Shown one piece after another: positions 1 through 64,000 of a stretch of DNA of 64,000 bases. The notes under the pieces are model-generated. The model was not told the origin of the DNA. It saw only the letters and a list, made by a program, of their open reading frames with translations, and searched no databases. The stretch comes from Microbacterium sp. LWO14-1.2. Its GTDB lineage: Bacteria > Actinomycetota > Actinomycetes > Actinomycetales > Microbacteriaceae. Made by a program: the position numbers and the translations under genes. Every line of letters begins with the position of its first letter. Position 1 is the stretch's first letter. The DNA lies in assembly GCF_038397715.1 (NCBI RefSeq), contig NZ_CP151633.1, forward strand, positions 434,001 to 498,000, in the 5' to 3' direction.

Positions 1-1
1 C

Positions 2-262
2 GACCTGCTGTTCGAACACCAGCAGCAGCTGGGCCCCGACCTCTACGCGACGATCTGTGAGCGCCTCAGCCTGCCGCTGGACGAACTCCGTACGGCCGTG
101 ACCGAGGGCCGATACCTCTCTCGGATCCGCGCCGACGAGGAAGGCGGCATCCGCAGCGGTGTGAACGGGACGCCGACGTTCTTCCTCAACGGCCACCGCC
201 TCGACAGCGGAACTGAGGGCCTCGCCGAGGCTCTGGCAGGAGTGATCCGTCGCGCCGTTTGA
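2..262 (+). CDS. DsbA-family thioredoxin-fold protein, C-terminal part
   Basis: The window opens inside this gene; 86 residues and the stop are visible. The motif GVNGTPTFFLNG, with its Thr-Pro cis-proline pair, is the hallmark of the last beta-strand of the DsbA/FrnE thioredoxin fold, preceded by the helical region. The CxxC active site would lie upstream of the window, so oxidoreductase activity cannot be judged. The gene converges on the MFS gene across a shared hairpin. The family is clear, the substrate is not. It could equally be described as a 2-hydroxychromene-isomerase/DsbA-like oxidoreductase. Confidence 0.8.
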   Translation, partial: DLLFEHQQQLGPDLYATICERLSLPLDELRTAVTEGRYLSRIRADEEGGIRSGVNGTPTFFLNGHRLDSGTEGLAEALAGVIRRAV

Positions 263-278
263 GCCGTGTCAGCATCGA

Positions 279-309
279 AAGGGCCGCCGGGATCCACCCG
301 GCGGCCCTT
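279..309. terminator. Bidirectional hairpin between convergent genes
   Basis: A perfect 13-bp inverted repeat (arms 279-291 and 297-309, loop of 5) sits between the DsbA-like stop and the MFS stop. It can serve both strands. Confidence 0.8.
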
Positions 310-315
310 CACTGT

Positions 316-1512
316 TCAGCGGGCGATGCGGCGCATCCTCAACGCGGCGGCCACCGTCACGATTCCCACAAGGACGACGAACACCAGAAGCACGGTGATC
401 TGCGGCAGCACCGTCAGGGCGCCGCCGATGGCGAGGACCGGGATGGCCAGGCCGCAATAGGCGACGAGGAACATAGCGGCGAGCGTCTCGCCCCGGCGAC
501 CCGGTTCCGCGATCTCGGATGCCGTGGCCAGCGCACACTTAAACAGGGCGCCGACGCCCGCACCGCCGATGATCCCGCCGAGGAGGAACAGGGCGAGCGA
601 CGGTGCGAGAGCTCCACCGGCGATGGCGAGCAGCCCGATACCGCAGGCGACGGCGGCGAACAGCAGCTGCGTACGGCGAGCCACCCGGGCGAGAAGAACC
701 TGAGCAGCCGCGGCGGACCCGAAGACCAGGAAGACCGTGATGCCGGCCATCAGGTGCCCGTCTTCCTCGAAGATGCCGACGAGAATCGAGGGTGCGAGAG
801 ACGTGAACAGTCCGAAGAGCGCGAACCCGGCGAAGGCAGCGAAGGCGGCGGCGATGAATTGCCCACGGGATGCAGCGGGGACCGCGACCTTCTGCGGACG
901 ATACGCGCGCAGAGTTGGGGTAACGGTCTCAGGGACGAGCGCGACCGCGATGGCCAGGAGGATGAGGACCATCGCGAACACGGTGTGCGAAAGGTGCAGC
1001 GGGTGCGGCAGGAAGTCCGCGAACAGCCCACCGATGAGGGGGCCGAGGGCGAGGCCTCCGAGGTTTGCGCCGCCGGCGACGGATGCCGCGACGATGGCGT
1101 TCTCATCCGGCCGAGCGCGAGCCCTCAGCTCACCGAGGTGCGCGGTCGCCGTCGCGGTGAGCACGCCGATGCTGACGCCGTTGACGACGCGGGCCACCAG
1201 CAGACCCGGCACGTCGGTGAACACCATGAACACCACCGCAGAGAGCGCGGAGATGAGGATGGCGATGACGAGCATTCGGCGCCTGCCCATCCAGTCGCTG
1301 ACGTGACCGAGCAGGAAGAGGCTCGCGACGACGCCGACCGCGTAGGCCGCGAACACCACGGTGACGACCGAGACGGGGAACCCGTCGAGCTGCTGGTACA
1401 GCGGATACAGCGGTGTGGGGACAGTGGAATACGCCATCACCAGGAGGAACGCGACCGCCACCGCCCAGAACGGTGTCGTGCGGTGAGCGGTGTCGGAGTG
1501 TGTGAAGGCCAT
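316..1512 (-). CDS. MFS transporter, drug/metabolite exporter type
   Basis: A 398-residue inner-membrane protein with about 12 hydrophobic segments, the usual length for the major facilitator superfamily. The loop between helices 2 and 3 carries the motif-A-like sequence GHVSDWMGRRRM, and the N-terminus has TPLYPLYQQ, common in 12-helix proton-driven exporters. The substrate cannot be told from sequence. The gene stands alone: a strong hairpin separates it from the oxalate decarboxylase gene behind it, and it converges on the DsbA-like gene. ATG at 1512 is the first start that leaves a full first helix. Confidence 0.85.
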   Translation of the reverse strand: MAFTHSDTAHRTTPFWAVAVAFLLVMAYSTVPTPLYPLYQQLDGFPVSVVTVVFAAYAVGVVASLFLLGHVSDWMGRRRMLVIAILISALSAVVFMVFTDVPGLLVARVVNGVSIGVLTATATAHLGELRARARPDENAIVAASVAGGANLGGLALGPLIGGLFADFLPHPLHLSHTVFAMVLILLAIAVALVPETVTPTLRAYRPQKVAVPAASRGQFIAAAFAAFAGFALFGLFTSLAPSILVGIFEEDGHLMAGITVFLVFGSAAAAQVLLARVARRTQLLFAAVACGIGLLAIAGGALAPSLALFLLGGIIGGAGVGALFKCALATASEIAEPGRRGETLAAMFLVAYCGLAIPVLAIGGALTVLPQITVLLVFVVLVGIVTVAAALRMRRIAR

Positions 1513-1551
1513 CGCCTGCAGCTTTCTCTATGGGTGCGTGGTGAGGCAAGA

Positions 1552-1583
1552 ACGGCGCCGGAGGGGTGCCCCTCCGGCGCCGT
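1552..1583. terminator. Terminator hairpin after the oxalate decarboxylase gene
   Basis: Perfect 15-bp arms (1552-1566 and 1569-1583) with a 2-base loop, lying between the bicupin stop and the MFS start on the same strand. No T-run follows. Confidence 0.75.
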
Positions 1584-1621
1584 CTACCGCCTCGAGCCCG
1601 ATCCCGAGGCGACGTCTCTGC

Positions 1622-2833
1622 TTACCGCAGAGGAGTGATGCCCTGCGAGCCGCGCGGGAAGGTCGCGAGGACGGCGGGGTCGATGTTGAGGTGCGCCGAG
1701 ACGAGCTGCGGCGGCACGTGGGACAGCCAGTTGGCGAGGGAGATCTCCTCGTACTTGTCGGTGCGGAACACCTCGAGGAACTGCAGCACATCGTCGCCGG
1801 TGTTCTCGATGTAGTGGCCGAAGTTCTTGCGGACCACGCCCACATCACCCGGACGGAAGTCGGTGGTGTTCGCGTGCGGGCCGGTGTTGAACACGGTCAT
1901 CCGGGCGGAACCGCGGAGGTAGTACTGCCACTCGTCGGCATTCGGGTGCCAGTGCAGCTCTCGCATGGAGCCCGGCTCCACGGTGACGAGGGCCGCAGCG
2001 ACCGTAGACGAGTACTTGTAGTTGGTGGAGTCAGCGATCTGAATCGACCCGCCCGTGTTCTCGTACAGCGGCTTCGAGCGCGACAGGCGGAAGATGACCG
2101 GCTCCATGCCCCACTCGACGCCGGCAGCAGCCTGGTCGACCTCGAGGGCCGGCGGTTCGTCACCGGGGAAGATCCACAGATTGTGGAGCGGGATGTCCGA
2201 GAACACCTCCTGTGCGACACCGAAGTTCTTCGCCAGCACCTCGGGAGGGGTGTGCGCGAACCAGTCGGTCAGCAGCAGGGTGTTCGATTCGGACTGCTCG
2301 CCGTCGTCGAAGGCGAGCACGAACTCGGCGCCATCCGGGCCGAGCCCCTGCAGGGAGTGCGGCGTACCGGCCGGGAAGAACCACAGGTCGCCCTCCTCCA
2401 CGTCTTCCACGGCGGGGAGGCCGGAACGGCTGAGCGTTGTCACGCGGGCCTTTCCCCGAGTCATCACGGCCCACTCGGCGGTCTGGTGCCAGTGCAGCTC
2501 GCGAATGCCGCCGGGCTCCAGGTACATGTTCACTCCGGCGATCTCGTCGGAGATGTGGAAGTCCTGCTTCGTCAGCTCACGCGCCCAGCCACCACGCTGC
2601 ACGCGACGGGGCGAGATGTTGAACGACGACCAGAAGAACGGCTGCGTGCTGATGTCGGTCGCCGGCGCATGCATCTGGTCCGGGAACTGCGACTCGATGG
2701 CCTCGTTCTGCGGACCCGTCATCGTGTTGCTCTGTGGGCGGTCAGCGATGTTGATCTCGCCTTCCTGCGGCAGGTCGGGGTTACCCAGAGTGGGGACCTC
2801 ATGCCCGACGGGGACGTTCTCGGACGAATCCAT
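1622..2833 (-). CDS. oxdC: Oxalate decarboxylase family bicupin
   Basis: A 403-residue two-cupin enzyme expected to split oxalate into formate and CO2 using manganese. Both metal sites are complete: cupin 1 has HWHQTAEW (His114, His116, Glu120) and His159 in FFPAGTPHS; cupin 2 has HWHPNADEW (His294, His296, Glu301) and His340 in KNFGHYIEN. The lid loop over site 1 reads SESN at 181-184 where Bacillus OxdC has SENS; the catalytic lid glutamate is kept (Glu182). No signal peptide is seen. ATG at 2833 has an AAGGAG ribosome-binding site. The gene is monocistronic, ending at the hairpin 1552-1583. An oxalate oxidase is less likely because the lid glutamate is present. Confidence 0.9.
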   Translation of the reverse strand: MDSSENVPVGHEVPTLGNPDLPQEGEINIADRPQSNTMTGPQNEAIESQFPDQMHAPATDISTQPFFWSSFNISPRRVQRGGWARELTKQDFHISDEIAGVNMYLEPGGIRELHWHQTAEWAVMTRGKARVTTLSRSGLPAVEDVEEGDLWFFPAGTPHSLQGLGPDGAEFVLAFDDGEQSESNTLLLTDWFAHTPPEVLAKNFGVAQEVFSDIPLHNLWIFPGDEPPALEVDQAAAGVEWGMEPVIFRLSRSKPLYENTGGSIQIADSTNYKYSSTVAAALVTVEPGSMRELHWHPNADEWQYYLRGSARMTVFNTGPHANTTDFRPGDVGVVRKNFGHYIENTGDDVLQFLEVFRTDKYEEISLANWLSHVPPQLVSAHLNIDPAVLATFPRGSQGITPLR

Positions 2834-2987
2834 AGCTTGCTCCTTCGTGACGAATCCGGACGGTACTCAGGAGTCTGGCAACGCCCAGCGGTGCGCAACA
2901 GGGATAGCTGACGAACGTGCACTCGACACTCGTCGGACGCCGTCAACCGCGTCGTTCGCTTGGGTGGAAAGGTCCCGAGGAGGTTTC

Positions 2988-3719
2988 ATGTCGCTCGCCC
3001 ACGCCCCGTCACTTCGTCGCTACCCGCTGCTGGAAACGGTATGGGCGTCAACGTCACTCGCCTTCGTCTCCGGACTGCTCGACGCGTGGACGTTCGGTCA
3101 GGTCGGCACGTTCGCGACAGTGCAGTCCGGCAATCTCATCTCTCTCGGGTATCTCACCGCAGGGGGAAACGTCGGGCGCGCGCTCCTCGCCGCGAGCTCG
3201 GTTCTCGTCTTCGCTCTCGGCGCCTTCGTCTGCAGCATCCTGATCCTCTGGCTCTCCCGACGCGGTCGGTCGTACTCCGCGCCGATCCTGTTCGGGGAGG
3301 CGGTGTTCGTCGTGGTCCTTGCCGCGCTCAGCATCAGCCGTGTCGTCGAACCGATGTGGATCGCGTGGGCCATCAGTTTCCTCGCCGGAGTACAGGGCAA
3401 CGCCTTCCACCGCGAAGCAGGAATGCTCTACGGCAACATCGCCGTCACCTCCGTCATCCAGATGGCGGCGAGTCTGCTGGGACGGGCGGTCGGCAAGCGC
3501 ATCGCGGACGATGGCGAACGGCATATGCGGCCGGCGGGCGCGTACCTCGCCGTTCTTTTCGCCTTCGCCGTCGGAGGAGGTGGCGGCGGGTTCCTCCTGA
3601 ATCTCGGGTGGGAGGGCTGGTCCCTCGCAGGTGCCGCGGTTGTGCTCGCTGCGTTGTGGACGTGCGCGGTGCGTGGTCGTGGCGCCATCGACCCCGCACA
3701 GAACGCCCCCACGCCGTAG
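2988..3719 (+). CDS. DUF1275 (YoaK-like) membrane protein
   Basis: A 243-residue polytopic membrane protein of the YoaK/DUF1275 family, whose function is unknown. The family signature is visible near the N-terminus: GLLDAWTFGQVGTFATVQSGN, in shortened form G-x2-DA, F-A and the Q-S/T-G-N motif, then about six hydrophobic helices. ATG at 2988 follows a strong GAGGAGGT site. Longer in-frame extensions upstream run into the divergent bicupin promoter region and are not supported. It is transcribed alone, away from oxdC. Confidence 0.8.
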   Translation: MSLAHAPSLRRYPLLETVWASTSLAFVSGLLDAWTFGQVGTFATVQSGNLISLGYLTAGGNVGRALLAASSVLVFALGAFVCSILILWLSRRGRSYSAPILFGEAVFVVVLAALSISRVVEPMWIAWAISFLAGVQGNAFHREAGMLYGNIAVTSVIQMAASLLGRAVGKRIADDGERHMRPAGAYLAVLFAFAVGGGGGGFLLNLGWEGWSLAGAAVVLAALWTCAVRGRGAIDPAQNAPTP

Positions 3720-3737
3720 CCGGTTACGAGGGGCGCT

Positions 3738-3763
3738 GGTTGTCGATGCAGAACTCGACAACC
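3738..3763. terminator. Stem-loop after the DUF1275 gene
   Basis: Perfect 9-bp arms (3738-3746 and 3755-3763) with an 8-base loop start 19 bases after the stop codon. It is probably a terminator; an operator for the next gene is the alternative. Confidence 0.5.
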
Positions 3764-3785
3764 GTCTGAGCCGAACGCGGACGCG

Positions 3786-3803
3786 GACACCTACCTTGGT
3801 GTC
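3786..3803. promoter_or_regulatory. Small inverted repeat upstream of the small-gene pair
   Basis: GACACC and GGTGTC arms flank a 6-base spacer 27 bases before the ATG at 3830. This could be an operator for an autoregulated small operon. There is no independent support. Confidence 0.25.
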
Positions 3804-3829
3804 ACCGAGACCACAGAAAGTAGGCCCGC

Positions 3830-4099
3830 ATGTCCTCGCACCTGGGTGAGAACCACCGCAAGACACTCCGTCAGATCACCGCGCACCCGACGAGCAGCAA
3901 CGTCGAATGGCACGACGTCCTGTCCCTGCTCCGGGCTGTTGGAGATGTCACCGTCGAGCACAACAGCAAGGTCAAGGTCACGGTGGGCACCGAGACCATC
4001 GTGGTGTCACCTCCTCGGCAGAAGACCGTCGACGAGGACCTTCTCCTCGAGCTACGCCACCTTCTCCGCGCTGCCGACTACGCACCCGCCAACAACTGA
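3830..4099 (+). CDS. Small conserved-type protein of unknown function
   Basis: An 89-residue protein with no signal peptide or membrane segment. The middle holds HPTSSNVEWHDVLSLL and an alternating charged and beta-strand stretch (VEHNSKVKVTVG), ending in a leucine-rich helix. The layout resembles small actinobacterial proteins with an alpha-beta-beta-beta-alpha fold, such as the HicA-like double-stranded RNA-binding fold, but no catalytic histidine motif can be assigned. It is followed 20 bases later by another small gene. The function is not known. Confidence 0.6.
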   Translation: MSSHLGENHRKTLRQITAHPTSSNVEWHDVLSLLRAVGDVTVEHNSKVKVTVGTETIVVSPPRQKTVDEDLLLELRHLLRAADYAPANN

Positions 4100-4119
4100 C
4101 GTCAAGGATCGAGCACATC

Positions 4120-4311
4120 ATGAAGTCCTCTGCATCGCCCGCCGCCAACCTCACCGGCTCCGTCGACCAGCGGCTGTGGCAGCTGTCAGTCACTCCGAAG
4201 GCTGAGCAGACAGCCGGCTGGCTGCGGCAGCAGCTCGACTCCGCACTAGAGGAGTGGGCGAAAGACCGTACCGCTCTCGACATCGACCGCGAAGGTCGCG
4301 TCGACTTCTGA
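4120..4311 (+). CDS. Small hypothetical protein
   Basis: A 63-residue open frame starting at ATG 4120, 20 bases after the preceding small gene. It is predicted to be mostly helical, with an acidic and tryptophan-containing centre (QLDSALEEWAKDRTALDID). No family is recognised. Its position suggests co-transcription with the 89-residue gene; a two-gene toxin-antitoxin-like arrangement is possible but unsupported by motif. Confidence 0.4.
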   Translation: MKSSASPAANLTGSVDQRLWQLSVTPKAEQTAGWLRQQLDSALEEWAKDRTALDIDREGRVDF

Positions 4312-4504
4312 CGGCCGTCGGTACGACTTGCTTTCTCACTGTGTGGTTGTCGCAAGTGGCCGCGAGTTCACGACTTTCGCGGCCACCGGTGGTGGAGGAT
4401 CCGGCGAGGGGTCGTACTCGACGGCGTGCTCGACATAAGCGAGCCGCCCCACCATCTAACAGCCCGCCTCGGAGCGAGCAAGGTCTGCGACCGGGCGCGT
4501 CAGC
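4312..4504. other. Non-coding junction upstream of the truncated dehydrogenase
   Basis: About 190 bases without a convincing gene. It holds a 10-bp inverted repeat (4356-4365 and 4377-4386, 11-base loop), possibly a terminator for the small genes. The opening part is less GC-rich than its surroundings. The missing N-terminal half of the downstream dehydrogenase is not found in any frame here. Confidence 0.5.
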
Positions 4505-5182
4505 ATGCGGTCTGTGGGTTTCAGTGCGGGGGTCCCACCGGCGTTACCGGGGCCGACCGCCGCCGGCGACACCGTCGTCGTGTTCGGCGCCGGACCCGTC
4601 GGTCTCGCGGCCGCTCGATCGGCATGGTTCCTCGGCGCGGGGCGCGTGATCGTGATCGACCACATCGACTACCGGCTGGAGAAGGCGCGCGCCTTCGCCT
4701 TCGCCGAGACGATCCATCTGTCGGAGGTCGCCGACATCGTGCTCGCGCTCAAGAAGACGACCGGGTACCTGGGGGCGGACGTGGTCATCGACGCGGTCGG
4801 CGCCGAGTCCGACGGCAACGTGCTGCAGCACGTGACGAGCGCCAAGCTCAAGCTCCAGGGCGGCTCGCCGGTGGCCGTGAACTGGGCCATCGACTCGGTG
4901 CGCAAGGGCGGGACGGTCTCGGTGATCGGCGCCTACGGTCCGCTGGTCTCGGCCGTGCGGCTCGGCGACATCATGAACAAGGGACTCACGGTCCGGGCGA
5001 ACCAGGCCCCCGTCAAGCGCCAATGGCCGCGGCTGCTCGAGCACATCCAACAGGGCCTCGTCTCGCCGAGCGACCTGCTCACGCACCGGTTCCCCCTCGA
5101 GCACATCGCCGAGGCGTATCACGTGTTCTCGTCGAAGCTCGACGACTGCATCAAACCGCTCGTCGTCGTCGGAGAGGAATGA
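4505..5182 (+). pseudogene. Zinc-type alcohol/formaldehyde dehydrogenase remnant lacking the catalytic domain
   Basis: Only the NAD-binding half and C-terminal cap are present, 225 residues against about 390 for full-length glutathione-independent formaldehyde dehydrogenase-like enzymes. Recognisable sequence starts abruptly at AAGDTVVVFGAGPVGLAAARS, the Rossmann GxGPVG motif, and runs to the normal C-terminus with the GAYGP and NKGLTVRANQAPV segments. The GroES-like domain with the zinc ligands is absent upstream. The reading frame is otherwise intact, so the loss looks like a deletion or recombination event. It overlaps the next gene by ATGA, as an intact operon would. Calling it a short functional protein is possible but unlikely. 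Confidence 0.75.
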
Positions 5183-5751
5183 TCATGCCCTACGAAGCAT
5201 CCCGCCCGGCACTCGCCCCGTCCGAGGAGGAGGTCCGCGCCCGCATCCCGGGATGGGGTGCCGACCTCGCTCCCGAGCACCGCCGCACCTGGCAGGAGCT
5301 CGACGATGTCGGCGAGACCGGCGCGCACTGGATCTTCCCCGAACGGCAGGGCGACGACCCTCGCCGAGAGCGCTCGATCGAGCACGGCATGCTGCCACCG
5401 GTCTACGGCACGGCTCAACCGCTGAACGGACTCGCCGGTGCCATCCGCCGCTTCGCGTACGACCGCTTCAGCGAGACGAAGAACACCCGGTGGATGCTGC
5501 TGGTGCTCGGCGACCGGGTGGATGCCGTCACGGCGCACCTCCGGTCGTTCGCCTCGCGGCATCCCGACGATCCGGTGACGCAGACGGGGGTGGCCGCGGA
5601 GCTCGGCCATCACCCCGTGCGCTCCCGGTTCGGCCGCGGACGCCTCGACCTGCGGCACACCTGGATGGATCCGATCCTCGTCGTCGTCGGCCCGTGGATC
5701 GCGGCGGCAGCGCTGACGTTCTCCGTCCTCCGACGCCTGATCCGACGCTGA
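5179..5751 (+). CDS. Hypothetical protein with a C-terminal membrane anchor
   Basis: A 190-residue protein beginning in an ATGA overlap with the dehydrogenase remnant (a second ATG lies 6 bases on). The body is soluble and rich in charged residues; the last ~25 residues form one hydrophobic helix followed by RRLIRR, suggesting a tail anchor with the body in the cytoplasm. No family is recognised. Its coupling to the dehydrogenase implies a shared role that may have been lost with the truncation. Confidence 0.65.
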   Translation: MIMPYEASRPALAPSEEEVRARIPGWGADLAPEHRRTWQELDDVGETGAHWIFPERQGDDPRRERSIEHGMLPPVYGTAQPLNGLAGAIRRFAYDRFSETKNTRWMLLVLGDRVDAVTAHLRSFASRHPDDPVTQTGVAAELGHHPVRSRFGRGRLDLRHTWMDPILVVVGPWIAAAALTFSVLRRLIRR

Positions 5752-5772
5752 CCGAGCGCTCGTCCGTCGAGC

Positions 5773-7572
5773 TCAGCCGCGCGGGCGGTGGGCGCGGCGG
5801 GCGAGGGCGTCGGCCGCCCGCACGAGCGCGAGGTGCGAGAACGCCTGCGGAGTGTTGCCGAGCTGGCGCCCGGCGGCCACGTCGTACTCCTCCGACAGCA
5901 TCCCGACATCGTTCGCGAGCCCGCACAGGCGCTGCATGAGCGCCTCCGCCTCGTCGACGCGCCCTGTGCACGCGTACTGCTCGACGAGCCAGAACGAGCA
6001 CGCGAGGAACGCCCCTTCGGTGCCGGAGAGCCCGTCGACCCCCGTCGTGGTGCGGTAGCGATGGACGAGGCCGTCGTGCATCAGCGTCTGCTCGATGCGT
6101 GCGACGGTCGCCCGCATGCGGGCGTCGTCCGGCGCGCAGAAGCCCACCTGCGGGAGCAGCAGCAGCGAGGCGTCGACCTCGTCGGTCTCGTAGTGCTGCA
6201 CGAAGTGTCCGTCGACGACGCCGCGGGTGTCGATCTCGTCGCGCATGCGGTCGCGCAGTTCGCGCCAGCGCTCGACGGGGCCGTCGAGCCCGTCCTCCTC
6301 GACCGCGCGGACGGCCCGGTCGAACGCGGCCCAGATCATGACCCGCGAGTGGGTGAAGAAACGCGCCTCCCCCCTGATCTCCCACAGCCCCTGGTCGCGA
6401 CGCTCGATCTGCTCCGAGGCGAAGCGCAGCAGCTGCCGTTCGAGCGCCCACGAGAACGGGGACTCCGGAACGCCGGCCGCACGCGCCGCCGACAGCGTCA
6501 CGATCACCTCGCCCACGACATCCGCCTGGTACTGGGTGGATGCGCCGTTGCCGAGACGCACGGGGCGCGACCCCTCGAACCCCGGAAGGTGATCGAGCTC
6601 GCGCTCGGCGATGTCCCGCTCGCCCGCCGGTCCGTACATGATCTGCAGATCACCGGGGTCCCCGGCGACGGCGCGCAGCAGCCAGGTGCGCCAGGCATCG
6701 GCCAGGTGCAGGAAACCGTGCCCGACGAGGGCCTCCAGCGTGAGAGCGGCATCGCGCAGCCACACGTAGCGGTAGTCCCAGTTGCGCTCGCCGCCGATCT
6801 CCTCAGGGAGTCCCATGGTCGCCGCAGCCGCGATGCCGCCGGTCTCGTGATTCGACAGCGCGCGGAGGATCAGCAGCGACCGCACCACCTCGTCGCGATG
6901 CGGACCGTCGTGGGCGATCCGCCCCGCCCACTCCCGCCACCACGCGGCGGTCTCCGCGTGCGCCCGCTCGACGTCGAGCGGCTCGGGCACCTCGCGGTAC
7001 GAGGGGAACCAGGTGAGGTGCAGGTCGCGCGTCTCGCCCCCGCGCACGGCGACCTCGCCGCGGTGCTCATGGTCGACCGATGCGAGCGCGGCTCCGCGCA
7101 CCGCGACCGCGTCGGGACCGGCCATCGCGACGAGACACGGCGCCTCCGGGGTGCCTGTCTGGCGCAGCCACGGCATCGCCCTGGCGTAGTCGAACCTCAG
7201 CGTCAGATGCTGCGTGAACGACATCTCTCCGCTGATGCCCACGACACGGCGCACGAGATCGGTGCGCAGGATCTCGGCCTCCGGATCGGGGCCGACGGGC
7301 ATGAAGTCATGCACTTCCGCGACGGCGTCTCCGCTCTGCCAGCGCGTCACGAGCACGAACGTGTCGCCGTCGTAGCGGCGGGTGCTGACGGCATCCCTGT
7401 CCGTCGGCCGCAGCTCCCAGCGCCCGTGCGTCTCGTCGCCGAGCAGCGCGGCGAAGACTGAGGCCGAGTCGAGTCGCGGCAGGCAGAGCCAGTCGATGCT
7501 CCCCCCGCTCGAGACGAGGGCCGTCGTCCGACAGTTGCTGAGAAGGGCGTAGTCCTCGATCCGTTCCGGCAC
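5773..7572 (-). CDS. Glycoside hydrolase family 15 (glucoamylase/trehalase-like)
   Basis: A 599-residue cytoplasmic enzyme expected to release glucose from alpha-glucans or trehalose. The N-terminus has the family's GSIDWLCLPRLDSASVFAAL; the (alpha/alpha)6 barrel carries ERNWDYRYVWLRDAAL, a general-acid candidate in YQADVVGEV, and a general-base candidate in SGTEGAFLACSFWLVEQ. The GTG at 7572 begins VPERIEDYALLS, the usual family N-terminus, and a CACACT hexamer lies 7 bases before it; longer frames would run into the divergent gene. Actinobacterial members of this clade include trehalases, so either substrate is possible. Confidence 0.85.
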   Translation of the reverse strand: MPERIEDYALLSNCRTTALVSSGGSIDWLCLPRLDSASVFAALLGDETHGRWELRPTDRDAVSTRRYDGDTFVLVTRWQSGDAVAEVHDFMPVGPDPEAEILRTDLVRRVVGISGEMSFTQHLTLRFDYARAMPWLRQTGTPEAPCLVAMAGPDAVAVRGAALASVDHEHRGEVAVRGGETRDLHLTWFPSYREVPEPLDVERAHAETAAWWREWAGRIAHDGPHRDEVVRSLLILRALSNHETGGIAAAATMGLPEEIGGERNWDYRYVWLRDAALTLEALVGHGFLHLADAWRTWLLRAVAGDPGDLQIMYGPAGERDIAERELDHLPGFEGSRPVRLGNGASTQYQADVVGEVIVTLSAARAAGVPESPFSWALERQLLRFASEQIERRDQGLWEIRGEARFFTHSRVMIWAAFDRAVRAVEEDGLDGPVERWRELRDRMRDEIDTRGVVDGHFVQHYETDEVDASLLLLPQVGFCAPDDARMRATVARIEQTLMHDGLVHRYRTTTGVDGLSGTEGAFLACSFWLVEQYACTGRVDEAEALMQRLCGLANDVGMLSEEYDVAAGRQLGNTPQAFSHLALVRAADALARRAHRPRG

Positions 7573-7579
7573 GGACCGT

Positions 7580-7585
7580 AGTGTG
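7580..7585 (-). promoter_or_regulatory. Putative -10 of a leaderless GH15 transcript
   Basis: CACACT on the minus strand, 7 bases before the GTG start at 7572. Confidence 0.35.
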
Positions 7586-7651
7586 TCACGATTCCCCGCC
7601 CCGGGGCCACGGGGTGGCGCAGGGACACAGCGGATGCATACTCTCGTCGGC

Positions 7652-9097
7652 ATGACCGGTTCGCCATGCACCCTCCTCATCCTCGGCGCGTCGGGTGATC
7701 TCACCTCGCGCCTGCTCCTCCCCTCCCTCGGATCCCTCCTCACACGGGAGCCGGGTCGCACCGTGACCGTGCGCGGGGCCGGCGTCGAGGACTGGGATGC
7801 GTCGCGCTGGCAGGAGACGGTGCGGGATGCCGTGGGCGCGCCGGTCGACGAGGGCACCGTGACCGTGGGCGACTACACCGCTCTGGACGTGACCGACCCG
7901 ACGGAGATCGGCGCTCTCGTGAAGACCCTCTCCCCGCGCACCGTGCTGTACTTCGCCCTGCCCCCGGCTGTGACGCGCAAAGCCATCGATGCGCTGCACG
8001 GCGCAGAGCTGCCCGACGACGTGGTGCTCGCGATGGAGAAGCCGTTCGGCGACGGTGCCGCGAGCGCCAGGTCGCTCAACGAAGCCCTCGTCGCGCTCGT
8101 GCCCGAGAACCGCATCTTCCGCGTCGACCACTTCCTCGGGCGCTCGATGCTGCTGAACCTGCTCGGCCTGCGCCTCGCCAACCGCATGTGGGATCCGGTG
8201 TGGTCGGCCGAGCACATCGACTCGGTGCTCGTCCGCTTCGACGAGAGTCTCGCGCTCGAGAACCGGGCGCGCTACTACGACCACGCGGGCGCCATGATCG
8301 ACATGATCCAGAGCCACCTGCTGCAGGTGCTCGGGCTCATGGCCATGGAGCCTCCCGCGACACTCGGCGAGCGCGACCTGCGTGATGCGAAGGCCGCCGC
8401 GCTGCGCGCCACGCACGTGTGGCGCAACGACCCGGCGAGCGCATCGTTCCGAGCGAGGTACACCGCCGGACGGGTGGGCGACCGCGACATCCCCTCGTAC
8501 GCCGACGAGGAGGGCGTGGATCCCTCGCTCGGCACCGAGACGCTCGCCGAGGTGGTGTTCGAGGTGGCGAACGAGCGCTGGGCCGGCGTGCCGTTCGTGC
8601 TGCGCTCCGGCAAGGCCCTCCCGACGAAGCGCTCGGAGGTCGTGGTGACGTTCCGTCCGGTGCGGCATCTGCCGGAGGGGCTGCGCAACGCACCTCGCGA
8701 CGGCGGTCGGCTCACGTTCGCGCTCGGGCCCGACCGCATGACCCTGGGCGTGCACGTGACGAGCGGCGACGAGCCGTTCGATCTGCGACAGGAGGACCTG
8801 GTGGCCGAGCTCGGACAGGGTCAGCAGCGGTCCTACGAGGAGGTCCTCGACGAGCTGCTCGACGGCGACGTCACGCTGTCGGTGCGCGACGACGAGGCCG
8901 AGGAGTGCTGGCGCATCCTCCAGCCGATCCGTGACGCCTGGGCGGCGGGCGAGGTGCCTCTGCAGGAGTACGCGGCGGGGACCGACGGACCGGAGGGCTG
9001 GCCGAGCTCCGCGGGGTTCGCGCCGCGTGACACGACGGCCGCCGCCGATGCGCAGACGGCGACCGAGACGACGCGCGGAGGCGACACGCCCGCCTGA
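7652..9097 (+). CDS. zwf: Glucose-6-phosphate dehydrogenase paralogue
   Basis: A 481-residue homologue of glucose-6-phosphate dehydrogenase (first step of the oxidative pentose phosphate pathway). The NADP-binding fingerprint LILGASGDLT opens the protein, EKPFGD follows, and the substrate motif is RVDHFLGR with Asp159 and His160. Canonical enzymes read DHYLGK, so the usual lysine is Arg164. The C-terminus is Ala/Thr rich. It stands alone, divergent from GH15 with an 80-base gap, not in a tkt-tal-zwf-opcA operon, so it is probably a second copy. ATG 7634 is an alternative start. Confidence 0.8.
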   Translation: MTGSPCTLLILGASGDLTSRLLLPSLGSLLTREPGRTVTVRGAGVEDWDASRWQETVRDAVGAPVDEGTVTVGDYTALDVTDPTEIGALVKTLSPRTVLYFALPPAVTRKAIDALHGAELPDDVVLAMEKPFGDGAASARSLNEALVALVPENRIFRVDHFLGRSMLLNLLGLRLANRMWDPVWSAEHIDSVLVRFDESLALENRARYYDHAGAMIDMIQSHLLQVLGLMAMEPPATLGERDLRDAKAAALRATHVWRNDPASASFRARYTAGRVGDRDIPSYADEEGVDPSLGTETLAEVVFEVANERWAGVPFVLRSGKALPTKRSEVVVTFRPVRHLPEGLRNAPRDGGRLTFALGPDRMTLGVHVTSGDEPFDLRQEDLVAELGQGQQRSYEEVLDELLDGDVTLSVRDDEAEECWRILQPIRDAWAAGEVPLQEYAAGTDGPEGWPSSAGFAPRDTTAAADAQTATETTRGGDTPA

Positions 9098-9140
9098 CGC
9101 GACGCGCCAGCGCCGACGCGGGCTCCCGGGCAGCAGCGGC

Positions 9141-9146
9141 GAGAAT
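9141..9146 (+). promoter_or_regulatory. Putative -10 before thrE
   Basis: GAGAAT begins the 11-mer GAGAATGGAGA, which also precedes the EEP gene and metX. It lies 7 bases before ATG 9154, favouring that start. Confidence 0.35.
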
Positions 9147-9153
9147 GGAGACC

Positions 9154-10554
9154 ATGTCCTCGAACCCGCGCCGACGGCTGCTCGCCTCGATGCGCCGGAT
9201 CCTGCACACCGATCCGTCGGCCGTGGCCTACACCGAGGCCCTGCCGGTGATCGACGAGCGCACGGTCCCCCGCGTCCTCGACCTTGCGACGCGTATCGGC
9301 GAATCGATGTTCGCCGTCGGGGCGTCGGCGCACGAGGTCACGCTCGCGATCATCCGCGTGTGCGAGGCGTACGGGCTGCGAGGCGTTCAGGTCGACGTGA
9401 CCTACAACTCGATCACCGTGTCCTTCCACCTGAGCGGCGAGGTCTGGCCGGAGACGCTCGTGCGCGTGGTGCGGGTGGCGGCGCCCGACCATTCCAAGCT
9501 GCAGCGCGTGCAGGCGCTCGTCGCCGACATCGACGACGGTCTCGACCTCGAATCGGCGCGGTCGACGTTCCGCGCCATCCGGCGACTGCCGTTCCGCTAC
9601 CAGCAGGCCGTCGTCATCGTGGCGCGTGCGCTCCTCGCCGTCGGCGTCAGCATCCTCCTCGGCGCCTCGCCGATCATCGTCGGTCTGACGTTCGTCGCGG
9701 CGCTGTGCGCGGCGATCACGCAGGCGGCGCTCGCGCGCATCCGGGTGCCGCTGTTCTTCAGTCAGATCGCCGGTGGCTTCGTCACGACGGTCGTGGCGGT
9801 GGTTGTGTCGGCTCTGGGGGCAACGGGGATCGAGCCGTTCGTCGGCATCCGCCCCTCGATCATCGTCGCCTCGGGCATCGTGCTGATGCTCGCCGGGCTC
9901 ACCGTGGTGGGGGCGGCGCAGGATGCGATCGACGGCTTCGCGCTGACCGCCGGCGGACGCATCCTGGATCTGACGATGCAGACGCTGGGCGTCGTGATCG
10001 GCATCCTCGTCGGGCTCGAGCTGGGCGGTCTGCTCGGCTTCACGATGGACCTGCCTGACGACCCCGCGCCCTTCGGCCCCTTGCCCGCGGTGTTCGCGGG
10101 GGCGATCATCATCGCCGTGGCCGTCGCCGTGTTCAACGGCGCGGGCCTGCGGATCATCCTGGTGAGCGCCCTCCTCAGCGCGATCACGATCGCCGGCTAC
10201 ACGCTCGCGACCGCGGTGAACGTGCATCCGGCGGCGGCCAGTGCGGTGGGTGCGCTGCTGGCGAGCTTCGTCGGGGTGCTCATCGCGCACAACCTGCACG
10301 TGCCGTCGGTCGCGGTGACGACGGCGGCGATCGTTCCGCTCGTGCCCGGGGTCGCGGTGTTCCAGGGCCTGTTGGAGATGGTGCATGCCGGCGGGACGAC
10401 CTCGGGGGTCATGGGGGCTGGGGGATCGCTCATCGACGCGGCGGTGATCGGCATCGGCCTCGCCTCCGGCGCCTCGCTCGGGCTCTATCTGGGGACGCCG
10501 GTGCGTGCCACTCTGAGCAGCGTCACGAAGACGCGCGCAAGGGTGCGCCGCTGA
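9154..10554 (+). CDS. thrE: Threonine/serine exporter, ThrE family
   Basis: A 466-residue membrane protein (469 if ATG 9145 is used). It follows the ThrE plan: a soluble N-terminal region of ~150 residues with ATRIGESMFAVGASAHEVT, then about ten hydrophobic helices that fuse the ThrE_N half (DUF1212) and the C-terminal DUF3815-like half. In Corynebacterium, ThrE exports L-threonine and L-serine using the proton gradient. It is a single gene on its own transcript, and the hexamer at 9141 fits a leaderless start at 9154. Confidence 0.85.
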   Translation: MSSNPRRRLLASMRRILHTDPSAVAYTEALPVIDERTVPRVLDLATRIGESMFAVGASAHEVTLAIIRVCEAYGLRGVQVDVTYNSITVSFHLSGEVWPETLVRVVRVAAPDHSKLQRVQALVADIDDGLDLESARSTFRAIRRLPFRYQQAVVIVARALLAVGVSILLGASPIIVGLTFVAALCAAITQAALARIRVPLFFSQIAGGFVTTVVAVVVSALGATGIEPFVGIRPSIIVASGIVLMLAGLTVVGAAQDAIDGFALTAGGRILDLTMQTLGVVIGILVGLELGGLLGFTMDLPDDPAPFGPLPAVFAGAIIIAVAVAVFNGAGLRIILVSALLSAITIAGYTLATAVNVHPAAASAVGALLASFVGVLIAHNLHVPSVAVTTAAIVPLVPGVAVFQGLLEMVHAGGTTSGVMGAGGSLIDAAVIGIGLASGASLGLYLGTPVRATLSSVTKTRARVRR

Positions 10555-10596
10555 CGATCCTCTGAATCAGGTGGGAGGCGGCCTTCGGGATAGGTT

Positions 10597-10617
10597 GTGC
10601 ACAATTGAATTGTGTAC
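10597..10617. promoter_or_regulatory. OhrR-type operator
   Basis: The core ACAATT-G-AATTGT (10601-10613) is a perfect palindrome, extending to 10-bp arms with one mismatch. It closely resembles the TACAATT/AATTGTA operator known for Bacillus OhrR. It overlaps the -10 region of the ohrR gene, so binding would repress its own transcription. Confidence 0.8.
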
Positions 10618-10620
10618 GGT
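10615..10620 (+). promoter_or_regulatory. Putative -10 of leaderless ohrR transcript
   Basis: TACGGT, 6 bases before ATG 10627, partly covered by the operator palindrome. Confidence 0.5.
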
Positions 10621-10626
10621 AGATGT

Positions 10627-11088
10627 ATGGCCGTGACCGATGAGATGGTGTGCTTCTCGCTGTACTCCGCCGCCCGCGCGACCACGCAGGCGTACCGCTC
10701 GCTGCTCGCACCCTGGGGCCTCACCTACCCGCAGTACCTCGTGCTCGCGATCCTCTGGAACGAGGGCGAGCAGAGCGTCGGCGCGCTGGGAGAGGCGATG
10801 CAGCTCGACTCCGGCACGCTGTCTCCCCTCGTCCGTCGACTGGAGCAGGCGGGCTACGTCACGCGCGCCCGCGGCGCCGACGACGAGCGCGTGGTGCTCG
10901 TGCGTCTCACCGACGCCGGACTCGCCCTGCGGGCCGAGGTCGCGCCGGCCCGAGCCACCGTCGCCGAGCTCGCCGGGATGGCCGACCCCGAGCACCGCCA
11001 GCGCCTCATCGCGGAGCTGCGCGAGCTCACGGCCCTGCTCCAAGGCGTGACCGATCACGAGCACGCGCGCGCGGCGGCACGCGACTGA
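10627..11088 (+). CDS. ohrR: MarR-family organic-peroxide sensor OhrR
   Basis: A 153-residue MarR-type winged-helix repressor. The N-terminus has the OhrR signature VCFSLYSAARATTQAYRSLL with the redox-sensing Cys9; no other cysteine exists, so it is the one-cysteine type as in Bacillus. The recognition region is LDSGTLSPLVRRLEQ, followed by the wing RARGADDERVVLVRLT. Oxidation of the cysteine by organic hydroperoxides is expected to release it from the palindrome in its own promoter and switch on ohr 75 bases downstream. ATG 10627 is preferred over GTG 10612. Confidence 0.92.
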   Translation: MAVTDEMVCFSLYSAARATTQAYRSLLAPWGLTYPQYLVLAILWNEGEQSVGALGEAMQLDSGTLSPLVRRLEQAGYVTRARGADDERVVLVRLTDAGLALRAEVAPARATVAELAGMADPEHRQRLIAELRELTALLQGVTDHEHARAAARD

Positions 11089-11163
11089 CTCCGCGCTCTG
11101 CGCCGCACCCGCCGGACCACGGGACCGCACACCAGGACCGCACAACAGGAAGGAGTCCACACG

Positions 11164-11586
11164 ATGGACGCTCTCTACACCGCCGAGGCACTCGCCACCG
11201 GAGCAGGACGCGACGGTCGCGTCGTGACCCAGGAGGGCGCGCTCGCCCTCGACCTCGCCATCCCGAAGGCGATGGGAGGCAGCGGCGCGGGCGCCAACCC
11301 CGAGCAGCTGTTCGCCGCCGGCTACGCCGCCTGCTTCCACTCCGCACTGCAGTCCGTGGCCCGCAGCCAGAAGGTCGCGATCACCGACTCCTCGGTCGGC
11401 GCGCGCGTGCACATCGGATCGAACGGCCAGGGCGGGTTCGGCCTCGCCGTCGAACTGGAGGTCGTCATCCCCGGACTCCCCCACGAGCAGGCGCAGGCTC
11501 TCGCCGACGCCGCCCACCAGGTCTGCCCCTATTCGAACGCGACCCGCGGCAACATCGACGTCGCGATCACCGTGTCGGACGACTGA
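11164..11586 (+). CDS. ohr: Organic hydroperoxide resistance protein Ohr
   Basis: A 140-residue thiol peroxidase of the Ohr/OsmC fold that reduces organic hydroperoxides. Both catalytic cysteines are in place: Cys57 in YAACFHSAL and Cys121 in VCPYSNATRG, along with the arginine/glutamate-containing N-terminal motif PEQLFAAGYAA. An AGGAAGGAG site precedes ATG 11164. It is cotranscribed with ohrR and probably with the reductase gene 46 bases on. Confidence 0.95.
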   Translation: MDALYTAEALATGAGRDGRVVTQEGALALDLAIPKAMGGSGAGANPEQLFAAGYAACFHSALQSVARSQKVAITDSSVGARVHIGSNGQGGFGLAVELEVVIPGLPHEQAQALADAAHQVCPYSNATRGNIDVAITVSDD

Positions 11587-11632
11587 CCCCGTCGATCACC
11601 CGACACCCGCCCATCCCACGAGGAGGAAACCC

Positions 11633-12610
11633 ATGCGCGCACTCATCCACCAGACCTTCGGCGAACCAGCCGACGTCCTCGCTGTCGAGGAGCGACCGAT
11701 CCCCGACCCCGGCCCAGGGCAGGTGCGGCTGCGCATCGTGCTCTCGCCCATCCACAACCACGACCTGTGGACCGTGCGAGGCACGTACGGGTTCGTGCCC
11801 GACCTTCCCGCAGCATCCGGCACCGAGGCGCTGGGCGTCGTCGACGCGCTGGGCAAGGGCGTGGAGCACCTCACGGTCGGGCAGCGCGTCGCGACCGGCG
11901 GCACGTTCGGCGCCTGGGCGGAGTACGTGGTCGCGAACGCCGCCGGGCTCATCCCCGTGCCGGAGGCCCTGAGCGACGAGAGCGCGTCGCAGCTGGTGTC
12001 GATGCCCTTCAGCACCATCAGCCTGCTGCAGTTCCTCGGCGCGCAGGGGGGCGACTGGATCGTGCAGAACGCCGCGAACGGCGCGGTGGGACGCATGCTG
12101 GCCCAGCTGGGCGCCGCGCGCGGCGTGAACGTGATCGGCCTCGTCCGGCGCGCGGCCGGCGTCGAGGAGCTGCGCGAGCAGGGGATCGAGCGGATCGTGG
12201 CCACCGACGCCGAGGACTGGCGCGACGAGGTCGAGCGCATCACGGGCGGAGCGCGCATCGCGTTCGGCATCGACTCGGTGGGCGGCTCAGCCGCCGGCGA
12301 CGTGCTCTCGCTTGTCGGCGAGGGCGGCACGCTCGTCGCCTTCGGCGCGATGCAGTCGCCGGTCATGGAGATCGCCTCCTCCGACGTGATCTTCAAGCAG
12401 GCGACCGTGAAGGGGTTCTGGGGCAGCAAGGTCATCCAGACGATGGATGCCGCGACCCGCACCGCTCTGTTCGGCGAGCTCATCCAGCGCGTGACCGACG
12501 GCACGCTGACCCTCCCGGTCGCCGGTGTCTTCGACGCCGCCGACATCGCCGACGCCGTGCGTGCGAGCACCTCGGCCGGACGCGTGGGCAAGGTGCTGCT
12601 GCGCTTCTGA
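11633..12610 (+). CDS. Zinc-free MDR-family reductase (enoyl reductase/quinone oxidoreductase-like)
   Basis: A 325-residue medium-chain dehydrogenase/reductase. It lacks the zinc-binding cysteines of alcohol dehydrogenases. The nucleotide site reads DWIVQNAANGAVGRMLAQLG, preceded by SMPFSTISLLQFL, a pattern close to 2-enoyl thioester reductases (MECR/ETR type). It follows ohr with a GAGGAGG site and may reduce aldehydes or enones formed from lipid peroxides. That role is inferred from the operon; the true substrate is unknown. Confidence 0.75.
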   Translation: MRALIHQTFGEPADVLAVEERPIPDPGPGQVRLRIVLSPIHNHDLWTVRGTYGFVPDLPAASGTEALGVVDALGKGVEHLTVGQRVATGGTFGAWAEYVVANAAGLIPVPEALSDESASQLVSMPFSTISLLQFLGAQGGDWIVQNAANGAVGRMLAQLGAARGVNVIGLVRRAAGVEELREQGIERIVATDAEDWRDEVERITGGARIAFGIDSVGGSAAGDVLSLVGEGGTLVAFGAMQSPVMEIASSDVIFKQATVKGFWGSKVIQTMDAATRTALFGELIQRVTDGTLTLPVAGVFDAADIADAVRASTSAGRVGKVLLRF

Positions 12611-12637
12611 ATCCTGATCCCGGTGAGGCGCGCACAA

Positions 12638-12658
12638 TTACTTGACACCGGTAATTAA
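12638..12658. promoter_or_regulatory. Sugar-locus operator 1 (GH95 operon)
   Basis: A 9-3-9 imperfect inverted repeat with a perfect left half TTACTTGAC and a right half matching GTCAAGTAA at 6 of 9 positions. It covers the TTGACA -35 box of the GH95 promoter. The same half-site recurs at 21055-21075 and 21157-21177. Confidence 0.6.
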
Positions 12659-12669
12659 TGCGCTACGCT
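12642..12669 (+). promoter_or_regulatory. Promoter of the GH95-esterase-ROK operon
   Basis: TTGACA (12642-12647), 16-base spacer, TACGCT (12664-12669), about 40 bases before the GH95 start. This is a good housekeeping-type promoter, with the operator on its -35. Confidence 0.65.
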
Positions 12670-12708
12670 GACGGTGCTGCCCGATTCGATCGACCACACC
12701 GGAGTGCG

Positions 12709-15129
12709 ATGAGCGACACCCTGCGCCTCACCTGGGATTCCCCGGCCTCCCGCTGGGACGAGGCCACTCCCCTCGGCAACGGGCGCATCGGCGCCATGGC
12801 CTACGGCGGATCGGGGCTCTACCGCCTCAACGACTCCACGGTCTGGTCGGGCACTCCGGACGGTCCGGCCCGCGCCCTCGACGAGGTCATCGCACGCGGA
12901 GCCGGGCCCGAGCGCCTGGCCGAAGTGCGCGCCGCTCTCGACGCGGGCGACGTGCGACGGGCGGAGGACCTCCTCATGGCCTTCGAGGGGCCGTACTCGC
13001 AGGAGTTCCTGCCGCTCGCCGACCTCCGCGTCGACATCCTCGGCGCGGACCCCGTCACTCCCGCACGCACCCTCGACATCGACGAGGCCTGCCTGCTCGA
13101 GGCGCTCTCCACCCCGCGCGGACGCGTGCGCCGACGGTCATGGGTGTCCGCACCCGCCCAGGCTCTGCTCGTCGAACTGACCTCGGAAGCCCCCTTCGAC
13201 GTCGACCTGGAGGTGTCCACTCCGCTGCAGGGCGACGCCGTCGAGCTGCACGGCGCTCTCGCGCTCGATGTGCGGATCCCCGTCGACGGCGCACCGCTGC
13301 ACGAGGCCTCGGTCGAACCGGGTCATCGCTACGCGGACGACGACGCCGACACCGAGGCCTACGACGCCTACGCTGCGGTCGTCGCGGCCATCGACTCCGA
13401 CGGCGAGATCGACGGCGCCCCCGGGCGCCTCGCCGTGCGCAGAGCCCGTCGACTGCTGATCGCCCTGTCCACATCGTCGCGCGCCGAGTCGTGGTGGGCC
13501 GACGCCGACGGGGACTGGCGGACCGCCTCACGCGAGGCGATCCGGGATCGCGCCACGGAGCGAGCGGATGCCGCGGTTCGCCGAGCCGCCGCAGAACTGC
13601 TCGCCGAGCACGTCGCCGACCGGCGGCGCGCGACCAGGGCGCGATTCGCGATCGGCAGTCGGCGTGAGGGGGCCTGGAGCGTCGACCGCGATGTGCTGCG
13701 CGGCGACGACCCTCGGCTGCGCGCGACCGTCGCCGCCGAGTACGGCATGTACCTGCTCGCCTCGAGTTCGCGCGCCGGGAGCCCGGCTGCCAACCTGCAG
13801 GGCATCTGGAACGCCGAACTCCGCCCGGCCTGGTCGTCGAACTACACGATCAACATCAACACCGAGATGAACTACTGGGCGGCCCCCGCGCTGCACGCCC
13901 CCGACGTCTTCGAACCGCTCCTCGCGCTCGTCGAGCACCTGGCGGACACGGGCGGGGAGGTGGCCCGGCGCCTGTACGGCGCCCGCGGGTGGGTCGCCCA
14001 CCACAACAGCGACGTCTGGGGCTGGACCCTCCCGGTCGGCAACGGCCGCGGAGCGGCCAGCTGGGCCATCTGGATGATGGGCGGCGTCTGGCTCACCCAC
14101 AATCTCTGGGACGCATACGAGTTCGGCGGCGACCGCGACCTGCTGCGGACGCGGATCTGGCCGGTCCTGCGCGGGGCGACGGAGTTCTGCCTCGACTGGC
14201 TCGTCGAGGGCCCAGACGGACTCCTCCGCACCTCTCCCTCCACCTCCCCCGAGAACTCCTACGTCGCCGCGGACGGCCGCCCCACCCCTCTCGGCCTCGC
14301 CGCCGCCTCCGACCTCGCCCTCATCGGCGCGCTCTTCACCAGGACGCTCCGCGCGATGTCCGACCTCGCGCTCGACGATGCGCTCGAGGCCGAGGTGCGC
14401 AGCGCACTCACCCGGCTCGCACCCGTGCGGATCGGAGCCGACGGGAGACTGCTGGAATGGGGCGCCGACGTTCCGGAGCACGAGCCGCTGCACCGCCACC
14501 TCTCCCCCGTCGTCGGCCTGTATCCGCTCGACAGCATCACGCCGGAGGCGACGCCGCAGCTCCTCCACGCCGCCGCACGGTTCCTCGACGCGCGCGGCCC
14601 CGGGGCGATGGGATGGTCATGGGCCTGGAAGGTCGCGCTGCGGGCGCGCGCCGGACAGGGCGACGTCGCGGCATCCCTCCTGGAGGAGGCGCTGACGCCG
14701 TTCGACGGCGATTCCTCGCGGCACGGCCCCGTGGACGGCTCCGAATGGGGCGGGCTTCTGCCGAACCTGTTCAGCACGCACCCGCCGTTCCAGATCGACG
14801 GCAACCTCGGATTCCCCGCGGCCATCACCGAGATGCTCGTGCAGAGTCACGCCGGCGAGATCCGGCTGCTGCCGGCGCTCCCGGAGGCCTGGCCCGAGGG
14901 CGACGTCCAGGGCATCGCCGTCCGCTCGGGGCTGGTCCTCGACCTGGCCTGGTCGGAAGGCCGCGTCACCGCGGCCACCGTGCGCAACCCCGGCGCCGAG
15001 GACCGGTCGATCCGCGTGCGCATCGGCGGGCAGACGATGCCGGTCGACGTGCCGGCGGGCGCAGCGCTCGCCCTCCCGCTCGCCCCCGCGCCCGATGCCG
15101 AGCACACGGAGGATGCGCATGCACGGTGA
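12709..15129 (+). CDS. Glycoside hydrolase family 95 (alpha-L-fucosidase/alpha-L-galactosidase)
   Basis: An 806-residue inverting glycosidase. The architecture is the GH95 one: N-terminal beta-sandwich starting WDEATPLGNGRIGAM, an (alpha/alpha)6 barrel and a C-terminal beta domain. Residues matching the bifidobacterial 1,2-alpha-fucosidase active site are present: Asn382 and Asn384 in YTININTEMNYW, Glu515 in SPSTSPENSY, Asp697 in FQIDGNLG. There is no signal peptide, so it acts on imported oligosaccharides. ATG 12709 gives a normal N-terminus. It leads the operon with the acetyl esterase and the ROK repressor. Whether it removes L-fucose or L-galactose cannot be decided. Confidence 0.88.
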   Translation: MSDTLRLTWDSPASRWDEATPLGNGRIGAMAYGGSGLYRLNDSTVWSGTPDGPARALDEVIARGAGPERLAEVRAALDAGDVRRAEDLLMAFEGPYSQEFLPLADLRVDILGADPVTPARTLDIDEACLLEALSTPRGRVRRRSWVSAPAQALLVELTSEAPFDVDLEVSTPLQGDAVELHGALALDVRIPVDGAPLHEASVEPGHRYADDDADTEAYDAYAAVVAAIDSDGEIDGAPGRLAVRRARRLLIALSTSSRAESWWADADGDWRTASREAIRDRATERADAAVRRAAAELLAEHVADRRRATRARFAIGSRREGAWSVDRDVLRGDDPRLRATVAAEYGMYLLASSSRAGSPAANLQGIWNAELRPAWSSNYTININTEMNYWAAPALHAPDVFEPLLALVEHLADTGGEVARRLYGARGWVAHHNSDVWGWTLPVGNGRGAASWAIWMMGGVWLTHNLWDAYEFGGDRDLLRTRIWPVLRGATEFCLDWLVEGPDGLLRTSPSTSPENSYVAADGRPTPLGLAAASDLALIGALFTRTLRAMSDLALDDALEAEVRSALTRLAPVRIGADGRLLEWGADVPEHEPLHRHLSPVVGLYPLDSITPEATPQLLHAAARFLDARGPGAMGWSWAWKVALRARAGQGDVAASLLEEALTPFDGDSSRHGPVDGSEWGGLLPNLFSTHPPFQIDGNLGFPAAITEMLVQSHAGEIRLLPALPEAWPEGDVQGIAVRSGLVLDLAWSEGRVTAATVRNPGAEDRSIRVRIGGQTMPVDVPAGAALALPLAPAPDAEHTEDAHAR

Positions 15130-16102
15130 GATCACGACGGTCGACGTCGCGACCACGCAGACCGAACCCGACGACTTCGACGCCTTCTGGGCCGACACGA
15201 TCGCGGAGACCCGCAGCCTGCCGCTCGATGTGACCGTGACGCCGCAGCCGACGCGGCTGACCCAGATCGACGTGCACGAGGTGAGCTTCCGGGGATTCGG
15301 CGGCACGCCGATCCGGGCGTGGCTCCGCGTCCCGCACGGCGCGACCGCGCCGCTGGCCGGCATGGTGCAGTTCTTCGGGTACGGCAACGGCCGAGGGCAC
15401 GCTCTGCGCGACCTGCGATGGGCGGCTGCCGGGTACGCGCACCTCGTCGTCGACGCGCGAGGGCAGGGTCACGGCGACACCGACGACGATCACGCCGACG
15501 GCGGACCGTCGGCCGGCGGCTTCCTCACCCGGGGCCTCCGGTCGCCCCGGGAGTACTACTACCGCCGCGTGTACGCGGATGCGGTACGGGCCGTGGATGC
15601 GCTGCGCTCCCTCGACCTCGTCGACCCTGCGCGCGTCGGCGTCGCCGGGGCGAGTCAGGGCGGGGGCATCGCGCTCGCGATCGCCGGCCTGGTCCCGGAC
15701 CTCGCCGCCGCCGTGATCCAGGCCCCCTTCCTCTGCGAGCTCGACCGCGCTGCGACGCTGAGTCGGGAGCATCCGTACTCCCTGCTGACGCAGTACCTCG
15801 CTGACCGGCGCGGCGACGCCGCGACCGCGCTCGACACCCTGCGGTACTTCGACGGCGTGAACCACGCCAAGCGTGCGACGGCTCCGGCTCTGCTGAGCAC
15901 GGGGATGCTCGACGGCATCGCCCCGCCCGAGACGGTGCTGCCGGCCTTCAGCGCGTACGGCGGGACGAAGACCGTGGTGCTGTGGCCGTACAACGGCCAC
16001 GAGGCGGGTGGAGACCTCGACGAGGAGAACGGCCTCGACTTCGCGGCTCGGCACCTCGCCGTCGACGCTCCCCTGTCCGCCGCCGCGGATTCGCTACGAT
16101 AG
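15119..16102 (+). CDS. Carbohydrate esterase family 7 acetyl esterase
   Basis: A 327-residue alpha/beta hydrolase of the CE7 (acetyl xylan esterase/cephalosporin C deacetylase) type. It shows FDAFWADT near the N-terminus, the family RGQG motif in VVDARGQGH, the nucleophile elbow GASQGG, Asp in GMLDGIAPPE and His in NGHE. ATG 15119 sits 6 bases after GGAGG and overlaps the end of GH95 by 11 bases; ATG 15113 is an alternative. It is cytoplasmic, so it probably deacetylates imported sugars before or after the glycosidases act. Confidence 0.88.
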   Translation: MHGEITTVDVATTQTEPDDFDAFWADTIAETRSLPLDVTVTPQPTRLTQIDVHEVSFRGFGGTPIRAWLRVPHGATAPLAGMVQFFGYGNGRGHALRDLRWAAAGYAHLVVDARGQGHGDTDDDHADGGPSAGGFLTRGLRSPREYYYRRVYADAVRAVDALRSLDLVDPARVGVAGASQGGGIALAIAGLVPDLAAAVIQAPFLCELDRAATLSREHPYSLLTQYLADRRGDAATALDTLRYFDGVNHAKRATAPALLSTGMLDGIAPPETVLPAFSAYGGTKTVVLWPYNGHEAGGDLDEENGLDFAARHLAVDAPLSAAADSLR

Positions 16103-16124
16103 CCGACACGAACCGAAGGATCTG

Positions 16125-17291
16125 ATGGATCACGACACAGCCGCGCGCACCACTCTCATCCGCTCGGCGTCCGACGCCGGTTCGCGGGTGTTCGAGACGA
16201 TCCTCACGCGCAGCCCCATCAGCCGCATCGACATCGCCCGCCAGACGGGCCTCTCCCAGGCCGCCGTGACCAAGGCGGTCGCCCCGCTCGTCGCCGCGGG
16301 ACTCGTCGACGCCCCGCCCGCCTCGCACCGCGACGGCACCCCCGGCCGACCGGTCAGCCCCGTGTCGATCGTGCTCGAGTCGATGGTCATGATCGGCGTC
16401 AAGGTCAACGTCGACGAGGTGATCGCGGTGGCCACCGACCTCGCCACGACGATCCTCGCGAGTGAGCGCCGCGCGCTCCCCGCCGACGACCCGCACACCG
16501 TGCTCGACGCCATCGTCGAGGTCGTCGCCGCTCTCGAGGGCGAGCTGGGCGACAGCGTCTCGGCGATCGCCGGTATCGGCGTCTCGGTGTCCGGCGACGT
16601 CGATACAGCGACCGGCATGGTGCGGGAGTCGAACATCATGGGCTGGGCCGACGTGCCCTTCGCCGACCTCCTCGCCCAGCGCGTCCCGTGGCCCGTCACC
16701 CTCGAGAACGACGTCCACGCCCTCACGATCGGCGAGCACTGGTTCGGGGTCGGCCTCGGCACGGCATCCTTCGCGATGGTCACGATCGGCCGCGGCATCG
16801 GCAGCGGCCTGCACCTGAACGGCGAGGTGGTCAGCGGCGCGTTCGGCGTCGCCGGCGAGATCGGGCATCTGCCCCTCGCCGACCCTGCGCTGGTGTGCCC
16901 GTGCGGCCGCCGGGGCTGCGTCGAGGCCGCCGCATCGACGCCCGCGATCGAGTCGGCCGTCTCCGCCGCCCTCGGCCGCCCCGTCGCGATCGCCGAGGCC
17001 GTCGAGCTCGCGCACGCGGGCCAGCCGGAGGCGGATGCCGCGTTCCGCGAAGCCGCCCGCCTGATCGGCACCGCGATCGCCACCCTCGTGAATCTCACCG
17101 GACCCGAGGTCGTCATCATCGGCGGCGAGGGGGTGTCGAACTTCGATCTCTTCGAGAAGACCCTGCGCGACGCCTTCGAGGCGCACGCGTTCGGCGCGGC
17201 CGTGCGCTGCCGCATCGTCACCCGGCCGCACACCTTCGAGGACTGGGCCCGCGGCGCCGCCGCCGCCGCCATCCAGTCTCTCGTGCGCTGA
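16125..17291 (+). CDS. ROK-family transcriptional repressor
   Basis: A 388-residue protein with an N-terminal winged helix-turn-helix (ISRIDIARQTGLSQAAVTKA) fused to a ROK sugar-kinase-like domain. The zinc motif GEIGHLPL followed by CPCGRRGCVE is intact. The catalytic-type phosphate motifs are degenerate, as usual for the repressors. It is the last gene of the GH95 operon, 22 bases after the esterase. It is the natural candidate to bind the repeated TTACTTGAC operators, with a monosaccharide released by the locus enzymes as inducer; this is inference. Confidence 0.9.
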   Translation: MDHDTAARTTLIRSASDAGSRVFETILTRSPISRIDIARQTGLSQAAVTKAVAPLVAAGLVDAPPASHRDGTPGRPVSPVSIVLESMVMIGVKVNVDEVIAVATDLATTILASERRALPADDPHTVLDAIVEVVAALEGELGDSVSAIAGIGVSVSGDVDTATGMVRESNIMGWADVPFADLLAQRVPWPVTLENDVHALTIGEHWFGVGLGTASFAMVTIGRGIGSGLHLNGEVVSGAFGVAGEIGHLPLADPALVCPCGRRGCVEAAASTPAIESAVSAALGRPVAIAEAVELAHAGQPEADAAFREAARLIGTAIATLVNLTGPEVVIIGGEGVSNFDLFEKTLRDAFEAHAFGAAVRCRIVTRPHTFEDWARGAAAAAIQSLVR

Positions 17292-17350
17292 CCCCGTCGC
17301 CCGTCGACGGTCGGGCTCGCCGCGCATCGGCCGAACGAACGCGCACAGCA

Positions 17351-17385
17351 GGATGCGCGGGACGGATGATCCGTCCCGCGCATCC
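17351..17385. terminator. Bidirectional terminator between ROK and binding-protein genes
   Basis: Perfect 16-bp arms (17351-17366 and 17370-17385) with a 3-base loop, between convergent stops. It lacks a T-run. Confidence 0.85.
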
Positions 17386-17395
17386 GCTCAGGGGT

Positions 17396-19024
17396 TCAGA
17401 GCGCGTCGTACAGCTTCTGCTGCAGCTCCAGGTAGCGATCGACGCCGAGTCCCGCCAGGTCGTCGAGGTACGACTGCCATGCCCCGTCGTCGTCGATGTC
17501 GCGCTGACCGGTCACGAACTCCGCCTGCGCCTGCGTGATGTAGGTGGCGATGTTCGTCTGCAGCTCGGCGATCTCCGCTGAGGTGTCGGGGTCGGGCCAG
17601 AGCTTGTTGTCGGGGAACAGCAGGTCCTCATCGGGCGCGTACGGCTCGTACAGCTGCGAGGCCTCGAGAAGACGGCGCTCGTAGCCGTCGGGAGAGTAGA
17701 TGTCCTCCGGCACGACCTGCGAGTTGCGGTATTCGAGCGAGTCCCAGTACTGCCCCATCGAGCGCCAGGCCGCGTTCGACGTCTCGTCGTAGGTCAGCGG
17801 CTTGAACGTGGGCTCGAGCTCCGGGTCCAGAGCGACGTCGCCCTCTTCCGCCGGGACCCAGGCCTCGCCCTCGGGTCCCATCGCGCCGAGGCGGTCCCCC
17901 TCGTCGGTCACCAGGTAGTCGATGACCTTGATCGCCTTGATGCGCTCCTCCTCTGTCGACTTGTTCGTGAGGGCGAACATGCCGAGCGGGCTGACCTGTG
18001 ACCGGTAGGTGGCGAACTGCGTGCCGTCCGGACCCTTCACCGGCGCGACGGCGTCGTAGTGCGTGTCGCGGCCGTCGGGCGAGTCCGCCGTGACGATCTC
18101 GTACGGGTGCAGCACGGCGGCGGCGCCGAGGATCTCGGCATCCGCGTTGTCGCCGAGAGCGCGCAGCGCCTCGCCGTTCTGCGTGAAGGATGCCGTGTCG
18201 ACCAAGCCCTCGTCAGCGAGCGAGGCGATGTACTGCAGTCCGGCACGCCAGCCGTCAGAGGTCGCCGAGAGCTCGACCTTGCCGTCGTCCATCACCATCG
18301 GCGGCGGGCTCGACGGGCTGCCGTACGGCGCGTACGCGAACGCGTTCATGAAGTAGTTGATGACGGGCTCACCGGACGAGGCGCTGAGCGGGATCTCGTC
18401 GGCCTTGCCGTTGCCGTTCGGGTCGTCGTTCTTGAATGCCCGCAGCACCTCGCGGAGCTCTTCCGTGGTCGTCGGCTGCTCGAGTCCGAGCTTGTCGAGC
18501 CAGGTCGTGTTCATCCACAGCTTCGAGGGGTAGCTGCAGTGGAAGCACTCGGTGAACTGGGTGATCGCGTAGATGTGACCGTCGGGCGCGGTGACCGACT
18601 GCTCCCAGTCGGGCTTCTCCTCGAAGCGCTTCTTGAGGTTCGGCGCGTACTCGTCGATGAGGTCCCCGAGCGGCACGAGCACGCCCTGCTGGCCGTACTT
18701 GAGCACCTCACTGCGCGAGAACGCATCGACCCACGGCACGAGGAAGTACGCGTCGGGGTAGTCGCCGCTCGCGAGCGAGACCTGGCGCTTCTCGCCCGCG
18801 ACGCTGCCGTCGTAGGTCGTCGTCTGCCAGTCGAAGTCGATGTCGAATTTCTTCTCGAGCAGCTGGGTGAACTCGTTGTCCTCGAGCGAGCCGTTGTCGC
18901 CCTGCGGGCCGAACGCGACGAGCTGGCCGTTGTCGTCGCTCGGCGACGTGCAGGCGGCGAGCGCCAGCCCCGTCGCGACGACGGTGACGGCGGCGATCGC
19001 ACGCCGTGTGTTGCGGTGTGTCAT
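17396..19024 (-). CDS. Carbohydrate ABC transporter substrate-binding lipoprotein (LplA/family 1 type)
   Basis: A 542-residue extracytoplasmic solute-binding protein. The signal peptide ends in the lipobox LALAAC with lipid-anchored Cys25. The length and the SLEDNEFTQLLEKKFDIDFDW start match the LipO/LplA branch that binds oligo- or polysaccharide fragments. It is the last gene of the three-gene importer operon, 63 bases after the second permease, with an AGGAGAT site. The ligand is probably an acetylated or galactosylated/fucosylated oligosaccharide, judged by neighbours only. Confidence 0.9.
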   Translation of the reverse strand: MTHRNTRRAIAAVTVVATGLALAACTSPSDDNGQLVAFGPQGDNGSLEDNEFTQLLEKKFDIDFDWQTTTYDGSVAGEKRQVSLASGDYPDAYFLVPWVDAFSRSEVLKYGQQGVLVPLGDLIDEYAPNLKKRFEEKPDWEQSVTAPDGHIYAITQFTECFHCSYPSKLWMNTTWLDKLGLEQPTTTEELREVLRAFKNDDPNGNGKADEIPLSASSGEPVINYFMNAFAYAPYGSPSSPPPMVMDDGKVELSATSDGWRAGLQYIASLADEGLVDTASFTQNGEALRALGDNADAEILGAAAVLHPYEIVTADSPDGRDTHYDAVAPVKGPDGTQFATYRSQVSPLGMFALTNKSTEEERIKAIKVIDYLVTDEGDRLGAMGPEGEAWVPAEEGDVALDPELEPTFKPLTYDETSNAAWRSMGQYWDSLEYRNSQVVPEDIYSPDGYERRLLEASQLYEPYAPDEDLLFPDNKLWPDPDTSAEIAELQTNIATYITQAQAEFVTGQRDIDDDGAWQSYLDDLAGLGVDRYLELQQKLYDAL

Positions 19025-19087
19025 TTCCGGAATCTCCTTTGACCGGTTCCAGGTGCGGGTGTGTGTGGTGGGTTCGAGGGGGCCGTG

Positions 19088-20065
19088 TCAGCCCTTGACG
19101 GCGCCGATCATGATGCCCTTGCTGAAGTACTTGGCGACGAAGGGGTAGGCGACGAGCATCGGGATGGTCGCGATGACGACGGTCGAGTACCGCAGCAGGT
19201 CGGCCAGCTCGCGCCGCCGCAGCTGCTCGGCGACGTCACCGCCGCCGCCGGCGTCGTTGAGGATGAGGAGGCCCCGCAGCACGAGCTGGAGCGGCTGCAG
19301 GTCGGCGTCGCGCAGGTACAGCAGGGCGTCGAAGTACGAGTTCCACTGCATGATCGCGTACATGAGGGCGATCACGGCGAGCAGGGGTTTGGCGAGCGGC
19401 ACCACGATCGTCCACAGGATGCGGAGTTCCGATGCCCCGTCGAGCTGCGCGGCCTCGTACACCTCGTCGGGGACGGAGGAGCGGAAGTAGACGATCGCGA
19501 TGATGACCTGCCAGACGCCGATGGCGTTGGGGAGCAGCATCGACCAGCGGGTGTCGAGCAGGCCGAGGGACTGCACCACGAGGTACATCGGGATCACGCC
19601 GCCGGTGAAGAGCATCGTGAAGACCACTCCGCCGGTGATCACCTTCCGGCCGAAGAGCTGCGCCCGTGAGAGCGGGTACGCGATGGCGACCGTGCCCACC
19701 ACGCTGATGAGCGTGCCGACGACCGTGTAGAAGACGGAGTTGCCGAAGCCGCGCAGGATCGCCGGGTTGCCCAAGGCCTCCGCATAGCCGCGGACGGTGA
19801 AGTCGACCGGCCAGAACAGCACCCGACCCGACGACACGGCCTGAGGGCTCGACAGCGAGCTGGCGACGATGTTCAGCAGCGGGAGCAGGACCACGAGCAG
19901 GAAGACGGACAAAAGGATGTACGCGGCGACCACGAAGACGCGGTCCGCTCTCGTCTCCTTGACCTTGACGCCTCGAGCGAGCGGGTCGCGCCTCGGCCGG
20001 CGTTTCCTGTTCTCGGCGACGACGATCTCCTCGGTGAGGAGCGCCTCGGTGTTGATCGCGGTCAC
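19088..20065 (-). CDS. Carbohydrate ABC transporter permease (LplC/MalG type)
   Basis: A 325-residue inner-membrane subunit with six hydrophobic helices. The cytoplasmic EAA loop reads EVYEAAQLDGASELRILWTIVVPL, in short EAAxLDGA, which docks the ATPase. GTG 20065 is used in a GTGA overlap with the stop of the first permease, indicating translational coupling. Longer upstream reading frames overlap that gene and are artefacts. No ATPase gene is present in the locus, so a shared MsmK/UgpC-like ATPase elsewhere must power the importer. Confidence 0.9.
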   Translation of the reverse strand: MTAINTEALLTEEIVVAENRKRRPRRDPLARGVKVKETRADRVFVVAAYILLSVFLLVVLLPLLNIVASSLSSPQAVSSGRVLFWPVDFTVRGYAEALGNPAILRGFGNSVFYTVVGTLISVVGTVAIAYPLSRAQLFGRKVITGGVVFTMLFTGGVIPMYLVVQSLGLLDTRWSMLLPNAIGVWQVIIAIVYFRSSVPDEVYEAAQLDGASELRILWTIVVPLAKPLLAVIALMYAIMQWNSYFDALLYLRDADLQPLQLVLRGLLILNDAGGGGDVAEQLRRRELADLLRYSTVVIATIPMLVAYPFVAKYFSKGIMIGAVKG

Positions 20066-21033
20066 CACAGTCCGTTCCCCGTCACTCGCTTGGACACCGT
20101 GTTCACCACGAGCAGCAGCACGAGGCTGATGACGGCGTTGAAGAGTCCGATCGTCGCCCCGAGACTGAAGTTCGCATTGAGGATGCCCGTCTTGTACACG
20201 TACGTCGGGATGATCTCGGAGGTCGAGAGGTTGAGCGCGTTCTGCAGGAGGAACGCCTTCTCGAACCCGATCGCCATGATGTTGCCCACTCCGAGGATCA
20301 GGATGATGGATGCCGTGGGCAGCAGCGCCGGGATGTCGACGTTCCAGATCTTCTGCAGCCGGGAGGCGCCGTCGATCTTCGCCGCCTCGTAGAGCGAGGT
20401 GTCGACCGAGGCGAGGGCGGCGAGATAGATGACGGCGGAGTATCCGGTCGTCGTCCAGATGTCGGTCGCGACGTAGATGTGGCGGAAGAAGTCCGCGTCG
20501 GCGAGGAGATCGACCTGACCGGCGCCGAAGAAGCTGAAGGTCCGCCCCAGCAGCCCGACCCGGGGCGAGAGCAGCAGGATCGTCATCGACACCACGACCA
20601 CCGTGGAGATGAAGTACGGCGCGTAGGTGACCAGCTGAACCGTCCGGCTGAAGAACTTCAGCCGGACCTCGTTCAGTGCGAGGGCGAGGATGATCGGCAG
20701 CGGGAAGCTCGCGATGAGCGTGTAGCCGGCGAGGAGGAACGTGTTGCCGACGAGCCGGGGGAAGACCGGGTTGCGGAACAGGTTCGCGAAGTTGTCGAAG
20801 CCCACCCAGGGGCTCCCCCACACGCCGTCGATCGGGTTGTAGTTCTTGAACGCGATGACCGCGTTGGCCATCGGCACATAGCGGAAGACGATGAACCAGA
20901 CGATGGGCACGAGGAGCAGCAGGTAGAGCTGCCAGTAGCGGCGCAGGCTGCGGCGGAATCGTGCGCGTATCGAGGTTCGTCGGCCGGTCGGGGCGACCGC
21001 CGTCGGTGGTGCGTGCTCAGCACTGAGCTTCAT
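20062..21033 (-). CDS. Carbohydrate ABC transporter permease (LplB/MalF type)
   Basis: A 323-residue partner permease and first gene of the importer operon. It has a positively charged N-terminus, six helices and the EAA loop LYEAAKIDGASRLQKIWNV. NYNPIDGVWGSPWVG is typical of the LplB branch that transports complex oligosaccharides. ATG 21033 is preceded by GGGAGGG. Its promoter region holds operator 2 (21055-21075), facing the GH36 promoter about 80 bases away. Confidence 0.9.
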   Translation of the reverse strand: MKLSAEHAPPTAVAPTGRRTSIRARFRRSLRRYWQLYLLLLVPIVWFIVFRYVPMANAVIAFKNYNPIDGVWGSPWVGFDNFANLFRNPVFPRLVGNTFLLAGYTLIASFPLPIILALALNEVRLKFFSRTVQLVTYAPYFISTVVVVSMTILLLSPRVGLLGRTFSFFGAGQVDLLADADFFRHIYVATDIWTTTGYSAVIYLAALASVDTSLYEAAKIDGASRLQKIWNVDIPALLPTASIILILGVGNIMAIGFEKAFLLQNALNLSTSEIIPTYVYKTGILNANFSLGATIGLFNAVISLVLLLVVNTVSKRVTGNGLW

Positions 21034-21054
21034 GTTCGCCCTCCCGGGGCAGGA

Positions 21055-21075
21055 TTACTTTACGTCGTAATAAAA
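21055..21075. promoter_or_regulatory. Sugar-locus operator 2 (importer operon)
   Basis: TTACTTTAC, GTC spacer, then GTAATAAAA: a 9-3-9 repeat whose left half matches TTACTTGAC at 8 of 9 positions. On the minus strand it overlaps and follows a probable -10 (TTTTAT), with TTGCGA 17 bases further upstream. Confidence 0.55.
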
Positions 21076-21156
21076 TCACGACCTCCCGCAAATCGCAACG
21101 ACGATTTTCGCATCGCCGATTTCGCCGGCGTGCTTGCGCCTGCTTCGCGGACGTGG

Positions 21157-21177
21157 TTTATTGACGATGTCAAGTAA
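21157..21177. promoter_or_regulatory. Sugar-locus operator 3 (GH36 promoter)
   Basis: TTTATTGAC, GAT spacer, then GTCAAGTAA: the right half is a perfect match, the left differs at two positions. It overlaps the probable -10 (TTTATT at 21157, 17 bases after TTGCGC) and extends over the start point, 20 bases before the GH36 gene. Confidence 0.6.
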
Positions 21178-21197
21178 CTATCGGAGGGTCTCATCCC

Positions 21198-23405
21198 ATG
21201 ACTTCCCGTGTCGACGCCGTCGTCGCACTCCGCGCCGCAGGCGCCTCCCTCGTCATCCAGCTCGCCGCGCCGATCCCGCGCATCCTCCACTGGGGCGCCG
21301 ACCTCGGCGCGATCGATCAGGCGACGGCATCCGCCCTCGAACTGACCTCCGGGCCGGCTCAGCTCAACAACTCCCCCGACGTCCCGCGCACCTTCTCCGC
21401 CCTCCCGACCGAGTTCGAGGGCTGGTCGGGCACACCCGCCATCGCCGGCAACGCGCAGGGTAGGGCGACCACTCCCCGTCCGCGCCTCGTCGCCCACGAG
21501 ATCGAGACGAGCGACCCGATGCGCGGAGGTCGAATCGCCCTCGAGTTCGAGGACTCGGTGACCGGCCTGCGCACGACTCTCCGCTACCACCTCGACGAGT
21601 ACGGCGTCCTCGCTGTGGACACCACGATCGTGCGGGATGCCGGGCTCAGTCCGCGCATCTCGAACGCGCCGTACACGCTCGACGGCGTCGTCGCGCTGCT
21701 GCCGCTCCCCGAGCGGGCGGCCGAGATCCTCGACTTCACGGGCAAGTGGTGCCGTGAGCGCTCCCCGCAGCGGATGCCGTTCGCCTTCGGCACACACCTC
21801 CGTTCCGCTCACCGCGGCAAGCCGGGCCACGACTCCCCGTTCCTGCTCGCCGCCGGCACGCCGGGCTTCGGTTTCGGGCACGGCGAGACGTGGGCCGTGC
21901 ATCTCGCGTGGTCGGGCGAGCAGCGCTACCTCGCCGAGCGACTGACCGAAGGCGCCGGCGCGTTCTCCTCGGTCATCGGCGCGGGTGAGGAGCTGCACTC
22001 CGGCGAGGTGATCCTCGAAGACGGCGACCGCTACGACGCGCCGACGGTCCTGTTCCTCTGGTCCGGCGCGGGACTCGACGGGCTGGCCGACCGGCTGCAC
22101 CGTCGTCTCCGCTCGCGCGCCGCGCACCCCCGTTCCTCCCGGCCACTCGTGCTCAACACCTGGGAGGCCGTCTACTTCGACCACGACCTCGATCGTCTCA
22201 CCGCCCTCGTCGAACGAGCGTCCGAGGTCGGCGTGGAGCGGATCGTGCTCGACGACGGCTGGTTCCGGGGGCGGCGCGAGGCAGACGCCGGACTCGGGGA
22301 CTGGTACGTCGACGAGCGGGTCTGGCCGCACGGGCTCGGTCCCCTGGTCGACCTCGTGCGATCGCACGGCATGCAGTTCGGGCTCTGGTTCGAACCCGAG
22401 ATGATCAACCTCGACTCCGACCTCGCGCGGGCGCATCCCGACTGGGTGCTCGGTCCTGCCGAGGGTCTGGGTCCGGCATCCCGCTCGCAGTACGTGCTCG
22501 ACATCGCCCGCCCCGAGGCGTTCGAGTACCTGCTCGATCGCATCGACACCCTCGTCCGCGAGCACGCGATCGACTACCTGAAGTGGGACCACAACCGCGA
22601 TCTGCTCGAAGCGGTGAGTCGTGCCGACGACGGCGACCGCCCGAGCGTCCACCGCCAGACCGTCGCCCTCTACCGGTTGCTGGACGAGCTGCGCCGACGG
22701 CATCCGACCCTCGAGATCGAGACGTGCTCCGGCGGCGGCGGACGCATCGACCTCGGCATCCTCGACCGCACCGACCGTGTCTGGGCCTCCGACTGCAACG
22801 ATCCCGTCGAGCGGGGGCGCATCGAGCGCTGGACCCGCCTTGTCGTGCCGCCGGAGCTGATCGGCTCGCACGTGGGCGCCGCGCGGTCCCACACCACGGC
22901 ACGCACGACCGACCTCGCGTTCCGGCTGACCACGGCGCTGACCGCGCACGCGGGCATCGAGCAGGATCTCACCGCTGTCGACGACGACGAGCTCGCCGTC
23001 ATCACCCGCTGGGCCGCGATGTACCGGGAGTTCCGCCCGCTGCTGCACAGCGGCCTCGTCGTGAACGCCGACCTCGTCGACGACGCGACGGCACTCACGG
23101 GTTTCGTCGCGCAGGACGGCTCGTCGGCGCTCTACACCTGGAGCCGCTTCACCACGTCGTCCTCCGGCCAGTCGGGGCGCGTGCGTCTGCCCGGCCTCGA
23201 CCGCGACGCGCAGTACGACGTGCGGATCCGCGAGGATCTCGGCGCTGCCAGCCGCCACCAGGGCGACGATCCGGCCTGGGTCGCCGAGGCCGTCACCCGC
23301 GCCGTGCGCCTGCCCGGCAGCGTGCTCGCGGAGGCGGGCGTGCCCCTGCCGACCCTGAACCCGCAGCAGTCGATGCTGATCGACCTCCGGCGCATCGACG
23401 ACTGA
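21198..23405 (+). CDS. Glycoside hydrolase family 36 alpha-galactosidase
   Basis: A 735-residue retaining alpha-galactosidase of the large GH36 type. It has an N-terminal beta-sandwich (EGWSGTPAIAGNAQGR), a barrel with nucleophile Asp464 in YLKWDHNRD, CSGGGGRIDLG, and acid/base Asp532 in WASDCNDP. There is no signal peptide, so it cleaves imported alpha-galactosides. ATG 21198 follows a CGGAGG site. It is divergent from the importer operon and shares its operator type; the secreted GH27 gene follows 46 bases later, probably on the same transcript. Confidence 0.93.
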   Translation: MTSRVDAVVALRAAGASLVIQLAAPIPRILHWGADLGAIDQATASALELTSGPAQLNNSPDVPRTFSALPTEFEGWSGTPAIAGNAQGRATTPRPRLVAHEIETSDPMRGGRIALEFEDSVTGLRTTLRYHLDEYGVLAVDTTIVRDAGLSPRISNAPYTLDGVVALLPLPERAAEILDFTGKWCRERSPQRMPFAFGTHLRSAHRGKPGHDSPFLLAAGTPGFGFGHGETWAVHLAWSGEQRYLAERLTEGAGAFSSVIGAGEELHSGEVILEDGDRYDAPTVLFLWSGAGLDGLADRLHRRLRSRAAHPRSSRPLVLNTWEAVYFDHDLDRLTALVERASEVGVERIVLDDGWFRGRREADAGLGDWYVDERVWPHGLGPLVDLVRSHGMQFGLWFEPEMINLDSDLARAHPDWVLGPAEGLGPASRSQYVLDIARPEAFEYLLDRIDTLVREHAIDYLKWDHNRDLLEAVSRADDGDRPSVHRQTVALYRLLDELRRRHPTLEIETCSGGGGRIDLGILDRTDRVWASDCNDPVERGRIERWTRLVVPPELIGSHVGAARSHTTARTTDLAFRLTTALTAHAGIEQDLTAVDDDELAVITRWAAMYREFRPLLHSGLVVNADLVDDATALTGFVAQDGSSALYTWSRFTTSSSGQSGRVRLPGLDRDAQYDVRIREDLGAASRHQGDDPAWVAEAVTRAVRLPGSVLAEAGVPLPTLNPQQSMLIDLRRIDD

Positions 23406-23451
23406 TCACCCCTTCCCATCCCCGACAGAGCAGTCGAACGAGAGGAACACC

Positions 23452-26061
23452 ATGAAGACCCATCGACAGCGCCGGCGAGCAGCCGCGGTCACGGCGGCGC
23501 TCGCCGCGACCGCGCTGGCCGTCGGCCTCGCACCCGGCGCCTCCTGGGCGGAGACGACCGCCCCGTCACCCGAGCCCACCGAGGCCTCCGCGCCGCCGAC
23601 CACGGCAGACCCGACGCCCCCGCCCGCGGAGGAGACGGCAGCCCCCGCGCCGTCCGCGACTCCGGCTCCGAGCGAGACCGCGCCGAGCCAGCCGGCCCCC
23701 GACGACGAGTCGGCGCGCCGGAGCGCAGGACAGGCGGCGCCACGCCAGGGCGTCGGAGTCTCGCCGCTCTCGGCATCCGGCCCCTATATGGGCTGGAGCA
23801 GCTACAGCATGCAGGTGTACGAGGGCGGGCAGTGGATCACCGCCGATCAGATCATCGCGCAGTCCGACGCCATGCACGACAAGCTGCAGAAGTTCGGCTA
23901 CGAGTACATCAACATCGACGCCGGATGGAACGGCGGGCAGGACGAGTACGGCCGCCCCATCCCCAGCGCGACGCTCTACCCCGACGGCCTCGACGCGGTG
24001 ATCGACCACATCCACGGCAACGGCCAGAAGGTCGGACTGTACCTGATCCCCGGCATGAGCCTCGAGACGGCGCAGAAGGCCCTCCCGATCTACAACGCCC
24101 CCGGCTGCACGACCGAGAACCTGCTCAAGCAGCCTCTCCAGCAGGGCGACTACTGGGGCTTCGGCTACCGACTCGACTTCGACAACCCCTGCACGACGAA
24201 GTACATCGACTCGATCGCCGACCTGCTCGGCGACTGGGGCGTCGACTTCATCAAGTTCGACAGCGTGACCCCGGGATCGGGCGTGAGCGATCTGTCGATG
24301 GACGCCCGCGAAGAGGTCGCGGCGTGGTCGCAGGCGCTCGCGCGCAACGACATCTGGTTCGAGCTGTCCTGGGCCGTCGACATCGACTACGCCGACTACT
24401 GGAAGGAGTACGCCGACGGCTGGCGCGTCGACTGGGACGTCGAGTGCTACTGCGGCGACGAGGCGCTGACCACGTGGGAGAACGTCGCACGCCTGTTCCC
24501 GCGTCTCTCAGACTGGTGGCGTCACGGCGGCCCCGCCGGGTGGAACGACCTCGACTCCCTCAACGTCGGCAACGGCAAGATGGACGGGCTCACCAAGGAC
24601 GAGCGCCGCACGGCCGCCACCCTGTGGGCCACGGCCGCCGCCCCGTTCTACCTCGGCAACGACCTCACGAACCTCGATCAGTACGGACTCGAGCTCGTGA
24701 CCAACCCCGAGGTCATCGCCGTCAACCAGGCGGGCGTCCCCGCCCGCCCCGTCTCGACGGCGACCAAGCACCAGGTCTGGTACTCGCTCGCCCCCGACGG
24801 GACCTACACGGTCGCGCTCTACAACCTCGGACGAGCGGATGCCGACATCACGGTCGACTTCGCCGACATCGGCCTCGACGGATCGGCGAAGGTCCGCGAC
24901 CTGTGGTCGCGGAAGAACCTGGGCACCGCCGACGGCAGCTTCACGGCCGAGAGCGTGCCGATCCACGGCGTGCGCCTGCTCAAGGTCACGCCGGCCAAGC
25001 AGTCGGTGCTGACGGTCAACGACGACGCCCTGCGCGTCACGTACGCCGGCGAGTGGACGCGCAACGGCGGCGCGGAGCTGCCGGCGACGTCGCAGCCGTT
25101 CACGGTCGCCGTCACCGACACCCCGGGAGGCGGTACCCCGAACCCGCCGGCCACCGGCGTCACGGTCACGCTGAACGACGACGACTCGCGGATCGCCTAC
25201 AGCGGGTCGTGGGGCTACAGCAGCAACCGCGGGCTCGGCGATCACGGAGACGACGTGCACTACGCCGAGGCGAACGGCGCGGCGTTCCAGTACACGTTCC
25301 AGGGCACGGGCATCCAGTACGTCACCGAGAAGCACGAGTCGCAGGGCGACGTCGAGGTGTACCTCGACGGGCAGCTCGTCGACACCGTGAGCACGTACCT
25401 CGATCCGTCCGACGGTCGACTGTCGCAGCAGGTCGTGTACAGCGTGTCCGACCTGCCGAGCGGCAGCCACACGCTGCGCGTCGTGAAGAAGTCCGGTTCG
25501 TTCATGCTCCTCGACAAGCTCGTCGTCACGCTCGACAGCCAGCTGAGCACGACGTCCGGCGCCTTCAACAAGGCGGCACCGGCCGACGTGTCGGTCGATC
25601 TGCTGCGCGACCCGAGCGCCCTGAGCTCGATCAGCGTCGGCGGAGGGGCGCTCGAGCGCGATGTCGACTACACGGTCGACGGGAGCACGGTGACGCTCGC
25701 TTCGGCGTACCTCGCCACCCTCCCGGTCGGAGACGCCGTGCTCGACTTCGCCTTCGCAGGCGACCACCTCGACGACGTGCACTCCACGACGACCGATGGC
25801 GACAGGGTGTCCTTCACGTTCCGTGGCACGGCGGTGTCGTGGATCGCGCCGAAGGGTCCCGATCAGGGCACGGTCGACGTGTACGTCGACGGCACGAAGG
25901 TCGAGACCGTCGACACCCATCACGCGACGCGGCTCACCTCGCAAAAGCTGTTCGCGGTCTCCGGACTGAAGGACAAGGAGCACACGATCGAGATCGTCAA
26001 GACCTCGGGCGACGTCCTCCGCACCGACGTCTTCGCCTACACGGTGAGGAAGGTCGGCTGA
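23452..26061 (+). CDS. Secreted multi-domain GH27 alpha-galactosidase
   Basis: An 869-residue exported enzyme. A signal peptide (cut near ASWA-ET, residue 33) leads into a Pro/Ala/Thr linker to about residue 80, then a GH27 barrel (about 105-430): YMGWSSYSMQ, YINIDAGWNGG, nucleophile Asp270 in DFIKFDS, probable acid/base Asp329 in WRVDWDVECY. After a small beta domain come two related C-terminal modules (about 570-700 and 745-869) with QYTFQGTGIQYV and SFTFRGTAVSWI, separated by an X2-like Ig stretch. These may bind polysaccharide. GH27 also contains beta-L-arabinopyranosidases, so the exact sugar is open. No sortase signal is seen. Confidence 0.9.
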   Translation: MKTHRQRRRAAAVTAALAATALAVGLAPGASWAETTAPSPEPTEASAPPTTADPTPPPAEETAAPAPSATPAPSETAPSQPAPDDESARRSAGQAAPRQGVGVSPLSASGPYMGWSSYSMQVYEGGQWITADQIIAQSDAMHDKLQKFGYEYINIDAGWNGGQDEYGRPIPSATLYPDGLDAVIDHIHGNGQKVGLYLIPGMSLETAQKALPIYNAPGCTTENLLKQPLQQGDYWGFGYRLDFDNPCTTKYIDSIADLLGDWGVDFIKFDSVTPGSGVSDLSMDAREEVAAWSQALARNDIWFELSWAVDIDYADYWKEYADGWRVDWDVECYCGDEALTTWENVARLFPRLSDWWRHGGPAGWNDLDSLNVGNGKMDGLTKDERRTAATLWATAAAPFYLGNDLTNLDQYGLELVTNPEVIAVNQAGVPARPVSTATKHQVWYSLAPDGTYTVALYNLGRADADITVDFADIGLDGSAKVRDLWSRKNLGTADGSFTAESVPIHGVRLLKVTPAKQSVLTVNDDALRVTYAGEWTRNGGAELPATSQPFTVAVTDTPGGGTPNPPATGVTVTLNDDDSRIAYSGSWGYSSNRGLGDHGDDVHYAEANGAAFQYTFQGTGIQYVTEKHESQGDVEVYLDGQLVDTVSTYLDPSDGRLSQQVVYSVSDLPSGSHTLRVVKKSGSFMLLDKLVVTLDSQLSTTSGAFNKAAPADVSVDLLRDPSALSSISVGGGALERDVDYTVDGSTVTLASAYLATLPVGDAVLDFAFAGDHLDDVHSTTTDGDRVSFTFRGTAVSWIAPKGPDQGTVDVYVDGTKVETVDTHHATRLTSQKLFAVSGLKDKEHTIEIVKTSGDVLRTDVFAYTVRKVG

Positions 26062-26067
26062 TCGGAC

Positions 26068-26100
26068 GGGGGCGGATCCGCCATGGGTGGATCCGCCCCC
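26068..26100 (+). terminator. Terminator of the GH36-GH27 unit
   Basis: 12-bp arms (26068-26079 and 26089-26100) directly after the GH27 stop. Confidence 0.8.
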
Positions 26101-26133
26101 GCATCCGGTCACCGTGATGTCCGACCCCCGGGG

Positions 26134-26139
26134 CACACT
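26134..26139 (+). promoter_or_regulatory. Putative -10 of leaderless ridA transcript
   Basis: CACACT exactly 6 bases before ATG 26146. Confidence 0.4.
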
Positions 26140-26145
26140 CGGGTC

Positions 26146-26547
26146 ATGGAGATCACACTCACGCAACCGGCGGGGCTCGTCGTCAGCCCCGCCTTCAGTC
26201 ATGTCGCGGTCGTGCCTGCGGGCGCGACCACGATCTACGTCGGCGGTCAGAACGGCGTCGACGAGACCGGCGCCGTCGTATCCCACGACGCCGGAGAACA
26301 GGCGCTCCGCGCCGTCGAGAATGCCCGAACGGCTCTCGCCTCACAGGGCGCCTCGCTCGACGACGTGATCAGCTGGACGATCTATCTCCATCAGGATGCC
26401 GATCTGCGCGCCGCTTACGGCGCCGTCGCCGCGACGCTCGCACGCGAGGGGGCGCCGCCTCTCGTCAGCGCGGCTCTCGTCGCGGGGCTCGCCGTCCCCG
26501 GCGCGGTCATCGAGGTGAGTGCGATCGCCGCCGTGATGCGCGAGTGA
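26146..26547 (+). CDS. RidA/YjgF-family protein
   Basis: A 133-residue trimeric-type RidA homologue; classical members hydrolyse reactive 2-aminoacrylate and related imines. TIYVGGQNGVDETGAVV resembles the family's strand-loop with bound substrate, and the C-terminus VPGAVIEVSAIA is typical. The arginine that binds the carboxylate in true RidA (usually in an SR or GQ-R context) is not obvious, so it may belong to an Rid1-7 subgroup with another substrate. It is monocistronic and converges on dinB. Confidence 0.8.
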   Translation: MEITLTQPAGLVVSPAFSHVAVVPAGATTIYVGGQNGVDETGAVVSHDAGEQALRAVENARTALASQGASLDDVISWTIYLHQDADLRAAYGAVAATLAREGAPPLVSAALVAGLAVPGAVIEVSAIAAVMRE

Positions 26548-26578
26548 CCCCGAGTCCGTCGCCGGGGCGGCGATGTCC

Positions 26579-27655
26579 TCAGATGCGACCGCGCACGGGC
26601 GTGCGCTCGACGCCGTCCCCGCCCTGGGGCATCGCCATCTCCGCACGGACGCCCAGCAGACGCACCTCGCGGTCGGCATCCAGCGTGGCGCCCAGCGCGA
26701 GGGCGGCGGCGACGACGTCCTGCCGCTGCATCGTGGGCGCGGTCAGCTTGCGACCGAAGGTCTTCGTCTCGAACGGCGCGTAGCGCACCTTCAGATTCAC
26801 GCGAATCACAGGGCGTCCCTCCGCGGCGCAGTCATCGAACGCCTGCCCGGCGAGATCGGCGAGCGCGGCCTCGACCTCGCCCGGCGTCGTGAGATTCTGC
26901 TGGAAGGTGCTCTCCCTGCTGTGGCTGCGCGCGACCCAGGGCGTGTCGTCGACCACGGCCGGTCCGATCCCCGAGCCGAGCCCGTGGTACCAGACGCCCA
27001 TGCGCGGCCCGAACTCGGCGACGAGCTCCGACTCGTCCGCGTCGGCGAGGTCCCGCACCGTGTCGATGCCGTGCGCGGCCAGCCGCTTCTGCACCTTGGG
27101 CCCGACGCCCCACAGCTCGCGCGTCGCGCGCTCTCCCATCACCTCGAACCAGTTCATCTCGGTGAGGCGGAACACCCCGCGGGGCTTGCCGAACTCCGTC
27201 GCGATCTTGGCGCGCACCTTGTTGTCGCCGATGCCGACCGAGCAGTGCAGGCCGGTGGCCTCGAGCACCGCCGCCTGCGCCTCGCGCGCGACCTGCTCCG
27301 GGTCGTCGGTCGAAACGCCGAGGAAGCACTCGTCCCAGCCGATGACCTCCAGGACGACGCCGGGGAGCCCGCGCAGCGTCTCCATCACCTGCGCCGACGC
27401 CGACTCGTAGGCCTCGTGGTCGACGGGCAGGAACACCGCATCGTCCGGAGCCTTGCGCGCGGCGATCTTCAACGGCATCCCCGACCCGATGCCGAAGGCG
27501 CGCGCCTCGTACGAGGCCGTCGAGACCACGGCTCTCTCGGTCGGGTCGCCGCGTCCGCCGACGATCACGGGCACACCGGCAAGCTCGGGGCGCCGCAGCA
27601 CCTCGACGGCGGCGATGAACTGGTCCATGTCCACGTGCAGCACCCAGTCGGCCAT
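26579..27655 (-). CDS. dinB: Y-family DNA polymerase IV, DinB2-like
   Basis: A 358-residue translesion polymerase. The metal-binding acids are present: Asp9 in HVDMDQFIAAVE, and Asp108-Glu109 in IGWDECFLG (usually SIDEA). Helix-hairpin-helix LWGVGPKVQKRLAAHGI follows, then the little-finger domain. The steric-gate position, Phe or Tyr in most DinB proteins, is Ile14. Mycobacterial DinB2 also has an aliphatic residue (Leu14, from memory) and uses ribonucleotides readily. The C-terminal clamp-binding motif is not clear. ATG 27655 with a CACACT hexamer 6 bases upstream defines the start; longer frames run across the divergent sequence. Confidence 0.9.
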   Translation of the reverse strand: MADWVLHVDMDQFIAAVEVLRRPELAGVPVIVGGRGDPTERAVVSTASYEARAFGIGSGMPLKIAARKAPDDAVFLPVDHEAYESASAQVMETLRGLPGVVLEVIGWDECFLGVSTDDPEQVAREAQAAVLEATGLHCSVGIGDNKVRAKIATEFGKPRGVFRLTEMNWFEVMGERATRELWGVGPKVQKRLAAHGIDTVRDLADADESELVAEFGPRMGVWYHGLGSGIGPAVVDDTPWVARSHSRESTFQQNLTTPGEVEAALADLAGQAFDDCAAEGRPVIRVNLKVRYAPFETKTFGRKLTAPTMQRQDVVAAALALGATLDADREVRLLGVRAEMAMPQGGDGVERTPVRGRI

Positions 27656-27661
27656 GCAACG

Positions 27662-27667
27662 AGTGTG
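27662..27667 (-). promoter_or_regulatory. Putative -10 of leaderless dinB transcript
   Basis: CACACT on the minus strand, 6 bases before ATG 27655. No LexA/SOS box was recognised nearby. Confidence 0.4.
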
Positions 27668-27717
27668 GCCGCATGCCGCGGGGATGTCATCCCCCTTGCC
27701 GTGATCCGCGAGCGGCG

Positions 27718-28110
27718 TCAGCCGATCGCGACGGCGATGGCCGTCGCGATCACCGCGAGCAGCGGAAGGGTGCCCTGCATGGCCGCCGCGCGGGCCTTGG
27801 TGCGGTCGGAGAGCACGAGCACGAGGGCGGCCGCGACCATCATCCCGGTGCCGGCGAAGACGAGCGTCAGCCCGACGGTCGGCGCACCCACGATCACGAG
27901 ACCGATGCCGATCAGCGTCGTCAGGGCGAGGAAGAGGTTGTAGAACCCCTGATTGAAGGCGAGTCCCTTCATCGTGATGGCATCGGCCTCGCTGGGCACG
28001 CCGAAGATCTTGCGGGTCTCGGGCTCCGTCCACTTGAGCGACTCGAGCGCGAAGATGAAGACGTGGAAGGCAGCGGCAGCGGCTGCCAGGACGAGACCGA
28101 CGATGAGCAT
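27718..28110 (-). CDS. DUF1304 membrane protein
   Basis: A 130-residue protein with four hydrophobic helices and the DUF1304 pattern FHVFIFALESLKW and NQGFYNLFLALTTLIG. The function is unknown; members are small inner-membrane proteins. It has its own likely leaderless promoter (28117-28122) and lies downstream of the CPBP gene on the same strand with a 27-base gap. Confidence 0.85.
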   Translation of the reverse strand: MLIVGLVLAAAAAAFHVFIFALESLKWTEPETRKIFGVPSEADAITMKGLAFNQGFYNLFLALTTLIGIGLVIVGAPTVGLTLVFAGTGMMVAAALVLVLSDRTKARAAAMQGTLPLLAVIATAIAVAIG

Positions 28111-28116
28111 GAGTCG

Positions 28117-28122
28117 ATCGTA
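28117..28122 (-). promoter_or_regulatory. Putative -10 of leaderless DUF1304 transcript
   Basis: TACGAT on the minus strand, 6 bases before ATG 28110. Confidence 0.5.
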
Positions 28123-28137
28123 TCGAGCGACCGCCGG

Positions 28138-29022
28138 CTAGACGAGGAAGATCGGCAGCAGACCGGGGTTGTGCGCGTGCACCAGCACTCCGAAGACCAC
28201 CGCGTCGAACAGCAGATGCACGGTGACGACGTAGGCGAGCGAGTGCGTGCGCAGGAAGATGAATCCCTGCAGCAGTGCGAACGGGATCGTGAGCACCGGC
28301 CCCCATGCGCGGTAGCCGAGCTCCCAGAGGAACGACACGAACACGATCGTCTGCAGCACGTTCGCGAGGGCGTCGGGGAAGTGTCGGCGCAGCAGCGCGA
28401 ACACCGTGCAGATGAAGAACAGCTCGTCCCAGATGCCGACCGCGCCGACGCCGACGAACAGCCGCGCGATGAGGTCGGGAGTGTCGACCACGGGCCAGTT
28501 CTGGTACACCCCGCTCGTGATGAAGTAGAACGGCAGGATCAGCCAGCCGAGCACGAGCACGGCGACGAGCCAGCCCCACTGCAGTCGGCCCCAGCGCGTG
28601 CCCGAGCGCCACGGGAAGCTGATCGCGCGGTCGCGGAACACGAAGCGCGACACGAGGTACGGCACGGCGACAGCTCCGCCCAGAGCCAGCGTGAAGCGCA
28701 GCATCGCGAGGTTGTCGAGCTCGGCGGCGAGCGGGATGACGCTGACGATCAGCATCCCGAGCGCGATGAGTGAGAGATCGCGGGTGAGCGACGGTTCGCG
28801 GCGCACGCCGATCACGCGTGCGGATTCCCGGCGCGACCCCACGCTGACGACCTGGTCGGGCACCCGGGGACGAGTCCTCTCCACGAGCCACGCCGACAGG
28901 ATGCCGACGGCCAGGAGGGCCCAGCCGAGCCACGGCGTCTGCAGCACGAAGAAGGCCGGGGCGGCGAGGCACACGAGCACAGCGGGGGCGATGCCCGGCC
29001 ACACCGCCGCGTCGCTCCTCAT
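28138..29022 (-). CDS. CPBP-type intramembrane protease homologue with degenerate motifs
   Basis: A 294-residue protein with about eight membrane helices. The C-terminal half has the CPBP/Rce1 layout: motif 1 reads WDELFFICTVFALLRR where active members have EE-x3-R, motif 2 region is FVSFLWEL, motif 3 is HLLFD. The first glutamate is Asp and the arginine position is not conserved, so proteolysis is doubtful. An alternative start, GTG 29031, overlaps the trmB stop as GTGA and would couple the genes. It is cotranscribed with trmB. Confidence 0.7.
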   Translation of the reverse strand: MRSDAAVWPGIAPAVLVCLAAPAFFVLQTPWLGWALLAVGILSAWLVERTRPRVPDQVVSVGSRRESARVIGVRREPSLTRDLSLIALGMLIVSVIPLAAELDNLAMLRFTLALGGAVAVPYLVSRFVFRDRAISFPWRSGTRWGRLQWGWLVAVLVLGWLILPFYFITSGVYQNWPVVDTPDLIARLFVGVGAVGIWDELFFICTVFALLRRHFPDALANVLQTIVFVSFLWELGYRAWGPVLTIPFALLQGFIFLRTHSLAYVVTVHLLFDAVVFGVLVHAHNPGLLPIFLV

Positions 29023-29027
29023 CGCGG

Positions 29028-29756
29028 TCACGCGCCGCGCGGCGTGCGTCGGTAAACGAGGTCGCGGATGTCGCGCCCCTTCGCGATGCCCTTCCGCTCG
29101 AAGGCGGTCATGACACGCCCCTCGAAGCGCTCGGCCCACTCCCCCTCGAACGCGCGCTCGAAGTCGGGCTCGGCGTCGAGCACCTCGCGCATCTGCAGCG
29201 CGTAGTCCTCCCAGTCCGTAGCGAGCCGCAGCAGGCCTCCGTCGCGCAGGGCACGCGCCGCCGTCGTCCCGAAACCCGGCCGGATGAGACGGCGCTTGGT
29301 GTGCTTCTTCTTGTGCCAGGGATCGGAGAAGAACACCCAGACCTCGGCGGCGGCACCCTCGGGGAGATACGACGCGAGCACCTCGGGGGCGTTCGCCTCG
29401 ACGACGCGCAGGTTCCTCGCGCCCTCACGATCGGCGTCGAGCATCGTGCGCGCGAGACCGGCGCGGAACACCTCGACCGCGAGGAAGTCGTCCTCGGGTC
29501 GGGAGGCGGCGGCAGCGACGATCGCGTGCCCCTGGCCCGAGCCGATCTCGACGTACAGGTCGGCATCGCGGCCGTACTCGACCGCGGGGTCGAGGCGCGC
29601 CTCGGGGTGCACCGAGGTCCATGCGACGTCGCGGGGGACGTCGAGCAGGTAGTGCGGGCCGAGCTCCTCGAAAGCGCGCTCCTGGGCGTCGGACATCCGG
29701 CCGCTGCGGCGCACGAACGACACCGGTTCGTCACGGAAGGTGCGGGGTTCGGGCAT
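29028..29756 (-). CDS. trmB: tRNA (guanine-46-N7)-methyltransferase
   Basis: A 242-residue SAM-dependent methyltransferase that makes m7G46 in the tRNA variable loop. It shows the SAM motif DLYVEIGSGQGH, VEVFRAGLAR, the family hallmark FFSDPWHKKKHTKRRL and the C-terminal catalytic-side TDWEDYA. ATG 29756 has TACCCT and then GGAGTC directly upstream, fitting a leaderless start. It is upstream of, and nearly overlapping, the CPBP-like gene. Confidence 0.95.
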   Translation of the reverse strand: MPEPRTFRDEPVSFVRRSGRMSDAQERAFEELGPHYLLDVPRDVAWTSVHPEARLDPAVEYGRDADLYVEIGSGQGHAIVAAAASRPEDDFLAVEVFRAGLARTMLDADREGARNLRVVEANAPEVLASYLPEGAAAEVWVFFSDPWHKKKHTKRRLIRPGFGTTAARALRDGGLLRLATDWEDYALQMREVLDAEPDFERAFEGEWAERFEGRVMTAFERKGIAKGRDIRDLVYRRTPRGA

Positions 29757-29762
29757 GACTCC

Positions 29763-29768
29763 AGGGTA
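29763..29768 (-). promoter_or_regulatory. Putative -10 of leaderless trmB transcript
   Basis: TACCCT on the minus strand, 6 bases before ATG 29756. Confidence 0.45.
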
Positions 29769-29786
29769 GTCGGCGACCGACCGCGC

Positions 29787-30626
29787 TCAGGATGCCGGGG
29801 CGGTCACGAAGTCGATGAGCTCCTCGACGCGACCGAGCAGCGCCGGCTCCAGATCCCGGTAGGTGCGCACCTTCGAGAGGATGTGCTGCCACGCGCGCGC
29901 GGTGTCGGCCTGGGTCTCGTGCGGCCAGCCGAAGGCGCGGCAGATGCCGGTCTTCCAGTCGATCCCCCGCGGGATCTCCGGCCAGGCCCTGATGCCGAGG
30001 GCACGGGGCGTGACGCACTGCCAGACGTCCACGAACGGGTGGCCGACGATCTTCACGTGCCGGCCGTGCGGTCCCCGGGCGACGGCGTCCGCGATCCGCG
30101 ACTCCTTGGATCCGGGCACCAGGTGGTCGACGAGCACGCCGTAGCGGCGGGTGGCGCTCGGAGGCTCCTCCGCCAGGAGCTCATCGAGCAGATCGACGCC
30201 CTGAAGGTACTCCACGACGACGCCCTCGACGCGCAGGTCGGCGCCCCACACCTTCTCGACGAGCTCGGCGTCATGACGGCCCTCGACGAGGATGCGGCTG
30301 GGGAGCGCTATCCGTGCCCGCTGATCGGCGACCGCGAAGGACCCGGATGCCGTGCGCTTCGCGCCCTGCTGCCTCGCCGCCGGGGGCGTGAGCCGCACCG
30401 CGGCACCGTCGATGAGGAACCCGCCGCCGAGCGGGAACAGGCGCTTCCGCCCGAGGCGGTCCTCGAGTTCGACGTTCCCGCCCTGCACACGCGTGACCGC
30501 ACCGCAGAAGCCGTCGGACGCGACCTCGACCACGAGGTCGATCTCCGCCGCGACGTCGGGAACCGGCTTCTTGCCCCGGTCTCTCCACCCCGTCGCGAGC
30601 ACGTCGGATCCGTACCTGTCGTCCAT
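29787..30626 (-). CDS. DUF3097-family protein
   Basis: A 279-residue actinobacterial protein of unknown function. The N-terminus MDDRYGSDVL is typical of DUF3097; a small beta domain is followed by a Toprim-like region with ILVEGRHDAELVEKVWG and YGVLVDHLVPGSKE, in which the conserved Glu and Asp-x-x could bind metal, as in primase/topoisomerase folds. That suggests a nucleic-acid or nucleotide role, but none is shown. It is a single gene, with TACGCT 7 bases before ATG 30626. Confidence 0.8.
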   Translation of the reverse strand: MDDRYGSDVLATGWRDRGKKPVPDVAAEIDLVVEVASDGFCGAVTRVQGGNVELEDRLGRKRLFPLGGGFLIDGAAVRLTPPAARQQGAKRTASGSFAVADQRARIALPSRILVEGRHDAELVEKVWGADLRVEGVVVEYLQGVDLLDELLAEEPPSATRRYGVLVDHLVPGSKESRIADAVARGPHGRHVKIVGHPFVDVWQCVTPRALGIRAWPEIPRGIDWKTGICRAFGWPHETQADTARAWQHILSKVRTYRDLEPALLGRVEELIDFVTAPAS

Positions 30627-30633
30627 GCCTTCC

Positions 30634-30639
30634 AGCGTA
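30634..30639 (-). promoter_or_regulatory. Putative -10 of leaderless DUF3097 transcript
   Basis: TACGCT on the minus strand, 7 bases before ATG 30626. Confidence 0.4.
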
Positions 30640-30704
30640 TGTGTCTCCGCTGAGGGCGAACGCTCATCCGCGCTCGGATGCTGTCGCGTGTCGGACTCAG
30701 TGCA

Positions 30705-30710
30705 TAGACT
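30705..30710 (+). promoter_or_regulatory. Putative -10 of the TPM-pspA operon
   Basis: TAGACT, extended by TGCA, lies 38 bases before the ATG at 30749, leaving room for the GGAGGG ribosome-binding site. Confidence 0.4.
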
Positions 30711-30748
30711 CGTGCCATGGGGCTCGGCTGCCGGTCGGAGGGAAGACG

Positions 30749-32794
30749 ATGAAGACACGGTTTCTCGCGCTGGCTGCCGCCGCACTGACGGCGGCCATCG
30801 TGAGCCTGTCCGCTCCGATCGCCTCCGCCACCGAGCCCGTGACCCTCGACTCCGGTTTCGTCACCGATCAGGCCGGCGTGCTGAGCGCGAGCGACGAGCA
30901 GGCGATCGAGGATCGCCTCGAGCAGCTCAGCGAGGCCTCATCGGTCGAGCTCTTCGTCGTGTTCGTCGACGACTTCACCGCTCCGTCCGACAGCGTCCGG
31001 TGGGCCGACACGGTGGCGGACGCCAACGGGCTCGGGTCAGATCAGTACCTGCTCGCGGTGGCCGTCGAGGGCCGGAACTACTACATCTCCGCCGCTTCCG
31101 ACGGCCCGCTGAGCGGAGGGAAGCTCGACGGCATCGAAGACAAGATCCTCCCGCAGATGCGGGATGAGGACTGGAGCGGCGCCATCATGACCGCCGCCGA
31201 CGAGATCCAGGGCGACGGCGGCGCCGGGGCACTGCGCGCGACCCTCATCGTCGTGGGAATCGTCGTGCTCGCGCTCCTCGTCTGGCTCGTCATCGCCCTC
31301 GTGCGGCGAGCACGACGCAACGCGGCGATCCGTGCCCGAGGCGCGATGCCCGAGAAGCCCGATCCCGCCGATCCCTTCTCCACCCTCACCGACGAGCAGG
31401 TGCAGACGCAGGCCGGCGCCGCACTCGTGCAGGCCGACGACGCGATCACCTCCAGTCGCGAGGAGCTCGGCTTCGCCGTGGCGCAGTTCGGCGAGGCCGC
31501 GACCGCCGAGTTCAGCGGAGCCGTCGAGACGGCCAAGGCGAAGATGTCGGAGGCGTTCGATCTCAAGCAGAAGCTCGACGACGAGATCGAGGACACCGTC
31601 TACGACCGTCGCGCCTGGCACATCCGCATCATCCAGCTCTGCGACGAGATCGACGACGTGCTCGATGACAACACCGAGGCGTTCGATGCGCTCCGAGAAC
31701 TGGAGCAGAACGCGCCGCAGGAGCTCGAGCGCGTGCGTGGCGAGCGGGCGGCCCTCGACCCGGTCCTGGCGGGCGCGGAGGCCGCACTGGCGGGCCTCGC
31801 CGCGACCTACGACCAGCAGGCGCTCGGCACCGTGATCGACAACCCCGCGCAGGCGGCCGAACGGGCAGCCCTTGCCGACCGCTCGATCGCCGCGGCCGCG
31901 CAGGCGATCACCGACGGCCGCACCGGAGAGGCGGCGTTCGCGATCCGCACCGCCGAGCAGTCGGTCGCGCAGGCCGCGCAGCTCGTCAAGGCCATCACCG
32001 ACCTCGGCGCCGACCTCGGACGCATCGAGTCGCAGGCGCAGGCCCTGATGGCCGAACTGCAGGCCGACATCGCCGCCGCCCAGCAGCTGCCCGACTCCAC
32101 CGGGACGATCGCGGGCATCGCCGCCGCGACGGCTCAGCAGCTGCAGCAGGCGCAGGCCGGCAGCACCGGCGCCGGGCGCAACCCGCAGCGGATGCTCGAC
32201 GCGCTCACCGCGGCCAATTCGCAGATCGACGCCGCCATCGCGCAGGGCACGCAGGCCGTGGAGCGCGCCAGACGCGTGCAGCAGATGATGGAGCAGACCC
32301 TGGCGCAGGCCGAGTCCGAGATCCGCGCCGCGCGCGAGTACATCGAGACGCGCCGAGGCACGGTGGGGTCGACCGCACGAACCCGACTCTCGCAGGCCGA
32401 GTCGACGCTCACCCAGGCGCTGAACCTCCGCCCGTCGAATCCCGAGGCCGCGCTCACCGAGGCGGGTCGCGCTCTCGACCTCGCGCGCCAGGCGACGGCA
32501 TCCGCTCAGGCGGACGTCGCCGCGATGAACCCCTCCCGCTATGAGAACGACGGCTGGGGCGGTGGCGGCGTCTTCGGCGGGGGCGGCGGCAGCAGAGGCG
32601 GCGGATCCGGCCTCGGCGGCGACATCCTCGGCGGCATCATCGGCGGGCTGCTCTCCGGAGGCGGCGGCGGAGGCGGCTCCTCACGCCGCAGCAGCTGGCG
32701 TTCCAGCGGCAGCGGCGGGTTCCGCAGCTCCGGCTTCGGGGGCGGCGGGCGGTCAAGTGGCCGCAGCGGCCGTTCGGGAGGTCGACGCTTCTGA
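30749..32794 (+). CDS. Exported TPM-domain membrane protein with coiled coil and Gly/Ser tail
   Basis: A 681-residue envelope protein. A signal peptide (cut after IASATE region, ~residue 27) precedes a TPM domain (~30-150, FVTDQAGVLS and the acidic EDKILPQM end), then a transmembrane helix (~160-185) and an arginine-rich stop. The cytoplasmic part is a ~350-residue alanine/glutamine-rich coiled coil, ending in a flexible tail of Gly/Ser/Arg. TPM domains occur in YgcG-like proteins and photosystem repair phosphatases. It lies directly ahead of pspA, so a membrane-stress role is likely. Confidence 0.85.
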   Translation: MKTRFLALAAAALTAAIVSLSAPIASATEPVTLDSGFVTDQAGVLSASDEQAIEDRLEQLSEASSVELFVVFVDDFTAPSDSVRWADTVADANGLGSDQYLLAVAVEGRNYYISAASDGPLSGGKLDGIEDKILPQMRDEDWSGAIMTAADEIQGDGGAGALRATLIVVGIVVLALLVWLVIALVRRARRNAAIRARGAMPEKPDPADPFSTLTDEQVQTQAGAALVQADDAITSSREELGFAVAQFGEAATAEFSGAVETAKAKMSEAFDLKQKLDDEIEDTVYDRRAWHIRIIQLCDEIDDVLDDNTEAFDALRELEQNAPQELERVRGERAALDPVLAGAEAALAGLAATYDQQALGTVIDNPAQAAERAALADRSIAAAAQAITDGRTGEAAFAIRTAEQSVAQAAQLVKAITDLGADLGRIESQAQALMAELQADIAAAQQLPDSTGTIAGIAAATAQQLQQAQAGSTGAGRNPQRMLDALTAANSQIDAAIAQGTQAVERARRVQQMMEQTLAQAESEIRAAREYIETRRGTVGSTARTRLSQAESTLTQALNLRPSNPEAALTEAGRALDLARQATASAQADVAAMNPSRYENDGWGGGGVFGGGGGSRGGGSGLGGDILGGIIGGLLSGGGGGGGSSRRSSWRSSGSGGFRSSGFGGGGRSSGRSGRSGGRRF

Positions 32795-32849
32795 ACCGCA
32801 TACCCCCTGACACCCAGACCTCGACTACGACCCTCTGAAAGGAACACGC

Positions 32850-33596
32850 ATGACCAAGCAGTCCATCTTCGGACGTATCTCGACCCTCGTCCGGGCGAAC
32901 ATCAATTCGCTCCTCGACTCCGCCGAGGACCCGCAGAAGATGATCGACCAGCTCGTCCGCGACTACACCAACAGCATCGCGGACGCGGAGTCGGCCATCG
33001 CCGAGACCATCGGCAACCTCCGCCTCCTCGAGCGCGACCACGAGGAAGACGTCCAGGCGGCCACCGAGTGGGGCAACAAGGCTCTCGCCGCCAGCCGCAA
33101 GGCCGACGAGATGCGCTCGAACGGCAACGCGGCCGACGCCGACAAGTTCGACAGCCTCGCGAAGATCGCGCTGCAGCGTCAGATCAGCGCGGAGCGCGAG
33201 GCGACCGGTGCCGAGCCGCAGATCGCCGCGCAGACCGAGATCGTCGACAAGCTCAAGTCCGGCCTCAACGGCATGAAGGAGAAGCTCGTCGACCTGAAGA
33301 ACAAGCGCAGCGAGCTCCTCGCCCGCGCCAAGGTCGCCGAGGCGCAGACCAAGGTGCAGGATGCGGTGTCGTCGATCAACGTCCTCGACCCGACCAGCGA
33401 ACTGGGCCGCTTCGAAGACAAGGTGCGCCGCCAGGAGGCACTCGCGCAGGGCAAGGCCGAGCTCGCCGCGTCGAGCCTCGACGCCCAGTTCGAGAGCCTC
33501 GAAGACCTCGGCGAGCTCACCGAGGTCGAGGCTCGGCTCGCCGAGCTGAAGGCCGGCGGCTCGACCGCGTCGCGCCAGGCCATCGAAGGCTCCTGA
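32850..33596 (+). CDS. pspA: PspA/IM30-family membrane-stress protein
   Basis: A 248-residue, almost fully helical coiled-coil protein of the ESCRT-III-related PspA/Vipp1 family. It opens MTKQSIFGRISTLVRANINSLL with an amphipathic helix and shows the DPQKMIDQLVRDY motif. It is expected to coat and stabilise damaged inner membrane. It sits 55 bases after the TPM gene with an AAAGGAA site and is closed off by a strong terminator. No PspF/PspB/PspC homologue is adjacent. Confidence 0.92.
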   Translation: MTKQSIFGRISTLVRANINSLLDSAEDPQKMIDQLVRDYTNSIADAESAIAETIGNLRLLERDHEEDVQAATEWGNKALAASRKADEMRSNGNAADADKFDSLAKIALQRQISAEREATGAEPQIAAQTEIVDKLKSGLNGMKEKLVDLKNKRSELLARAKVAEAQTKVQDAVSSINVLDPTSELGRFEDKVRRQEALAQGKAELAASSLDAQFESLEDLGELTEVEARLAELKAGGSTASRQAIEGS

Positions 33597-33604
33597 TACA
33601 CCCC

Positions 33605-33640
33605 GCTGATGCCCCGGACGACCTCGTCCGGGGCATCAGC
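33605..33640 (+). terminator. Terminator of the TPM-pspA operon
   Basis: Perfect 17-bp arms (33605-33621 and 33624-33640) with a 2-base loop, just after the pspA stop. Confidence 0.85.
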
Positions 33641-33659
33641 ACTTCCCCGGGAGGGAGAC

Positions 33660-34463
33660 ATGGTGCGTTTCCTCGTCGTGCCGCAGTGGCAGGGTTCACC
33701 GGCGGCTCGTGCGATGCTGCTCGTGGACGGCGCGTCCGCGATCGCGGGCGATCTGCCGCGCGCCGCGACGACCGTGCTCGACGTGCCGGTCGAGGCCGGC
33801 GAATCGCTCGGCACCGGGGTCCGACGGCTCAGCGCGCTGCGCCGCACGCGTGAGCTGGTCGCCGAGAGCATGACCGCCGACACGGTCGTGATCGGCGGCG
33901 ACTGCAGCGTCACGGTGGCCGCCCTCGACGCGCTGCCCGGCGGGACCGACGACATCGCCGTCGTGTGGTGCGATGCGCACGGCGACCTGCACTCGCCCGA
34001 GTCCTCCCCGTCCGGGGCGTTCTCGGGGATGGCGCTCCGCGCCGTCCTCGGCGAGGGCGAGACGCAGCTCGCGCTCTCCCCCGGCATCCCGCGCGACCGG
34101 GTCGTCGCGGTCGGGATGCGCACCCTCGACGACGAGGAGGTTCCCGTGCTCGACGGTCTCCGCCGCCTCTCCGTGACCGACCTCGATCGACCGGACGCTC
34201 TCGCGGAGGCCGTGGCTGCGACCGGCGCGACGCGCGTCTGGGTGCACATCGACGTCGACGTGCTCGACCCCTCGGAGATGACCGGAGTGTCCGACGCTGC
34301 GCCGTTCGGTGTCACGCCGGCCGCGTTGAGCGCATCGATCCGCGCGCTGCGCGAGCGCGTCCCCCTGGCGGGCGCCACGATCGCGGGCTTCGCACCGCGC
34401 TCCCCTGCCGACGCCGTCGACGACCTCGGCGCCCTGCTGCGTCTCGTCGGAGCGATCGCATGA
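33660..34463 (+). CDS. Arginase-fold (ureohydrolase) family protein
   Basis: A 267-residue protein with the arginase/agmatinase/formiminoglutamase fold. Metal motifs are mostly present: WCDAHGDLHSP and HIDVDVLDP. The first motif, GGDHS in active enzymes, reads GGDCS, so one manganese-ligand histidine is replaced by Cys. Activity may be altered or use a single metal. ATG 33660 follows GGGAGGG. It overlaps the next gene by ATGA, indicating coupling. The substrate is unknown. Confidence 0.8.
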   Translation: MVRFLVVPQWQGSPAARAMLLVDGASAIAGDLPRAATTVLDVPVEAGESLGTGVRRLSALRRTRELVAESMTADTVVIGGDCSVTVAALDALPGGTDDIAVVWCDAHGDLHSPESSPSGAFSGMALRAVLGEGETQLALSPGIPRDRVVAVGMRTLDDEEVPVLDGLRRLSVTDLDRPDALAEAVAATGATRVWVHIDVDVLDPSEMTGVSDAAPFGVTPAALSASIRALRERVPLAGATIAGFAPRSPADAVDDLGALLRLVGAIA

Positions 34464-34897
34464 CCGCCGACTGGCGGCCCGTCGCTGAGCGGGCGCTGGA
34501 GCGCGGTCGACGCCTCGACCGACGCATCCCCTCGTTCCTGCTGCGCTCTCCGATCAGCCGACTCGGCTACTGGTGGGGTACCGGCGTCGGGTGGGTCTGG
34601 GGGTCGCTGTGGAGCACGGGACCGGTCGAGCGCCGTGCCGGCCTCTGGGTGTTCCGCGGGATGCCCCGGTGGACGTACAACCGCGGCGGCGTGTGCGTGG
34701 GCGGGTGCTTCCTCACCGGCGACGCGCGACCGAGCGAGGCGATGCTGCGGCACGAGGCCGTGCACAAGGCGCAGTGGCTCCGCTACGGATTCCTCATGCC
34801 GGTGCTGTACCTGTTCGCGGGCCGCGATCCGCTGCGCAATCGTTTCGAGATCGAGGCCGGCCTCGAGGACGGGAACTACGTCCGTCGGACGCGCTGA
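34460..34897 (+). CDS. Small HExxH-motif protein of unknown function
   Basis: A 145-residue protein starting in an ATGA overlap with the arginase-like gene. It carries HEAVH at 98-102 followed by NRFEIEAGLE, with Glu130/Glu132 as possible third zinc ligand; this is the spacing and sequence style of minimal gluzincin metallopeptidases such as DUF4157. Upstream is an aromatic stretch (YWWGTGVGWVWGSLW) that could associate with membrane. It is sometimes labelled Fe-S oxidoreductase in related genomes, without motif support here. The function is unproven. Confidence 0.65.
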   Translation: MTADWRPVAERALERGRRLDRRIPSFLLRSPISRLGYWWGTGVGWVWGSLWSTGPVERRAGLWVFRGMPRWTYNRGGVCVGGCFLTGDARPSEAMLRHEAVHKAQWLRYGFLMPVLYLFAGRDPLRNRFEIEAGLEDGNYVRRTR

Positions 34898-34985
34898 CTC
34901 GCAGCCGCGCACACGAGGACACACGCGGTCAGCTCACCGAAGCCGGCGACCTCGAATCAGCGACCGCTTCGCCCCTCGGAGAAGA

Positions 34986-35456
34986 TCAGTGGTCGGAGGG
35001 CAGCAGGCCGAAGCGCTCGGGCGCGTGGATGCGGTGCGCGTCGACGTCGAGCGCTCCCGTGAGGTGCTCGACGATGTCGGCGGTGCCGAGGTAGCCGCCC
35101 AGGAGCGTGATGTGCGTCTCGTCCTCGTCATCGCACAGCATCTCGTCGGCCCAGGCGCAGGTCGCGCGCGTGAGGGCCTGCCCCGGTGCGCAGGAGCGAC
35201 CGGTGCCGGGAGCGCCCGAGCGGCGGTCGCGAGCGAGCCAGGTGACGGTCATACGCCCGGGGGCGTCGATCACCCCGATGTCCGATGCCTGGGCGACCTC
35301 GATGAAGATGCGGCCGGAGGCGCACAGCGGCAGAGTCGCGAGGAAGGCCTCCAGCTCGGCGAGGGAGTTCTCGTCGGCGGTCACGAGGTGGTGCGCGCGA
35401 CGGCGAGCGGCGCGGCGTTCGGCGCGCGAGCTGCGGGTGTCGAGGGAAGCACTCAT
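34986..35456 (-). CDS. Stand-alone SIP domain (siderophore-interacting) protein
   Basis: A 156-residue protein matching only the C-terminal, NADPH-binding-side domain of siderophore-interacting ferric reductases: HHLVTADENSLAELEAFLATLP, FIEVAQ, and a final HITLLGGYLGTADIVEHL. The FAD-binding half is missing, so it cannot act as a reductase alone and may partner another flavoprotein. An iron box (35480-35498) lies just upstream, so repression by DtxR/IdeR under iron sufficiency is expected. ATG 35456 gives a start after the arginine-rich N-terminus. Confidence 0.8.
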   Translation of the reverse strand: MSASLDTRSSRAERRAARRRAHHLVTADENSLAELEAFLATLPLCASGRIFIEVAQASDIGVIDAPGRMTVTWLARDRRSGAPGTGRSCAPGQALTRATCAWADEMLCDDEDETHITLLGGYLGTADIVEHLTGALDVDAHRIHAPERFGLLPSDH

Positions 35457-35479
35457 GATGCTTCGATCGTACACCAAGT

Positions 35480-35498
35480 GAAGGCTTGCCTAACCTTC
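35480..35498. promoter_or_regulatory. DtxR/IdeR-type iron box
   Basis: A 19-bp near-palindrome with outer arms GAAGG and CCTTC, matching the corynebacterial TTAGGTTAGSCTAACCTAA consensus at 13 of 19 positions on the minus strand. It is centred about 33 bases before the SIP-gene start, next to a TACGAT -10, and overlaps the stop of the phosphatase gene. Confidence 0.7.
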
Positions 35499-36212
35499 TT
35501 GGCCGACCGCTTCGACGAGAGTCGATCGAAGGGCCGCGAGCTCGGCATCCGTCATCCCGTTCGCCCGGAGGTAGCCGGCCGCCGACCCCCAGCGCTCGTC
35601 GACCACCGCGAGCAGGGTGCGCATGACCTCGGCGGGCGACTGGGTGGCGAGGGCGACAGCGTGCACGGCCTCCGGGTGCTGGCTGCGCAGGTAGGCGGCG
35701 ATGCGCCGGGACCGCTCGGCTGGCAGCTGCGATTCGGTCAGAGCGTAGTCGTCGATCACCGCATCCCGGTCTGCACCGACGGCGGAGAGCGCCAGAGCGA
35801 CCGTGACTCCCGTGCGGTCCTTGCCGACCGTGCAGTGCACGAGCGTCGGCTCCCCCTCCGCGATGACGCGGATGGCGGCGACCAGGCGATCACCGCTCTC
35901 CTCGAGCAGGTGCAGGTACAGGTCGTCGAGGCTCGTGTCGCTCTCGAAGAACGACCGCACCGAGCCGAGGAACAGGGGCAGATGCGTCGTCTCCGGCCCT
36001 TCAATCTCGCTGGGCTCGGCAGCGACCTCCTCCCCGTCGCGGAGATCGACGATGCGGTTGACACGGTGCCGCAAAGCGTCGGCGCCGGAGGTCGTGGCAC
36101 CGGACAGCTGACCGGATCGCAACAGGATGCCGGAGCGGATGCGTCCGCCCTCGGCCGGCATTCCTCCGACGTCGCGGACGTTGGTGACGCCGTCGATGTC
36201 GAGGATCGTCAT
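35490..36212 (-). CDS. Tyrosine-specific protein phosphatase (PtpB/LipA-like)
   Basis: A 240-residue phosphatase of the DUF/PtpB-like tyrosine phosphatase class. The P-loop HCTVGKDRTG gives catalytic Cys127 and Arg133, and the N-terminus NVRDVGGMPAEGGRIRSGILLRSG is the family's conserved start. It may act on phosphotyrosine, phosphoserine or phosphoinositides. It overlaps the upstream AhpD-like gene by ATGA, so both are translated together. Confidence 0.88.
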   Translation of the reverse strand: MTILDIDGVTNVRDVGGMPAEGGRIRSGILLRSGQLSGATTSGADALRHRVNRIVDLRDGEEVAAEPSEIEGPETTHLPLFLGSVRSFFESDTSLDDLYLHLLEESGDRLVAAIRVIAEGEPTLVHCTVGKDRTGVTVALALSAVGADRDAVIDDYALTESQLPAERSRRIAAYLRSQHPEAVHAVALATQSPAEVMRTLLAVVDERWGSAAGYLRANGMTDAELAALRSTLVEAVGQEG

Positions 36213-36685
36213 GCCTGTGCCTGGGGCGTGCGTGGCGGCACCGGGTAGCGGCCCGCGATCACGACCCTGTTGAAGGCGTTGATCGAGATGCACGCCCAGC
36301 TGAGGGCCGCGTACTCCTTCTCGGTGAAGATCGCGCCGACACGGTTGTAGACGTCGTCGGAGATGCCGTCCTCGGAGATGAAGGTGAACGCCTCTGCGAG
36401 CTCCAGCGCCGCCTGCTCCCGCTCGGTGAAGACGTCGCTCTCGCGCCAGGTCGCGATCTGCATCATGGTGTCGGTGTCGATGCCGGCCGCCGTGGCGCGG
36501 TCGACGTGCACGCGCGTGCAGTACGCGCAGCCGTTGAGCTGCGAGCAGTGGATCATGACGATCTCCTTGAGGCGGTCGTCGATCCCGTTCGCCGCGCAGA
36601 TCTGACCCACGGTCTTCGAGAAGGCGTCCAGAGCCTGGTAGGCCGTCGGCTCGGTCTTGGAGAGGTGCACCCGCGTCTCGGTCAT
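36209..36685 (-). CDS. Carboxymuconolactone decarboxylase/AhpD-like protein
   Basis: A 158-residue all-helical protein with the redox motif CAYCTRVHVD (Cys53, Cys56, His60), the AhpD-type alkylhydroperoxidase core. Members reduce peroxides or catalyse decarboxylation. A TATCAT hexamer exactly 6 bases before ATG 36685 suggests a leaderless transcript. It is first gene of a two-gene unit with the phosphatase. Confidence 0.88.
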   Translation of the reverse strand: MTETRVHLSKTEPTAYQALDAFSKTVGQICAANGIDDRLKEIVMIHCSQLNGCAYCTRVHVDRATAAGIDTDTMMQIATWRESDVFTEREQAALELAEAFTFISEDGISDDVYNRVGAIFTEKEYAALSWACISINAFNRVVIAGRYPVPPRTPQAQA

Positions 36686-36691
36686 GCATCC

Positions 36692-36697
36692 ATGATA
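36692..36697 (-). promoter_or_regulatory. Putative -10 of leaderless AhpD-like transcript
   Basis: TATCAT on the minus strand, 6 bases before ATG 36685. Confidence 0.5.
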
Positions 36698-36814
36698 TTC
36701 CGCGGCGGTGTGGGGACGACGGGAGACCAGCGGGCCGTGAAAATGCAAAGACACCACAGAAAGCCACAAGTTCTCAGCAATGCGCCAAGACTATACCGAA
36801 AAGGAGTGTGCAGA

Positions 36815-37780
36815 ATGATCTCGCATTTCCGCCGCGCGCGTCCGACGGAGCAGAATGAACACGTGGCGACCGACATCAGCGAGTTCAGCTATCTTCCCGC
36901 GCAGGCCGAGTCCCTGGGCGTTCCCGTCCCCGGCGTCGAGCGTCTCGTCCTCCCTCTCCCCGACGGACGTCAGGTGAGCGGGCTCCGGTACGGCACAGAG
37001 CCGCCGCGCGTCACCTTCCTGCACGGCGCCGGACTCAACGCCCACACGTGGGACACCACGGTTCTCGCCCTCGGACAGCCCGCGCTCGTGATCGACCTCG
37101 CCGGCCACGGCGACTCCGCCTGGCGGGACGACCTCGACTACACGCCGCGCACTCTCGCCATCGACGTCGCAGCCGCTCTCGACGCCTGGGCCGACCGGCC
37201 GCAGCTCGTCGTCGGGCAGTCGCTCGGCGGGCTCACCGGAGCCGCACTCGCTGCCGCACGCCCCGACCTCGTCGCCGCCCTGGTGGTCGTCGACATCACC
37301 CCGGGCATCGACACCTCGGCCGGCCCTGCGGCTCTGCGGGAGTTCTACGCCGGCCCCACGGACTTCGCGACCCGCGACGAACTCGTCGACAGGGCCATCG
37401 CCTTCGGCTTCGGCGGCACCCGTCCCGACACCGAGCGCGGCGTGTTCCTCAACACGCGCATGCGAGACGACGGCCGCATCGAGTGGAAGCACCACTTCGC
37501 CCACCTCGCCGCTCAGGCCCTCGCCGCCCACGACCCCGGCGAGGCGTCGGCGCCGTCCGTGCTCAGCGCCGCTGGATGGGACGACCTCGCGCGCACCGAC
37601 GGCGCCGTCACCCTCGTGCGGGCGGAGCGCGGGTTCGTCACCGCGGAGGATGCGGATGACTTCGCCCGCCGCCTCCCCCACGCGACCGTGATCGCGCTCG
37701 ACGCCACGCACAACGTCCAGGAGACCGCGCCCCGCGAGCTCGCAGCGCTGATCGCCGAGCGTCTCCCGCACGAATTGTGA
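36815..37780 (+). CDS. Alpha/beta hydrolase
   Basis: A 321-residue soluble hydrolase. The oxyanion-side motif FLHGAGLNAHTWD, nucleophile elbow VGQSLGG and a final histidine in ALDATHNVQETAP complete the usual triad. No substrate can be named. ATG 36815 has AAGGAG 8 bases upstream. The 130-base upstream gap is clearly AT-richer than its surroundings and contains TATACC (36792-36797), a possible -10. Translation from the GTG at codon 17 or so is also possible. Confidence 0.8.
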   Translation: MISHFRRARPTEQNEHVATDISEFSYLPAQAESLGVPVPGVERLVLPLPDGRQVSGLRYGTEPPRVTFLHGAGLNAHTWDTTVLALGQPALVIDLAGHGDSAWRDDLDYTPRTLAIDVAAALDAWADRPQLVVGQSLGGLTGAALAAARPDLVAALVVVDITPGIDTSAGPAALREFYAGPTDFATRDELVDRAIAFGFGGTRPDTERGVFLNTRMRDDGRIEWKHHFAHLAAQALAAHDPGEASAPSVLSAAGWDDLARTDGAVTLVRAERGFVTAEDADDFARRLPHATVIALDATHNVQETAPRELAALIAERLPHEL

Positions 37781-37822
37781 CGTTCCGTTCCCGAACCGAC
37801 CCCCACCCCTCCGACTCGTCCC

Positions 37823-37828
37823 TAGGCT
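37823..37828 (+). promoter_or_regulatory. Putative -10 of the dipeptide-type ABC operon
   Basis: TAGGCT, 47 bases before ATG 37876; the gap contains the GAGAGGAA ribosome-binding site. Confidence 0.4.
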
Positions 37829-37875
37829 CGATCCATCGGCACACAGCAACTGCCGCACCGAGAGGAATCCCACCC

Positions 37876-39396
37876 ATGTTCCGACGTACCAGGCGACTCG
37901 CGCTGATCTCCGCGATCGCGGCGAGCGCCGTCATCCTGAGCGCCTGCACCGGCACCGCCGAGCCCGAGAGCACCGCTCCGGTCGGCGACCCCGATCCCGA
38001 CGCGACGCTGCAGGTCGGCCTCGTCCTCGAGCCGACCAACCTCGACATCCGCCACACCAGCGGAGCAGCGATCGAGCAGATCCTCATCGACAACATCTAC
38101 GAGGGTCTGGTGAGCCGCGACGAGGAGAACCAGATCGTCCCTCGCCTCGCCTCCGACTACGAGGTGTCGGACGACGGCCTGACCTACACGTTCACGCTGA
38201 ACGAGGGCATCACCTTCCACAACGGCACGGCTCTCACGTCGGCCGACGTCGTCTCCTCGTACGAGGCCGTGCGCACCGACGCGACGCTGCAGGGCAACGC
38301 CGAGTTCGCCTCCGTCGCGTCGATCACGGCCCCCGATCCGACGACCGTGCAGATCGTCCTCGCCGAGCCCAACCAGAACTTCCTGTTCTCGCTGACCGGT
38401 CCCGCCGGTCTCGTGTTCCAGACGGGCGACGCGACGGATCTCAAGACCGCCGAGAACGGCACGGGCCCGTTCACGCTCTCGCGGTGGAACAAGGGCAGCA
38501 CGATCACGTTCGCGCGCTACGACGCGTACTGGGGCGAGCCGGCCGGCGTCGCCGAGGTCGAGTTCCAGTACATCCCGGACTTCACGGCGGGCGTGAACAC
38601 CGCGCTCGACGGCGGCGTGCAGGTCCTCACGGCCGTCGACCCGAACCTCGCTCCTCAGCTCGAGGATTCAGGTGACTTCACCCTCACCACCGGCCGCACG
38701 ACCGACAAGGCGACGCTGGCGTTCAACAACGCCAAGGCGCCGCTCGACGACGTGCGCGTGCGCGAGGCGCTCCGGTTGGCGATCGACCACGAGGGTCTCG
38801 TCGAGGCGGTCGGCGCCGGCTCCACGCTGTACGGTCCCATCCCGGAGCTCGACCCGGGCTACGAGGACCTCTCCGACGTGATCTCCTACGACCCCGAGAA
38901 GGCGAAGGAGCTGCTGAAGGAGGCCGGTCAGGAAGACCTGGAGCTGACGCTCACGATCCCCAGCTTCTACGGCACGACCGTGCCCAAGGTCCTGATCTCC
39001 GACTTCCAGAAGGTCGGCGTCACGCTGAAGGTCGACTCCGTCGAGTTCCCGACCTGGCTGGAGGACGTGTACACGAACCACGACTACGACCTCAGCTTCG
39101 TGCTGCACGTCGAGCCGCGCGACTTCGGCAACTTCGCCGACCCCGAGTACTACTTCGGCTACGACAACTCCGAGGTGCAGGGCCTGTACTCGAAGGCCCT
39201 CGCCGAGGTGGACCCCGACGAATCGTCGAAGCTGCTCGCGCAGGCGGCGCGCATCGTGTCGGAGGACCACGCGGCGGACTGGCTCTACAACGGGGCGACG
39301 ATCACCGCCGTGAGCCCGGTGGTGAAGGGCTTCCCGCAGGACTCCATCAACTCGCGCATCAACCTCGCCGGCGTCACCGTCGCCGCCGAGAAGTGA
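37876..39396 (+). CDS. Peptide/nickel-type ABC transporter substrate-binding lipoprotein
   Basis: A 506-residue binding protein of the DppA/OppA/NikA class (SBP family 5). The lipoprotein signal ends ILSACTG with Cys24. FTLNEGITFHNGTALTSADVV and the PLDDVRVREALRLAID segment are class hallmarks. It leads a complete five-gene importer operon. Ligands in this class range from peptides to opines and metal chelates, and nothing here selects one. Confidence 0.92.
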   Translation: MFRRTRRLALISAIAASAVILSACTGTAEPESTAPVGDPDPDATLQVGLVLEPTNLDIRHTSGAAIEQILIDNIYEGLVSRDEENQIVPRLASDYEVSDDGLTYTFTLNEGITFHNGTALTSADVVSSYEAVRTDATLQGNAEFASVASITAPDPTTVQIVLAEPNQNFLFSLTGPAGLVFQTGDATDLKTAENGTGPFTLSRWNKGSTITFARYDAYWGEPAGVAEVEFQYIPDFTAGVNTALDGGVQVLTAVDPNLAPQLEDSGDFTLTTGRTTDKATLAFNNAKAPLDDVRVREALRLAIDHEGLVEAVGAGSTLYGPIPELDPGYEDLSDVISYDPEKAKELLKEAGQEDLELTLTIPSFYGTTVPKVLISDFQKVGVTLKVDSVEFPTWLEDVYTNHDYDLSFVLHVEPRDFGNFADPEYYFGYDNSEVQGLYSKALAEVDPDESSKLLAQAARIVSEDHAADWLYNGATITAVSPVVKGFPQDSINSRINLAGVTVAAEK

Positions 39397-39412
39397 CGGC
39401 GACGCGCACTCC

Positions 39413-40360
39413 GTGATCCGCTACGCGCTCGTCCGAGGAGCCCTGCTCGTCGCAGGGCTCCTCGTGTCGAGCGTCATCATCTTCCTCACCCTCCGCGTGT
39501 TCCCCGGCGACGTCGCTCAGCTGATCGCGGGGACCCAGGCGTCACCCGCCGAGGTCGAGGCCCTGCGCGAGTCGCTCGGACTCAACCGTCCGCTGCCCGC
39601 GCAGTACGCGGAGTGGATCGGCGGCCTGTTCCGCGGCGACCTCGGGACCTCCCTGCTCTCGGGCGCATCGGTCGGAGAAGAGCTCGCGCAGAAGGCGCAG
39701 GTGACGGTACCGCTCGGCATCCTGTCGCTGCTCATCGCCGTGCTGATCGCTGTGCCCTTCGGCATCCTCGCGGCTCTGCAGCGCGGTCGGCGCGCCGGGA
39801 CCGCCCTCAGCGTGGGCGCCCAGGCCCTGGCCGCCGTACCCGTCGTGTGGGCGGGCATGATGCTGATCGTCGTCTTCTCGGTGTGGCTGGGCTGGCTCCC
39901 GCCGCAGGGCTTCCCGCGCACCGGCTGGAGCACCCCGGGCAAGGCGCTCGAGTCGCTGCTGCTCCCGGCGCTGACGATCGGCATCGTGGAGGGCGCGATG
40001 CTCATGCGGTTCGTCCGCAGCGCCACCCTCCAGGCCGCCGGCCAGGACTTCGTGCGCACGGCGGCCGCGAAGGGCCTGACCCGGACGCGAGCGCTCGTCT
40101 CGCACGGCATCCCGGCCGTCGGACTGTCGATCGTGACGGTACTCGGCCTGCAGGTGGCCGGGATCATCGTGGGCTCGGTCGTCATCGAGCAGCTGTTCAC
40201 CCTCCCGGGCATCGGCCGCATGCTCGTCACCGACGTCGGCACACGCGACCTCGTCAAGGTGCAGAGCGAGCTGCTGGTCCTCACCGGGTTCGTGCTCGTC
40301 GTCGGATTCGTGGTCGACCTCGTCCACCGCGCCATCGACCCGCGGCAGAGGGAGGCCTGA
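39413..40360 (+). CDS. ABC transporter permease, DppB type
   Basis: A 315-residue permease with six helices, an N-terminal VRGALLVAGLLVSSVIIFLT segment and the EAA-type loop TAAAKGLTRTRALVSHG. GTG 39413 starts 16 bases after the binding-protein stop. The C-terminal GIGRMLVTDVGTRDLVKVQS is typical of DppB. It forms the channel with the next permease, with which it overlaps by one base. Confidence 0.9.
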   Translation: MIRYALVRGALLVAGLLVSSVIIFLTLRVFPGDVAQLIAGTQASPAEVEALRESLGLNRPLPAQYAEWIGGLFRGDLGTSLLSGASVGEELAQKAQVTVPLGILSLLIAVLIAVPFGILAALQRGRRAGTALSVGAQALAAVPVVWAGMMLIVVFSVWLGWLPPQGFPRTGWSTPGKALESLLLPALTIGIVEGAMLMRFVRSATLQAAGQDFVRTAAAKGLTRTRALVSHGIPAVGLSIVTVLGLQVAGIIVGSVVIEQLFTLPGIGRMLVTDVGTRDLVKVQSELLVLTGFVLVVGFVVDLVHRAIDPRQREA

Positions 40361-41226
40361 TGTCCGACTGGTTCGCCCGGCTCTGGCGCAGCGGCACGGG
40401 ACGCTTCGGGGTGATCGTGGTCGCCGTCATCGCCACGACCGCCCTCCTCTCGCTCTTCTGGACGCCGTTCGATCCCCAGGACTCCGACCTGCGGTCTCGC
40501 TGGGCGACGCCGAGCTGGCCGCATCTGCTCGGCACCGACGACACCGGTCGCGACATCCTCAGCCTGCTCATGGCCGGAGCCCGCACCACGGTCTTCGTGA
40601 GCGTCGGCGCCGGGCTGGTGGCCACCGTGGTGGGCATCGCCCTCGCGGCGCTCGGCGCCCTCACCTCGCGCTGGCTGAGAGAGACCGTCGCCGTGCTCGT
40701 CGACATCCTCATCGCCTTCCCCGTGCTGCTCATCGCCATGATGATCTCCTCGGTCTGGGGCGGCTCTCTGTGGGTCGTCATCTGGTCGGTGGGCATCGGC
40801 TTCGGCGTCAACATCGCCCGTGTCACGCGGCCCGAGCTGCGGCGCGTGCAGCAGAGCGACTTCATCCTCGCGGCGCGGGCCGCCGGCCTCACCGCCGGCC
40901 AGAGCCTCGTGCGCCATCTGCTGCCGAACGTGGCCCCGGTGTTCATCGTCCAGCTGTCGTGGTCGATGGCCGTCGCGGTGCTGGCCGAAGCCGGCCTGTC
41001 GTACCTGGGCTTCGGAGCCTCGGTCGTCGAACCCAGCTGGGGTCTGCTGCTCTCCGATCTGCAGCGCTACATCGGCGTGCATCCGCTGTCCGTCATCTGG
41101 CCGGGGCTCGCGATCACGATCACGGTTCTCGCCCTCAACCTGCTCGGTGACGGACTGCGCGAGGCCACCGACCCGACCCTGCGGCATCGAGCCGCCGAGA
41201 CCCACACTCCGGCGGTGGTCGCATGA
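40360..41226 (+). CDS. ABC transporter permease, DppC type
   Basis: A 288-residue partner permease. LLGTDDTGRDILSLLMAGART is the conserved DppC N-terminal motif, and the EAA loop is ILAARAAGLTAGQSLVRHLLPN. It begins inside TGATG, overlapping the DppB stop, and overlaps the first ATPase gene by ATGA. Confidence 0.92.
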   Translation: MSDWFARLWRSGTGRFGVIVVAVIATTALLSLFWTPFDPQDSDLRSRWATPSWPHLLGTDDTGRDILSLLMAGARTTVFVSVGAGLVATVVGIALAALGALTSRWLRETVAVLVDILIAFPVLLIAMMISSVWGGSLWVVIWSVGIGFGVNIARVTRPELRRVQQSDFILAARAAGLTAGQSLVRHLLPNVAPVFIVQLSWSMAVAVLAEAGLSYLGFGASVVEPSWGLLLSDLQRYIGVHPLSVIWPGLAITITVLALNLLGDGLREATDPTLRHRAAETHTPAVVA

Positions 41227-42014
41227 GCCTCGAGGTCGACGGTCTCGTCGTCGAGATCGACGGGCGCCGGGTGGTCGACGGCGTCTCGTTCGCGGTCCCT
41301 GACGGTGCGAGGCTCGGTCTGATCGGCGAGTCCGGATCGGGCAAGTCCCTCACCGCCCTCGCCGTGCTCGGGCTGCTCCCCGACGGCGCGACCGCGAGCG
41401 GCAGCGTCCGGTGGAACGGCACGGAGCTGATCGGGATGCCGGATCGCGAGCTCGCTCGACTGCGCGGCGATGAGATCGGCATCGTGTTCCAGGAGCCTCG
41501 CACCGCGCTGAACCCGATTCGCACCGTGGGGAGGCAGATCGTCGAGTCGATCCGCATCCACGAGGGCATCGGTCGCAGGCAGGCGCGGGAGCGCGCGGTG
41601 CAGGAGGCGGCACGGGTGCGTCTGCCCGACCCCTCATCGATCATTGACCGCTACCCGCACCAGCTGTCCGGCGGCCAGCGGCAGCGCGTCGCCATCGCGA
41701 TGGCGCTCGCCTGCCGGCCGCGTCTGCTCATCGCCGACGAGCCGACGACGGCGCTCGACGTGACCATCCAAGCCGAGATCCTGTCGCTGCTGCTGTCGCT
41801 CGTCGCGGACCAGGGCATGTCGCTCGTGTTCATCACCCACGATCTCGCCGTGCTCGCTCACGTGGCCACGCACGGCGTCGTGCTGGAGCACGGACGCGTC
41901 GTCGAGCAGGCGCCCGTCGCCACGCTGCTCAGCGCACCGACCTCGCCGATCACGCAGGGGCTGCTGCGAGATGCGACCGCGACCCTGTGGCGCCCGGAGG
42001 GAGGGACCCCATGA
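41223..42014 (+). CDS. ABC transporter ATPase, DppD type
   Basis: A 263-residue ATP-binding subunit. Walker A is GESGSGKSL, the signature [12 protein letters not shown] and Walker [13 protein letters not shown], with the H-loop in [11 protein letters not shown]. The C-terminal oligopeptide-type extension with its iron-sulfur-like cysteines is shorter than usual. It is translationally coupled on both sides by ATGA overlaps. Confidence 0.92.
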
Positions 42015-42805
42015 GCCTGATCGAGGCCCGCGGTCTGAGCCGCGACTTCGTGGTCCCCCGCCGTGCCGCGTTCGAGCGCGCACGACGGCAGACGGCGCTG
42101 GCCCCCACCGACCTCGATGTCGCCGAGGGGTCCTCGGTCGGCATCATCGGCGAGTCAGGCTCGGGCAAGTCGACGCTCGTGCGGCTGCTGCTCGGCCTGG
42201 ACACGCCGACGACCGGCACGGTCGACGTCGGAGGCAGGCGCGTCGACGCCACGGCATCCGCTCGTTCCCTGCACTGGCTCCGCCGTGAGACGGGTCTCGT
42301 GTTCCAGGATCCGTACGCCTCGCTCGATCCCCGTATGACGGCGGGGCAGATCATCCGGGAGCCGCTGTGGGCCCTCGGCATCGAGGGCGACCATCCGGCG
42401 CGGGTGCGGGAGGTCCTCGGGCAGGTCGGTCTGGACCCGGAGATGGCAGAGCGGTACCCGCACGAGTTCTCCGGCGGTCAGCGCCAGCGCATCGCGCTCG
42501 CCCGCGCGATCGTGCACCGCCCGCGGATCCTCGTCGGCGACGAGCCGCTCTCGGCGCTGGACGTCACGGTGCGGGCGCAGATCCTGGACCTGCTGATCGA
42601 GCTGCGGCGCACGACCGACCTCACGCTGCTGCTCGTCTCCCACGACATCGGGGTGGTGCAGAATCTCTGCGACACCGTCGTGGTCATGAAGGACGGACAC
42701 GTCGTCGAGAAGGGTCCGACGGCCGATGTGCTGCTGCGGCCCACCCAGGACTACACCCGCGCTCTGCTGGCGGCGATCCCCGTCATCCCCCACCCCGAGC
42801 CCTGA
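42011..42805 (+). CDS. ABC transporter ATPase, DppF type
   Basis: A 264-residue second ATPase of the importer. It has Walker [10 protein letters not shown], signature FSGGQRQRIALA, Walker B LVGDEPLSALD and SHDIGVVQNL. The paired, non-identical ATPases are normal for this transporter class. It is the last gene of the operon, converging on the acetyltransferase gene with only 17 bases between stops and no clear hairpin. Confidence 0.92.
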   Translation: MSLIEARGLSRDFVVPRRAAFERARRQTALAPTDLDVAEGSSVGIIGESGSGKSTLVRLLLGLDTPTTGTVDVGGRRVDATASARSLHWLRRETGLVFQDPYASLDPRMTAGQIIREPLWALGIEGDHPARVREVLGQVGLDPEMAERYPHEFSGGQRQRIALARAIVHRPRILVGDEPLSALDVTVRAQILDLLIELRRTTDLTLLLVSHDIGVVQNLCDTVVVMKDGHVVEKGPTADVLLRPTQDYTRALLAAIPVIPHPEP

Positions 42806-42822
42806 ACGGGCACGACGCGGTG

Positions 42823-43440
42823 TCAGCGGGTTGCTGGTCCCCCGAAGAGTCGCCGACGCTTCGTCGGCTTCAGCGCCCGCCGCATGTAGACCGTGCCGAG
42901 GTCTCGGCCGAACTTGTGCCCGACGCGACCCATGCGCCCGGCCTCGACGAACCCGAGCCGCTCGTGCAGTCTGATCGACGCCTCCGCCTTGCTGTCGCTG
43001 ATCACGGCGACCATCTCCCGGATGCCGAGCTGCTCGCAGGCGTCGATGAGCGCCTGCAGGAGCGCCTTCCCCAGTCCTTTTCCGCCGGCACCTGGGCCGA
43101 GGTAGATCGAGTCCTCGACCGTGTACCTGTACGCGTTCTTCCCCGCCCACGGCTGGGCGAGTGCGTATCCGAGCACGACGCCCGAGGGCGACACCGCGAC
43201 GAGGAACGGCAGGCCAAGCCTGCTGAGGAACGCGAACTTCTCCCGCCAGTACGGGATGCTGCTGCGCCGTTCGTCGAGCGTCACGACCGAGTTGCTCACG
43301 AAGTGGTTGTAGATCTCCCGGACGTGCCCCAGGTCGGCCGAGCGCGCGGGTCGGATGCTGTACGAGAAGACGTCCGGCGCCTGCTGCGGGCGCAGATGGC
43401 GCGGCAGGACGCGACGACGGTCCCCCGGCTCGAACTGCAT
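42823..43440 (-). CDS. GNAT acetyltransferase (phosphinothricin acetyltransferase-like)
   Basis: A 205-residue GCN5-type N-acetyltransferase. After a basic N-terminal extension of ~25 residues, the domain starts YSIRPARSADLGHVREIYNHFV as in Pat/Bar proteins, with the acetyl-CoA loop GAGGKGLGKALLQALID. Substrates could be amino-acid analogues such as methionine sulfoximine. The hexamer TAAGCT 6 bases before ATG 43440 supports that start. It sits downstream of ung on the same strand, 4 bases apart. Confidence 0.85.
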   Translation of the reverse strand: MQFEPGDRRRVLPRHLRPQQAPDVFSYSIRPARSADLGHVREIYNHFVSNSVVTLDERRSSIPYWREKFAFLSRLGLPFLVAVSPSGVVLGYALAQPWAGKNAYRYTVEDSIYLGPGAGGKGLGKALLQALIDACEQLGIREMVAVISDSKAEASIRLHERLGFVEAGRMGRVGHKFGRDLGTVYMRRALKPTKRRRLFGGPATR

Positions 43441-43444
43441 GCGA

Positions 43445-44155
43445 TCAGCTTAGGGGCCGCTCCCCCTCGACGCGCCAGTCGACCGGTTCGGCACCGAGCT
43501 CTGCGAGCAGCGCATTCGCGCGGGAGAACGGCCGGGAGCCGAAGAAGCCGCGGCTCGCCGACAGCGGCGACGGGTGCGCCGAGGCGATGACGGGGGTGTC
43601 TCCGAGGAGCGGCTGCAGATTCGCGGCATCCTTCCCCCAGAGGATCGCGACGAGCGGCCGGTCGCGCGCGACGAGGGCGCGGATCGCGAGCTCGGTGACC
43701 TTCTCCCAGCCCCAGCCGCGGTGCGAAGCGGCCTCGCCGGGACGCACGGTGAGCACCCTGTTGAGCAGCAGGACCCCCTGATCGCTCCACGCGGTGAGAT
43801 CGCCGTGCGGCGCGGGCGGGAGGCCGAGGTCGCTCTCGCGCTCCCGGTAGATGTTGCCGAGACTCCGCGGGAGCGGGCGCACGTGCCGCTCCACCGCGAA
43901 CGAGAGCCCGATCGGATGCCCGGGGGTCGGGTACGGGTCCTGGCCGGTGATCAGCACCTTCACGTCGCTGAGCGGGCGCTGGAACGCCCGCAGCACGTCA
44001 CCGCCCGCGGGGAGGTACCCGCGCCCCTCGGCCTGCTCGGAGCGCAGCCGTTGCCCCAGCGCGGTGATCGTGTCCTGCTCGGGGGCGAGGGCGTCGGCCC
44101 ATCCCTGGTCGATGGCGCCGTCGGCGGCGAGTTGGGCGAGGGTCCGCGCCGTCAT
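43445..44155 (-). CDS. ung: Uracil-DNA glycosylase, family 1
   Basis: A 236-residue base-excision repair enzyme that removes uracil from DNA. Motif A is [16 protein letters not shown] with the water-activating Asp, and motif B is [16 protein letters not shown] with the catalytic His and the DNA-minor-groove loop. It overlaps the SDR gene by ATGA and is followed 4 bases later by the GNAT gene, which however has its own promoter-like hexamer. Confidence 0.96.
43447..43452 (-). promoter_or_regulatory. Putative -10 of leaderless GNAT transcript
   Basis: TAAGCT on the minus strand, 6 bases before ATG 43440 and overlapping the end of ung. Confidence 0.4.
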
Positions 44156-44940
44156 CGCTCGTCGACCATGCGCACGCGGAGCGGTCCCCGCGCCAGCAGG
44201 TGGTTCGCCGACTGGGCGACCGGACGCATCGTGACGAGGTCGAGGTTCACGTGTCCGGGCGCGTCGAGCGCGTACGCGATCACGTCGGCGACGTCCTCGG
44301 CGAGCAGCGGCTGCTCGACACCCGAGTACACGGCCTCCGCAGCCGCCTTGTCGCCGCCGAGGCGATTGAGGGTGAACTCCTCGGTGTGCACGAGGCCCGG
44401 TGCCACCTCGGAGACGCGGATGGGCTCGCCGTTGAGCTCGAGGCGCAGAGCGTGCACGAGCATCGACTCAGCGGCCTTCGCGGCGTTGTAGCCCGCGCCG
44501 CCCGGGTAGGCCACCTGCGCGGCGGTCGAGGTCACGAAGAGCGTGTCGGCGTGCCCGTCGACGGCCGCCGCCCGACGAAGCAGTGGAAGCAGCCCTGCGA
44601 CCAGACGCTGACTCGACAGCACGTTCGCGTCGAACATCCACTGCCAGTCGGCGATCGACCCGTCCTCGACGCGGTCCGTGCCGCGCGCACCGCCGGCGAC
44701 CTGCACCAGGGCGTGCACCGGACCCGTGGCGTCGAGCTCCTCGACGAGGGCGGCGACGGCATCCGCGTCCGTGAGGTCGCAGGCGATCGCGGACGCGCCG
44801 GTCTCCGCCACGAGGGTGGCGAGCCGGTCCTCACGGCGGGCGACGCCGACGACGTCCCACCCTCGGGCGCGCAGTGCGCGCACCGTCGCCTCCCCGATCC
44901 CCGAGCTCGCCCCTGTCACCACTGCACGCCTCTTCGCCAT
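44152..44940 (-). CDS. Short-chain dehydrogenase/reductase
   Basis: A 262-residue NAD(P)-dependent oxidoreductase. The cofactor motif is [15 protein letters not shown], followed by the structural N in FDANVLSSQ, catalytic Ser in FVTSTAAQ and the YNAAK Tyr-Lys pair. It resembles the YdfG/serine-3-dehydrogenase group. It begins the SDR-ung unit; TACGGT 7 bases before ATG 44940 fits a leaderless start. The substrate is not known. Confidence 0.9.
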
Positions 44941-44947
44941 GCCCTCC

Positions 44948-44953
44948 ACCGTA
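44948..44953 (-). promoter_or_regulatory. Putative -10 of leaderless SDR-ung transcript
   Basis: TACGGT on the minus strand, 7 bases before ATG 44940. Confidence 0.4.
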
Positions 44954-45004
44954 CGATGTTCCGCAGGAAAACGCGGGCGCACACTGTTACGTCACATTTC
45001 CCGG

Positions 45005-45037
45005 TCGTTGTTGACACGCAACGATCTTCCGTACTGT
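45005..45037 (+). promoter_or_regulatory. metY promoter with inverted repeat
   Basis: TCGTTG (45005-45010) and CAACGA (45019-45024) form a 6-8-6 inverted repeat over the -35 region (TTGTTG or TTGACA), and TACTGT (45032-45037) is the likely -10, about 52 bases before the ATG. This is a possible operator for a methionine/sulfur regulator. Confidence 0.45.
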
Positions 45038-45088
45038 CGCTGCAAGGCATCAGCCGCACCGACCTTCCGACCGTTCCAGGGGGAACAC

Positions 45089-46411
45089 ATGTCCGCACCC
45101 GAGACCTGGCGTTTCGAGACCAAGCAGATCCACTCCGGCGCAGCGCCCGACCCGGTCACCAAGGCCCGTGCGACGCCGATCTACCAGACGACCTCGTACG
45201 TGTTCGACAGCGCGGACCACGCGGCGAACCTCTTCGCCCTCGCCGAGTTCGGCAACATCTACACCCGCATCCAGAACCCGACCCAGGACGTCCTGGAGCA
45301 GCGCCTCGCGGCCCTCGAAGGGGGCACCGGCGCCCTCGTGCTCTCCAGCGGCCAGGCGGCGTCGACGTTCGCGGTGCTGAACATCGCCCAGGCCGGCGAC
45401 CACATCGTGTCCTCCAGCTCGATCTACGGCGGCACGTACAACCTCTTCAAGTACACGCTCGCGAAGCTCGGCATCGAGGTCACCTTCGTCGAGAACCAGG
45501 ACGACCCCGAGGAGTGGCGTCGCGCGGTCCGACCGAACACGAAGCTGTTCTTCGCCGAGACGATCGGCAACCCGCAGATCAACATCCTCGACATCCGCAC
45601 GGTCGCCGACGTGGCCCATGAGGCGGGCGTGCCGCTGATCGTCGACAACACGATCGCCACCCCGTACCTGATCCGTCCCTTCGAGCACGGCGCCGACATC
45701 GTCGTGCACTCGGTCACGAAGTTCCTCGGCGGACACGGCACCACCATCGGCGGCGTCGTCATCGACGGCGGCACGTTCGAGTGGTCGAAGAACGTCGACA
45801 GGTTCCCCGGTCTGACCGAGCCCGACCCCTCGTACCACGGTGCGAGCTACACCACCGCCGTCGGCGATCCGCTGGCCTACATCATCAAGGCCCGCGTGCA
45901 GCTGCTGCGCGACCTCGGCTCTTCGATCGCTCCGCAGAGCGCCTGGAACCTCATCCAGGGCATCGAGACGCTGTCGCTGCGCATCGAGCGCCACGTGCAG
46001 AACGCGCAGGAGATCGCCGAGTGGCTCGACGGGCGCGACGACGTCGCGAGCGTCAACTACTCCGGTCTGCCCTCGTCCCCCTGGTACGCGGCAGCCAACC
46101 GCTACGCACCGAAGGGTGTGGGTGCGGTGCTGTCGTTCGAGCTCAAGGGCGGCGTCGAGGCCGGTCGCGAGTTCGTGAACAGCCTGTCGCTGTTCAGCCA
46201 CCTCGCCAACATCGGCGACGTGCGCTCGCTCGTAATCCACCCGGCGTCGACCACGCACGCCCAGCTGACGCCCGAGCAGCAGCTCACCGCCGGTGTCACG
46301 CCGGGCCTGGTGCGCCTGTCGGTGGGCATCGAGAACATCGACGACCTCAAGGCCGACCTCGACCAGGCTCTGGCGGCGGCCCGCCGCGTGTCGGAGGCTG
46401 CTCGCGCCTGA
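45089..46411 (+). CDS. metY: O-acetylhomoserine sulfhydrylase (bifunctional with O-acetylserine)
   Basis: A 440-residue PLP enzyme of the Cys/Met metabolism family that joins sulfide to O-acetylhomoserine to give homocysteine. It shows ETKQIHSGAAPDPVTKARA, TRIQNPTQD, the cofactor lysine Lys211 in HSVTKFLGGHG and the SLGDVRSL-like end (HLANIGDVRSLVIHPAS). A GGGGGAA site precedes ATG 45089. Together with metX downstream it forms the direct sulfhydrylation route to methionine. Confidence 0.95.
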   Translation: MSAPETWRFETKQIHSGAAPDPVTKARATPIYQTTSYVFDSADHAANLFALAEFGNIYTRIQNPTQDVLEQRLAALEGGTGALVLSSGQAASTFAVLNIAQAGDHIVSSSSIYGGTYNLFKYTLAKLGIEVTFVENQDDPEEWRRAVRPNTKLFFAETIGNPQINILDIRTVADVAHEAGVPLIVDNTIATPYLIRPFEHGADIVVHSVTKFLGGHGTTIGGVVIDGGTFEWSKNVDRFPGLTEPDPSYHGASYTTAVGDPLAYIIKARVQLLRDLGSSIAPQSAWNLIQGIETLSLRIERHVQNAQEIAEWLDGRDDVASVNYSGLPSSPWYAAANRYAPKGVGAVLSFELKGGVEAGREFVNSLSLFSHLANIGDVRSLVIHPASTTHAQLTPEQQLTAGVTPGLVRLSVGIENIDDLKADLDQALAAARRVSEAARA

Positions 46412-46423
46412 CCCGCGTCCTCC

Positions 46424-46460
46424 GCAGAAGTGCCCCGGGCCTCTCCCGGGGCACTTCTGC
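46424..46460 (+). terminator. Terminator after metY
   Basis: Perfect 16-bp arms (46424-46439 and 46445-46460) with a 5-base loop, 12 bases after the stop. Confidence 0.85.
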
Positions 46461-46488
46461 GTTCGGGGGGCGTACAGCCGCGACCATC

Positions 46489-46494
46489 GAGAAT
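46489..46494 (+). promoter_or_regulatory. Putative -10 before the EEP-family gene
   Basis: GAGAAT, start of the repeated 11-mer GAGAATGGAGA, 25 bases before the GGAGGAG-led ATG 46520. Confidence 0.3.
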
Positions 46495-46519
46495 GGAGAT
46501 CCCCGCCCGGAGGAGCACC

Positions 46520-47449
46520 ATGACCGACGTCGCAGCGCCGACCGCCGCCCGCTCTCGTCAGCGGACCGCCGCCCGGGCGATCGCCGTGAGCGCGGCGGGG
46601 ATACTGCTCGCGACCCTCGCGGTGTGGGTTCCCGGCATCGTCGGCACCGCGGCATCCGTCGTCCTCCCCTGGCTGGGGCTCCTGCTGGGGCTCCTCGTCG
46701 TCGTCGCGCTCGTGCGCGCCCGCCGTCTGCTGCTGCTCCTGCTCGTCCCCGTTCTCGTCTGGCTGCTGGCGCTCCTCCCCACCGCCCCTGGGTTCGCGAC
46801 GACGACCGACGCGCCCACGCTGCAGGTCGTGAGCCAGAACGTGCGCGCGCACTCCGGCAGTGCCGCGTCATCGGCCGAGGAGATCGCCGCGTCCTCCCCC
46901 GACGTCATCGCCCTCACCGAGCTCGACGGCGACAGTCTCGCAGCGGCCCGCTCCGCACTCGACGAGCGATACCCGCACTCGTACGCCGTCGGAACGGTCG
47001 GGGTGTGGAGCCGCTATCCGCTGACGAGCACCGATGCACTCACTCTCGGCCTCGATTGGAAGCGCGCGCTGCGCGTGACCGTGCAGACGCCGGATGCCGA
47101 GGTCGCCGTGTACGTGCTGCACGCCGCCTCCGTGCGCCCCGGCCAGCAGCAGGGCCGCGACACCATGCTCGCGAACCTCGCCGACCGGGTCGCCTCCGAT
47201 GAGGCCGCCGCCGTCGTCGCCGTCGGCGACTTCAACGCCGCGTCGGCGGATCCCGCCCTGGGCGCCCTGCGAGGACGGCTCGACTGGGTCAGACCGACCG
47301 ACGGCACCCTCGGGTTCACCTGGCCGGCCGCGCTGCCGCTCACCCGCATCGACCAGGTGTTCGCGCGCGGCCTCGACGTCGTGTCGTCCGGCACGATGCG
47401 GGCCGGTGAGAGCGACCATCTCGCCACCGTGACGACGTTCGGCCTCTGA
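46520..47449 (+). CDS. Membrane-anchored endonuclease/exonuclease/phosphatase-family protein
   Basis: A 309-residue protein with three N-terminal hydrophobic helices (~25-100) and a C-terminal DNase I-like (EEP) domain. Domain motifs are VVSQNVRAHSG, a catalytic-type acid in IALTELDGD, VAVGDFNAASADP and the closing SDHLATV. The fold hydrolyses phosphodiesters in nucleic acids, lipids or sugars; with the domain outside the membrane, an extracellular phosphodiesterase is plausible. It lies between metY and metX but has its own terminator and promoter signals, so no link to methionine is implied. Confidence 0.85.
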   Translation: MTDVAAPTAARSRQRTAARAIAVSAAGILLATLAVWVPGIVGTAASVVLPWLGLLLGLLVVVALVRARRLLLLLLVPVLVWLLALLPTAPGFATTTDAPTLQVVSQNVRAHSGSAASSAEEIAASSPDVIALTELDGDSLAAARSALDERYPHSYAVGTVGVWSRYPLTSTDALTLGLDWKRALRVTVQTPDAEVAVYVLHAASVRPGQQQGRDTMLANLADRVASDEAAAVVAVGDFNAASADPALGALRGRLDWVRPTDGTLGFTWPAALPLTRIDQVFARGLDVVSSGTMRAGESDHLATVTTFGL

Positions 47450-47513
47450 CCGCGGCCGGTGCGACGACGCTCCCGGGCGGCGTAACGTTCCGTCGCCGCC
47501 GCATCCGTCACGG

Positions 47514-47519
47514 GAGAAT
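47514..47519 (+). promoter_or_regulatory. Putative -10 of leaderless metX transcript
   Basis: GAGAAT exactly 6 bases before ATG 47526, within the repeated 11-mer GAGAATGGAGA. Confidence 0.4.
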
Positions 47520-47525
47520 GGAGAC

Positions 47526-48734
47526 ATGGACTGGCAGACGACCTCTGAAGACACGGTGCCCTCGGCACCCGTGACGGAGGCCGACGTCCGGCTGCTCCGC
47601 GCGCGACCGCCCGCGACCGGCGCGTGGCGCGACGGCGACCCCCTCGGCGGTCGTCGCTTCGCCTCCTTCGGCGCATTCCGCACCGAGAGCGGGGCCGAGC
47701 TGCCCGGCATCCGTCTGGCTTTCGAGTCGTGGGGAGAGCTCAACGCCGCCCGCGACAACGCGATCCTCGTGCTGCACGCGCTGACGGGCGACAGTCACGT
47801 GCGCGGCGAAGCCGGCGCCGGCCACCCGACCGCGGGGTGGTGGGAGGACATCGTCGGCCCCGGAGCAGCGCTCGACACCGATCGCTGGTTCGTGATCGCA
47901 CCGAACATGCTGGGCGGATGCCAGGGATCCACCGGCCCCGCGAGCATCGCGCCGCGCGGCACGGAGTGGGCGTCACGCTTCCCGTACCTGACGATCCGCG
48001 ATCAGGTCGCTGCGCAGGTGCGCCTCGCCGACGCTCTCGGCATCGACACGTGGGCCGCCGTGATCGGTGGTTCCATGGGCGGCATGCACGCGCTGGAGTG
48101 GGCGGCCACCCACCCCGAGCGCGTCGAGAGGCTCGCCGTGCTGTCATCGCCCCCGGTCACCACGGCCGACCAGATCGCGCTGAACACCGTGCAGCTCGAG
48201 ACGATCCGCATGGATCCGCGCTACCTGAGCGGCGAGTACTACGACCTCTCCGACGGTGACGGGCCCCATCGGGGACTCGCCCTCGCGCGACGGATGGCTC
48301 TGCTGAACTACCGGAGCCCGATCGAGCTGAATCAGCGGTTCCAGCGGTCGTGGCAGTCCGATGTGTCGCCGCTGGGGCACGGCGGCCGGTTCGCGGTCGA
48401 GTCGTACCTCGACTTCCACGGCAACAAGTTCACGCGGCGGTTCGACGCGAACAGCTACATCACCCTGGTCGAGGCCATGAACTCGCACGACGTCGGTCGC
48501 GATCGCGGCGGCGTCGAGGCGGCGTTGGCGGCCGTGACAGCGCGCACGCTGGTGCTCGGCATCGACAGCGACCGGCTCTTCCCCGTCGACGGCCAGCACC
48601 GGATCGCTCGCGGCATTCCCCACACGATCGACGGAGACGAGGCCGTGGTGCTCGTGAGCGACTTCGGCCACGACGGCTTCCTCATCGAGACGCAGGCCGT
48701 GGGGGCGCATCTGCGCCGACTGCTCGCGGCGTGA
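47526..48734 (+). CDS. metX: Homoserine O-acetyltransferase
   Basis: A 402-residue alpha/beta-hydrolase-fold acetyltransferase making O-acetylhomoserine, the substrate of MetY. The family signature is clear: LVLHALTGDSH, NMLGGCQGSTGP, nucleophile Ser183 in GGSMGGMHALEWA, and the C-terminal GHDGFLIE histidine. The group that accepts acetyl- rather than succinyl-CoA cannot be proved here but is normal for actinobacteria. Confidence 0.95.
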   Translation: MDWQTTSEDTVPSAPVTEADVRLLRARPPATGAWRDGDPLGGRRFASFGAFRTESGAELPGIRLAFESWGELNAARDNAILVLHALTGDSHVRGEAGAGHPTAGWWEDIVGPGAALDTDRWFVIAPNMLGGCQGSTGPASIAPRGTEWASRFPYLTIRDQVAAQVRLADALGIDTWAAVIGGSMGGMHALEWAATHPERVERLAVLSSPPVTTADQIALNTVQLETIRMDPRYLSGEYYDLSDGDGPHRGLALARRMALLNYRSPIELNQRFQRSWQSDVSPLGHGGRFAVESYLDFHGNKFTRRFDANSYITLVEAMNSHDVGRDRGGVEAALAAVTARTLVLGIDSDRLFPVDGQHRIARGIPHTIDGDEAVVLVSDFGHDGFLIETQAVGAHLRRLLAA

Positions 48735-48749
48735 CGCCCGACGCGCCGC

Positions 48750-49376
48750 TCAGCCCTCGCTGAGCGTCCAGGGCAGGGACCGGGTGTCGAGACGCAGGTC
48801 CTCCCAGGCGAAGACCGCGCCGTCCCCTTCCGGGAGGACGCGCGTCGAGAAGTACCTCGCCGCGCTCGCCCCGGCGAGCGCCTGATCGACGGACTCTGTC
48901 GCGCGGAGCTGGTTCAGCGTCATCCAGGTCGGCGGGAACAGCGTCCACTCCCCCGTCGCGTGATGCGCGAGCGCCTGTGCAGGGCTCACCCAGCGCGCGT
49001 CGACGACCTCGTCGGCCGAGAGACGCAGGTCTCCCGCCGGGGCCGCGGCGAGGAAGAACCAGGTCCTGATCCGCACGGGCGCCTCGACCGGCGGCTGCCA
49101 CCGCGACAGGACGACGACATCTTCCACCGTGAGACCGACCTCCTCCTCGGTCTCGCGGATGCCCGCGCGCCGCGCCCGGTCGACCTCGTCGTCGCCCGCC
49201 CTGCGGTCCGACTCCTCGACCTTGCCGCCGGGGAAGACCCAGGCATCGGCGAACGAGCCGCGACCGGGCCGACGCAGGAGGAGCACCTCGATCCCGTCAG
49301 CGCGATCGTCGGCGGGCGCTCCGGGTCGCAGCAATACGACGGTGCCCGCGACGGGAAGGTCATCGAGATCGGTCAT
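48750..49376 (-). CDS. Nudix hydrolase with an inserted Nudix box (NUDT19-like)
   Basis: A 208-residue Nudix protein. The box begins WVFPGGKVEES and resumes RETEEEVGLTVE, with about a dozen residues inserted between, as in the NUDT19/NUDT7-type hydrolases acting on CoA derivatives. Metal-binding glutamates in REtEEE are present. The start ATG 49376 has TAGAGT 6 bases upstream. It converges on metX with 15 bases between stops. Confidence 0.85.
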   Translation of the reverse strand: MTDLDDLPVAGTVVLLRPGAPADDRADGIEVLLLRRPGRGSFADAWVFPGGKVEESDRRAGDDEVDRARRAGIRETEEEVGLTVEDVVVLSRWQPPVEAPVRIRTWFFLAAAPAGDLRLSADEVVDARWVSPAQALAHHATGEWTLFPPTWMTLNQLRATESVDQALAGASAARYFSTRVLPEGDGAVFAWEDLRLDTRSLPWTLSEG

Positions 49377-49382
49377 CCCGTC

Positions 49383-49388
49383 ACTCTA
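49383..49388 (-). promoter_or_regulatory. Putative -10 of leaderless Nudix transcript
   Basis: TAGAGT on the minus strand, 6 bases before ATG 49376. Confidence 0.45.
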
Positions 49389-49441
49389 CGGGCGCGGTCT
49401 CGGACCGGGGAGGAACGCCGACTCAGGGGTCGGACACCTGA

Positions 49442-50659
49442 TCAGGAGACGAGTGCCGGACGCCGCGCCTCGGCGCGGTAGGCGATCAGGGCGATCAGCA
49501 GACCCGCGAGCGCCAAGGCCGCGCCCGTCCACGACGGAGCGGTGAAGCCCCACCCGACGGCGATCACGACGCCGCCGAGGAAGGCGCCGAGGCTGTTGCC
49601 GATGTTCAGGGCCGAGTGGTTGATGGCCGCGGCGATCGACTGGTTGTCGCCGGCGACGTCCATGAGCCGTGTCTGGATGGTCGGGCTCAGCGCTGCCGAG
49701 ACGAAGCCGACCACGAGCACGAGCAGCGCGAGCGTCACGATCCACGCCGAGGCCAGCGCGAGCAGCACGAACACCGCCGCCATGGCCGCGAGGCCGAACA
49801 GCAGCGTGCGGCGCAGGTCGATGTCGGCGAGGTTACCGCCGACGAGGTTGCCCACCGTCATGCCGATCCCCATGAGGACGAGCACGATCGGCACGACCCT
49901 CTCCGGCGATCCGGCGACCTCGGTGACGAGCGGGGCGATGTAGCTGTATACGGCGAAGAATCCGCCGAAGCCGATCGACCCGATGCCGAGCGTGAACCAG
50001 ACCTGAGGGATGCGGAACACCCCGAGCTCCTGCCTCATGGTGCGTCCCGGCGTCCCCGGGTGCTCCGGGACGAAGAGGAGGATGCAGATCGTGGCGATCG
50101 CGAAGACGAGAGCGACGACGCCGAACGCCGCTCGCCACCCCCACTGCTGGCCGAGGAACGTGCCGAGGGGCACGCCCACGACGTTCGCGACCGTGAGGCC
50201 GGTGAGGATGAACGCCACGCCCTTGGCGCGGTTGCCCGGACCCATGACCTCGGCGGCGACGAGAGCGCCGATGCCGAAGTAGGCGCCGTGCGGGAGACCG
50301 GCGAGGAAACGCGAGACGCCGACGAGCTCGAACGTGGGCAGCACGACGGTCAGGGCGTTGAAGACGGTGAGGGCGAGCGCGAGGCCGATCATCACGCGGT
50401 GCCGCGGGAACCGTGCGACGAAGCCCGCGATCGTGGGAGCCCCCACCACGACACCGAGCGCGTACAGCGAGATCAGCCAGCCGGCCTGGCTCAGAGCGTC
50501 CTCCCGGCTGCGCGCCCAGAGCCCGGGCAGCAGCTCGCCGGCGATGTTGGGCAGCAGGCCCATGATGACGAACTCGGTCATGCCGATGCCGAAGCTGCCG
50601 ATGGCGAGGGAGAGGAGCGCCCACTTCGCCGCACCCCTCGATTCAGTCGAGGGATTCAC
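49442..50659 (-). CDS. MFS transporter, DHA1/AraJ-type exporter
   Basis: A 405-residue, twelve-helix transporter. SFGIGMTEFVIMGLLPNIA at the start is the DHA1 subgroup hallmark, with LYALGVVVGAPTIAG and LPHGAYFGIGALVAAEV further on. Such proteins export sugars, purines or drugs. The start is GTG 50659, preceded at 6 bases by TAAGCT. Confidence 0.88.
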   Translation of the reverse strand: MNPSTESRGAAKWALLSLAIGSFGIGMTEFVIMGLLPNIAGELLPGLWARSREDALSQAGWLISLYALGVVVGAPTIAGFVARFPRHRVMIGLALALTVFNALTVVLPTFELVGVSRFLAGLPHGAYFGIGALVAAEVMGPGNRAKGVAFILTGLTVANVVGVPLGTFLGQQWGWRAAFGVVALVFAIATICILLFVPEHPGTPGRTMRQELGVFRIPQVWFTLGIGSIGFGGFFAVYSYIAPLVTEVAGSPERVVPIVLVLMGIGMTVGNLVGGNLADIDLRRTLLFGLAAMAAVFVLLALASAWIVTLALLVLVVGFVSAALSPTIQTRLMDVAGDNQSIAAAINHSALNIGNSLGAFLGGVVIAVGWGFTAPSWTGAALALAGLLIALIAYRAEARRPALVS

Positions 50660-50665
50660 CGGATC

Positions 50666-50671
50666 AGCTTA
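50666..50671 (-). promoter_or_regulatory. Putative -10 of leaderless MFS transcript
   Basis: TAAGCT on the minus strand, 6 bases before GTG 50659. Confidence 0.45.
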
Positions 50672-50699
50672 GCGGCTGACGCCGACGCCGGATCGCCGG

Positions 50700-51029
50700 T
50701 CAGTCGTGCGCGTCGTCGATCGCGGCCTCGAGCCGCTCGATCTTCGCGTCGAGCTCGCCCGAGTACCCGGGCCGGATGTCGGCCTTGAGCACGAGCGACA
50801 CCCGGGACCCGAACGGCATGACGGCCTCGGTCGCGCGCTTCACGACATCCATGACCGTGTCCCAGTCGGGTCCCTCGATCTCGGTGAACATGCTCGTGGT
50901 GCGGTGCGGCAGCCCGGAGGCGCGCACGACGCGCACGGCGGCGGCGACCGCGTCGTGAACGGACGCGTCCGCGCGGTCCGAGCCGTCGGAGGGAGTGCCG
51001 CTCGGGGCGACGGAGAAGGCGATCAGCAT
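50700..51029 (-). CDS. Thiamine-binding YkoF/MTH1187-family protein
   Basis: A 109-residue ferredoxin-like protein of the DUF77 family, whose members bind thiamine or hydroxymethylpyrimidine. MLIAFSVAPSG, TTSMFTEIEGPDWDTVM and FGSRVSLVLKADIRPG fit the family. It lies 4 bases after the GT87-like membrane gene and probably shares its transcript. No thiamine pyrophosphate riboswitch is visible nearby. Confidence 0.85.
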   Translation of the reverse strand: MLIAFSVAPSGTPSDGSDRADASVHDAVAAAVRVVRASGLPHRTTSMFTEIEGPDWDTVMDVVKRATEAVMPFGSRVSLVLKADIRPGYSGELDAKIERLEAAIDDAHD

Positions 51030-51033
51030 GGTT

Positions 51034-52272
51034 TCACTCCCTGATGGTGGACGACCGGTGGGCGGGCACCTGCACGAGCGCGCGGATGCCGACGACGAGG
51101 AGCACGACGAGCAGAGCGTTGCGCAGGGTGAGGACGAGGACGGGCACGAGCTCCGCCCGCAGCAGAGCGTCGTAGTTCAGCGGGTACACGAGGCACGTCA
51201 GTGCGCACAGCGCCAGAACGATGACGGCGGGCGTCGTCGCCCTCGACCGGTCGAGCACCAGCCAGAGCACCACCGGGGCGATCAGCCAGGTCTGGAACTG
51301 CGGCGATCCGACCTTGTTGAGCACGATCAGCGCCACGACGAGGGAAAGCACCAGGGGAGGCAGGAGCCGGGAGACGGATGCTCCGCGCATCGCCGCGCGC
51401 GCACCGATCGCCGCGAGCGCGACGACGAGCACGAGCATGAGGGGCGTCAGCACCGCACCGACGGCCTCCGCACCCGGGGCGTCGATCTGGAAGGTCAGGA
51501 TGTCGAAGCTGTACTCGATGCGCGCCGCACCGGCGACGGCGAGCCACAGGAACGGCGTCGCCGCCACCGCCTCGATCTGCAGTCCGCGCCCGGTCTGCTC
51601 CGTGAGGAAGCCGAAGATCTCGGAGTCCGCGCCGAGGACGAGCAGCCCGCCGACGATCGCTGCGGAAACCGCTGCCGCCGTCAGCAGCATCCGCATGCGG
51701 GTGCTCGCGGCCACGATCGCCGCGGCGAGCAGCGCTCCGGGCCAGATCTTGATCCACGCGCCGATCGTGAGCAGCGCCGCGGCGACCGCGGGCCGGCGTG
51801 TCAGCCAAAGGCCGCCGATGACGGCGATCGGCACCGTGATCGCGTCGATCCGGTACAGCGCGATCGGGCCGAGCAGCAGGAGCGCCGCGACCCAGAACCA
51901 CGCTCCGAGACGGCGTGGCCGCGAGGGCGATCGTCCGACCAGCGCGGCGAAGGCGAGCGCGTCGAGAGCGGCGACGAGTGCCGCCCATGCCACCAGGTAG
52001 GCGCTGGACACCCCCAGGGCTCCGACGAGCGGCGCCGCGAGCAGCTTCGCCGCGAGCATCGGCACGAGCGCGAGCTGCGGGTACACCCAGGTCTCGGTGA
52101 CGCCGACGATCGGCCCGCCTGACAGCGCCGCGGCCGACCAGGGCTCGTACACGAGGACGACATCGCCCATCGGCTGGCTGGGGTACACCCAGCCAGCCAC
52201 GGCGGTGACGACGTGCACGGCGAGGAACGCCGTCCACAGCAGCACGACGTGCGCCGACCCCCCTCGGCTCAT
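51034..52272 (-). CDS. GT87/GT-C-like polytopic membrane protein
   Basis: A 412-residue protein with about ten to twelve hydrophobic helices. The first periplasmic loop contains GDVVLVYEPWSAAALSG and WVYPQLALVP, resembling the mannosyltransferase-type DUF2029/GT87 proteins that use polyprenyl-linked sugars. TIGAWIKIWPGALL matches the conserved K-x-x-P region. Its start overlaps the nnrD stop as ATGA. The acceptor is unknown. Confidence 0.7.
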   Translation of the reverse strand: MSRGGSAHVVLLWTAFLAVHVVTAVAGWVYPSQPMGDVVLVYEPWSAAALSGGPIVGVTETWVYPQLALVPMLAAKLLAAPLVGALGVSSAYLVAWAALVAALDALAFAALVGRSPSRPRRLGAWFWVAALLLLGPIALYRIDAITVPIAVIGGLWLTRRPAVAAALLTIGAWIKIWPGALLAAAIVAASTRMRMLLTAAAVSAAIVGGLLVLGADSEIFGFLTEQTGRGLQIEAVAATPFLWLAVAGAARIEYSFDILTFQIDAPGAEAVGAVLTPLMLVLVVALAAIGARAAMRGASVSRLLPPLVLSLVVALIVLNKVGSPQFQTWLIAPVVLWLVLDRSRATTPAVIVLALCALTCLVYPLNYDALLRAELVPVLVLTLRNALLVVLLVVGIRALVQVPAHRSSTIRE

Positions 52273-53126
52273 GCCAGGAGTTCCGCGATGACGACGGGTA
52301 GGGCCTCGGCGACGTCGAGAGCGACGATCGGGCGGCCCGGTCCGTCCGCATCCTCCGGGATGCCCGCAGCACGTCGACCGGCGTGCCCGTGCAGCCACGC
52401 TCCCGCCGCGGCGACCTCGGCGACGTCGGCATTCGGATTCGCAGCGAGCAGCGCGCCGAGCACTCCCCCGAGCACGTCCCCGGTTCCCGCCGTCGACAGC
52501 CACCCGGTCCCCGCCTCGACCGCGATGACGCGGCCGTCGGGCGCGGCGACGAGCGTGCGCGCGCCCTTGAGCAGCACGACCGAGCCGACGGCCGCAGCCG
52601 CAGCGGCCGCGGCGCGCGATCGGTCGGAATCCTCAGCCAGGCCGAGGCGACGCTGGAGACGCGCGAACTCGCGCCCGTGCGGAGTGAGCAGCGTCGGGGC
52701 CCGATCGCCGGCGGGTTCCAGAGCGACGTCGGCAGCGAGGTCGAGCGCCCCGGCATCGACCACGACGGGGTCGGCGCCGCGGAGGAGCTGTCGCAGCTCC
52801 CGCTCCTCCTCCACGGTGCGGGATGCGGCATCGGTCCCCGACCCGATCACCCAGGCGCCGACCCGGGCGCCCACCGCGTGCGAGCCGACCACGGTCTCGG
52901 GCCTGCGCGCCAGCACGGCGTCGGCCGCGCGGCCCTCGCCGATGTAGCGGACGAACCCGGCTCCCGTGCGCCACGCGGCCTCGACGCCCAGCACCGCGGC
53001 GCCGGGGTAGGCGGGCGACCCCGTGCGCAGACCGACGACGCCGCGCGAGTACTTGTCGTCATCGGCGCCCGGCACCCGCAGGAATCGGGCGGTGTCGCCG
53101 CGGGACCACTCACGCGCATCGGACAT
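52269..53126 (-). CDS. nnrD: ADP/ATP-dependent (S)-NAD(P)H-hydrate dehydratase
   Basis: A 285-residue repair enzyme that converts hydrated NAD(P)H back to NAD(P)H. It shows GVVGLRTGSPAYPGAAVLG, LTPHGREFARL and the C-terminal nucleotide motif WLSTAGTGDVLGGVLGAL. The epimerase half (NnrE) found in fused proteins is absent, so the enzyme is the stand-alone type. TAACGT, 6 bases before ATG 53126, suggests a leaderless transcript leading a three-gene unit. Confidence 0.92.
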   Translation of the reverse strand: MSDAREWSRGDTARFLRVPGADDDKYSRGVVGLRTGSPAYPGAAVLGVEAAWRTGAGFVRYIGEGRAADAVLARRPETVVGSHAVGARVGAWVIGSGTDAASRTVEEERELRQLLRGADPVVVDAGALDLAADVALEPAGDRAPTLLTPHGREFARLQRRLGLAEDSDRSRAAAAAAAAVGSVVLLKGARTLVAAPDGRVIAVEAGTGWLSTAGTGDVLGGVLGALLAANPNADVAEVAAAGAWLHGHAGRRAAGIPEDADGPGRPIVALDVAEALPVVIAELLA

Positions 53127-53132
53127 GCCTCC

Positions 53133-53138
53133 ACGTTA
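53133..53138 (-). promoter_or_regulatory. Putative -10 of leaderless nnrD transcript
   Basis: TAACGT on the minus strand, 6 bases before ATG 53126. Confidence 0.45.
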
Positions 53139-53170
53139 GTGCGATGGGCCCGGGGCGAGCACCAGCGTCG

Positions 53171-53176
53171 TAGCGT
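53171..53176 (+). promoter_or_regulatory. Putative -10 of leaderless OYE transcript
   Basis: TAGCGT exactly 6 bases before the GTG at 53183. Confidence 0.5.
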
Positions 53177-53182
53177 GGTGGG

Positions 53183-54250
53183 GTGAGCATCCTCTTCTCC
53201 CCCGTGACCTTCCGTTCCGTCACCCTCCGCAACCGCCTCTGGGTGTCGCCGATGTGCATGTACAGCGCCGTCGACGGCGTCGTGCAGGAATGGCACCACA
53301 CGCACCTCGCCCAGTTCGCCTCCGGCGGGGCGGGTCTCATCGTCGCCGAGGCGACCGCCGTGGTCCCCGAGGGGCGGATCTCCCCGCGGGATGCCGGTCT
53401 GTGGAACGACGAGCAGCGCGACGCCTGGACGCCGATCGTCGACGCGATCCATGCTCGCGGCGCTGCAGCGGGTGTGCAGCTCGCCCACGCTGGTCGAAAG
53501 GCCTCCACGTGGTGGCCGTGGGCCGGAGCGCGCGGCTCGGTGCCGGCGGACGACGGCGGCTGGATCACGACCGCGCCGTCAGCCATCGCGTTCGAGGGCT
53601 ACGCCACGCCGACCGAGCTCGACGAGGCCGGAATCGACGCCGTCGTCGACGGATTCGTCACGGCATCCCGCCGAGCGATCGACGCGGGCTTCGACGTGCT
53701 CGAGCTGCACGGTGCGCACGGGTATCTGCTGCACCAGTTCCTCTCCCCGCTCTCGAACCGACGCACCGACGCGTACGGCGGATCTCTCGAGAACCGGGCG
53801 CGCCTGCTGCTGCGCATCGTCGACGCCGTGCGCCGCGAGGTCGGAGCAGACGTGCCGCTGTTCGTGCGCATCTCGGCGACCGACCACGCCGAGGGAGGAT
53901 TCACGCCGGATGAGGCCGCCACCGTCGCGGCGTGGGCGACCGAGCACGGTGCCGACCTCATCGACGTGTCGAGCGGCGGACTCGTCGCCCACCAGCAGAT
54001 CGCCGTGCACCCGGGGTACCAGGTGCCGCTGGCCGAGACCGTGCGGCAGGGCGGTCGCATCCCCGTGTCGGCGGTCGGTCTCATCACCGCAGCGGAGCAG
54101 GCGGAGCAGGTGCTCGCCGAGGGCTCGGCCGACGCGATCTTCGCCGGGCGCGAGTGGCTGCGCGATCCGCACTTCGGCCTGCGGGCGGCGCACGAGCTGG
54201 GCGCCGACATCGCCTGGCCGCCGCAGTACGAGCGCGCGCACTGGCGCTGA
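53183..54250 (+). CDS. Old yellow enzyme family FMN reductase (YqjM-like)
   Basis: A 355-residue NADPH:flavin oxidoreductase that reduces activated alkenes. The YqjM class features are present: NRLWVSPMCMYSA with its FMN-tuning cysteine, QLAHAGRKAS, the substrate HGAHGYLLHQFLSP pair, NRRTDAYGGSLENRARL and a C-terminal FMN site FAGREWLRDPHF. GTG 53183 is the start fixed by the upstream TAGCGT. It is transcribed alone. Confidence 0.93.
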   Translation: MSILFSPVTFRSVTLRNRLWVSPMCMYSAVDGVVQEWHHTHLAQFASGGAGLIVAEATAVVPEGRISPRDAGLWNDEQRDAWTPIVDAIHARGAAAGVQLAHAGRKASTWWPWAGARGSVPADDGGWITTAPSAIAFEGYATPTELDEAGIDAVVDGFVTASRRAIDAGFDVLELHGAHGYLLHQFLSPLSNRRTDAYGGSLENRARLLLRIVDAVRREVGADVPLFVRISATDHAEGGFTPDEAATVAAWATEHGADLIDVSSGGLVAHQQIAVHPGYQVPLAETVRQGGRIPVSAVGLITAAEQAEQVLAEGSADAIFAGREWLRDPHFGLRAAHELGADIAWPPQYERAHWR

Positions 54251-54264
54251 GGCACCGCCCGACA

Positions 54265-54308
54265 CGACGGCGGCCCTCCGGATCATCCGATCCGGAGGGC
54301 CGCCGTCG
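54265..54308. terminator. Bidirectional terminator between OYE and CNNM genes
   Basis: Perfect 20-bp arms (54265-54284 and 54289-54308) with a 4-base loop between convergent stops; the longest hairpin in the window. Confidence 0.88.
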
Positions 54309-54315
54309 CTGCAGG

Positions 54316-55377
54316 TCAGTGCCCGCGGACGCGCCTCGTGGCGTCCTGCACCTCGCCGACGAGTTCCTCGAGAATGTCCTCGAGGAACAGCACGGCGGTC
54401 GTGCGGCCCTCGCGGTCGCGCACCTTCGCGAGGTGGCGGCCGGCGCGGCGCATGACGGCCAGCGCATCCTCCAGGTCGGTGTCCTCCTGCACGGGCACCA
54501 TGTGGTGGATCCGCTTAGCGGGCAGCGGCTCGAAGAGCTTCGCCTCGGCCTCCGGACCGTCCGACGCGCGCAGGATGTCCTTGAGGTGCACGTACCCGAC
54601 GGGCGCGTCCTCCTCGTCGACGATCACATAGCGCGAGAACCCGTAGCGGGCGACCGCCTTCTCGATGTCGTCCGGCGTGGTCGTCTGCGGCAGCGTCACG
54701 AGATCGCCGAGGGGCACCGCGACGTCCCTGGCCTTCTTGTCGGTGAACTCGACGGCTGCGGCGACCGCCCCCGCGGCGTCCATGAGCACGCCCTCGCGGC
54801 GGGACTGGTCGACGATCGTCGCGACCTCGTCCAGCGTGAAGGTCGATGCCGCCTCGTTCTTCGGTTCGACACGGAACAGCCGCAGCACGCCGTTCGCGGC
54901 GGCGTTGAGCACCCAGATCACCGGCATGAACGCCTTCGACACCCACACCAGCGGCGGCGCGAGCAGCAGCACCGCGCGGTCGGGCACCGAGAACGCGAGG
55001 TTCTTCGGCACCATCTCGCCGAACACGACGTGCAGGAACGACACGATCAGCAGGGCGATCGCGAACGACACGGTGTCGACCACGGCATCCGACCAGCCGA
55101 TCGCGTGCAGAGGAGCGGCGAGCAGGTGGTGGATCGCCGGCTCCGACACGTTCAGGATCAGCAGCGAGCAGATCGTGATGCCGAGCTGCGAGGTCGCCAG
55201 CATGAGCGTGGCGTGCTCCATGGCGTACAGCGCGGTCTTCGCGGAGCGGGAGCCCTGCTCGGCGCGCGGCTCGATCTGCGAGCGCCGGGCGGAGATCACG
55301 GCGAACTCCGCGCCGACGAAGAAGGCGTTGGCGACGAGGAGGACCACGAGCCAGGCGATACCAGCCCAATCGCTCAT
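54316..55377 (-). CDS. CNNM/CorC-type hemolysin-family membrane protein
   Basis: A 353-residue protein with a four-helix DUF21 domain (~1-190) and a cytoplasmic CBS pair (VAVPLGDLVTLPQTTTPDDI to the end). The C-terminal CorC/HlyC domain is absent or reduced. Such proteins take part in magnesium/cobalt efflux. It overlaps the stop/start of the larger paralogue upstream by ATGA, so the two are made together and may form a heteromer. Confidence 0.88.
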   Translation of the reverse strand: MSDWAGIAWLVVLLVANAFFVGAEFAVISARRSQIEPRAEQGSRSAKTALYAMEHATLMLATSQLGITICSLLILNVSEPAIHHLLAAPLHAIGWSDAVVDTVSFAIALLIVSFLHVVFGEMVPKNLAFSVPDRAVLLLAPPLVWVSKAFMPVIWVLNAAANGVLRLFRVEPKNEAASTFTLDEVATIVDQSRREGVLMDAAGAVAAAVEFTDKKARDVAVPLGDLVTLPQTTTPDDIEKAVARYGFSRYVIVDEEDAPVGYVHLKDILRASDGPEAEAKLFEPLPAKRIHHMVPVQEDTDLEDALAVMRRAGRHLAKVRDREGRTTAVLFLEDILEELVGEVQDATRRVRGH

Positions 55378-56690
55378 CGGGTCACCTCACCCTCGACGTC
55401 GGTCGTGCCGGGGACGTAGCGGATGCGGTCGACGCGGCGTCCGTCCATCCTCACGACGTGCAATGTGCCCGTGTCGAGCGGCACCTCGTCTCCGACGACC
55501 GGCACCCTCTCGAGGACGCTCATCACGTAGCCGCCGACCGTGTCGTACACATCACCCTCCGGGACGTCGACGCCGGCGCGGCGTCGCAGCTCGTCCGGAC
55601 GCAGCTCACCGGGGAAGGTGATGCCGTCGCGCCCGGTGATGACCCCGGCTCGCGTGCGGTCGTGCTCGTCGGACACCTCGCCGACGATCTCCTCGACGAG
55701 GTCCTCCAGGGTCACCAGGCCGGCGGTGCCGCCGTACTCGTCGACCACGACCGCCAGCTGGTAGCCGCGGGCCCGCAGCTCGGCGACGAGTCCGTCGACG
55801 TGCGCCGTCTCGGGCACCCGCAGCGGTTCGGTGGCCAGCGCCCCGGCCGGCACCTCGGACCGGCGATCGCGCGGCACCGAGATGGCCGCCTTCAGGTGCA
55901 CGACCCCGGTGATGTCGTCGAGGTCCTCGCCGTAGACGGGGAACCGGCTGTGGCCGGTGCGCCGCGCCATCCGCAGCACCTCGTCCGCCGAGTCGGCCGC
56001 ATCGATCGCGTGCATGCTCGGCCGTGCTGTCATCACGTCGGCCGCGGTGAGCCGCGAGAACGTGAGCGTCCGGTCGAGCAGGGTGGCCGTGTCGGCCTCC
56101 AGCACGCCGGCGCTCGCGGAACGACGGACGAGCGAGGACAGCTCCTCCGCGGTGCGCGCCCCGGACAGCTCCTCCTTCGGCTCGATGCCCATGCCGCGCA
56201 GCACACCGTTCGCCGATCCGTTGAGCACGACCACCGCCGGCTTGAAGACCGTGGTGAAGGCGACTTGGAACGGGACGACGAGCTTGGCGGTGTGCCGCGG
56301 CAGCGCGAGGGCGAAGTTCTTGGGCACGAGCTCGCCGAGGATCATCGACAGAGCCGTGGCGATCAGCATCGCGACGACCGTGGCGATCGGCGCCACCGTC
56401 GCCTCGGGGAAGTTCCAGGCGACGAGCGTCGGGCGCAGCATGTTCGAGATCGCCGGCTCCATCGTGTAGCCGGTCAGCAGCGTCGTGAGCGTGATGCCGA
56501 GCTGCGCGGCCGACAGGTGCGTGGAGGTGTGCCGCAGAGCGCCGATCGTCATGGCCAGGCGGGTCTCCCCGCGGGCCTGACGGGCCTCGAGCTCCGCACG
56601 GTCGAGATTGACCAGTGCGAACTCGCTCGCGACGAACAGTCCGGTGCCGATCGTGAGCAGGAGCCCCACGCCCAGCAGGATGTAATCCAT
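55374..56690 (-). CDS. CNNM/CorC-type hemolysin-family membrane protein with transporter-associated domain
   Basis: A 438-residue larger paralogue: DUF21 membrane domain ([19 protein letters not shown]), two CBS motifs ([38 protein letters not shown]) and a C-terminal CorC_HlyC domain ([18 protein letters not shown]). The GTG at 56693 directly before ATG 56690 is an alternative start. It is first gene of the pair, about 110 bases behind guaB1. Confidence 0.9.
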
Positions 56691-56799
56691 CACAGGTTCC
56701 CCTCACGGATGAGAGGCGGGCGGTGGGGCGAGGTACTGCAACTGGGAGGGTCGTCCATAGTGAGCAGAATAATACGGGATCCGACCCTCCTCCGGGCCG

Positions 56800-58254
56800 T
56801 CACCAGCTGACGGGGAGCGCCTTGCCCTCCTCGTACCCGGCCGCGGACTGCAGACCGACGAGCGCCCGCTCGTGGAACTCGGGGACCGACGACGCGCCGG
56901 CGTACGTGAAGGACGATCGGACGCCCGACGTGATCATGTCGAGCAGGTCCTCGACGCCCGGGCGCAGCGGGTCGAGGTAGATCTTCGATGACGAGATGCC
57001 CTCGGCGAACAGCTCCTTGCGGGCGCGCTCGTACGCGTCGAGACGGCCGAACCGCGCCTGCACGGCCTTGGTCGACGCCATCCCCCACGATTCCTTGAAC
57101 ACGCGGCCCTCGGCATCCGACTGCAGCTCCCCCGGCGCTTCGATCGTGCCGGCGAACCACGAGCCGATCATGACGGATGCCGCGCCGGCGGCGAGCGCGA
57201 GGGCGACGTCACGCGGATAGCGCACTCCCCCGTCCGCCCACACGTGGGCGCCGAGCGCGCGAGCGGCCTCGGCGGTCTCGAGCACCGCGGAGAACTGCGG
57301 GCGGCCGACGGCCGTCATCATGCGCGTCGTGCACATGGCCCCCGGCCCGACGCCCACCTTGAGGATGGACGCCCCGGCATCGACGAGGTCGGCCACGCCG
57401 TCGGCGGTGACGATGTTGCCCGCGACGATCGGGATGCCGAGGTCGAGGTCGGCCACGGCGCGCAGTGCGTGCAGCATCCCCTCCTGGTGACCGTGCGCGG
57501 TGTCGACGACCAGCACGTCGACGCCCGCCCCGGCGAGCGCGCGCGCTTTGGCGGCGACGTCGCCGTTGATGCCGACGGCGGCGGCGACGGCGAGCCGGCC
57601 GTCCGCGTCGACGGCAGGTCCGTACAGGGTCGAGCGCAGCGCGCTGCGGGCGCTCAGCGTGCCGACGAGGTGTCCGTGCCTCGTCACCGTGACCATCTCG
57701 ACGCCCGCCTCGGTGATCACGTCGAAGGCGTGTCTTCCGGATCCGATGTCGTCGGCGTCCAGCGACGGCGAGCCCGCGTGCACGAGATCTCCGAGCTGCG
57801 CGTCGGGCAGCGCGGTCGCGAGCCTGGTCGCCGGGAGGATGCCGAGGATCCGCTCCGCATCGTACGGCGCGTCGCCCCTGGCGACGACGACGCCGTGCCC
57901 GGGGGCGGCGGGGAACAGACGCAGTGCGTCCGAGACCGAGGCCTCGGGCGGCAGCACGACGGGGGTGTCCCACAGCACCGGCTGGGCCTTCACGTCGCGG
58001 ATCGCCGCGTCGAGGTCCTGCAACGGGAGATCCTGCGGGAGTACGCCGAGACCGCCGCGCCTGGCGAGCACGGCCGCGAGGCGCGGACCGGTGACCGAGT
58101 TCATGTTCGACGCGACGAGCGGCAGCGTCGCTGGCGTTCCGTCCAGCGGGGCGAGATCGACCTGCAGCCGGCTCGTCACCGCCGAGCGACGCGGCACGAG
58201 GAAGACGTCAGAGTAGGTCAGATCGACTGAGGGGGCTGCGCCGGAGAACTCCAT
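56800..58254 (-). CDS. guaB1: GuaB1-type IMP dehydrogenase-related protein (probable GMP reductase)
   Basis: A 484-residue TIM-barrel protein with two CBS modules (~95-210) inserted, as in IMP dehydrogenase. The catalytic loop is GAMCTTRMMT, with Cys, and the phosphate motif GVGPGAMC precedes it; DGGVRYPRDVALALAAGA follows. GuaB1 of mycobacteria is reported as a CBS-containing GMP reductase, recycling guanine nucleotides to IMP. TACCGT 6 bases before ATG 58254 suggests a leaderless mRNA. Confidence 0.9.
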   Translation of the reverse strand: MEFSGAAPSVDLTYSDVFLVPRRSAVTSRLQVDLAPLDGTPATLPLVASNMNSVTGPRLAAVLARRGGLGVLPQDLPLQDLDAAIRDVKAQPVLWDTPVVLPPEASVSDALRLFPAAPGHGVVVARGDAPYDAERILGILPATRLATALPDAQLGDLVHAGSPSLDADDIGSGRHAFDVITEAGVEMVTVTRHGHLVGTLSARSALRSTLYGPAVDADGRLAVAAAVGINGDVAAKARALAGAGVDVLVVDTAHGHQEGMLHALRAVADLDLGIPIVAGNIVTADGVADLVDAGASILKVGVGPGAMCTTRMMTAVGRPQFSAVLETAEAARALGAHVWADGGVRYPRDVALALAAGAASVMIGSWFAGTIEAPGELQSDAEGRVFKESWGMASTKAVQARFGRLDAYERARKELFAEGISSSKIYLDPLRPGVEDLLDMITSGVRSSFTYAGASSVPEFHERALVGLQSAAGYEEGKALPVSW

Positions 58255-58260
58255 GACTCC

Positions 58261-58266
58261 ACGGTA
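58261..58266 (-). promoter_or_regulatory. Putative -10 of leaderless guaB1 transcript
   Basis: TACCGT on the minus strand, 6 bases before ATG 58254. Confidence 0.45.
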
Positions 58267-58321
58267 CCGAGATCGACCGGACGCGGGGGCGTCGCCTGGA
58301 CGATCCGCCGCGGAAACACGT

Positions 58322-58327
58322 TAGGCT
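58322..58327 (+). promoter_or_regulatory. Putative -10 of the kgd transcript
   Basis: TAGGCT, about 80 bases before the chosen kgd start, leaving a 5' leader. Confidence 0.35.
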
Positions 58328-58414
58328 TGATGGTCGAGAGTGTGCGGGCCCGGACGCATCCTGACGTCCTGATGCGCACACGTGGAATTCAGCGATGAAA
58401 GAGGGCGATCGAGC

Positions 58415-61400
58415 GTGTCGAACCAGGTGACCGGCGTCAGCGGCGACGGGGGGTTCGGAGCCAATTCCTGGCTCGTGGAAGAGCTCTACGAGCAGTTCAA
58501 GGTCAACCGCGACTCCGTCGACAAGGAGTGGTGGCCGATCCTCGAGAAGTACCACTCCGATGCCGCGTCCGGCACAGCGCCGGCGGCACCCGAGGCCGCA
58601 CCCACGACCCACCCGGTGACCGCACCCATCCCCGTCATCGGCGCCCAGCCCGTCGCACGGACCACCGCGAAGCCCGCCGCAGCGGCTCCGATCCCCGCCC
58701 AGGCCCCCAAGCCCGCGGCCAAGGAGCCCGAGGAAGCCGCCGAGGAGGACAAGGTCACGCCGCTCCGCGGACTGCCCAAGACCCTCGCCGCGAACATGGA
58801 CGAGTCGCTGACCGTCCCGACCGCGACCAGTGTCCGCACGATCCCCGCCAAGCTGATGATCGACAACCGCATCGTCATCAACAACCACATGGCACGCACG
58901 CGCGGCGGCAAGATCAGCTTCACGCACCTCATCGGCTGGGCGCTCATCCGCACCCTCGACGAGTTCCGCAGCCAGAACGTCTTCTACGCCGAGATCGACG
59001 GCAAGCCCTCGGTCGTCGCACCCGCGCACGTGAACCTCGGCATCGCGATCGACCTGCCGAAGCCGGACGGCACCCGTGCCCTCATGGTCCCGAGCATCAA
59101 GCGCGCCGACACCATGACCTTCTCCGAGTACCTCACCGCCTACGAGGACCTCGTCACCCGTGCCCGCAACAACAAGCTCACCGCGGCCGACTTCCAGGGC
59201 ACGACGGTCTCGCTCACCAACCCGGGCGGCATCGGAACGGTGCACTCGGTGCCGCGTCTCATGAAGGGCCAGGGCTGCATCATCGGCGCCGGTGCCCTCG
59301 AGTACCCGGCGGAGTTCCAGGGCGCGAGCCCGAAGACGCTCAACGAGCTCGCGATCGGCAAGACGATCACACTCACCAGCACCTACGACCACCGCGTCAT
59401 CCAGGGTGCCGGCTCGGGCGAGTTCCTCAAGAAGGTGCACGAGCTGCTCATCGGCCAGCGCGGCTTCTACGACGACATCTTCGCCGCTCTGCGCATCCCG
59501 TACTCCCCCATCCGCTGGAACCCCGACATCGCCGTCGACCTCGCCGAGCGCGTCGACAAGCAGTCCCGGGTGCAGGAGCTCATCAACTCCTACCGCGTGC
59601 GCGGCCACCTGATGGCCGACATCGACCCGCTCGAGTACGTGCAGCGCTCGCACCCCGACCTCGAGATCGAGAGCCACGGTCTCACGTTCTGGGACCTCGA
59701 CCGCGAGTTCGTCACCGGAGGCTTCGGCGGGCGGCGCGTGGCCAAGCTGCGCGACATCCTCGGCGTGCTCCGCGACTCGTACTGCCGCACCCTCGGCATC
59801 GAGTACATGCACATCCAGGACCCCGAGCAGCGCCGGTGGTTCCAGGAGAAGGTCGAGGTCAAGTACCAGAAGCCCGGCCACGACGAGCAGCTGCGCGTGC
59901 TGCGCAAGCTGAACGAGGCCGAGGCCTTCGAGACGTTCCTGCAGACGAAGTTCGTCGGACAGAAGCGCTTCTCGCTGGAGGGCGGCGAGTCGCTCGTCCC
60001 GCTGCTTGACGAGATCCTCCAGGGTGCGGCGACGGCCGGCCTCGAGGGTGCCGCGATCGGCATGGCGCACCGCGGCCGCCTCAACGTGCTGACGAACATC
60101 GCCGGCAAGACCTACGGCCAGGTCTTCCAGGAGTTCGAGGGCACCCAGACCCCGGGCAACCAGCGCGGATCGGGTGACGTCAAGTACCACCTCGGCACGC
60201 AGGGCACCTTCGTCGCCGACGACGGGTCCGAGCTCCCCGTGTACCTGGCCGCGAACCCCTCGCACCTCGAGACCGTCGACGGCGTGCTCGAGGGCATCGT
60301 GCGGGCCAAGCAGGACCGCAAGCCGATCGGCACCTTCACCTGGCTGCCGATCCTCGTGCACGGCGACGCGGCGTTCGCCGGACAGGGCGTCGTGGTCGAA
60401 ACTCTGCAGATGTCGCAGCTCCGCGGCTACCGCACCGGCGGCACGGTCCACGTGGTTGTGAACAACCAGGTCGGGTTCACCACCCTCCCGAACGACTCCC
60501 GCACCTCGGTGTACGCCACCGACGTCGCGAAGACGATCCAGGCTCCGGTGCTGCATGTGAACGGCGACGACCCCGAAGCCGTCATCCACGTCGCGCAGCT
60601 CGCCTTCGAGTACCGCGAGCGCTTCCACCGCGACGTCGTGATCGACCTGGTCTGCTACCGCCGCCGTGGCCACAACGAGGGCGACGACCCCTCGATGACG
60701 CAGCCGCTCATGACCGACCTGATCCAGGCCAAGCGCTCGGTGCGCAAGCTGTACACCGAATCGCTCGTCGGCCGCGGCGACATCACCGAGGAGGAGTACG
60801 ACCAGGCGAAGGCGGACTTCCAGAACCGGCTCGAGATCGCGTTCGCCGAGACCCACGCCGCCGAGACCGGCGCGACCCCGGTCGTGTCCGAGCAGGCGCC
60901 GGTCGATGAGCAGGTAGGAGCCCCCGAGGTGACCGGCGTCTCGAACGAGGTCATCCAGCTGATCGGCGACGCCTTCGTCAACAAGCCCGAGGGCTTCACG
61001 GTGCACCCGAAGCTGCAGCAGCAGCTCGAGAAGCGCCTCGACATGAGCCGCAACGGCAACATCGACTGGGGCTTCGGCGAGCTGCTGGCCTTCGGCTCCC
61101 TTCTCGTCGAGGGCACGCCCGTGCGCCTCGCCGGTCAGGACTCGCGACGCGGCACCTTCGTGCAGCGGCACGCGACCCTGCACGACCGCGCGAACGGCCA
61201 GGAGTGGCTGCCGCTGTCGAACCTCTCCGACTCGCAGGGGCGGTTCTTCGTCTACGACTCGCTGCTCAGCGAGTACGCGGCGCTCGGCTTCGAGTACGGA
61301 TACTCCGTCGAGGCTCCCGAGGCTCTCGTGCTCTGGGAGGCTCAGTTCGGCGACTTCGTCAACGGCGCCCAGTCGGTGATCGACGAGTACATCTCCGCGG

Positions 61401-62086
61401 CCGAACAGAAGTGGGGGCAGCAGTCCAGCGTCACGCTGCTCCTCCCCCACGGCTACGAGGGCCAGGGACCCGACCACTCCTCGTCGCGGATCGAGCGCTT
61501 CCTCCAGATGTGCGCGCAGGACAACATGATCGTCGCGCGTCCCTCGACCCCCGCGTCGTACTTCCACCTGCTGCGCCGTCAGGCCTACGCGCGTCCGCGC
61601 AAGCCGCTCATCGTCTTCACCCCGAAGGCGATGCTGCGTCTGCGCGGCGCGACCAGCCCGGTCGAGGCGTTCACGCAGGGCCGTTTCGAGCCCGTGATCG
61701 ACGACACCCGCGAGCTGGACCGCACCGCCGTCAAGCGCGTGCTCGTGCACTCGGGCAAGGTGCACTGGGACCTGCGTTCGGAGCTCGAGAAGAACCCGAA
61801 CCCCGAGATCGCACTCGTCCGGCTCGAGCAGCTCTACCCGACGCCGATCGACGCTCTCAAGGCCATCACCGACTCGTACCCGAACGCGGAGCTGGTGTGG
61901 GTGCAGGAGGAGCCGGAGAACCAGGGCGCCTGGCCGTTCCTCGCGCTCGCTTTCGCCGACGTCCCGGGAGACCGGACCTTCCGTCCGATCTCGCGTCCGG
62001 CCTCGGCGTCTCCCGCCACGGGTTCCTCGAAGGTGCATGCCGCCGAGCAGGCGAAGCTGCTGCGCGACGCGCTGACGATCGCCTGA
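58415..62086 (+). CDS. kgd: Multifunctional 2-oxoglutarate decarboxylase/dehydrogenase E1-E2
   Basis: A 1223-residue TCA-cycle enzyme of the actinobacterial Kgd/OdhA type: a short N-terminal segment (SWLVEELYEQFKVN), an Ala/Pro linker (~45-110), an E2 succinyltransferase-like core with DHRVIQGAGSGEF (His326), and the thiamine-dependent E1 (AHRGRLNVLTNIAG; YRRRGHNEGDDPS). It lacks a lipoyl domain, as usual. Activity depends on partner E2 and Lpd in the complex, and in relatives on GarA/OdhI binding. GTG 58415 (VSNQVTG) is chosen; GTG 58382 is an alternative. Confidence 0.95.
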   Translation: MSNQVTGVSGDGGFGANSWLVEELYEQFKVNRDSVDKEWWPILEKYHSDAASGTAPAAPEAAPTTHPVTAPIPVIGAQPVARTTAKPAAAAPIPAQAPKPAAKEPEEAAEEDKVTPLRGLPKTLAANMDESLTVPTATSVRTIPAKLMIDNRIVINNHMARTRGGKISFTHLIGWALIRTLDEFRSQNVFYAEIDGKPSVVAPAHVNLGIAIDLPKPDGTRALMVPSIKRADTMTFSEYLTAYEDLVTRARNNKLTAADFQGTTVSLTNPGGIGTVHSVPRLMKGQGCIIGAGALEYPAEFQGASPKTLNELAIGKTITLTSTYDHRVIQGAGSGEFLKKVHELLIGQRGFYDDIFAALRIPYSPIRWNPDIAVDLAERVDKQSRVQELINSYRVRGHLMADIDPLEYVQRSHPDLEIESHGLTFWDLDREFVTGGFGGRRVAKLRDILGVLRDSYCRTLGIEYMHIQDPEQRRWFQEKVEVKYQKPGHDEQLRVLRKLNEAEAFETFLQTKFVGQKRFSLEGGESLVPLLDEILQGAATAGLEGAAIGMAHRGRLNVLTNIAGKTYGQVFQEFEGTQTPGNQRGSGDVKYHLGTQGTFVADDGSELPVYLAANPSHLETVDGVLEGIVRAKQDRKPIGTFTWLPILVHGDAAFAGQGVVVETLQMSQLRGYRTGGTVHVVVNNQVGFTTLPNDSRTSVYATDVAKTIQAPVLHVNGDDPEAVIHVAQLAFEYRERFHRDVVIDLVCYRRRGHNEGDDPSMTQPLMTDLIQAKRSVRKLYTESLVGRGDITEEEYDQAKADFQNRLEIAFAETHAAETGATPVVSEQAPVDEQVGAPEVTGVSNEVIQLIGDAFVNKPEGFTVHPKLQQQLEKRLDMSRNGNIDWGFGELLAFGSLLVEGTPVRLAGQDSRRGTFVQRHATLHDRANGQEWLPLSNLSDSQGRFFVYDSLLSEYAALGFEYGYSVEAPEALVLWEAQFGDFVNGAQSVIDEYISAAEQKWGQQSSVTLLLPHGYEGQGPDHSSSRIERFLQMCAQDNMIVARPSTPASYFHLLRRQAYARPRKPLIVFTPKAMLRLRGATSPVEAFTQGRFEPVIDDTRELDRTAVKRVLVHSGKVHWDLRSELEKNPNPEIALVRLEQLYPTPIDALKAITDSYPNAELVWVQEEPENQGAWPFLALAFADVPGDRTFRPISRPASASPATGSSKVHAAEQAKLLRDALTIA

Positions 62087-62111
62087 TCGGACCAGAGCCC
62101 GGAGCTGACGC

Positions 62112-62149
62112 ACGAAGGGCGCCGCGACCTCGGTCGCGGCGCCCTTCGT
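62112..62149. terminator. Bidirectional terminator between kgd and the Eis-like gene
   Basis: Perfect 18-bp arms (62112-62129 and 62132-62149) with a 2-base loop between convergent genes. Confidence 0.88.
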
Positions 62150-62161
62150 CGTGACGCGGTG

Positions 62162-63469
62162 TCAGTACCAGATGTCGAGGCCCGGCGCCGGAGTGCTGGT
62201 GAACGCGCGGTCGAGCGCGGCGACGGCATCCGCCTCTGCGTCGATGCGACCAGCGGCGTGCAGGGCGGAGGCGCGCACACCGCCGACGTAGAGCGAAGAA
62301 AGAGCCGCGACGTCGAGCGCGACATCGGCAGCACCCGGGTCAGCCGGTACGACCTGGGCCACTCCGTCGGCACCGATGACGAGCCGCCAGTCTCCCGCTG
62401 CGAAGCCGAGGGGGTCGTGCACGCGGAGCACGGTGTCGAGCGGGGCCGCGTAGCGGCGCGCGGTCAGACTCGCGGCGAGGTCGAGGATCCGCAGCCAGCC
62501 GTGATCGTGCAGCGTCTGCGTGACACCGCGCTGGTCGTGCACGAGCCACGGCAGCGGGTCGTCCACCGGGCGCAGCTCGGCCTCGACGCCGTCGACGAGA
62601 TCGTGCTGCAGCGCAAACCTCCACAGCGCCGCCGTCGCCTCGGAGGTCTCCGCCACGAGCAGGCGCACCGAGAGCGTGTGCCGCCAGGCCGTGCCCGATC
62701 CCTCCTCGGCGAGGGTGTAGGCCATGGCGCCGCGGACCTCGCCGGCGCCGTCGCGGTACCGGACGCCCCGCACCTTGTCGCGATCCGTGTCGCTCGGAGA
62801 CAGCCCCGCCATTCCGCCCCAGCGAGCGGACCAGCCGGGGATCTGACCGGGCCGTGCGGTTCGGGCGCGTTCGTGCACGGCGCCCAGCTCGGCTGCCAGC
62901 GCGTCGCGGTCGACGTACTCGAGACGCCCTGACGCGGCCGGCGCCGCCCACCCCGCGCGACGCGCATCCACCCGGAAGCGCACGACCGGGACGGCGGAAC
63001 CGAAGCCGTACCGACCGTAGATCGTCGCCTCCGACACCGTCAGGCCCGCGAGCGGGACGCCCGCTGTCGCGGCAGCGCGGAGTTCGCCCTCGAGGAGCGC
63101 ACGGGCGATGCCGCGGCGGCGATGGGTCGCCGAGACGGTGACCCCGCTGATCGCCCACATCGGCAGCTGCGCGCCGCCCGGGAGTGTCAGCGGAGTGACC
63201 CAGGAGTCGATCGTGGCCACGGGTCGGCCGTCGGGCACGGCGGCGTCGTAGACGCCGGCGTTCCGGCGGGACTCGACAGTGGATCGTCCGAACTCGAGCG
63301 CCTCGGCCGTCGGCTCCGCGCCGAGGAATCCGCGCGACACGGCGCGCTGGAACGACTCCGCCGCGACACGATCGGTCACGTCGAGCACCCGGTACTCGAG
63401 TCCGTCCGCAGACAGACGGTCGGCGGATACGGGGTCGGCGGGGATGTCGCGGGCGTCGATGATCGTCAT
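62162..63469 (-). CDS. Eis-like GNAT acetyltransferase with sterol-carrier-like C-terminus
   Basis: A 435-residue protein of the Eis/enhanced intracellular survival type: an N-terminal GNAT domain with VSATHRRRGIARALLEGELR, a central helical linker and a C-terminal SCP2-like domain, ending in FTSTPAPGLDIWY, where the carboxylate can enter the active site. Eis proteins acetylate amines, including aminoglycosides; no target is implied here. TAGGCT 6 bases before ATG 63469 fits a leaderless start. Confidence 0.88.
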   Translation of the reverse strand: MTIIDARDIPADPVSADRLSADGLEYRVLDVTDRVAAESFQRAVSRGFLGAEPTAEALEFGRSTVESRRNAGVYDAAVPDGRPVATIDSWVTPLTLPGGAQLPMWAISGVTVSATHRRRGIARALLEGELRAAATAGVPLAGLTVSEATIYGRYGFGSAVPVVRFRVDARRAGWAAPAASGRLEYVDRDALAAELGAVHERARTARPGQIPGWSARWGGMAGLSPSDTDRDKVRGVRYRDGAGEVRGAMAYTLAEEGSGTAWRHTLSVRLLVAETSEATAALWRFALQHDLVDGVEAELRPVDDPLPWLVHDQRGVTQTLHDHGWLRILDLAASLTARRYAAPLDTVLRVHDPLGFAAGDWRLVIGADGVAQVVPADPGAADVALDVAALSSLYVGGVRASALHAAGRIDAEADAVAALDRAFTSTPAPGLDIWY

Positions 63470-63475
63470 GGCCCC

Positions 63476-63481
63476 AGCCTA
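63476..63481 (-). promoter_or_regulatory. Putative -10 of leaderless Eis-like transcript
   Basis: TAGGCT on the minus strand, 6 bases before ATG 63469. Confidence 0.5.
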
Positions 63482-63526
63482 TGGGCGGTGACCGACGTCG
63501 ATCGACGGGTCGACCCCACGCGGCGA

Positions 63527-63772
63527 TCAGTGCTGCGCGGCCTGCACCTCACGCAGACGGGCGAACACCTGGTCGCGCAGCTCTTCGGGCGCCGTCTCCC
63601 TGCACGCCCTGGCGACGACCTCGGTGAGGGTCTTCGCCACGAGGGCCTCGTCACGGCAGGACGGGCAGTTCTCGAGATGCTCGCGGATCTCCGAGTGCTC
63701 GGTCTTGCAGACCTCGTTGCGGAGGTACTCCTCCAGATCCTGACGCGCCTTGTCGCAGCCGCAGTCGCTCAT
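63527..63772 (-). CDS. rsrA: Mycothiol-system zinc-binding anti-sigma factor
   Basis: An 81-residue redox-sensitive anti-sigma factor. The zinc motif HLENCPSC (His32, Cys36, Cys39) with the earlier cysteines in [10 protein letters not shown] is the ZAS signature. Disulfide stress should release the sigma factor encoded upstream. It overlaps the sigma gene by ATGA, giving coupled, near-equal synthesis. Confidence 0.93.
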
Positions 63773-64000
63773 TTCCTGCTCCTCGTGTCGGCCGCGGAGA
63801 TTCCCCGCTCCGCGGCATAGTCGGCCAGCAGCTCGCGAAGCATCCGCCTGCCCCGATGCAGGCGGCTCATCACGGTGCCGATGGGCGTCTTCATGATGTC
63901 GGCGATCTCCTGGTAGGCGAAGCCCTCGACGTCGGCGAGATACACCGCCAGGCGGAAGTCCTCGGGGACCTCCTGCAGGGCATCCTTCACGACGGATGCC
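63769..64000 (-). CDS. sigR: ECF sigma factor SigR-type, C-terminal part
   Basis: The gene runs off the window end; 76 residues and the stop are visible. [41 protein letters not shown] is sigma region 4, in short the helix-turn-helix that reads the -35. The partner RsrA and this sequence together mark the thiol-oxidative-stress SigR/SigH regulon. Confidence 0.92.

Follow-up and report, generated by a model that had tools for sequence, protein, structure and literature searches.

The window, which is the whole 64,000-nucleotide stretch of Microbacterium sp. LWO14-1.2 DNA analysed here, contains a cluster of glycoside hydrolase, acetyl esterase, importer and ROK regulator genes together with three proposed operators. 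The features are as follows:

10612..11088, MarR-family gene, next to an OsmC gene and 1.5 kb left of O1
12638..12658, no strand assigned, proposed operator O1, TTACTTGACACCGGTAATTAA, covering the -35 and spacer in the promoter of GH95-CE7-ROK
12642..12669, + strand, predicted GH95 promoter (TTGACA 12642-12647, 16 bases, TACGCT 12664-12669)
12709..15129, + strand, GH95 glycoside hydrolase predicted from sequence (Pfam PF22124, 8.2e-131)
15095..16102, + strand, CE7-type acetyl esterase (AXE1; Pfam PF05448, 6.3e-83 on 15122-16102)
16125..17291, + strand, ROK-family transcription regulator, proposed repressor (Pfam ROK, 4e-56), last gene of the GH95 operon
17396..19024, - strand, importer solute-binding protein (Pfam SBP_bac_1)
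19088..20047, - strand, importer permease 2 (Pfam BPD_transp_1), translated in part, start codon uncertain
20062..21033, - strand, importer permease 1 (Pfam BPD_transp_1), first gene of the importer operon
21055..21075, no strand assigned, proposed operator O2, TTACTTTACGTCGTAATAAAA, covering the -10/start in the promoter of the importer
21070..21098, - strand, predicted importer promoter (TTGCGA 21098-21093, 17 bases, TTTTAT 21075-21070)
21134..21162, + strand, predicted GH36 promoter (TTGCGC 21134-21139, 17 bases, TTTATT 21157-21162)
21157..21177, no strand assigned, proposed operator O3, TTTATTGACGATGTCAAGTAA, covering the -10/start in the promoter of GH36-GH27
21198..23405, + strand, GH36 alpha-galactosidase family enzyme (Pfam PF02065, 2.6e-113)
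23452..26061, + strand, GH27-type alpha-galactosidase with carbohydrate-binding modules (Pfam PF16499, PF17801, PF03442)

GH95 is a family of alpha-L-fucosidases and alpha-L-galactosidases. The reading frame of the CE7-type esterase opens at 15095, and its exact start is uncertain. The GH27 gene starts 46 bases past GH36, and its product looks secreted when the N-terminus is judged by eye. The closest solved relatives of the solute-binding protein were 5g5y/5g5z, followed by AlgQ1/AlgQ2 among others. Orthologs of importer permease 1 (at least 82%) were present in 22 of the 295 genus genomes. No second regulator near the locus was found in nine other reading frames of the window, the MarR-family gene being the exception.

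Direct reading gave TTACTTGAC-ACC-GGTAATTAA for O1 (12638-12658), TTACTTTAC-GTC-GTAATAAAA for O2 (21055-21075) and TTTATTGAC-GAT-GTCAAGTAA for O3 (21157-21177). The coordinates and the 3-base gap given in the first-pass annotation were correct, as were its half-site matches (9/9 in O1, 8/9 in O2, and 9/9 plus 7/9 in O3). The partner halves of O1 (6/9) and O2 (5/9), scored against GTCAAGTAA, were weak, so the symmetry inside the window alone is thin evidence. Across sites, the consensus of the 21-bp motif was approximately TTAMTTGAC-RNY-GTCAAKTAA. Its TTA and TAA ends were mostly retained, and near-perfect palindromes occurred in distant genera, such as TTACTTGACAGTGTCAATTAA in Leifsonia. Among 16 aligned sequences, 14/21 columns were identical in O1 versus 5/77 outside it. 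Among the 8 sequences aligned over O2 and O3, the corresponding figures were 39/42 in the sites and 49/122 outside.

Each site lies on a predicted core promoter, in agreement with the earlier claim that the sites cover the -35 or the -10/start point of three units. In the GH95 promoter, TTGAC and a TANNNT were present in 16/16 aligned sequences; these two elements stand 16 bases apart in the window versus 18 in the 15 other aligned sequences. TTGC and TTTATT of the GH36 promoter were present in 8/8 aligned sequences. The two divergent promoters had been described as sharing their spacing. Their hexamers and 17-base gaps were read as claimed, but in relatives the importer promoter mostly retained its -10 side and not the -35 letters TTGCGA.

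A matrix was built with 30 distinct sites that all came from outside the window's clade, and a sequence model was likewise trained without this clade. The training sites were hand-picked among sites found with a window-derived consensus; the matrix and model test is independent in that no site of the window's clade was used for training. In the 64-kb window, the three sites ranked first (34.9, 31.8 and 31.4), the next separate site scored 1.8, and the maximum over 60 simulated windows was 11.1. With 150 of the 364 first-look candidates scored, the model returned six matches at E<=10 in the 3.78-Mb genome, and these were O1-O3 on both strands; matches at this level thus lay only at linked catabolic and transport genes, the pattern of a local regulon. 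When up to 3 mismatches were allowed, the full dyad occurred at two places in the 3.78-Mb genome, both of them reported sites, and the reversed control gave none. The many unrelated strong hits that would have spoken against the sites did not appear in the window or the genome by matrix and model, one look-alike aside. This look-alike (G000:C1:920756 in the window's genome, matrix 17.8) lies upstream of a THUMP-like methyltransferase; it was not returned by the model and was rejected as an operator.

The bare pattern at 3 mismatches is not specific genus-wide, because 13 of its 38 places in 295 genomes lay off such loci and the reversed control gave 50 forward matches by hand count. Five of the 13 off-locus places were examined, leaving aside G075:C17, G152, G252, G234, G196, G172, G187 and G263, and all five were rejected as regulon members. 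The place in G241:C2 lies, by eye, between oxidoreductase-like and TetR-like reading frames, and that in G062:C39 lies inside a reading frame. In G282, G012 and G286 there are CTTGACA-N-TGTCAAG boxes that occur in pairs with 38-45 bases between them, and no strong match to locus genes was found within the 20 kb examined. A similarity search with O1 DNA among plasmids returned nothing useful.

The first-pass annotation made conservation at orthologous loci a test of the repeats. A strong site (score at least 17) was present in 47 of the 49 scanned loci with ROK orthologs (58-100% identical). L076 and L161 lacked one, and both are pieces that end early. L076 and L137 are the same contig, counted twice among the 49; the genome (G223) was rejected as a case of an ortholog without a site, since the 20-kb piece L076 is too short and the contig in L137, together with the model, shows the site before GH36. 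Left out of the 49 were eleven named loci on contigs already present among the genus loci (L128, L129, L131-L134, L138-L141 and L165), each with the site; L166 and L169, where the contig end cuts the ROK gene and L169 has the site before GH95; and L167 and L168, whose ROK relatives are 30-37% identical and had no strong site. Loci of approximately 50% identical ROKs carried a site of at least 17 in 10/10 cases. The scores were bimodal, with 106 positions at 17 or above and 8 between 9 and 17 among 1,206,569, in a set that includes the training sites, the window's clade being outside training.

ROK orthologs with the site were found in nine named genera: Microbacterium, Leifsonia, Glaciibacter, Glycomyces, Promicromonospora, Asanoa, Catellatospora, Micromonospora and Nonomuraea. 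Assigned sites precede GH36, GH95, GH27, GH97, importer or ROK genes, with one exception; the strong site L155:351 (26.4) had no target assigned. In Leifsonia aquatica (L145), the site was flanked by GH36 and ROK only. Three loci (L082, L085 and L086) had it between GH36 and an approximately 50% identical ROK, two ROK relatives of this level had sites preceding GH97 genes, and G260 had a site at an unlinked GH36. Among importer homologs away from ROK, for which loci were available for 8 of 12 matches, none of the eight carried the site (maximum 7.6). The 21-bp motif thus tracks the ROK gene over actinobacterial genera, and its absence at all eight ROK-distant importer homologs examined likewise favors the earlier claim of a single ROK-linked regulon.

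The ROK domain (PF00480, 4e-56) covers residues 90-383. The N-terminal winged helix-turn-helix was recognised at residues 28-63 by MarR_2 and HTH_24 matches, each slightly below the Pfam cut-off, and the N-terminus aligns with that of Mlc. The recognition helix GLSQAAVTK was present in 29/29 sampled orthologs. ROK regulators contain a zinc-binding CxCGxxGCxE motif and an ExGH sugar motif, and ROK sugar kinases an N-terminal ATP phosphate motif, DxGxT. The window's protein has the zinc motif C258-P-C260-G-R-R-G-C265-V-E267 and the sugar motif E245-I-G-H248, and N195, D196, E245, G247, H248, C258, C260, C265 and E267 were present in 40/40 proteins. DxGxT was not found. Because residues 89-93 are MIGVK in place of this phosphate-binding motif, the domain appears to be a sensor rather than a kinase. 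The conserved sugar and zinc residues and the lost ATP motif support the view that the protein may sense an internal sugar, for which fucose, galactose and galactosides were the suggested candidates. The scores were far below the NCBIfam cut-offs for the Mlc equivalog (143.5 vs 530 bits) and the NagC equivalog (141.1 vs 650 bits), so the protein is not an Mlc/NagC ortholog.

We believe it highly probable that O1-O3 are operators of the ROK protein (16125-17291), which would repress the three units until a sugar binds. A ROK dimer or tetramer would occupy O1-O3 and obstruct RNA polymerase at the GH95-CE7-ROK, importer and GH36-GH27 promoters, and through O1 it would repress its own gene. The importer may take up an oligosaccharide, from which the glycosidases would free a sugar. 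Binding of the unphosphorylated sugar to the ROK domain would then make the protein let go of the DNA, and the cluster would be induced. The operator position is compatible with activation as well, and both activators and repressors are described among ROK regulators (PMC9599254). We nevertheless think it unlikely that ROK is an activator, or a bystander glucose sensor for catabolite control, in place of a substrate-specific repressor. The sites overlap the -35, -10 and predicted start regions, as expected of a repressor, and the single locus matched in the genome (150 of 364 candidates scored) fits a local regulator.

Linkage alone cannot name the binder, because ROK and GH genes are almost always together. 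A different regulator, such as the MarR-family protein encoded 1.5 kb left of O1 (10612-11088) or a remote one, could bind the motif, with ROK as a passenger or kinase. This is very unlikely: of 58 other loci, only 6 had a relative of the MarR gene, every one of them in the window's clade, whereas the site occurred in 56 of 58, and the MarR protein was rejected as binder on this count. Among the scanned neighbours of GH36 and ROK in L. aquatica no other regulator was recognised, with two of the four downstream frames lacking a Pfam match. The site also accompanies approximately 50% identical ROKs whose neighbours differ, and the ROK protein has winged-helix matches and lacks the kinase motif. 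The sites might also be conserved promoter elements (TTGAC of the -35, TTTATT of the -10) seen as an inverted repeat. All three do overlap a predicted -35 or -10, and RNA polymerase must account for part of the conservation. Yet the promoter element under the dyad differs among the three promoters while both halves of the dyad are retained, the TTA and TAA ends are mostly kept, near-perfect palindromes occur in distant genera, and the ROK-distant importer homologs examined were without the site. We give this explanation very little credence, and ROK operators remain the preferred reading.

Several known systems resemble this proposed control. RafR of Bifidobacterium breve is, like the ROK here, a neighbour of GH36 and ABC importer genes, and it is said to regulate the raffinose cluster (PMC4856308; PMC12104195 for B. 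dentium). Unlike here, no GH95, CE7 or GH27 is described for the RafR cluster in the text available from PMC4856308 and PMC12104195. NagR of Bifidobacterium longum subsp. infantis is a ROK repressor of human-milk sugar loci with several palindromic operators over the -10/-35; 10 of 11 palindromes lie on the -10 or -35, and GlcNAc and its phosphates are plausible effectors (PMC9599254). The 11 NagR operators serve many gene clusters, whereas three are proposed in one locus here. CsnR of Streptomyces lividans is likewise a ROK repressor from an actinobacterium, and a palindrome covers the start point of one of its chitosanase target genes (PMC3048496); it differs from the window's ROK in sugar and target (chitosanase genes). 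One site of RokB of Streptomyces coelicolor is an inverted repeat, T-rich on the left and A-rich on the right, TTTGTTC-N11-GAACAAA (PMC4856308). RokB sites are longer (28-31 bp), the five genomic ones centre on TVCVT and lack a perfect repeat, and, unlike here, the targets are mostly not sugar genes. A T-rich/A-rich palindromic motif, the form of ROK operators, was found at the target promoters here as putative binding sites. Mlc/NagC of E. coli and Lmo0178 of Listeria align with the window's ROK over the helix-turn-helix and the sensor, and the Mlc and Lmo0178 structures are solved.

This type of control is already well known, and the cluster is a clear new example. In the paper texts covered by the search, no study joining Microbacterium, ROK and alpha-galactosidase was found. 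For ROK with GH95 and GH36, only Bifidobacterium dentium work was found in these texts, and among the matches listed for the half-site string no title named a ROK regulator. The ROK regulator, for which no study turned up in these searches, gains a predicted motif and target set. GH95, GH36, GH27 and two importer types (with GH97 in the approximately 50% relatives) are tied to one kind of signal, and a galactoside-type plant glycan is therefore pointed to as the substrate.

The three-operator arrangement may have arisen by capture of a foreign importer, a possibility we put forward tentatively. Microbacterium of the window's type would have gained an importer and lost its regulator, and the window-type ROK would have taken over because the two operators were near enough alike, one operator becoming three. 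This would be a compact case of operator movement upon the exchange of one transporter for another in a pathway. Glaciibacter, Glycomyces, Asanoa, Promicromonospora, Nonomuraea, some Leifsonia and M. ureisolvens (L137) have one putative operator per ROK, with GH36 on one side and an importer-GH95-ROK row of genes on the other. Their importer differs, with a permease 26-31% identical to permease 2 of the window. The window's importer type was found in Leifsonia virtsii (L158), the related L159 and G201, beside its own ROK and a compatible site. In the tree, the ROK beside that importer formed the sister group of the window's ROK (support 1.0).

The locus lies in a 3.78-Mb genome assembled as a single contig, and among named organisms the ROK protein is most similar to those of Microbacterium strains (96% identical). 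The genes are as follows.

Genes of the sugar locus and its upstream flank (window coordinates)
10612-11088, MarR-family regulator gene
11164-11586, OsmC gene, following the MarR-family gene
12709-15129, plus strand, GH95
ending at 16102, plus strand, CE7 esterase, after GH95
16125-17291, plus strand, ROK, after the CE7 esterase
17396-21033, minus strand, solute-binding protein and two permeases (importer)
21198-23405, plus strand, GH36
23452-26061, plus strand, GH27-type enzyme with binding modules

The first-pass annotation had placed 9-3-9 inverted repeats at 12638-12658 (O1, before GH95), 21055-21075 (O2, before the importer) and 21157-21177 (O3, before GH36), and direct reading matched all three letter for letter. 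Two of the sites are lopsided (right halves 6/9 and 5/9 against the ideal half-site), so the case rests on comparison. The full dyad with at most three mismatches occurred at two places in the 3.78-Mb genome, 12638 and 21157, and its reversed control at none. A more permissive pattern derived from O1-O3 gave six forward places in the window genome, these sites plus three others, against four for the control; loose patterns alone are therefore uninformative. Across 295 genomes, the bare pattern with three mismatches gave 38 places, 25 at sugar loci of this kind (an unlinked GH36 and a GH97 account for one each) and 13 elsewhere, against 50 forward matches of the reversed control. It is the matrix and the context that supply specificity; the pattern does not.

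The matrix was built from 30 distinct sites, with the window and its nearest clade left out. The three window sites scored 34.9, 31.8 and 31.4 and ranked at the top of the 64-kb window, where the next separate position scored 1.8 and a position overlapping O2 scored 4.0; the maximum in 60 simulated 64-kb windows was 11.1. A sequence-only model (21 sites in both orientations, nearest clade left out) returned the same three sites, on both strands, and nothing else genome-wide at E ≤ 10, with 150 of the 364 first-look candidates scored. A weaker look-alike of the motif, TTTCTTGACGCTGACACGAAA (matrix score 17.8), lies upstream of a THUMP-like methyltransferase at G000:C1:920756-920776 in the window genome (L170:1501-1521); similar letters occur in G075:C17 and G172:C27, and it may be an unrelated conserved element. 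CTTGACA-N-TGTCAAG boxes, paired 38-45 bases apart, were seen in other genus genomes (10001-10021 in each of L094, L095 and L096). The surrounding 20 kb gave no strong match to sugar-locus genes, and the boxes are probably the operator of another regulator.

A ROK match (E ≤ 1e-40) was found in 131 of the 295 genus genomes. Identity dropped stepwise, with 22 genomes (the window's among them) at 75-100%, nine at 49-53%, and the rest at most 41% among the matches listed. The compared loci comprised 36 stretches around ROK matches and outlying sites, and 43 from a named genome collection. All 20 genus stretches with a window-type importer beside a ROK ortholog (L061-L075, L077-L081) carry a site in front of GH95 and one in front of the importer. 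Where GH36 diverges from the importer (window, L061-L066), it has a separate site; where it diverges from GH95 (e.g. L067, L068, L071), it shares the GH95 site. Another site class, close to ATACTTGACGTCATGAATTAA, goes with a second type of GH36 that is about 50% identical (L069, L070, L073, L079); in G260 a GH36 of this type keeps such a site, although some 650 kb separate it from ROK. Of the 1,206,569 positions in 59 loci, training sites included, 106 scored at least 17 and eight between 9 and 17. Conservation at orthologous loci was borne out: of the 49 loci scanned whose ROK ortholog is at least 58% identical, 47 have at least one position of ≥17, as do 10/10 loci whose ROK is about 50% identical. 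Only L076 and L161 had none; the L076 stretch ends before the GH36 gap (the same genome has the site), and L161 is a contig of 3.7 kb. The strong site L155:351 (26.4) stands apart from those assigned to a target, past the distal end of GH36. In L066, a fourth site at 13386-13406 (27.0) separates GH36 from GH27, which seems to have its own operator there; the window, with GH27 46 bases after GH36, lacks it. In G125, GH27 homology is split into two adjacent pieces (L063:4013-6336), which may reflect a frameshift, an error or an alignment break.

We believe that O1-O3 are very probably operators of the ROK protein at 16125-17291, which would act as a local repressor, and the first-pass proposal of one ROK regulon holds. 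GH36 and ROK are divergent in Leifsonia aquatica (L145), with homology from 9889 and from 10001 respectively, and the gap between them holds the site at 9930-9950. Four frames downstream were scanned there: two match transport and nucleosidase families and two gave no family match. The site also stands between GH36 and a ROK of about 50% in L082, L085 and L086. Away from ROK, 12 permease 1 homologs (47-69% identical) were matched, and none of the eight with loci (L119-L126) had the site (best score 7.6). Importer orthologs at least 82% identical occur in 22 genomes, namely 21 of the 22 with a ROK ortholog and G201, whose ROK is about 52% identical. The recognition helix GLSQAAVTK was identical in 29/29 sampled orthologs, and ROKs of the 50% group have a similar one. 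The MarR-family protein is another candidate, and its proximity slightly lowered our confidence in the ROK protein. Relatives of this protein were seen in 6 of the 58 other loci, each from the window's clade, against 56 of 58 for the site, so it is not the general binder; with OsmC (10612-11586) it resembles an organic-peroxide resistance pair. The motif was not found in the literature searched, where the half-site string was judged among the matches listed.

O1 overlaps the -35 and spacer of the predicted GH95 promoter, and O2 and O3 overlap the -10 and start of the predicted importer and GH36 promoters. The GH95 -35 and a TANNNT were kept in 16/16 sequences, with a gap of 16 bases for the window and 18 for the rest. 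In the permease-GH36 gap (eight sequences), 39/42 site columns were identical versus 49/122 outside; before GH95 (16 sequences), 14/21 versus 5/77. This overlap and conservation fit repression by ROK bound over core promoters, as is argued for NagR of Bifidobacterium (PMC9599254). The circuit is of an ordinary, known kind, a ROK repressor regulon. Nine named zinc-site and sugar-site residues are retained in 40/40 proteins and the kinase phosphate motif is lost from the window ROK, which fits a ROK domain that would directly sense an unphosphorylated sugar. Each complete ortholog locus has GH36, GH95 or both (no GH95 in L145; no GH36 within the stretch in L072 and L136), many have GH27, and two relatives with a 50% ROK have GH97; this enzyme content suggests a galactoside-type signal. 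In those two (G184, G175), GH97 is preceded at a distance of about 35-52 bases by a strong site (L088:3874-3894, L189:1488-1508) and may join the regulon.

The GH95-ROK gene row has another importer in Glaciibacter, Glycomyces, Asanoa, Promicromonospora, Nonomuraea and Microbacterium ureisolvens, and likewise in three Leifsonia loci (L148, L149, L157) and two metagenome genomes (L150, L160). The permease of this importer shares 26-31% identity with permease 2 of the window, and these loci have one site, in the divergent gap to GH36. At the score used, no such importer was found in L145, L152, L153, L163 or L164. Importers of the window's type lie beside another ROK in Leifsonia virtsii (L158), L159 and G201, with a weaker importer site (20.1-25.5). 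In a tree with L164q as outgroup, these ROKs form a clade (support 1.0) joined to the 29 orthologs with support 1.0. This support raised our view of importer capture as an explanation of the distribution, which we still hold only tentatively; other orders of gain and loss are possible. In Micromonospora sicca (L164), CE7- and GH36-like genes accompany a different ROK (44%), and a single site is present twice, as ATATTTAACTTCGTCAAGTAT and as the reverse complement (12629-12649 and 15934-15954); this looks like a further sister system.
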